Below, in pieces: positions 1 through 26,872 of a stretch of DNA of 26,872 nucleotides. Numbering within the stretch: position 1 is the first letter of the stretch; each line of letters begins with the position of its first letter. Under the pieces are notes generated by a model. That model did not search any database. It was given only the letters and a program-made list of their open reading frames with translations, and was not told the origin of the DNA. A program made the position numbers and the translations under genes. Source of the DNA: a virus; IMG/VR virus record IMGVR_UViG_3300020312_000013, positions 1 to 26,872 of that record; one strand, given 5' to 3'.

Positions 1-18
1 GAAATAAGTACCTAACAT
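1..18 (-). CDS. 15: Probable tail sheath stabiliser/terminator gp15, 5' fragment (first 6 codons)
   Basis: Only the start lies in the window. An ATG at 16-18 opens MLGTYF and runs off the left edge without a stop. It begins 19 bases after the gp14 stop codon on the same strand. In T4, gene 15 follows gene 14 and its product begins with a short aromatic stretch (MFGYFY as I remember it), and cyanophage gp15 proteins begin in a very similar way. gp15 caps the tail at the head-proximal end and contacts the sheath and neck. The call rests on gene order plus six residues, so it is tentative. A CTAAATA motif lies 16 bases upstream. Confidence 0.55.
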
Positions 19-34
19 ATCAAAGCTTTCTAAC

Positions 35-41
35 TATTTAG
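35..41 (-). promoter_or_regulatory. Possible late-promoter-like motif CTAAATA before gp15
   Basis: The minus strand reads CTAAATAG here, overlapping the gp14 stop codon and ending 16 bases before the putative gp15 ATG. It differs by one base from the T4 late promoter core TATAAATA, which sigma gp55 recognises. The same heptamer occurs before gp25. In such AT-rich DNA one copy could be chance, so this is a weak call. Confidence 0.3.
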
Positions 42-1426
42 AATGTTCCGAACGGGTTCCTTTCTGTGAAGTCTAATAAGTCATCAGCTTCTGTCTCAAA
101 GGTCTGATTATCGGAATATTGATCAGCAACATATTCACTATTTGGAAAGTCGCTTGGTTGATTGTAACTGATTGATTCAATTATATATTCAGCACCAGAT
201 GTTTCTCCAGTTACTTTTTCACCAACCTGTAGTGCCATTGAAGTAAGCATTGAAATATCAAGTGTTTTAGAACTTGCATCCCAAACTTTAACCATAGCAG
301 TATCTGTAGAAGAAGCAAACCTAACTGGTTCATTAAAGATATAATCACCATCTCCTATTGTTGTTGCAGCCCCAATACTAATAGTTGGAACTGAAGTATA
401 TCCAGTACCAGCATTTGATAATCTAATATATCTAACAGTACCACCAACCATTACAGCTTCAGCAGTAGCAGTAACAGCAGCACCAGAAACACCTCCAACA
501 AAAGTTACTGATGGTGTTGTAGTATAACCCGAACCACCACTAGTAATAGTAACAATACCAACCGAACCTAATGTAGTGATACCCGCTGTAGCTATACCAC
601 TGCCAGGCACGGTTACAGTGGGTATTCCAGTGTATTGGTTGCCTGGGTTAATCATTAAGATTCTATCAATAGATTTTCCAGTTGCAATACCAGACCTCTC
701 AGTCATTATAGCAACAGCAGTTGCATTTGTGCCAGGAGATGTACTAATGGATATTGTTGGAGCAGCAGCATACCCATATCCATCATCCTGAACAAAAATC
801 TTATGAACTGCATTATAAACAATACCAGTACTAGCAGTAGCAGTACTTCCTATTCCAGCAAGAACTAATCTAGCTATGTAACCATCTGTTTGGACAGTGG
901 AATCAATAGCAGATACATCAGTATCAATAACCTCATCTTCATATTCAAAGAGTTCACATTGAAGTTCATATACGTAATTCTTTTTAAGTTGATAAAATGG
1001 TTTCTCGTGTTCAACGAATTTAATTTCAAATAACCTTTTACCTAATGGGAAAAATATTAAATCACCCTCTTTAGGTCTATTTGATAAAGTATATTCTCCA
1101 TCTTCTTTCAAAAAAGGAGAAATAGCTTGTTCAAACCTTTCTCTAGAAATAATGAATGTAGCTTCATCAGTAGAACGAACACCAAACTTAGTTAATATAT
1201 CACTATTTCCAGCATATCCATCCGTATTAGCCATATAAGCCTCAAGAGGAAAAGCTTCATCGAACCTCGATTCAATAACTTCCCTCATTATTGTCTTAGA
1301 AGTAACTAATTTTCTAGGAATATAATGACACTCAATGCCATACATTCGCAACTGTTCATTAACAAGATCTTGAACTAAACCTTGTTCGGCTGTAGACCCT
1401 TGTAAGAAAAACGGATTTAATGCCAT
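38..1426 (-). CDS. 14: Neck protein gp14 with a repeat-bearing internal insert
   Basis: This is the T4 gp14-type neck protein, part of the head-tail connector fitted to the finished head before the tail joins. Residues 34-37 (HYIP), 60-82 (PLEAYMANTDGYAG followed by ILTKFGV) and 118-160 match the conserved N-terminal part of the family. The C-terminus is also conserved, ending LLDFTERNPFGTF. T4 gp14 is 256 residues and this protein has 462. The excess is mostly a glycine-rich block at about 175-358 with four GxGY..P-type repeats, near 212, 259, 294 and 336. A G..SGA module follows at 402-415. The start codon lies 2 bases after the gp13 stop. Gene order gp13-gp14-gp15 agrees with T4. Confidence 0.9.
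   Translation of the reverse strand: MALNPFFLQGSTAEQGLVQDLVNEQLRMYGIECHYIPRKLVTSKTIMREVIESRFDEAFPLEAYMANTDGYAGNSDILTKFGVRSTDEATFIISRERFEQAISPFLKEDGEYTLSNRPKEGDLIFFPLGKRLFEIKFVEHEKPFYQLKKNYVYELQCELFEYEDEVIDTDVSAIDSTVQTDGYIARLVLAGIGSTATASTGIVYNAVHKIFVQDDGYGYAAAPTISISTSPGTNATAVAIMTERSGIATGKSIDRILMINPGNQYTGIPTVTVPGSGIATAGITTLGSVGIVTITSGGSGYTTTPSVTFVGGVSGAAVTATAEAVMVGGTVRYIRLSNAGTGYTSVPTISIGAATTIGDGDYIFNEPVRFASSTDTAMVKVWDASSKTLDISMLTSMALQVGEKVTGETSGAEYIIESISYNQPSDFPNSEYVADQYSDNQTFETEADDLLDFTERNPFGTF
371..793 (-). repeat. Four GxGY..P protein repeats inside gp14
   Basis: These codons encode residues 212-352 of gp14. Four diverged units share a core of small or polar residues, G-x-x-Y, T/A, a few residues, P, then alternating beta-type residues. 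Examples are DDGYGYAAAPTISIS, NPGNQYTGIPTVTV, SGGSGYTTTPSVTF and NAGTGYTSVPTISIG. Spacing is about 35 to 47 residues. The same unit recurs in gp8, the DUF4815 protein and the gp7-like protein. Confidence 0.75.
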
Positions 1427-1428
1427 AA

Positions 1429-2268
1429 TTATCCAACCACATCGAGAGGAGGCATTTCATAATCAAGAGACATTTTGGATCGGATTTCATCTAACTCTCT
1501 TTGACCATCTTCATATATTTCTCTACCATTAAGTTGAACACCGCCTGGAAGTTGAACACCTTGGAACTTAATGAGATTCATACCCCACTGTTTCTTACAT
1601 AATGCAGTAAAATATCTCTTTAAAAATGGGTCATTATAAACCTTAGTAAAATCATTTGGATCTAATATTCTAAAACAATCAATAACATAATAATCACCAA
1701 CAGTAGTTTGAGCCCAATCAGTATCAATATATAACCTATCTTGTCTTATATTAAACCTATATCTCATATCAGGATTCAATAAGAAAGTAATATCTTCCAA
1801 ATAAGTTTGAACCATTGAATACTGTAAAAGATCAATAGAACCAAACTGATATAAGTCGTTTAAGAATAACTGATATTTGATATTGAAAAGTCCATCATAT
1901 ACAGTATCTGATCTTATTTTAAATACCTGATTAACACCAACTATTGAACTTGGCATTTGAAGATAATTCTGATTCTCTTCAAAATCAAAAGTAGTTGATA
2001 ATCCTACTGTTGATGTACCAGTTGTTGTTACTATACCTACATTCTTACCAGCACCTCTCGATCTTCCTCTATCTACATCTTCTTGCGTAATCTTGTACTT
2101 AAGATACATCCTTGCGATGCCATCATAATGTCTTTCTTGATAAATCTGAACAGCATCATCTAACAGATCATTGAACTGTTCATCAGCGACGTTGATTTCC
2201 AGAACAGGATAACCGAGTTGTCTTTTAGCATAGTCAATTAAACCTTGTCTAGAACTTGGTTGTGCCAT
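1429..2268 (-). CDS. 13: Neck protein gp13
   Basis: This 279-residue protein matches the T4 gp13 neck family (T4 gp13 is about 309 residues), which forms the connector between portal and tail with gp14. The N-terminus has the family signature: PVLEINVADEQFNDLLDDA at 21-39, then YQERHYDGIARMYLKYKIT. The middle carries YRFNIRQDRLYIDTDW. The C-terminal part has LKRYFTALCKKQWGMNLIKF, then QLPGGVQLNGREIYEDG. It sits immediately upstream of gp14 as in T4. It has the best ribosome binding site in the window, AAGGGG five bases before the ATG. No repeat insert is present, unlike its neighbour gp14. Confidence 0.88.
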   Translation of the reverse strand: MAQPSSRQGLIDYAKRQLGYPVLEINVADEQFNDLLDDAVQIYQERHYDGIARMYLKYKITQEDVDRGRSRGAGKNVGIVTTTGTSTVGLSTTFDFEENQNYLQMPSSIVGVNQVFKIRSDTVYDGLFNIKYQLFLNDLYQFGSIDLLQYSMVQTYLEDITFLLNPDMRYRFNIRQDRLYIDTDWAQTTVGDYYVIDCFRILDPNDFTKVYNDPFLKRYFTALCKKQWGMNLIKFQGVQLPGGVQLNGREIYEDGQRELDEIRSKMSLDYEMPPLDVVG

Positions 2269-2273
2269 ATTTA

Positions 2274-2279
2274 CCCCTT
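2274..2279 (-). promoter_or_regulatory. Strong Shine-Dalgarno AAGGGG for gp13
   Basis: The minus strand reads TAAGGGGTAAAT before the gp13 ATG. The TAA is the stop codon of the upstream 120-aa gene, so the Shine-Dalgarno overlaps that stop and supports coupled translation. Most other starts here lack a recognisable Shine-Dalgarno. Confidence 0.7.
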
Positions 2280-2640
2280 AAGTCGAAATACCCGTTTTAA
2301 CAAGAATGTTTCCTTCAACAATTTTGAAGAAAGTGGAACCAGAACTCACATTAACGTCATACAAATATCTACCTTCTGATAAAGTTGATGTAACTGTTGA
2401 ACCCATAGAAATTGTTACTTTACCATCGGTAGTTCCTAATGTCACACCAAAAGTATTAGCAGTTCCTATTACAGATTTCTTCATATTACTTTTTCCAGTA
2501 TAATTTGTAAAATTAAGACTAGAACCAGCAGAAGTCCTTACTGTAAATACGGCGTTAAAATCTGCGCCAGAATATATGGTTAGATTTGAACCATAAGGAA
2601 CGGCAACGTCTGGATCAAATGTGATTACCTGTTTTGCCAT
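2278..2640 (-). CDS. Small beta-domain structural protein of 120 aa, possibly fibre or baseplate associated
   Basis: Function is not established. The 120-residue product reads as one compact beta domain: an N-terminal strand with YGSNLTIYSGADFNAVFTV, then a GSSLNFTNYTGKSNMKKS segment, and a C-terminal part with LSEGRYLYDVNV and KIVEGNILV. This pattern resembles small phage domains that head fibre or receptor-binding subunits, of the BppU N-terminal type. Here the domain stands alone. It lies between the 77-aa coiled-coil gene and gp13, where T4 has wac and the fibre genes, so a fibre, whisker or collar role is plausible but inferred. The gene is real: it is bounded by tightly packed genes and its stop overlaps the gp13 Shine-Dalgarno. 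Confidence 0.8.
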   Translation of the reverse strand: MAKQVITFDPDVAVPYGSNLTIYSGADFNAVFTVRTSAGSSLNFTNYTGKSNMKKSVIGTANTFGVTLGTTDGKVTISMGSTVTSTLSEGRYLYDVNVSSGSTFFKIVEGNILVKTGIST

Positions 2641-2644
2641 TTTT

Positions 2645-2878
2645 CTAATTATTTAGTTTTTGGTTTAATGACAATAATAAAGATTTGATTTCACTCATCT
2701 CATCTTTCATACCATCAAGATCTTCTTTCATTTGATCTAACTCATTATTTTTTTCTTTCATGGCTTTTTTTCTAGCCATGTAAGAATTATATTCATGAGT
2801 ATTATTATTAACTATAGCAGTAGATTCAGTATCTCTATAGAGACCCATTCTACCTTCAACTGGGACAAAATTTGACAT
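2645..2878 (-). CDS. Small coiled-coil protein of 77 aa, unknown role
   Basis: I cannot assign a function. Residues 1-34 are polar and probably flexible, with VPVEGRMGLYRDTES. Residues 35-77 are highly charged with leucine, methionine and isoleucine at heptad-like spacing (LDQMKEDLDGMKDEMSEIK, then LLLSLNQKL), which predicts a short parallel coiled coil, perhaps a trimer or dimer. Its ATG overlaps the stop of the 2547-aa gene as TAATG, so translation is probably coupled. Small coiled-coil ORFs at this place occur in cyanophage genomes as I remember them. A link between a fibre and the virion is one possibility. No signal peptide or membrane segment is present. Confidence 0.8.
   Translation of the reverse strand: MSNFVPVEGRMGLYRDTESTAIVNNNTHEYNSYMARKKAMKEKNNELDQMKEDLDGMKDEMSEIKSLLLSLNQKLNN
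2759..2780 (-). other. 7-bp inverted repeat (stem-loop) inside the 77-aa gene
   Basis: Arms CATGGCT and AGCCATG (2759-2765 and 2774-2780) are perfect and are separated by 8 bases. On the coding strand the loop is mostly A and the arms include two in-frame ATG codons (MARKKAM). Its role is unknown. It is not followed by a T-tract on the coding strand, so it is not a terminator. Confidence 0.4.
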
Positions 2879-5800
2879 TATGCAAGTGCGATAGCTCTAA
2901 GTTCTCTAATAATTGGAGGTGAGGCTTGATTTGTTCCTACCATATCAATTTTAATTTGGAACTTAGTAAATGGTTGAATTTCTCTTGTAGTATAAGTGTA
3001 TCCTCTAAATTCACCTCCCATACTTGCAGGTACTTTCTGATCAGAAAGTCCATTATTATCAGTTGGATTGATAATAGCACCAAATTGATCTGTATTAGTA
3101 TAGCCTGGGAATGGTTCCCAATTTCTATCTAGACTATTATCAACCGTACCTTCAGTCATTGTCTTATAGAAGACTCTAATATCAGAATCTGGTGATCTAT
3201 AAGCAGAAAATTCAACAGTAATTTCACTTGCTGGATTATTAAGAACAACCATCTTGGAAACATATGATGCACATGGATCTTGTCCTGTTTTACAAACTCT
3301 ACTATCAGAAGCAAAGTTTGAAACTGGACTATTAAGTCTGTTTGTGGTTAAAACATTACTTACTCGATCTATATCAATAGCAGGAGAAACATTAATGTTA
3401 TTACTACTCAAGAGTAATTCCATTGTTAATGATTTCTTAGCTGGTATTTCTGCTCCAATCTTATTATCTTCATTAATTTGAGAAGCAATCATTCTAGGAG
3501 TATCAAAATGATTTTGAGATCCCAATTGAAGATTTTCATAACCTTCATCCGCAAATGAAAGTTCTGTTCCATCAATACTTGTTGCAGAAGTTGTTCTTAT
3601 TCTAGCACCAACATTTGTGCCAGGAGGAGTCATAGTCTGAACATTAGGTGTGATAGTTTCAAACTGTATATTTTGAGTAGCCTCACAATCATTACCACCA
3701 CCACGTTTAGTAGTATTAAAGTATAGATTTGGGAAAGAACTACCACTTCTATCTGTTCCATTTTTATTAAAATCAACTTTAATATGATAGAAATCTAACC
3801 CTTTATCGTTTGGAACCGATGCACTAGCTTCGTTAGCTAAATCATGTGTTTTATTAATTCTTGCTAAAGATACTCCAGCAAATTCATATTTTACAATAGG
3901 ATCACCACTGTCATGATCTTCTATCAGAGTACCAAACATACCTCTTGTCGTAATACCAACAATTTGACCATTGGCAACTCCAGTATAAGAAATAATTTCA
4001 TCACCAATCTTAGCTAATCCATAATTAGTAGTTCCAACTCCAACACCTTCAAAAGTAGCAAAATTAGATGAAGAAGTTACATTAATTTCATTGGTATTAT
4101 TAAAGACATAATCAGCAGTAAGACTTGTTGAAGGAACATCTGATTGAATTAAATCTAAAGTAACTAAGTTATTAAAAGCGTGCATTGAATGAGCACGATG
4201 AGCAACTCTAAAGTGTAAACCATCATTAGTTTGATCAACATCAAACGAACTTATAGTATGAGCACTTCCAATTTGCCCATCAACTGTAGATCCTATACCA
4301 GTCTTACCATCAAGTCCAATTACGGCAGATCCATTATCGAACATAACAGTACCAACACCGATGTTAAATGATCCTTGTATCTCATCTAATACTAAAGTAT
4401 TATAAGCAGTAATAAGTCCAACAGAAACAACAGCTCCACTACCATTTCCTAAACCTAAAGTTCCAAGACCAACAGTATCACCCACAGCAAAATTCTTTCC
4501 GCCATTTGTGAAGGTAACAACACCAACCTTTCCATTCTCAACACGAACATTAGCAACAGCACCACTTCCATCTCCAGTTTGAGTAATTACTGGAACATCT
4601 CTGTATAAGAAATGACCACTAGAAGGAGTATAACCAACGCCAGGATTAATAATAGTTAAATCATTTGATCCATTAATGGTAGCAATACCAGCAATGTTTA
4701 CTAGAGTTGCCTTAGCACTTTCATTACCAGCCTGACTAATATTTACGCCAGGAACTAATCCTGTATATTCAGTAAATGTACTAGTAATACCAACAATTGC
4801 CTTTCTAGAAAGAGCAGTAATTGGATTATTAACTAATTTTGGAAGTTGTCCGTTTCCATGATCGAGTGATGGATTAAACCATCTTGCTACTGAAGGTCCA
4901 ATATTAAATTTAGCCTTATAAAGATTAAACTTCATATCTTCATACTGACTTGGATCCCAAGTAGTACCGTTTTGAGATTTGAATAATGAACCAAGATATG
5001 GTTGTTGACTGATAAGAACTTGTTGTTCATCAGGTAAATTAGCAGTAGATATATCAACTTCACCCATTCTAGATATCCAACAATTATAATTTTCAGCTGG
5101 AGTTACAAGAACAAGAGCATATTCATGTCCACCACTTAAATAAACAGGAGATTCAAATTGGAAATTAGTTGCTATAGATGCGTCTTCAGAAACATTAACT
5201 TCTGAAGGATCTTTAACTTTAATAGCAAATGGCAATATCTTAGAAGTTGGAAGACCAGTTTCAACTGTTCTAACTTGTAGAGTTAAAGGAATTTCTTCAT
5301 CTCTATCTCTTAAGAAAACATCTACAGATGTTAAATAAACTCCAGTTTCATCATCAACCCTAAATGTTTGAGCAAGAGGGTCATAATACTGAACACCAGT
5401 AATAACAACAGGAGCACCATCAGCACCAACTGCTGAAAAATCACGATCAGATGCATCAGGATTAACTCTTGTTTCAATTCTACCCTGAACGACTTGTTGT
5501 TCTTCTGGAGTTAATCTTTCAATATGGGGTACTTTAATACTTAAAACATTTTCCTGAACAGTTTCTAATTCACCCTTAGCATAATAATTAGCTTCTGCAG
5601 AACCAGTAACTGTTCCAGCCACAGTTGAGTTTGTTGGACTAGTAGTTACTCTTAAAGTTTTAGTTCCTGTTTCAAATTGAGGATTATCTTCATCATTTGG
5701 ATCAGGAATCATGAAAGTGAATTTTAAATTACCTAAAGTATCAGTAATAAGTCTATTTCTAACACATTTAGCATAAGCCCCACTACTCACTCCATTAAGT

Positions 5801-8800
5801 CTCATTCCTTCACTTCCAAAACCATAATATGATGGTTCTGACATATCAGCAAGACTAGCCGTGTCTATATTCAGTAGAGTAGAACCTGTTGAATATGAAG
5901 CAGGTACACCAGCTGCATTATCATATGGATTTAAAGTAACAACTTTAGTTGGTGCATCATATGGACCTTCCTTATGATTTGGTGCTGCAAGTCTCCAATC
6001 AGTATGTCTATTAGTATATAAACTTATAGGTTGATGATGTCCACGAACTCTTTCACCAATTTGGAATTGTCCATGTACCATTTCAATTTCAAGAAGTTTT
6101 GGAGTACAATACTTAGTTACATCAACATTATCAAAGAAAACATAGAATTGAGTTCTAGGTTTCATTCTATTCAAGGTAACTTCGATACTTCTAGATCTAC
6201 AGTAAGGAATAATATCTCTACTCAATACTCTATCTCCAAGAGATTCTTCATTATAAGTGGAAGATATTTGATACTGAATACCTTGTCTTGATTGATGGCT
6301 CATTTGAGCAACATCTTGGAACTCAGTCTTCTTCTGAAGTTTAGCATCAGTAATCCAACCAGCACCTTTTGGAACCCACTTACCGTTAAGTTCTATAACC
6401 TTTCCATAATCAGCAATATGTTTAACATCAAGTACAACACCTTCTGGTAACTCTGATGGATGAACCTTATCAAAGACTTGTTCTTCAACCTGAGTGAAAG
6501 TATTAACAATTTTTTCAGATGTCCATTGTTGTTCCCATACACCCCAATCAACTTCACTTAATCCAGTCTGTTCATCAATACCATACTGTGCAGCTACTTG
6601 ATCATAAGATGTAGTATCCTGTATAACATTAGCATCAAGTCTCTTAGTATCCATCCATGTATCAGAGTCTGGACTAATACTCATATCACCTGCATAATAA
6701 ACTATTAAGAATGGGTTAACATTTTCTACTCTAGATGCATAGATCTGTTTTAACATTGGAACTTCTTCATAGTCCAATGTAACTAATTTTCCAGTTTTTC
6801 TAACATTCTCTCCATCAATATCATTAGCAAAAGCTAGATCAACATTTGGATTAGCAGAAGTTCCAATACCAACATATGATTTAGAACCAACAACCATATC
6901 TACAGCAGTAGTATAATGTCCAGGCCTTAAACTTCCACTTTTAGAATCAGTACTTGCACTCCAATCTGGATGAGCAATTTGATGAGAACCATGAGTTTTA
7001 AAGTTATCAACAAAGAATCCAGATTTAAATCTACTTAATCCATTTGCATCAGTAATGTTTAAATTAGCAGTATCAGTTTCTAGTAAAGATAATCTTGTAT
7101 AATATTCAACATTTTTTATTCTAGTTTCTAGTCTCCCAATATCTGCCATTGTAAAGCGTTTATGTGGGGTTCTAGTTATTTTTACTTGTTTAATAGTATG
7201 AGTATATGCAGGAAGTTCAACTGTACATATTTCAAGAGAATCACCTACAGCATTTGGCAATCCAGGCACATCTGCTGGAACACCTTTGATGTATACCCAA
7301 TTAGCATTCTTATCCAAATATAATCTATCTTTTCTACCTTGATAGTAATTATAACTAATAATTAAAGCTTCATCAGGTACTAAAGGATCATTAATATTAT
7401 TAACACCTGAGAAATTTCTTGATCTAAAGTCAAAAGGTGAAGTAGTAGAAGATGTATTATATGGAGATACTCTTGGTCTTATATCAACCAAAGAACTAGT
7501 TTTTACTTGATATCCCTGATTATCAGGAATTAAATCAAAAGCACTCTTAGGATAACTTGTAGCTGTATAGAAGTCACCTTCATCACCACCATCTACATAA
7601 AAATTCTTAAATACTACTTTTAATTTATTAGTTGGTGCTTCAATACCTCTTTTTCTCTTAATATAAGAAAAATCATAATATGTTGGTTTATCATTACAAT
7701 TCAACATATATTGATTACTTACATCCCTATCTCCATTAGTACTATTAACAACAGTACCTTGTACTCCAGATTTTTGTCCTATTACAGGTTCACCTATTTG
7801 GAATTCAGTTCTGTTTAATCTAACAAAACCACATGTGGTGGTATTTGGTCTCTCACAGAATAAACCAACAGCATTACTATTTTTACCTACTAATTGTTCA
7901 CCAACAATAAAATCATTATTATTACCACTAGGTCCACTATAAGCAGTAAGAGTTAAAGATGGAAGTTCTGCATCTCCAGTATCATTAGACTCAAATACTC
8001 CAACTAATGCAACACATTCTGGAACATTTAAAGAAATTTTATCATCTTGAACTCTAGTTCCATAAATGGTACTAAAAGTCAAACCATCATTCTTAGTATT
8101 TGTTCCAACACCAGATGATGCATCATTTGAATTAATAATATTGATTACATTAGCATCATTTACATTCTTCAATTTGGTTTTAATATCACCCTTTAAAACG
8201 GTAGCATAGAGGTTAGCTTTACCAGATGCCTTACTTAAAGCAACAAATGTAACAGTCTTTTTATCATCAGAAACCTTTACTTGACTTGTTGTTAATGGTT
8301 CAACTGATCCATCATCATAAGATATTAAATATCTTTCTTCATCAAATGGTTGGAAGTAATAATCAGCACCAGCATTTGGAGAAGTAAATTGATTACCAGA
8401 AAATGCAATATTATCATACTGTTTTCTAAACTGAAGTGTTGTTGTAGTTACATCTACACTTTCAATATGTTTATGTCCTAATGGAGTTAGGAAACTATTC
8501 TGACCTGCTTTAAAAGTAGTATGACGAATAGCTAAATCATTAAGAAGTCTGGTACTAGGAGGTATACCGCCATCACAAACACCAGTAACAGTAGTTATAC
8601 CTGAAATATTAATGGAAGTGCCATCAGTAGCTATTCCAGTAACTATTGCAAAACTAGGATCATTTTTACCAGGCACAGTATAACTAACAATATTATTCGT
8701 AGTTATAATTCCAACAAAATTATTTCCAGAAGCAGTAATTATACCAGTATTTCCAGTAGCTCCGACTCTAGATAATTCCAAATTAGCAGAAACCTGATTA

Positions 8801-10521
8801 TTAAGACTAACAGAATTACCTATTAATACGTCAGCTTGGAAAGTAGAAACACCAACATAAGAACGTAATGATTTAACATCATTAAATCCCCAGTCATCTA
8901 CCTTAGTAATAACTCTACCATTTCTTGCACCATTAATAATTATCTGTTCATCTTTAATAAATGTACCATTAACATCTGTCAATTTAAATGATGTTGCATT
9001 AGAAGCTGTTGCAACGGCAAATCCAAAAGCGCCACTTCTTGCACCTTCAATTGAATCACCAGCAGTTACTGAAGTAATAGCCGTTCCAACTGTTACTTTA
9101 GTATATGTTTTTACATCAAATAATCTTGCTTCATATTGAGTAGTTTGATTTACATAACTAGAAGATTGAGCTTTAAAATCATAAAGTCTAGCAAGACCTA
9201 TTTCTTCTCCAAGATCACCAGCACCACCTGTGAGTCCTGTAGTTCCTCCTCTTCTTGAATTATGTAAAGCAACTGTAGCAGTAGTTCCTATACCAAGAGC
9301 AGGAGATCCATAGATATTATTAACAAAAAGAGGATTACCAGTTTCATAGAAAATTGAATGATCTTTAATTTCTCTAGTAGTTCTTGGTTTTTCTACATCA
9401 ATAAATGATGTAGAAATTTTTTCTAATTCATATCCTTTAACATAAGCCTTACCAGGCGATATTTGAAGAAGCATCAAATCATCTGATGGTGTGCTTCCCT
9501 GTTGTGTTTTTTGTTCTGCAGTATATACACCTTTATTACCAACACTATCATTTAAAGATTCTTTTGCAAAAATCTCAAATGGTTTTACATAATAATCACC
9601 AGATTCATCATAAGTTCTTGCAGCAAGAGTATCTCTTATTATATTATACTGAACATCTTTAACAAATGCCTGCATAAATCCATTTTCTATGCGAGCAATT
9701 TCTATAAAATTCTGATCATTTGTATCATCTAAAGTCTTTTTACCAAGACTTACATCAATTTTTAGTCTATCAGCGCCTGGAGCAGCATAATTTGTAAATC
9801 CAGATGCATTATCATTTAATGATGAATCTTCATCAGCAGTTACAAATGTTTCATCTATATCAAAACCAACTCTATATGATGGAGTATTACTATATTGATC
9901 AAGTATTAAAGTTTCAGATTTAACTTGAACAAAACTACCTCTAACAAAATATACACCTTCTCCAATTGACATTGCAGAACCAGTAGCAGATGCACCAAAA
10001 GCTAAAGTATTAGCAAATGGTTCATTTGTACTAATAACACTGACACCATAAACAAGATCAGAACCTGTTATTAAACTTTCACCATCTAAGAATTTTTCTT
10101 GAGAAAAATCTTCTGCACCAGATTTTTCATATTTTACATATAATGTAAGATTTCCATTAATAGATTGATCGGTAGTTAAAACTGTTTTAATAGTAGCAGT
10201 AACACCAGATCTTCCACCAGTAATTCTTATTCCCTTTAACTGATCTGCATATAATTCTACAGGAATTCCTAAGAAAGTGTCTTCAATTTGAATACATTGA
10301 AAATTATTATCATAAGTTAGGTTGCCAGGAATGACCTTTGAACCTTCTTTGAAAAAATGAGTACCAAATTGTTCAATCTGATTTTGCAGAATAGATTGAA
10401 GAGTACTTAATTCTCTAGCCTGAACTGGTGTGCCAGGTTTAAAAAGTACTTTATAAAAATTCTTATCTTTATCAAAATCGTCAAAATATGGATTGACGTT
10501 TAAGTTAGTTTCCTGTGGCAT
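2878..10521 (-). CDS. DUF4815-type giant virion structural protein (2547 aa), probably baseplate periphery or fibre
   Basis: The N-terminus (NVNPYFDDFDKDKNFYKVLF, then GTPVQARELSTLQSILQNQ) is the start I associate with DUF4815 proteins of T4-like marine phages. Other matching segments are RFTMADIGRLETRIKNVEYY near 1118-1140 followed by SGFFVDNF, RSRSIEVTLNRMKPRTQFYV near 1440-1460, DPLAQTFRVDDETG near 1705 and YALVLVTPAENYNCW near 1800. A middle-to-late region (about 1940-2210) holds GxGY repeats and an EIISYTG..RG..GT module. The C-terminal 120 residues form a beta domain ending PPIIRELRAIALA. It takes the place of T4 genes 9-12, so a role in the baseplate rim, short fibres or fibre attachment is inferred. 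Its ATG lies 9 bases after the gp8 stop. No enzymatic motif was seen. Confidence 0.82.
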   Translation of the reverse strand: MPQETNLNVNPYFDDFDKDKNFYKVLFKPGTPVQARELSTLQSILQNQIEQFGTHFFKEGSKVIPGNLTYDNNFQCIQIEDTFLGIPVELYADQLKGIRITGGRSGVTATIKTVLTTDQSINGNLTLYVKYEKSGAEDFSQEKFLDGESLITGSDLVYGVSVISTNEPFANTLAFGASATGSAMSIGEGVYFVRGSFVQVKSETLILDQYSNTPSYRVGFDIDETFVTADEDSSLNDNASGFTNYAAPGADRLKIDVSLGKKTLDDTNDQNFIEIARIENGFMQAFVKDVQYNIIRDTLAARTYDESGDYYVKPFEIFAKESLNDSVGNKGVYTAEQKTQQGSTPSDDLMLLQISPGKAYVKGYELEKISTSFIDVEKPRTTREIKDHSIFYETGNPLFVNNIYGSPALGIGTTATVALHNSRRGGTTGLTGGAGDLGEEIGLARLYDFKAQSSSYVNQTTQYEARLFDVKTYTKVTVGTAITSVTAGDSIEGARSGAFGFAVATASNATSFKLTDVNGTFIKDEQIIINGARNGRVITKVDDWGFNDVKSLRSYVGVSTFQADVLIGNSVSLNNQVSANLELSRVGATGNTGIITASGNNFVGIITTNNIVSYTVPGKNDPSFAIVTGIATDGTSINISGITTVTGVCDGGIPPSTRLLNDLAIRHTTFKAGQNSFLTPLGHKHIESVDVTTTTLQFRKQYDNIAFSGNQFTSPNAGADYYFQPFDEERYLISYDDGSVEPLTTSQVKVSDDKKTVTFVALSKASGKANLYATVLKGDIKTKLKNVNDANVINIINSNDASSGVGTNTKNDGLTFSTIYGTRVQDDKISLNVPECVALVGVFESNDTGDAELPSLTLTAYSGPSGNNNDFIVGEQLVGKNSNAVGLFCERPNTTTCGFVRLNRTEFQIGEPVIGQKSGVQGTVVNSTNGDRDVSNQYMLNCNDKPTYYDFSYIKRKRGIEAPTNKLKVVFKNFYVDGGDEGDFYTATSYPKSAFDLIPDNQGYQVKTSSLVDIRPRVSPYNTSSTTSPFDFRSRNFSGVNNINDPLVPDEALIISYNYYQGRKDRLYLDKNANWVYIKGVPADVPGLPNAVGDSLEICTVELPAYTHTIKQVKITRTPHKRFTMADIGRLETRIKNVEYYTRLSLLETDTANLNITDANGLSRFKSGFFVDNFKTHGSHQIAHPDWSASTDSKSGSLRPGHYTTAVDMVVGSKSYVGIGTSANPNVDLAFANDIDGENVRKTGKLVTLDYEEVPMLKQIYASRVENVNPFLIVYYAGDMSISPDSDTWMDTKRLDANVIQDTTSYDQVAAQYGIDEQTGLSEVDWGVWEQQWTSEKIVNTFTQVEEQVFDKVHPSELPEGVVLDVKHIADYGKVIELNGKWVPKGAGWITDAKLQKKTEFQDVAQMSHQSRQGIQYQISSTYNEESLGDRVLSRDIIPYCRSRSIEVTLNRMKPRTQFYVFFDNVDVTKYCTPKLLEIEMVHGQFQIGERVRGHHQPISLYTNRHTDWRLAAPNHKEGPYDAPTKVVTLNPYDNAAGVPASYSTGSTLLNIDTASLADMSEPSYYGFGSEGMRLNGVSSGAYAKCVRNRLITDTLGNLKFTFMIPDPNDEDNPQFETGTKTLRVTTSPTNSTVAGTVTGSAEANYYAKGELETVQENVLSIKVPHIERLTPEEQQVVQGRIETRVNPDASDRDFSAVGADGAPVVITGVQYYDPLAQTFRVDDETGVYLTSVDVFLRDRDEEIPLTLQVRTVETGLPTSKILPFAIKVKDPSEVNVSEDASIATNFQFESPVYLSGGHEYALVLVTPAENYNCWISRMGEVDISTANLPDEQQVLISQQPYLGSLFKSQNGTTWDPSQYEDMKFNLYKAKFNIGPSVARWFNPSLDHGNGQLPKLVNNPITALSRKAIVGITSTFTEYTGLVPGVNISQAGNESAKATLVNIAGIATINGSNDLTIINPGVGYTPSSGHFLYRDVPVITQTGDGSGAVANVRVENGKVGVVTFTNGGKNFAVGDTVGLGTLGLGNGSGAVVSVGLITAYNTLVLDEIQGSFNIGVGTVMFDNGSAVIGLDGKTGIGSTVDGQIGSAHTISSFDVDQTNDGLHFRVAHRAHSMHAFNNLVTLDLIQSDVPSTSLTADYVFNNTNEINVTSSSNFATFEGVGVGTTNYGLAKIGDEIISYTGVANGQIVGITTRGMFGTLIEDHDSGDPIVKYEFAGVSLARINKTHDLANEASASVPNDKGLDFYHIKVDFNKNGTDRSGSSFPNLYFNTTKRGGGNDCEATQNIQFETITPNVQTMTPPGTNVGARIRTTSATSIDGTELSFADEGYENLQLGSQNHFDTPRMIASQINEDNKIGAEIPAKKSLTMELLLSSNNINVSPAIDIDRVSNVLTTNRLNSPVSNFASDSRVCKTGQDPCASYVSKMVVLNNPASEITVEFSAYRSPDSDIRVFYKTMTEGTVDNSLDRNWEPFPGYTNTDQFGAIINPTDNNGLSDQKVPASMGGEFRGYTYTTREIQPFTKFQIKIDMVGTNQASPPIIRELRAIALA

Positions 10522-10530
10522 AGCTCTTAT

Positions 10531-12090
10531 CTAGAATTCCAATACGATTTTGATGTCTTCTTTTTGTTGTGAACTACGAGTAACGGATGCCCTATTATCT
10601 ACGTAGATTATATCACCACTGTATTTTTCAACTTCTGGATTTGCAACACCTTTAACGAAACTCATCCCTAAGTTGTAAGTCCTACTATTTATTGATGTAG
10701 AAAGACCTGGCGCCAGTGCAGTACCAAAATTAGTATCTATATTTAAGTTATTAGATCCTCCAAATACTGTTGTTCCAGCACCAGCAGTAGGGTCTGCAGA
10801 GAATTTAAATAACTCATAACCATAAGTAGGGGGATTTCCATCAGTAGAAATAGCAAGTCTTCTATCTTGCCAATATTTAAGAACTCCAGTTGTAGAATCC
10901 CAATTAACAACTCTACCAACAGCAGTAGAACCGACTCCAATTCTTTGAGTTATTTCAGAGTCTGTTGTAAATGAAGTAGTAGTAGCACCAGCACCAGTAA
11001 GTTTTATTGCATATAAAGCACTTGCTTTTGATAATGTAAGTTTATTTGTTGATCCATAAGCATAAGGATCTTTAACTAATCCAACTCTAGCAAATTGATT
11101 ACCAGTAATAAAATCTGGGTTTGTTGTATCATTTTCAATTCTAGAATAGATTAGAGATCTATTTCCACCCAATTCTTTGTAAATATCAGCTCCATGTCCT
11201 CCTTCTGGGGGAATTATGACATTAAATGAAGCATCTAAAGATCCTGCAGGGTTATTAAGACCTACATTTCCTAAACCAACATTTGCAAAAGTGTAATTTG
11301 AACCTCCACTAGTAACTTCAACAGAATCTATTTTACCAGCAGCATTAACAACAACAGAACATTTTCCTCCCTGACCATCTCCAAGAAGAGGAACATTGTT
11401 ATAAGTAGCAGCAGTACCATAACCAACACCACGACCAGTTATGGTGACAATCTTAAGTTGTCCACTAGTAGTAGCATTATTTCTTACAGCAGCAACATCA
11501 CTACTTGTTTTCCAATCAGAAGGTAAAGGAATGAAACTTGTAGAATCAAACTTTATAAGTTGATTTGGGTTAATAGTGAATAGATACTTCCAAATGTAAC
11601 CATCACCAGAAGCACCAGCAGATCTTGGTTCTAAATCGGTAAAAAGTGGTTCATCAAGAGAAGGTCTACCTTCAGTATTTTCAGGGTTTGTTCCATTCTG
11701 CAAACAAATATAAACCCTGTAATCTTGATTCATTACATAATAATTCGCATCATACAAGGTCGTAGAACTTGTTTGAGGTGAAATATTTGATCGAGAATAA
11801 TCATCTCGATACATTTCATATGTTGTACCAGAAGTCCAATCTATTTTTCTAACAACTCTGGAAATATCAGCTGCGTTTATTTTCTTCAATGCGATCATTG
11901 TATCCCAATAATCATTCTCCTCACTAAATGAGTCTTTAGGTGAAGGAGGATTTGAATCCCAGTCAGACTGGAAATCAGAAGCATTGGGAAGTCCTATCCA
12001 TGCATAATAACTATTGCTAGTAGAAGCTACCCCTGCCGTAAAGTTTTCACAGTTTAATATACGAAGCTGATCAGTTATAATGGCTGACAT
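10531..12090 (-). CDS. 8: Baseplate wedge protein gp8 with central insert
   Basis: T4 gp8 is a wedge subunit that binds gp7 early in wedge assembly. Both ends of this protein match it. The N-terminal part has YYAWIGLPNASDF, KDSFSEENDYWDTMIALKKI, then ISRVVRKIDW and the hallmark GDGYIWKYLF at 162-171, close to GDGYVWEYLF in T4. The C-terminus GDIIYVDNRASVTRSSQQKE, then IKIVLEF, closely parallels the T4 end. T4 gp8 has 334 residues and this one has 519. The extra sequence lies between about 205 and 475 and includes GxGY-like units at about 218-224 and 260-266. It follows the gp7-like gene, as in T4, with its own TATAAATA motif 20 bases upstream. No good Shine-Dalgarno is visible. Confidence 0.93.
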   Translation of the reverse strand: MSAIITDQLRILNCENFTAGVASTSNSYYAWIGLPNASDFQSDWDSNPPSPKDSFSEENDYWDTMIALKKINAADISRVVRKIDWTSGTTYEMYRDDYSRSNISPQTSSTTLYDANYYVMNQDYRVYICLQNGTNPENTEGRPSLDEPLFTDLEPRSAGASGDGYIWKYLFTINPNQLIKFDSTSFIPLPSDWKTSSDVAAVRNNATTSGQLKIVTITGRGVGYGTAATYNNVPLLGDGQGGKCSVVVNAAGKIDSVEVTSGGSNYTFANVGLGNVGLNNPAGSLDASFNVIIPPEGGHGADIYKELGGNRSLIYSRIENDTTNPDFITGNQFARVGLVKDPYAYGSTNKLTLSKASALYAIKLTGAGATTTSFTTDSEITQRIGVGSTAVGRVVNWDSTTGVLKYWQDRRLAISTDGNPPTYGYELFKFSADPTAGAGTTVFGGSNNLNIDTNFGTALAPGLSTSINSRTYNLGMSFVKGVANPEVEKYSGDIIYVDNRASVTRSSQQKEDIKIVLEF

Positions 12091-12110
12091 TTTTACCGAC
12101 TTTTTGTTTT

Positions 12111-12118
12111 TATTTATA
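12111..12118 (-). promoter_or_regulatory. T4-type late promoter TATAAATA before gp8
   Basis: The minus strand has an exact TATAAATA followed by A-rich sequence, in the 33-base gap between the gp7-like stop and the gp8 ATG, with 20 bases between motif and ATG. This is the consensus late promoter of T4. It would give gp8 and downstream genes their own late transcript after the very long gp7-like gene. Confidence 0.75.
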
Positions 12119-12123
12119 TTAAG

Positions 12124-15100
12124 TTAGTAGGACTCTTTTAAATCCCTACTTCTGATGACTACTGGACCAGTTATGATACCAGTTATTCCATCATTGTTTA
12201 TAACGTTGAATGATGAAGTGCCTTCTTTAACGAAGTCATATACACGCCCCCAAGAGTAATTGCCAAAGAATGAACTGGAACCAATGCCAACACCTTCTGT
12301 GGAACTTACACTTACAGTTACTCTCCTTAGAGTAGTATGACCAACTCCATGTGGATCCTGTGCAGATGCAAATACTGTTTGTACACTCTGTACTCTGTAT
12401 ATATTATCTATAAAGGAAGTACCAATACCAACAGTTGTTATTCCAGTGGCATCTGAATAAGCAGTAATACCATTTCCAACATTAGTATTATATGTAATAA
12501 AGTAATATCCAGTTTGAATACCACTAACAGTAGTTGCAACAGATACAACGGATGTATCTCTTAGAACAGATTCTTTAGGAATATATAAATCAAATGTCAA
12601 TCCAGTTGTTGCAATACCAACGACAGATGTAGTACCTATACCAGTAATAATACCAAAGTCTCCATCATATTTAATATCTGCTATTGTTTCATCATTTTGT
12701 GCTTGTGGTGCAATAAGAACATTTGGAGGAGAAGTATTTGTATAACCAGCGCCAGGAGCTTCAATAGTAACAGCAGATATTGTTCCAAGACCAGAAACAG
12801 TTGCATAAGCATATGCATTAGTTGCCTCTGTAGTACCTATACCTGCATGTACAGTACCTATACCAGCAGTAACACCTATCGATACCATAGGTCTAGATGT
12901 ATATCCAGAACCACCGTCAGAAATGACAACACTTGATATAGTTCCTGCGGCAGATACAACTGCTGTTGCTGCAGCACCAGTTATTGTTGTTGGATCAACA
13001 ATAAGAACCTTTTGTTTTGCCTCTACAATATCATCAGTTTGATCAAATAATGGAGAAGAAATATCAGTAAAGAATTCAGTAGAAGCAGCAGAAACATTAC
13101 TAATAATGTAAGCAGTAGGTCTAATACCAGCTTCTAATTCTGGTCTATCTTTTCCAATACCAATATTATCAATAACTACATCAGATATTTGTTTTTTCCA
13201 AGTTACAGGTCTTACTACAGTTCTACTAGTAGAAATGCCAACATCTATGTAAGTATTAGTATCTACAGCATCAGCAGTAGTAATACCAGTAACTGTTCTA
13301 GGTAATTGTTGATGTTCACCATAAAGTCCTCTTTCTGGGAACTGATTAAGAATTAACTTATCACCTGGCTTAATAGTTTCAAGTATATCAACTTCAACAA
13401 CATCATTTTCAGAACCTCTATAAAAATATACTCTAACTTTATCTCCCTCTTTAGGAGCTTCAGAGAATGTAACTTGAGAACCACCAGCAAAAGTATAACT
13501 TTCAAATGGAACCTGAAGAATATCATTCAGGAATATTAATGTATTATCTTCAACTTTAATTGGAGATCCTTTTCCAGCTCTGAGTGTCAAAGGTGTTTCA
13601 GCAGCACCAATAGTCTTGGTTAATGGGAATGACTTTCTAACACCATCAAATAAGTTTTCAAATGAGTTTAATCTCTCAAGTTCTCCAAATGTCCATCCAG
13701 AGAAACTATCACCAAACACTTTGTTAACAGTTAATTGGAAAGTCTTAAATGAAGCACCAGCTGATGCATCAGTTGGAATACCAGCTACACCATTAGTTTC
13801 TACTGTTAATACATCATCAACGTTATAATTATATCCATAATTTGTAATCTCCCAGTCAATAATACTTGATCCTTGACCAACTCTAACCGAAATAGATGCA
13901 CCAATACCAGAAGTACTACCAGTTAATTTAATATTTTCATAATTAAGTGGAGGTTCAAAATCAAGTCTTGGTGGACTTGCAGAACTAAATCCAGAACCAC
14001 CACCATTAGTAATGGTAACTGAGGTTACTATACCTGCATCAACATTAGCAGTACCAATCTCTATAATACCTGAACTTCCAATAGCATTAACAGTAATATT
14101 TGTTTGAAGTCCTACTCTATATCCAGAACCACTATTTCCAATAGATACAGATTCAACTGTTCCTGCAGCAGAGACAATTGCAGTACCACCTGCAGCAACT
14201 AATGGTTGATATCCAAATGAACTTGTCTCACCAACAGAAACTATAACACCACCTCTGGGAATAGATGATACGTTAACATCATAATTAACAGACACACCTG
14301 CACCAGTGAAACTTACAGAAGTAATACCAGCAGTCTCTGTAATATTATAATCTACATTTGGATTTTGGAATATTTCATTTAAAAGAACAATACCAGTATT
14401 AGTTGCAAACCCTGTTATATTTTGTCCTTCAGATTTAAAGATAAATGATGTTGCTATACCAGTAAATTGATTTTCAAAAGTATCAAATACATGGTTATTT
14501 GCATAAGTATCAATATCTCCTAAAGGTTTACCTTTTCTAATAAATGCTCTAGCAGCAAATGTTGATGTAGTTGTTAATCCTACAGGGCCTTTAGCACCTT
14601 TAGGAGCATCTGTAAAGTTAATAGAATCTTTAACTATCTGATAATTACCAAGATACTTGGTTACTGTAGCATTAGCACTATGATTAACAATATCAGAATT
14701 AAGTTGACCTCTCTTTACAAGAATTTGGTTTGTAGATCCAATACCAACAGTATCAACTTTCATAAATTCATTACCAATCTTAATAACATCACCAGAATAG
14801 AAGGATGATATACCAACTAAAGTTATGAAATCAGTTGTTGTGGGAGCATCAAAAGATAACTTAGTATTGATTGGAGACTGAATAACAGGACTTTGAATAT
14901 TATTATCAAGAGTCACAAGCATCTTAGAGTTAAGATCATGTGATGTAAATGCATGTGTACTTCCAACACCAACTGCGTTTATATCCAATACTGTTGGAAC
15001 CTCTTTAAGTGCCTCAGTTGCAGTACCAGCAACTCTGAACTTATTCTCAGCAATCTTAACTGCATAAAGTGTTGATGGAAGTTTATTAGTATTTCCAAAT

Positions 15101-18100
15101 CCAACAACAGTTGTAGCAGCAATACCAATACTCATTGTTGTACCAGCACCAGTTGGTGTGTAAGTAATCTTCTCACCAGTAGTAAAGAAGTGATTATCAA
15201 CCACAAAAGTATTATTTGTAACATCAACTACAGCAGGATCAGAAGAATCAAATACTTTATGGAATACAGAAGATCCTGCATGTTTTAAATCAAAGGAGAA
15301 TTTAATATCATTTTCTGTTCCTGTATAAGATGCCTCTGTAGCCTTAATTCTACTATTAGAGAATGTTGTTATACCAGCAACACCACCACCAGTTTCTGTA
15401 AGGTTATATTGGAATACCTTAGTAGTAATAGCTGTATTTGCAGGAGGTGTAAGTCTAAGTTCTAAATCACCACCAGAAGCTGTTGAATATCCAACACCAA
15501 CAGTTCCGATACCTGAACCACTACCAATAGATGCATCGTTATCAAAATAACCAAACTCAGAGTAATATGGTGTAGTTCCATCATGTATCATTGTTACCTG
15601 AGTAACGGCTCTCTTATTATTAGTAGTATCATTAATTTCTATTAAACAATCTGCTGCCTGATAATTATTAGAACCAAAACCACTAATACGTGTTGGTTGA
15701 GGATTTGCAGTTGCAGCAATATCAGTTGTTGTAGTTAATATCTGAGATAGAGAAACTTGTGTACTTCCAATACCAGTTGCAGTTGAATCTATTGCAGTCT
15801 GATGAATTCTCATCGTTACACCAACTCCAGCAACAGGAGTAAAGTATACACTTGCAATACCAGATCTTACATCAGCTCCAAATGTACCAAGTCCTACACT
15901 AGGAGCATTACTTTCATCGATATTATCATTAATCATCTGAGCATAATCAAGCATATACACTTCAGAACCATGTTGCATAACAACAAGTTCATTAAGTTGA
16001 CTTCTCTGTTTTCCTGTTAATTTTCCATCCAATTCATCAGTTTGAATAAGAAGTTTTGCAGTTGTTGTATCACCAGCAGTTCCTAAACCAACAACATGAG
16101 TTGGTTGATCACCAGTAGATCCTATACCTGCAGAAGTAGAAACAATACTATATCCAGTACCAAGTGTGGTAGAACCAATACCAGTAGCATCTGTATCAAT
16201 AAATTCTTGTACTGAAAATACTCTTAAAGCATAATTATTAACTTTATACTTAGATGGTAAAAATCTTAAATTAGCAGCAGTACCTTGGATATTCAAATCA
16301 AATGTTCCAAGATCAATTTGAGTTTCTACTCTACCGAAAGGCATGATATATCCAAGATTACCATCATGAATCACATTAATCTGTATAATTTCCTTTTCGC
16401 CAGGGAATCTCTTATCAAATATAAGAGCATAATATTTGACACTTCTTACTTCTGTTATATCAAAGTCAGCAATATCTGAATATGGTGTTGGTCTTGGAAG
16501 ATCATTAAATTGATCACTTACACTATCAATTGATATAGCTCTATTACTATCCGACTTAATATAATCTGTTAGAATTCTATTTTCAAAGAATACTTCATCA
16601 GAAGCAGTTGTTTTAGAGTCAATTACTTTAGAATTCTCCGAAACTAAGTCAAAATCATACTTTTTATGAAGAGATTCATCTTCACTTATTAAATCAGTAA
16701 GAGTTACAGCAACTGCTGAATTAACACCAACATTAGCAGTTCTTCTTCCTTTAGAATCAGTTCCAGCAAAAGAAACAATACTAACATCTGCAAAATTCTT
16801 AAATCCTACAACATGATTTAAACTACTGACAGGATCTCTCCAAGTTTCGTGATCAATAACACTTCCTAAAGAATATGAGAATGTTTGATAATAATCACTA
16901 TCTTGAACTTTTTGCAATTCATCATTTAATTTACCAGTATCTCTTCCCCAACCAGTCCTAACTGTTGCATTTGGAGAAATATTAAATTTAGAAGTAAAGG
17001 AATTTACCTGTTCTATCCTAGCAACAGATTTAGAAGATGATCCAGTAATAGTCTCATCAACTGCAAAATCATCTAATGATAAGACTTTTAAGTACTTATT
17101 AGTATCATTCCAAGAAACTACAACACCAGTTTTGTCTCCAGTACTAACTGTTTCGCCTTCAGCAAACTCATTAACTTTTGATTTTGCTGTAAATTTAGGA
17201 ATATCTAACCAAGGAATAACTCTACCAGATGATGACGGTCCACTAAAGATGCCAGGACTTGTTACTGTAGTATCTAACTTATAAGTTACAGTAGCATTTC
17301 CTCCGCCTGGATTTGTATTAACTCCAGTAACTACAAATGGTTCATAATTATAATCGGATGAATTATATCCACTTCCAGTAGAACCAATACCGATATTCTC
17401 TACATATATTTCTTGTCCAAGACTAAATGGATAATTTGATTCAGTATATGTGCCAGGCAAAGTCAGAACAACATCATTTGTTCCACTTGTATAAGAAAGA
17501 TTTTTTATCTTAATTCCATTAGAATTATTTGTTACAACAATTCTTGGATTTGCATCATAAAGAGTATTAGTATTTGTATGAATTATAACTTTAGATACTG
17601 ATGTACCTTGAAGTTCTGTTGTTGTTACAACTTCGTCTTTGATTTCATTAGTAACTCTATCAATAACAATTATAGATGGAGGTTCAAGATAATTCTTACC
17701 AGCAGAACTAATACCAATACTTTCAATAGTAGAAAGTCTATCTAATCTAAGAATTTGTGGTAATTGAACAGCAGGTCTAATAGTATTATCTGCAGAATAG
17801 TCAAAACCAATATTTTTAGTTGTATATGTTCTTAAATTACCTACATCTGTACTATTCAATTTAATTACAGCACCAACTCCAGAAGTTGAACCAATAGAAG
17901 TTACTATAGGAATATCATTATATTTCTTACCTTTAGAATAGATAAGAATATCATTTATAGGTCCATCTGTTGTTGTAGAAGTAGTTGAATATTCTAAAGT
18001 TACTGCTTCATTCTGTGTATATGAATCTTTTTCTGGTTGAGAAAGCATATTAAAGGAGAAAGTAGTACTTCCAATACCAGTTACCTTAAATTGACCATTA

Positions 18101-21100
18101 TATGGACTTTCTTTTACTTCTATACTCGAATAATTGATAACATCAGTATCAATAACTGGATTTCTCTTAACATCCGCATCAATATCAAGATTAACTGGAG
18201 TTAATTTATAAAATAGTTCACTAGGACTATTTCCAGTTAAAGCAATATTAACTTTAGCATCGGTACTAACACCAACAGTACCTACACCTACAACTTGGAA
18301 TCCAGTATCATTAAAGTTTGCATAATATGGATTAGTGAAATTAGTATCTTTATAGAAATTAAAATCAAATACTTGTCTCTTGTTGCCAGAAATAGTTTGA
18401 CTTAAAGATGCATCAGATACAGCAAATCCAACATTATATCCACGAACTAAGGATAATCTTGGATTAATTAAACCAACTTTATGTCCTGAACCAGTTGATG
18501 TTAATTCAATAATTTGAGGGATAGTCTTAGTAGCTCTGTAATAGGTTTTACAAAGTTTAATTCTATTCTTATCTACTCTATAAACAAAGTAAGTATCATT
18601 ACTAATTAAAGGACTAGCAACTGAGGTTGAGGTATAAACAACCTTATCACCAGTATTATAGTCATGATCTAGAATAGTTATTGTATTATCAGTAGTACTA
18701 ACATCAGATCCGCCAAATGACTTTGGATTGATAATAGTTCTCTTACTAGCATCATTATATTCAACATTATAAGTTGTAGTAATGCCTGGAGTAACACTAA
18801 CATGTATTTGATCTCCTAATCCCAAATTATGATCTTTCTTACATACAACAGTTCCAACTACCTTTTCAATAGTTCCAGTAATTTCAGTTTTTGTTGGTTT
18901 TAAACTATGTTTTACACCTGAACCATGTCCAACAAAATAAAGTCTATATGCAGTTGAACCAATACCAGTAACAACACCTCCTGTACCAATACCAAGAGCA
19001 TTTGTAGATATTCCTAATAAATCTCTACTTTGGTTAATTGCAAATACGGGAGTATTATTAGCAAGTGTAAAGGTAGAAATTCCATTATAAACTTGAAGTG
19101 ATGTACCATCACCATTATTATATGTTAATTTCTGACCATCAACAAAACCGTGATTTGGTAGATAAATGTTTTGAGTAGCAACAAATTTATCTGTTCTACC
19201 ACCACCTACAACTCTATTAGTGTAACTAATAGTAGAACCTATACCAACACCAGCACTATTACCTAAAGCAACACTTTCTAGTGGATCAAAATAGTATGGA
19301 ATATTAACATTGGTAATAATATCAGTACTTAATCCAATATTAAAAGATATAGATCTGTTTAAACCAGTAATAAGACTTGTACCAGTATGAGCAGTTCCTA
19401 AAACACCATCATATTCTCTTTGAACTCTTAATTTATTATTAACATCATCAATATTAAGAACAAGCATCTGTTCTGTACCTATTCCTATTATATCACTAGG
19501 AACAATACTTTGTTTAGAAACATCACCAGCAATAGGTATACTTGTAACTATTCCTGTTGCACCTGTTGTACCAATACCAGTGTTTAAGAATAAGAAAGAA
19601 GTATTAAATCCAATAGTATGTCTTCCATCAATTGATTTAATAGAATCTGTTGAAAGTCCAGAAACAGTTATAACATCTCCTTGAGCTAAACCATGTGGTT
19701 CTGTGGAGAGTCCTGTTACCGTACCAGTCCTATTATCGTATGAAAATATAATATTATCTTTTCTAACAATAGTAGATGCAATAGAAACAACTGATTTTCC
19801 ACCTACCCTAGAAATTTTAGAAAGGAATCCATTACCAGAACCTTGAGATTCGGTAACTAATTTTTCATTGACCCTGTATCCATCACCAGCATTCTTTATT
19901 TCAAATTGATTAATCTTACCAGAAGAAGCGAAATTAACATCAGATTCTTGAATAACTAACTTTCTACTATCATAAACACCTTCATATGCAGTGCCAGGTC
20001 TATCAAGACTGTATGGGTGAGTATTTCTATTAAGATTTAAGTCATTTAAATCTTTATCTTGATTATTAGTCTCAATAAAGTTCCAATCATCAGGTTTAGC
20101 AACAAATTTTTCACCAATTAAATATGGGAATACTGGAGAACGATAATTCTTAAATGTTCCACTAGTTTCATTCTCAACTGGATTAATTGTAGCAAAATAT
20201 GCATAAGTTCCTCTAGGATAATCAGGAGTAACACAAAAACGACCATTATTTCTATCTAAATCACCATCTCCAAGATATTCATAATCTTCAATAAAGAAAC
20301 CAAGAGGATAATCTCCAAGATCAGGACCATCAGTTCTAGAAGTCTTTAAAGAATATCCAGACCGCATAATACGACTAATACCACCATCCTTTCTATCATA
20401 TCCATAAGGACCATAAATTGGGTTGCCATCATAAGCCCAACCAATGATAGGAGAATGTTGCGTAGAGACCTCCTCAGCGTTATTGAGAAGACTTAAATCG
20501 TTTTGTGCATAATTTAAGGTATTATCACTATTCTTCTGTTTGATGACCCTCCTGAGTCCTCTGGGCGCATACATGGCACTAAATTTAATACCATCATCAT
20601 TATCACCCCTAACTAAGAATCCATCATCACCTAAGAAAATATCCTCATATCTCTTGACATTATTAATATTCCAACTCTTAACTTTTGAATAGAAAACAGC
20701 ACCAGTGCCAGGCACTTGTTCTTGAACTACAACTTTAGAAGTAGTATAACCTACACCACCATTAGCAACAGTTACCTGACTAACTTTTCCATCACTATCA
20801 ATCTGTGAAATAAGTTTAGCACCAACACCATCACCAAAAATAGTTAAATCGGGAGTAGCTGTATAATCACCACCAGAACGAGTTACAATAACATCTTGTA
20901 TCTTTCCATTAGTAACAATAGCTTTATACTCTGAAGAAGATCCAGAAGATACTCTTACTGTTGGAGGAATTGAGAAATTGAATATTGTAGGAGAACCATA
21001 TCCAGTACCTTCTTCTTCTAAATTAACAGAAGTAATCTCTCCTCTAACAATTGGATTAATAACTGCATGATAATTTTCTGGATGAACAGTACTTAAACCA

Positions 21101-24100
21101 ATTTTTCCCTTACAAGTAACAACAATTGGGGGATAATTGAAAACATTAATTCCAGTACCAAGTGAAGATATTCCAATAAACTGTTTAGTTAAGTAGTTTG
21201 CATCAGATAAAGTGGAACCAATCCCTGCAGCACAAAGACGGAATCTATCTTCATTAATCTTAAGTACATGATAATCCTGATCAGTATCAATTCCACCAAT
21301 TCCTTCTCCAGATTCATTAGTATATCTAATTATTTCTCCATCTTTAAAGCCATGACCAGCATATTCAATATAATCTGAATATGTATTAATACCAGCAGTA
21401 GTTGCAGGAACCACTCTTCTCTTATTTTCATATCCTTCGCCAGGATTATCAACTATAACTTCACCTAAAACTCTTTTCTTATATAAACTTCTTAATCTTT
21501 GTGATCCATCAGCATAACCAGTAAATCTTAATACATTATTTCTAGTTAGAGCATCAGATTCATTATTTGCTAATTGAATAGAAGTATTATTGACTTTAAC
21601 AACATAATACACTTGTTCATCAACTAATCTTCTATCTGGAGGATCTTGAAGACCAGTAACACCAGCAGTTGAAGCAATACCAATAGCACCATTACCAAAA
21701 GTATTATAAATTACTGGTTCACCATCTCTAAATTTATGGAAAGTAGTAAATCCAATAGTATTATTACTAATATTAATTCTAGCACCAGTAGATGATGCAT
21801 CAAAATCAATAAAATGATCAACCTGTCTCAATCTAGTTCTTGCAGAAGCACCTTTACCATTACCACCAGTAATTTCTATAACAGGTTCATCAATATAATC
21901 AAAGCCAGAATCAATAACATCAATTCTCTCAACTTTTCCTTTTACATTAACACTTGCACTACAACCTGCACCAGTAGTACTAGTAACAGTAACTGTAGGA
22001 GGAGTAATAACATTATATCCACTTCCACCCTCTAGAACATCTATTGTTTCTACTCCACCATAGAAAATAACATCACCAGACTTATAATTGTATATTTCGG
22101 TTCCATTAATAAGTTGTCCAGTTGTAGTAGCAGCAGTAGTTTCATGTTCTTTTCCATCAAAAACTGGTGTTAAAGAAAACCTTTTTAATAATTTCTGATG
22201 TTCAACCTTTTTATTTGCAAGATCTGGAACAGATATCTTAAATGTTCCACTACCATCTGCAGCGACAAAAGTACTTTGTAAAAGATCTGGTAATGAATTA
22301 GCAAGTTGAATTTCATTAGAACTTACTCTCTTCAAATAATAATTCTTATTATTAATAACTGAACCAAGTTGTCCATCATGAATTGATACAGTTACAATTT
22401 CTCCAGAATAAAAACCATGATCATCAGCACCAGTAGTAACTTGAATAATAGTTCCTATAGTAGTACCAGTCCATTGAACAGAACGATCTGAAGCAACAAT
22501 AGGTTCTTGTCCTAAACTTGGAATAGAAGGAGATGCTACATAAACATGTGGATGAGGTGGTAATGCATTGGGATTATCACTTTCATGGTCATATGTATTT
22601 TGAACATCAGTTGTATACTTAGTAATATTATCATGAACTGTACTATTACCTCTATTAATTCTTCTTCTCAAGTAATTCATCTGAATTACATCTATTCCAC
22701 CTATTTCTAAGATAAAAGTATTACCACCAGTTACACTAGTGACCCTACCAGTACCAACAACATCAGAATCGTTATTTAAGGCTTCAATAAAATCTTCTTC
22801 TATAAAACCATGACTTGAAGTAGTTTCTACATTAAAAGTATTGGTAGCAATCTTTGTAATATTTCTAGGAGTATGTCTTACAGCAGTATTATGAATCCAA
22901 GAATTAAAATGTTGATCTGAACCCTTATTTACTCCTAAAGTACCAACTCTTATCTTATCTCCCTTATTAATATACCAAGTATCTGGAATATCAAACCCAT
23001 CAAGAACTCCAGTTATTTGAACTTCAATTTTCTTAGTGGCATTACCATAAGAATATCCATAAGCAACATTATTATAGACAACATCATCAGTAACATTATA
23101 TTCACTTGTAAATGTGGGAAATCCAACGAATTGATTTATGGTTTTTCCAGTATAAGTAACAACACCTACATTTCCACCACTTGTTAATCTAAGTGAACCG
23201 CTAGTAGGGAAACCCACTGTAGTGTCCACTGTAAGGACTGTGGCCCCTACGGAAACTGCATCAGTTAGTCTTGTACGGCCAGGAATAATAAAATTTCCTG
23301 TTAAAGATTCTTTAGAAACACTTACTTGATAATAGTGTTCTCCACCATATACAAAGTCTTTTACGTCAGAAATAGCACCACTAGCACCAAGTATATTGTC
23401 ATCGTCATCATCCTTATCTTGGAACAAAGTAGCACCTTTTAACGCTCTTGTATCTCCTTCTATCTTTTTAACTACAAAATCTTCTGTAAATCCATAATCA
23501 GCGTCTGATGGTCTAATTAAGAACTCTGATGGTTTTATAATATTAACTTCTTCTCCATATAAGACTCTAAACAAGATTTTATAAGATTCCTCAGTACCTT
23601 TTGTCTTATAAAAGTCTTTTATTTGTCTAATAAACTTAACTTCGTCTAAATCAGAGTCAAATTCCCTATTTTCAAACCCAGAAGCGAAAGTTGTCTTTAA
23701 TTTTTGGAAAAATTCACGAACAAATAGGTTAGAAAGATTATGAACCTTACTTCCACCAGTATGAGCAACTCCTACGGAGGTTTTAAAAGTTAAAAGATCA
23801 CTTCTTGTAGGTTGATCTAAAGAATCTACACCACTAAATCCTCTAACACACCCATCAAAGTAAGTAGCACCAATTCCAGTATAAGTTATGATCTCATCAT
23901 CTATCTTTAAGAGTCCATATGAAGATGGATACCCTTCTGTAGTATCTACATAGATTTTTTCATCATCATATGTAGCATTTGTGCTTAATCCTGTATATTC
24001 TGTTAAAGCAGCACCAACAAAAGTCTGTAATTTAGTATATCTGTCAATATTTTCTGCAATATCTACAGGACCGCCTTGATATTCTTGCGATTTGTAATAT

Positions 24101-24207
24101 TGTTTCATAAAATCCACAAAAAGTGGATTTTCTGCCTGCACAAATTCAGGTAACTGATTCTCAATTACCTGACTTATCTTAACTCTTTGAATTGAAGTAT
24201 CAATCAT
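12124..24207 (-). CDS. 7: Giant gp7-like baseplate wedge initiator (4027 aa), multi-module
   Basis: The first 230 residues match the C-terminal part of T4 gp7, the wedge initiator: ENPLFVDFMKQYYKSQEYQG at 27-46 and FYKTKGTEESYKILFRVLYG at 199-218, against STKGIEASYKFLFKVLYNEE in T4 as I recall it. T4 gp7 has about 1030 residues. The rest here is a mosaic. It holds HGF..G[DE] modules from about 460 to 1850 and again near 3003; many GxGY..P repeats; a YHYH-like domain at about 1246-1342; three IHDG modules at about 2585-2942; and two fibre-like modules (FENQF.. at about 3241, FENLFDGVRKSF at about 3517). The C-terminal 300 residues are again GxGY-rich. The ATG directly follows the gp6 stop (TAAATG). 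The frame stays open for 12 kb, so this is not an assembly artefact. Assignment of the N-terminus and position is firm; the functions of the added modules are unknown. Confidence 0.85.
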   Translation of the reverse strand: MIDTSIQRVKISQVIENQLPEFVQAENPLFVDFMKQYYKSQEYQGGPVDIAENIDRYTKLQTFVGAALTEYTGLSTNATYDDEKIYVDTTEGYPSSYGLLKIDDEIITYTGIGATYFDGCVRGFSGVDSLDQPTRSDLLTFKTSVGVAHTGGSKVHNLSNLFVREFFQKLKTTFASGFENREFDSDLDEVKFIRQIKDFYKTKGTEESYKILFRVLYGEEVNIIKPSEFLIRPSDADYGFTEDFVVKKIEGDTRALKGATLFQDKDDDDDNILGASGAISDVKDFVYGGEHYYQVSVSKESLTGNFIIPGRTRLTDAVSVGATVLTVDTTVGFPTSGSLRLTSGGNVGVVTYTGKTINQFVGFPTFTSEYNVTDDVVYNNVAYGYSYGNATKKIEVQITGVLDGFDIPDTWYINKGDKIRVGTLGVNKGSDQHFNSWIHNTAVRHTPRNITKIATNTFNVETTSSHGFIEEDFIEALNNDSDVVGTGRVTSVTGGNTFILEIGGIDVIQMNYLRRRINRGNSTVHDNITKYTTDVQNTYDHESDNPNALPPHPHVYVASPSIPSLGQEPIVASDRSVQWTGTTIGTIIQVTTGADDHGFYSGEIVTVSIHDGQLGSVINNKNYYLKRVSSNEIQLANSLPDLLQSTFVAADGSGTFKISVPDLANKKVEHQKLLKRFSLTPVFDGKEHETTAATTTGQLINGTEIYNYKSGDVIFYGGVETIDVLEGGSGYNVITPPTVTVTSTTGAGCSASVNVKGKVERIDVIDSGFDYIDEPVIEITGGNGKGASARTRLRQVDHFIDFDASSTGARINISNNTIGFTTFHKFRDGEPVIYNTFGNGAIGIASTAGVTGLQDPPDRRLVDEQVYYVVKVNNTSIQLANNESDALTRNNVLRFTGYADGSQRLRSLYKKRVLGEVIVDNPGEGYENKRRVVPATTAGINTYSDYIEYAGHGFKDGEIIRYTNESGEGIGGIDTDQDYHVLKINEDRFRLCAAGIGSTLSDANYLTKQFIGISSLGTGINVFNYPPIVVTCKGKIGLSTVHPENYHAVINPIVRGEITSVNLEEEGTGYGSPTIFNFSIPPTVRVSSGSSSEYKAIVTNGKIQDVIVTRSGGDYTATPDLTIFGDGVGAKLISQIDSDGKVSQVTVANGGVGYTTSKVVVQEQVPGTGAVFYSKVKSWNINNVKRYEDIFLGDDGFLVRGDNDDGIKFSAMYAPRGLRRVIKQKNSDNTLNYAQNDLSLLNNAEEVSTQHSPIIGWAYDGNPIYGPYGYDRKDGGISRIMRSGYSLKTSRTDGPDLGDYPLGFFIEDYEYLGDGDLDRNNGRFCVTPDYPRGTYAYFATINPVENETSGTFKNYRSPVFPYLIGEKFVAKPDDWNFIETNNQDKDLNDLNLNRNTHPYSLDRPGTAYEGVYDSRKLVIQESDVNFASSGKINQFEIKNAGDGYRVNEKLVTESQGSGNGFLSKISRVGGKSVVSIASTIVRKDNIIFSYDNRTGTVTGLSTEPHGLAQGDVITVSGLSTDSIKSIDGRHTIGFNTSFLFLNTGIGTTGATGIVTSIPIAGDVSKQSIVPSDIIGIGTEQMLVLNIDDVNNKLRVQREYDGVLGTAHTGTSLITGLNRSISFNIGLSTDIITNVNIPYYFDPLESVALGNSAGVGIGSTISYTNRVVGGGRTDKFVATQNIYLPNHGFVDGQKLTYNNGDGTSLQVYNGISTFTLANNTPVFAINQSRDLLGISTNALGIGTGGVVTGIGSTAYRLYFVGHGSGVKHSLKPTKTEITGTIEKVVGTVVCKKDHNLGLGDQIHVSVTPGITTTYNVEYNDASKRTIINPKSFGGSDVSTTDNTITILDHDYNTGDKVVYTSTSVASPLISNDTYFVYRVDKNRIKLCKTYYRATKTIPQIIELTSTGSGHKVGLINPRLSLVRGYNVGFAVSDASLSQTISGNKRQVFDFNFYKDTNFTNPYYANFNDTGFQVVGVGTVGVSTDAKVNIALTGNSPSELFYKLTPVNLDIDADVKRNPVIDTDVINYSSIEVKESPYNGQFKVTGIGSTTFSFNMLSQPEKDSYTQNEAVTLEYSTTSTTTDGPINDILIYSKGKKYNDIPIVTSIGSTSGVGAVIKLNSTDVGNLRTYTTKNIGFDYSADNTIRPAVQLPQILRLDRLSTIESIGISSAGKNYLEPPSIIVIDRVTNEIKDEVVTTTELQGTSVSKVIIHTNTNTLYDANPRIVVTNNSNGIKIKNLSYTSGTNDVVLTLPGTYTESNYPFSLGQEIYVENIGIGSTGSGYNSSDYNYEPFVVTGVNTNPGGGNATVTYKLDTTVTSPGIFSGPSSSGRVIPWLDIPKFTAKSKVNEFAEGETVSTGDKTGVVVSWNDTNKYLKVLSLDDFAVDETITGSSSKSVARIEQVNSFTSKFNISPNATVRTGWGRDTGKLNDELQKVQDSDYYQTFSYSLGSVIDHETWRDPVSSLNHVVGFKNFADVSIVSFAGTDSKGRRTANVGVNSAVAVTLTDLISEDESLHKKYDFDLVSENSKVIDSKTTASDEVFFENRILTDYIKSDSNRAISIDSVSDQFNDLPRPTPYSDIADFDITEVRSVKYYALIFDKRFPGEKEIIQINVIHDGNLGYIMPFGRVETQIDLGTFDLNIQGTAANLRFLPSKYKVNNYALRVFSVQEFIDTDATGIGSTTLGTGYSIVSTSAGIGSTGDQPTHVVGLGTAGDTTTAKLLIQTDELDGKLTGKQRSQLNELVVMQHGSEVYMLDYAQMINDNIDESNAPSVGLGTFGADVRSGIASVYFTPVAGVGVTMRIHQTAIDSTATGIGSTQVSLSQILTTTTDIAATANPQPTRISGFGSNNYQAADCLIEINDTTNNKRAVTQVTMIHDGTTPYYSEFGYFDNDASIGSGSGIGTVGVGYSTASGGDLELRLTPPANTAITTKVFQYNLTETGGGVAGITTFSNSRIKATEASYTGTENDIKFSFDLKHAGSSVFHKVFDSSDPAVVDVTNNTFVVDNHFFTTGEKITYTPTGAGTTMSIGIAATTVVGFGNTNKLPSTLYAVKIAENKFRVAGTATEALKEVPTVLDINAVGVGSTHAFTSHDLNSKMLVTLDNNIQSPVIQSPINTKLSFDAPTTTDFITLVGISSFYSGDVIKIGNEFMKVDTVGIGSTNQILVKRGQLNSDIVNHSANATVTKYLGNYQIVKDSINFTDAPKGAKGPVGLTTTSTFAARAFIRKGKPLGDIDTYANNHVFDTFENQFTGIATSFIFKSEGQNITGFATNTGIVLLNEIFQNPNVDYNITETAGITSVSFTGAGVSVNYDVNVSSIPRGGVIVSVGETSSFGYQPLVAAGGTAIVSAAGTVESVSIGNSGSGYRVGLQTNITVNAIGSSGIIEIGTANVDAGIVTSVTITNGGGSGFSSASPPRLDFEPPLNYENIKLTGSTSGIGASISVRVGQGSSIIDWEITNYGYNYNVDDVLTVETNGVAGIPTDASAGASFKTFQLTVNKVFGDSFSGWTFGELERLNSFENLFDGVRKSFPLTKTIGAAETPLTLRAGKGSPIKVEDNTLIFLNDILQVPFESYTFAGGSQVTFSEAPKEGDKVRVYFYRGSENDVVEVDILETIKPGDKLILNQFPERGLYGEHQQLPRTVTGITTADAVDTNTYIDVGISTSRTVVRPVTWKKQISDVVIDNIGIGKDRPELEAGIRPTAYIISNVSAASTEFFTDISSPLFDQTDDIVEAKQKVLIVDPTTITGAAATAVVSAAGTISSVVISDGGSGYTSRPMVSIGVTAGIGTVHAGIGTTEATNAYAYATVSGLGTISAVTIEAPGAGYTNTSPPNVLIAPQAQNDETIADIKYDGDFGIITGIGTTSVVGIATTGLTFDLYIPKESVLRDTSVVSVATTVSGIQTGYYFITYNTNVGNGITAYSDATGITTVGIGTSFIDNIYRVQSVQTVFASAQDPHGVGHTTLRRVTVSVSSTEGVGIGSSSFFGNYSWGRVYDFVKEGTSSFNVINNDGITGIITGPVVIRSRDLKESY
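12690..14180 (-). repeat. C-terminal cluster of GxGY repeats and a fibre-like module in the gp7-like protein
   Basis: Encodes about residues 3345-3840. GxGY-type units occur near 3365 (GNSGSGYRVG), 3405 (TNGGGSGFSSASPP), 3460 (TNYGYNYNVDD), 3769 (SDGGSGYTSRPMVSIG) and 3822 (EAPGAGYTNTSPPNVLI). Between them, at about 3517-3621, lies a module with FENLFDGVRKSFPL, NTLIFLNDILQVPFESYTF and VTFSEAPKEGDKVRVYFYRG. That pattern is common in phage fibre and structural proteins. Boundaries are approximate. Confidence 0.65.
15385..16455 (-). repeat. Three tandem IHDG-type modules in the gp7-like protein
   Basis: Encodes about residues 2585-2942. Each roughly 85-95-residue copy shares a strand ending in INVIHDG, VVMQHG or VTMIHDG, then a Y..(P)FG or DYAQ stretch, a (D)LGTF, GLGTF or GIGTV turn, a glycine-rich strand with LRFLP, VYFTP or LRLTP, and a closing strand YALRVFS, MRIHQT or TKVFQYN. 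Linkers are rich in GIGST. Identity between copies is low but the order of motifs is kept. Boundaries are approximate. Confidence 0.7.
20170..20480 (-). other. YHYH-type domain within the gp7-like protein
   Basis: Encodes about residues 1243-1346. The segment SPIIGWAYDGNPIYGPYGYD, followed by DYPLGFFIEDYEYLGDGDLD, NGRFCVTPDYPRGTYAYF and SPVFPYLIG, follows the pattern of the YHYH domain (GWA.DG.PIYG, LD..NG.., then G.Y.Y). The eponymous YHYH is replaced by TYAYF, so the histidines are missing. The function of this domain in phages is not known to me. Boundaries are approximate. Confidence 0.65.
20735..22040 (-). repeat. N-proximal cluster of GxGY and HGF modules in the gp7-like protein
   Basis: Encodes about residues 723-1158. 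GxGY-type units appear near 727 (EGGSGYNVITPPTVTV), 766 (DSGFDYIDEPVIEITGG), 926 (NPGEGYENK), 1069 (EEGTGYGSPTIFN), 1115 (RSGGDYTATPDLTIFG) and 1152 (NGGVGYTTSKVVV). Two HGF-type modules lie among them, FHKFRDGEPVIYN near 819 and HGFKDGEIIRYTN near 948. Each of those is followed by a YYVVKV or YHVLKI strand and IQLA or FRLC. Confidence 0.7.
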
Positions 24208-26196
24208 TTATGTCGAGTACGTCGTTGTCGATGATGTAGTGGGGAAACTACTAGATCTTGTCTTAGTAGATGAAGCTGTTGATGCAACAGTTTTAGTAGA
24301 AACTTCTGATTTAGAGTCTCTTGTATAAGTTGGAATGTTATAACTTGATCCTCTAGCAAACCTAGATCCAGAAGTATTCTCTCCAGAAGCAATAATATCT
24401 TGTACAACTGTCAATTGAGTGTTAGTCATATCATATTTTATGTACAAATCACGTAATCCTATGACATCATTTGACTGAGGCACCGCTTGAATCTCTATAA
24501 CATCGTTTTCTATCACTGTTGAGGTTATATTTACAGTATCTATAAGGATTTCACCGATGTCATATTTGACAGTACCTGCATTTTTCTTAATAATGTTAGG
24601 TTTTCCGCCTTCTGTATATGTAAAGAAGAAAATTCTTCCTTTTTTATCATCAATTACCTCATCTGCAAGGTAAACTGTACCAGAAACACCATCTAAAGTG
24701 AATCCAGTTGACGTAACATTGTAAGAAGACTCTCCAACATGGAATTCATTACCATAACAGAGTTCATATTGTGCCCATTGAGCGATTTCCGCTCTTAAAT
24801 TTCTTCTTATGGTGACTTTTGTGATATTTGAAGTAATTGAATTATCAACTTGGTCTATTAAAGTGACTGTTCTACTATATTTGAACCTTCCACCGAACTT
24901 ATTAACGTCAATTGACTTAGAATATTCAGTTAAAGCACCAGAAATAGCGCTTTTTAACAGTGCTGGTTGTTGATTATGGTTAGGATTGTAATAAACTTGA
25001 CTTTCTGTCTCAACAAATAGGTATTTTAGGTCAATAAACTCAGGAACTATACCAGCAACAGCGTAATTTTTCAATTTTGAGATCAAATCTCTCTTTGTAA
25101 AGTCTGAAAGGTAGTCTCCATTCCTTGGTTTTACTGAAAGATAGACTTTTCCGTACCTTGGAGGGGTTAATTCCTCTCCACCGTAAGATGTTACAGATTC
25201 AACATTAGGATATATGTAAGAAAGTACCGCTTCATAGTCAGAAGAGGTGACGGCACGGTATTGTGAAGAGTAAATTCGAGGAGAATAGTACTTAATTGAC
25301 GCAATTGACTCAATATCATCACCATCTCTAGATCTTTCAATAGTATCAACTAAAGAAACATTAGTTCCACCGACTACAGCACCATCTTGATTGACTAAAC
25401 GACCAATAAAACTGAATTCTGCAGCTCCATTAGCTGATTTTCCTTGTGTTTGTAAGTAACTAATTGTAACATAGTTATTATTTGACAATTTTCTACCAAT
25501 TATACCGTCTCCAAACATAATTTCATACCTTTCATCCTCAATTTCTTGCAATAAGTAGGTATTTGAGGTTGATGTGATACCAATAATGTTATCAACTGGT
25601 GTATAAGCTACTTTTGTTGATGAATTTTCGGAAGATTTAACATTTACTCGTATACTATCAGTGTCAATGAAAGAATTTGGTAAAATAAAGCGCTGATTTG
25701 ACTTAGATGCATCAACTGTAAAGTTTTGTGTCAATAAAAGACCTTCAAAAACCTCAATTTCGTTAAAAAATGCAATATTATTCTTAACAGCAACGGTAAT
25801 ATCTTCAGGAATTGAAAAAATATAACTTGTATTCTCTGCAACACCATTAACAACCAACCCAGCCTTGAGTGTTAAGGTAACAGCACTATCTAAACCTTGA
25901 ACATTGAATGATATCTTCGCTTTTGACGCTTTTCTAGACCTTGGAACGTATCCAATGTTACGTGCTAATGCAACAACGTTCTCTCTTAACGTGGCAGAGT
26001 CTAAAAAATTCTCATTTACTGCCATATTTGTATTATATGCAGTAATATAGGTATTATAAGCAAGGGCATCTAAAACAATAGACAAATTAGACCCTTCAAA
26101 GTCATAATCTGTGAAATTATCGTTAGATTTCAAATAATCCTTGATTGAAGTCTTTATTTGATCAAAATCTAGGTTTGTATACTGTCCAAAGGCCAT
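24208..26196 (-). CDS. 6: Baseplate wedge protein gp6
   Basis: gp6 forms the inner ring of the baseplate with gp25 and gp7. Length is 662 residues, against 660 in T4. Residues 10-60 (IKTSIKDYLKSNDNFTDYDF, EGSNLSIVLDALAYNTY) match T4 (NEFLDYDFEGSRLNVLCDLLAYNT as I recall it). Further matches are LRENVVALARNIGYVPRSRK, YEIMFGDGIIGRKL, ANGAAEFSFIG, the SQYRAVTSSDYEAVL region and a C-terminal half with IVPEFIDLKYLFVETESQVY. The last 60 residues differ from T4: they are a serine/threonine-rich, probably disordered tail ending TTSSTTTYST. The start ATG overlaps the gp25 stop as TAATG, implying coupling. The gp7-like gene starts right after its stop. Confidence 0.96.
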   Translation of the reverse strand: MAFGQYTNLDFDQIKTSIKDYLKSNDNFTDYDFEGSNLSIVLDALAYNTYITAYNTNMAVNENFLDSATLRENVVALARNIGYVPRSRKASKAKISFNVQGLDSAVTLTLKAGLVVNGVAENTSYIFSIPEDITVAVKNNIAFFNEIEVFEGLLLTQNFTVDASKSNQRFILPNSFIDTDSIRVNVKSSENSSTKVAYTPVDNIIGITSTSNTYLLQEIEDERYEIMFGDGIIGRKLSNNNYVTISYLQTQGKSANGAAEFSFIGRLVNQDGAVVGGTNVSLVDTIERSRDGDDIESIASIKYYSPRIYSSQYRAVTSSDYEAVLSYIYPNVESVTSYGGEELTPPRYGKVYLSVKPRNGDYLSDFTKRDLISKLKNYAVAGIVPEFIDLKYLFVETESQVYYNPNHNQQPALLKSAISGALTEYSKSIDVNKFGGRFKYSRTVTLIDQVDNSITSNITKVTIRRNLRAEIAQWAQYELCYGNEFHVGESSYNVTSTGFTLDGVSGTVYLADEVIDDKKGRIFFFTYTEGGKPNIIKKNAGTVKYDIGEILIDTVNITSTVIENDVIEIQAVPQSNDVIGLRDLYIKYDMTNTQLTVVQDIIASGENTSGSRFARGSSYNIPTYTRDSKSEVSTKTVASTASSTKTRSSSFPTTSSTTTYST

Positions 26197-26597
26197 TATA
26201 TTCTAGCTGGGAGAAGGAGAACGTCTATTTCCTGCGTATCATATTCCATACCAATTATATTGTATGAAATTAGAGCAGACATTTCATTATTTTCACCATC
26301 AATATTAACTTTTACCTCATCAATCTCAATTCTTGGTTCATATGAGTTGAGGGCGGAAATTATTTGATTTTCTATAGCGATATAGTGTAAAGATGTATCT
26401 AATTCAAATAAACTGGCATTAATTTGAGATCCAAAGTCATTTAAAAATGGTTTTTCACCAATAATAGTCTGAACAATATTATATACAGACCTTTTAATAG
26501 CATCCTCATTTTTAAGAACCATTAGGTCATTAGTTATAGGATGCATTTTAAAAGATAAATTAATATCTCTAAATGTTTTAGATCTCTTAAGTACCAC
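26196..26597 (-). CDS. 25: Baseplate wedge protein gp25 (lysozyme-like fold family)
   Basis: This 133-residue protein matches T4 gp25 (132 residues), the small wedge subunit of the inner baseplate related to P2 gpW-type proteins. It has the family layout: AIKRSVYNIVQTIIGEKPFL, then DFGSQINASLFEL, then AIENQIISALNSYEPRIEID with the conserved EPR motif. It ends in a beta segment LISYNIIG and EIDVLLLPARI. The reading frame begins at GTG (GTG GTA CTT AAG). An in-frame TAA lies three codons upstream with no ATG between, and the next ATG (residue 18) would cut into the family region, so GTG is chosen. In T4 gene 25 is elsewhere; here it directly precedes gene 6 and overlaps it by one base. Confidence 0.95.
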   Translation of the reverse strand: MVLKRSKTFRDINLSFKMHPITNDLMVLKNEDAIKRSVYNIVQTIIGEKPFLNDFGSQINASLFELDTSLHYIAIENQIISALNSYEPRIEIDEVKVNIDGENNEMSALISYNIIGMEYDTQEIDVLLLPARI

Positions 26598-26625
26598 TAT
26601 ATTAAATTAATCTTAATATCGTATA

Positions 26626-26632
26626 TATTTAG
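26626..26632 (-). promoter_or_regulatory. Possible late-promoter-like motif CTAAATA before gp25
   Basis: The minus strand reads CTAAATATATAC, starting 5 bases after the stop of the 48-aa ORF and ending 28 bases before the gp25 GTG. It is one base off TATAAATA and sits in a true intergenic gap of 40 bases. Spacing suits a late promoter with a short leader. It could also be chance in this AT-rich gap. Confidence 0.4.
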
Positions 26633-26637
26633 TAGTA

Positions 26638-26784
26638 TTAAATAACAATTTTACCAGCACCATCATCATATTCTATATCATCATACTCTGGTTCAATAAT
26701 TTCATTCAAATCCTTTGACTTCTTGGTCTTTTTCAACATGTCGTCGTTATATACCTCTTGTAGAAGGTCAGAATTAGTTTCCAT
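26638..26784 (-). CDS. Small acidic hypothetical protein (48 aa)
   Basis: Too short for usual ORF cut-offs. The ATG at 26782-26784 opens METNSDLLQEVYNDDMLKKT, followed by a lysine patch (KKSKDLNE) and a strongly acidic, tyrosine-bearing end (PEYDDIEYDDGAGKIVI). No domain, signal peptide or membrane segment is visible, and I do not recognise it. Support for its being real: an exact T4-type late promoter 22 bases upstream, the same strand as the cluster, protein-like composition, and its stop falling 40 bases before gp25. It would be the first gene of the late transcript. No clear Shine-Dalgarno precedes it (ATTTAGTAAC). Confidence 0.7.
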   Translation of the reverse strand: METNSDLLQEVYNDDMLKKTKKSKDLNEIIEPEYDDIEYDDGAGKIVI

Positions 26785-26806
26785 GTTACTAAATATAATA
26801 TTTTAT

Positions 26807-26814
26807 TATTTATA
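26807..26814 (-). promoter_or_regulatory. T4-type late promoter TATAAATA at the head of the cluster
   Basis: The minus strand reads GTATAAATAATAAAATATT, with an exact TATAAATA. It lies between the tRNA 3' end (26822) and the ATG of the 48-aa ORF (26784), with 22 bases to that ATG. T4 late promoters have this core about ten bases before the transcript start. It is the natural start of the whole baseplate-neck operon. Confidence 0.8.
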
Positions 26815-26821
26815 CGCTATA

Positions 26822-26872
26822 TGCCATCAGAGGGATTTGAACCCCCGACCTTGGCTTTACAAAAGCCCTGCA
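26822..26872 (-). tRNA. tRNA-Thr (anticodon UGU), 3' part; 5' end outside window
   Basis: On the minus strand the segment folds as the 3' two thirds of a tRNA. An anticodon arm of four clear pairs (GGCT/AGCC) carries the loop TTTGTAA with anticodon TGT at 26859-26861. A variable loop AGGTC follows, then a T arm GGGGG-TTCAAAT-CCCTC, the 3' acceptor strand TGATGGC and discriminator A. The fifth anticodon-stem position would be a G-A mismatch. CCA is not encoded: the next bases are TAG. TGT reads ACA threonine codons, which suits an AT-rich phage. The D arm and the 5' acceptor strand lie beyond the window. Confidence 0.85.

Follow-up and report, generated by a model that had tools for sequence, protein, structure and literature searches.

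A VrlC/DUF4815 protein and two small neighbors at the T4 gp9-wac position of a cyanophage-type virus fragment: a probable host-contact module

The interval between gp8 and gp13 of the virus fragment analyzed here encodes a 2547-aa VrlC/DUF4815 protein, a 77-aa protein and a 120-aa LtfC/p132-like beta-sandwich, and we consider, at a probability of about 0.68, that it is a host-contact module in which VrlC makes tripods, the 77-aa protein is the partner of VrlC and the 120-aa protein anchors fibers encoded elsewhere. What was computed is the homology of VrlC, the kinship of the 120-aa protein in sequence and fold, and how regularly the 77-aa gene accompanies DUF4815 genes. The matter concerns cyanomyoviruses, which are without most T4 fiber and socket genes; the absence of g10, g11, g12 and wac was already in print in 2010, and the available part of that review (PMC2984593) left the substitutes open.

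Results

Gene order of the window

The window, i.e., the whole stretch of 26,872 nt that was analyzed, is the record IMGVR_UViG_3300020312_000013 itself, a 26.9 kb fragment from a marine cyanophage-family virus. All the genes described below are on the minus strand. On one side of the interval are gp25 (26196-26597), gp6 (24208-26196), a 4027-aa YHYH-domain protein at the gp7 position (12124-24207; phrog_2885 'baseplate wedge subunit', E = 0) and the baseplate wedge protein gp8 (10531-12090; phrog_438, E = 1.2e-163; PF09215, 51.6 bits), the left border of the T4 slot. The right border is the neck protein gp13 (1429-2268; phrog_211, E = 1.8e-45), and the neck protein gp14 lies beyond it (38-1426; phrog_460, E = 7.8e-131; PF11649, 103.7 bits). 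The gp7-position protein matched PF14240 at 88.7 bits and PF23786 at 26.3 bits, slightly below the cut-off of 27, and its residues 194-224 matched the T4 gp7 chain at E = 0.0074. A reading made from the sequence only had described the T4 order at both ends; gp6, gp8, gp13 and gp14 were recovered, and gp15 was not, as it falls outside the window. In relatives (G001, G002 and G004) gp15 is the gene next after gp14.

The three genes of the interval, encoding VrlC (2878-10521; phrog_358, E = 0), the 77-aa protein (2645-2878; phrog_473, E = 9.1e-25) and the 120-aa protein (2278-2640; phrog_3304, E = 1.3e-21), are real and lie where the sequence-only reading had placed them. Homologues were found in 1542, 192 and 133 of 50,697 phage records, respectively, indicating that they are not chance ORFs.

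None of the nine window proteins matched PF07880, PF08677, PF07484 or PF07921, the Pfam families of T4 gp9/gp10, gp11, gp12 and fibritin (limit E ≤ 1 for eight proteins and E ≤ 0.1 for the 4027-aa protein), in agreement with the claim that gp9-gp12 and wac are missing here. T4, used as the control, scored for all four families (gp9/10-N, GP11, Collar and Fibritin_C), and Pfam found none of them in the complete genomes of S-CAM9, Bellamy and S-SM2. The proposal that the interval is a compact solution was not borne out, because it is larger (8244 bp, 2744 aa) than gp9-wac of T4 (6374 bp, 2123 aa).

The VrlC protein

The 2547-aa protein is a VrlC/DUF4815 protein, a homologue of the pyramid protein of double-layered baseplates, which makes pointed pyramids in phages with Gram-positive hosts (Listeria phage A511, Staphylococcus phage phi812). 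It matched PF16075 at 208.1 bits (curated cut-off 30), A511 gp106 at E = 5.4e-56, and the phi812 baseplate chain at E = 5.1e-45 in four collinear stretches. Conserved blocks cover about residues 1-410, 925-1305, 1423-1475 and 1590-1930 and the C-terminal beta-domain, and a regular-expression search for shared repeats found few. The C-terminal part (residues 1691-2547, positions 2881-5451) was modeled with AF2 (pLDDT 77.0), and only domain-level matches were used in view of the low pTM (0.59). The model comprises a lectin-like domain (model residues 22-180), an inserted small domain (about 439-523) and a C-terminal jelly-roll-like domain (704-857). It superposed on the phi812 chain 9euf_0 with Z = 19.6 and 3.9 Å over 352 residues, C-terminus included, and the lectin-like domain of Cwp84 was matched at Z = 12.0; the last domain alone gave a fold match at Z of about 6 only.

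In S-CREM2, the VrlC homologue gp124 stands at the top of the virion table with 450 unique peptides (PMC10665884). The pyramids of A511 gp106 are described in reviews, and according to the available text of one of them they are trimeric and reorient upon adsorption. From this likeness we infer the oligomeric state and the reorientation of the present VrlC.

Two other roles of VrlC were considered. Substitution for gp7, proposed in PMC7029224, is disfavored because a gp7-position wedge protein stands next to VrlC. One-for-one replacement of gp9/gp10 is disfavored as well, because phages of the Syn9/P-SSM4 clade carry both VrlC and a gp9/10-N gene.

The 77-aa protein

The 77-aa protein is a partner of VrlC, and not half of a fiber. 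It has an N-terminal RD-x-x-S motif and a predicted coiled coil. The two genes overlap at TAATG, which holds the stop codon of VrlC and the start codon of the 77-aa gene. The gene lies within 60 bp of VrlC in 197 of the 204 measurable loci, which were collected via the 120-aa or the 77-aa protein and are therefore biased to presence, with some contigs counted twice (L007 and L085; L009 and L086).

The sequence-only reading joined the 77-aa and 120-aa proteins as a split fiber or whisker that binds to the last 120 residues of the giant protein, and the adjacency of the genes, one product being helical and the other beta, is consistent with this. Gene linkage argues the other way and makes such a pair very improbable. 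No 120-aa match (tblastn, E ≤ 1e-3, in the locus stretch examined) accompanied the 77-aa gene in 42 of the 204 loci, and the 120-aa profile was blank in the whole of records G005-G008, G010, G012-G021, G025 and G029. In Det7 and Vibrio K382, where the 77-aa relative is present, the second gene is another, unrelated one, S-H34 has a 440-aa collar fiber gene and a 94-aa gene between the two, and in S-CREM2 the homologues are about 50 kb apart. In addition, the supposed docking site belongs to the C-terminal domain of VrlC itself and aligns with the C-terminus of the phi812 protein.

Partnership with VrlC appears to extend beyond cyanophages. Small genes resembling this one come after DUF4815 genes in five additional phage groups, with A511 gp107 among them. 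Of 14 DUF4815 loci outside the cyanophages, 11 had a candidate counterpart downstream; at the other three (Acica, Lpa804 and RHph_TM2_3B) no such neighbor was found. Matches of the 77-aa profile reached 98.7 and 88.9, versus 0.24 for the control. The value of 88.9 is the hhalign probability against seven Herelleviridae genes. Single-sequence scores were poor (A511 gp107, 0.031 among 1011 ORFs; the others above 1), and the kinship to Herelleviridae is suggested by motif and position.

The PHROG label of the family, virion structural protein, weakens a pure chaperone role, and it favors a rival in which the protein is a structural coiled-coil pin or a binding tip on the VrlC tripod; we hold this to be a serious candidate, though somewhat less probable than an assembly factor. 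Against a structural part, the 52-aa kayvirus counterpart (phage Sa30) matched no PDB chain at E ≤ 1 despite 15 entries holding the phi812 DUF4815 chain, and S-CREM2 gp125, the 77-aa homologue, is absent from the list of detected virion proteins (PMC10665884). Both points are weak, as a protein that is small or flexible can readily escape detection. No counterpart of the 77-aa protein itself was found in the PDB, where the listed matches look like coiled-coil or repeat chance.

The 120-aa protein

The 120-aa protein is a beta-sandwich like LtfC/p132 of the T5 fiber collar. Its PHROG family is annotated 'L-shaped tail fiber protein assembly', and T5-family LtfC/p132 were the top PDB matches of its profile (E = 1.9e-4 and 5.9e-4; next unrelated match, 0.39). 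Pfam LtfC was matched by 6 of 16 family members (best 4.1e-5), and by the window protein at 0.11, below the cut-off. The model (pLDDT 78.9) superposed on LtfC/p132 with Z = 11.2 and 2.1-2.7 Å over 107-110 residues. Foldseek alone ranked NF5 and 80alpha baseplate chains first, and LtfC/p132 was not among the best 50 matches listed. Since six other baseplate or neck beta-sandwiches reached Z = 9.7-10.1, the fold is not specific and does not fix the location in the virion. The S-CREM2 homologue was detected in virions (4 peptides) and was annotated 'Tail fiber attachment' by its authors (PMC10665884). Together with the LtfC/p132 matches, this detection upholds the idea, previously deduced from position, of a fiber socket.

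Of the 172 examined loci that carry both genes, 161 have under 100 bp between the end of this gene and gp13; in the window, gp13 is likewise the next gene and no fiber gene is adjacent. This position would suit a rival in which the protein is a neck component that holds whiskers or collar fibers, partly replacing wac, rather than forming a baseplate fiber collar. Neck chains of Sf14 (9c39_J, Z = 9.9) and Bas63 (9mt4_H, Z = 9.7) share the fold, and the Sf14 neck bears two sets of whiskers, according to the accessible part of PMC11821841. However, T5-family collar proteins came first in both the fold and the sequence ranking, and the S-CREM2 gene is far from the neck genes and immediately precedes a gene for a 4971-aa long tail fiber. 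Fiber-like genes also follow the homologue in S-H34, S-CAM9 and three contigs (L081, L120 and L126), and we regard the neck location as unlikely.

Distribution among relatives

Within its lineage this gene arrangement is nothing unusual, and the three genes are common to many cyanophage relatives. It is not new either: it recurs in cultured cyanophages, and the missing T4 genes are noted in the available text of the 2010 review (PMC2984593). The claim that the T4 genes were replaced stands for position only, since sister cyanophages hold VrlC together with a gp9/gp10-N-type gene, which is located between the gp7-like and gp8 genes, outside the interval.

We counted 42 kyanovirus-type records (14 cultured phages and 28 contigs, with several near copies and many fragments), having left out T4, Det7, Vibrio K382, phiM19 and G009, which is a copy of S-SM2; phiM19 matched the 120-aa profile weakly (1.3e-4). 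The 120-aa gene only was found in 19 records and gp9/10-N only in 17. Both were found in two (P-TIM68 and G023, each with a short match to PF07880), and neither in four (S-PM2, S-RSM4, G005 and G025). The S-PM2 stretch examined lacks the VrlC locus. This apparent exclusion gave Fisher p = 5.8e-6 for all 42 records and 0.18 for the 14 cultured ones. A gp8 tree with 40 rows, built from the window plus all of these records except G003, G005 and G025 (39 records), placed all 17 gp9/10-N rows in one clade (100/100). The exclusion therefore represents one event, and the Fisher p is unusable.

Discussion

Overall, the observation of the sequence-only reading was confirmed in part, and its interpretation received partial support. 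In our reading, the interval would serve host contact in the contractile tail of a kyanovirus. By analogy with its homologue in A511 and phi812, whose baseplates are double-layered, VrlC would assemble into oligomeric pyramids or tripods seated on the wedges of the baseplate. Once the fibers have made contact, the lectin-like domain and the jelly-roll-like domain at its C-terminal end would meet the cell surface and contribute to triggering contraction of the sheath. The 77-aa protein would be a dedicated partner of VrlC; its likeliest role, a chaperone role that we infer, is that of a coiled-coil assembly factor expressed together with VrlC. The 120-aa beta-sandwich would anchor the N-termini of tail fibers whose genes lie outside the interval, and the likeliest site of these genes in this lineage is between the presumed genes 16 and 17; Bellamy and S-SM2 have tail-fiber genes between gp16 and gp17, and related genes occur in G002 and G004. 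Testable stand-ins are thereby named: VrlC as the tripod, the 120-aa protein as the fiber anchor and the 77-aa protein as the VrlC partner.

A broader reading, to which we give an even chance, has two parts. The DUF4815 tripods of contractile phages in several groups (Herelleviridae, Ackermannviridae, Kyanoviridae, and rhizobial, vibrio and sulfate-reducer phages) would work with a small 'RD-motif plus coiled coil' protein dedicated to them, as an ancient two-protein module. The tail of this kyanovirus lineage would in turn be a hybrid, in which the wedges and the neck are of T4 type, the tripods are of Herellevirus type, and a fiber collar of T5 type stands in for the gp9 sockets, short fibers and whiskers of T4.

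Compared with known systems, VrlC shares collinear sequence blocks, the C-terminal fold and a small gene immediately downstream with A511 gp106 and phi812 ORF65, but these have 1151-1152 aa, whereas the window protein has 2547 aa with long insertions and sits on T4-type gp6/gp8 wedges with a T4-type neck. The small Listeria phage A511 gene gp107 (73 aa) likewise comes right after DUF4815, with RD-x-x-S near the N-terminus and a helical remainder, although its direct similarity is low and its next motif is FIPT instead of INxD; the gene after it encodes the receptor-binding protein gp108, whereas here it is LtfC-like. LtfC of DT57C is described, in the accessible part of PMC10713586, as a dodecameric ring with fiber strand donation. 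The 120-aa protein resembles LtfC (p132) of T5/DT57C in its beta-sandwich fold and in a weak but top-ranked sequence match, and in S-CREM2 its gene lies beside a fiber gene; LtfC differs in its length of 140 aa, and the phage of the window is contractile-tailed and has no adjacent fiber gene there. With T4 gp9-gp10-gp11-gp12-wac, the interval has in common the position between gp8 and gp13 and probably the broad task of host contact and fiber anchoring, but it is longer, not shorter, and consists of other families. The closest correspondence is with the Kyanoviridae S-SM2 and Bellamy, which have the same order of gp7, gp8, VrlC, small gene, LtfC-like gene, gp13 and gp14, and differ by an extra ORF of 59-60 aa that separates the two small genes.

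Gene order and lineage of the locus

The sequence-only reading had assigned three genes to the interval between gp8 and gp13, where T4 carries gp9-gp10-gp11-gp12-wac, and all three were found where it placed them, closely packed on the minus strand between gp8 and gp13/gp14: VrlC, encoding the giant DUF4815 protein (2547 aa, 2878-10521), a 77-aa gene (2645-2878) and a 120-aa gene (2278-2640). It had also extended the T4 order to gp15 at the right end, which lies outside the window; gp15 comes after gp14 in the related uncultured contigs G001, G002 and G004. The IMG/VR record comprises just these 26,872 bases of a virus, and the absence of gp9-gp12 and wac matches refers to this stretch.

In a gp8 tree, the window groups with G002, G004 and G001, beside a clade that includes Bellamy, S-SM2 and P-TIM68. 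This position lies among the Kyanoviridae. Bellamy and S-SM2 show the order gp7-gp8-VrlC-small gene-(59 or 60 aa)-LtfC-like-gp13-gp14-gp15-gp16-tail fibre gene, LtfC being the tail-fibre collar of the T5 family, and the locus is a further member of this known kyanovirus arrangement, not an unusual one. The extra gene of 59-60 aa lies between the 77-aa and 120-aa relatives at 16783-16962 in the Bellamy locus and 16768-16950 in that of S-SM2. Among 172 fetched loci having both genes, the 120-aa gene ends less than 100 bp from gp13 in 161, and the remaining 11 have an insert of 482-2349 bp between the two; the inserts read (S-CAM9 and loci L081, L120 and L126) encode two proteins, one of 69-76 aa that bears a motif of the 'D-x-x-x...L-V-Y' type and a fibre-like one of 381-605 aa. 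In three other loci (L115, L116 and L117) gp13 directly follows the 77-aa relative, with no match to the 120-aa protein.

The gp7 position (12124-24207, minus strand) is occupied by one 4027-aa frame, in which a YHYH domain (residues 1247-1342) is accompanied by no more than a short patch resembling T4 gp7. In gp14 (38-1426, minus strand), the C-terminal extension (residues about 187-362) matches phrog_701 and phrog_2885, as does this giant, so the two proteins have a module in common.

The giant DUF4815 protein

Relatives of VrlC were found by tblastn in 1542 of 50,697 phage records. VrlC matched A511 gp106 in five stretches (E = 5.4e-56) and the phi812 baseplate chain, a single sequence in 15 PDB entries, in four collinear stretches (E = 5.1e-45). 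The order of the conserved blocks is kept in HTVC008M, Det7, Vibrio K382, phiM19, A511, Twort and phiNIT1; three blocks are kept in the rhizobial RHph_TM2_3B and one, weakly, in Acica. Residues 1691-2547 were modelled with AF2 (32 rows, pLDDT 77.0, pTM 0.59), and the model aligned with the phi812 chain 9euf_0 over 352 residues (Z 19.6, 3.9 A), reaching 9euf_0 residue 1151. Model residues 22-180 resemble the lectin-like domain of Cwp84 (Z 12.0), a match also published for Deep-Blue and Vp4 (PMC11406892), and model residues 704-857 matched the jelly rolls of Eph, meprin and EclA at Z about 6, too low for naming a ligand. The VrlC homologue in S-CREM2 is gp124, for which 450 unique peptides, the highest number in the virion table, were reported (PMC10665884), and trimers of A511 gp106 are described as forming pyramids and reorienting to face the cell wall (PMC9863714). 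VrlC is almost certainly a DUF4815 baseplate protein. A substitution of gp7 by VrlC had been proposed (PMC7029224), but the window contains both VrlC and the gp7-position protein.

The 77-aa protein

The 77-aa gene begins within the stop codon of VrlC (TAATG) and lies at most 60 bp after VrlC in 197 of the 204 loci with both ends measurable; beside these, the VrlC end was not found in 7 further loci and 8 were at an edge. No match to the 120-aa protein was found in 42 of the 204 loci of the 77-aa gene with at least 500 bp downstream.

When the 77-aa profile was run on 1011 six-frame ORFs from 14 non-cyanophage DUF4815 loci, the top three matches, SRB7757 (3.9e-12), phiM19 (2.4e-10) and Vibrio K382 (1.5e-8), were all small genes directly downstream of DUF4815. 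Fourth place by summed score (6.3e-8) went to a phiNIT1 protein encoded upstream of DUF4815, whose best single domain scored 0.078. After it ranked the small gene of Det7 (1.2e-4), the second gene of Vibrio K382, which is unrelated (0.0088), and the DUF4815 neighbours of PBEF129 (0.024) and A511 (0.031). Judged by position and a look at the sequence, a candidate neighbour is present at 11 of the 14 loci and absent from Acica, Lpa804 and RHph_TM2_3B. Profile-profile comparison gave a probability of 98.7 against the set of phiM19, Vibrio K382, Det7 and SRB7757, and of 88.9 against seven Herelleviridae genes, where the alignment lay on the motif, versus 0.24 for an unrelated coiled-coil control. 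Of 823 small ORFs, 9 carried the strict motif within their N-terminal 35 residues, six of these being DUF4815 neighbours (A511, Twort, Sa30, phiNIT1, phiM19 and SRB7757), and 5 of the 11 candidate neighbours do not fit it. The 77-aa protein is very probably a VrlC partner of some kind. In the open-access PMC literature, we found no paper tying A511 gp107 to the small post-DUF4815 genes of other groups.

The 120-aa protein

Searched against the PDB, the 120-aa profile matched DT57C LtfC (8hqz_Q, 1.9e-4) and T5 p132 (7qg9_R, 5.9e-4), after which unrelated matches started at 0.39. The AF2 model, almost entirely beta (pLDDT 78.9), gave Z 11.2 with both T5-family chains in VIA-align, followed by the baseplate/neck beta-sandwiches 8zdo, 6v8i, 9c39, 4v96, 9m8o and 9mt4 (Z 9.7-10.1). 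Foldseek placed NF5 and 80alpha chains first, and LtfC was not among the best 50 matches listed. The common fold does not fix the position of the protein in the virion.

The best clue to function comes from S-CREM2, in which the sole match of the family (42171-42533) lies inside ORF84 (42165-42554). ORF84 was named 'Tail fiber attachment' by its authors, with 4 peptides detected, and is directly followed by ORF85, 'Long tail fiber' (42559-57474), with 286 peptides (PMC10665884). DT57C LtfC is reported to keep hold of fibre N-termini by strand donation (PMC10713586). We consider the 120-aa protein a likely fibre or whisker adaptor of the LtfC type.

A third PDB match with a smaller alignment, chain M of 26dk (197 aa, 'Structural protein'), had an insignificant E of 0.14 and possibly represents a related protein from a recently determined phage structure. 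Distant matches were obtained in 15 Streptomyces phage records (e.g. Belfort, Stigma, Sham, Faust and Beuffert; E 4e-5 to 3e-3 among the five matches listed), and the adaptor family therefore extends beyond cyanophages. P-SSM2 has a 198-aa gene between two LtfC-like genes (12004-13544 of its fetched locus), a pair that lies apart from the baseplate operon and adjoins a halogenase and other metabolic genes. In Det7 (6599-6940 of its locus) and Vibrio K382 (7976-8344), the place of the 120-aa gene, after the 77-aa relative and before gp13, is taken by a gene for an unrelated protein with what seem to be a membrane segment and a coiled coil.

T4 families in the relatives

Among 17 records scanned, gp11 (PF08677) and fibritin (PF07921) were matched in T4 only. 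The collar domain PF07484 was matched in 6 of 21 records (T4, S-SKS1, S-H34, S-CREM2, S-PM2 and, below the cut-off, P-SSM2), with no match in S-CAM9, Bellamy, S-SM2, HTVC008M or 11 contigs; a strongly diverged copy of any of these T4 families could still escape Pfam. The gp9/gp10 N-terminal domain PF07880 was matched in T4 and 4 of 16 other records in one scan and in 15 of 30 records, including Syn9 and P-SSM4, in a second; the P-TIM68 match spans only 36 positions. In the three loci read (contigs G006, G007 and G010), the PF07880 gene is flanked by the gp7-like gene and gp8, and VrlC comes after gp8. The protein has 408-558 aa in these loci, which belong to the Syn9/P-SSM4 clade and have VrlC alongside. 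The 17 records with only the gp9/gp10-N type and not the 120-aa gene are all in one clade of the gp8 tree.

Proposed mechanism and comparison with known systems

Beyond the homologies demonstrated here, the steps of the mechanism are those we infer. The 120-aa protein would hold the tail fibres, which are probably encoded between presumed gene 16 and gene 17; the candidates there (555 aa in G002 and 468 aa in G004) resemble the S-SM2 tail fibre. VrlC tripods, whose assembly the 77-aa protein would assist, would touch the surface and pass the trigger on to the wedge proteins. We give this whole explanation, fibres on a 120-aa anchor with VrlC tripods and a 77-aa helper, a probability of roughly two in three.

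That wac, g10, g11 and g12 are missing from cyanomyoviruses was in print in 2010 (PMC2984593); a report of 2020 described VrlC together with the prediction of a double-layered baseplate (PMC7029224). That report also puts a cluster for host recognition in pelagimyophages into the stretch from VrlC to gp14, a slot that in the window has only the two small genes and gp13.
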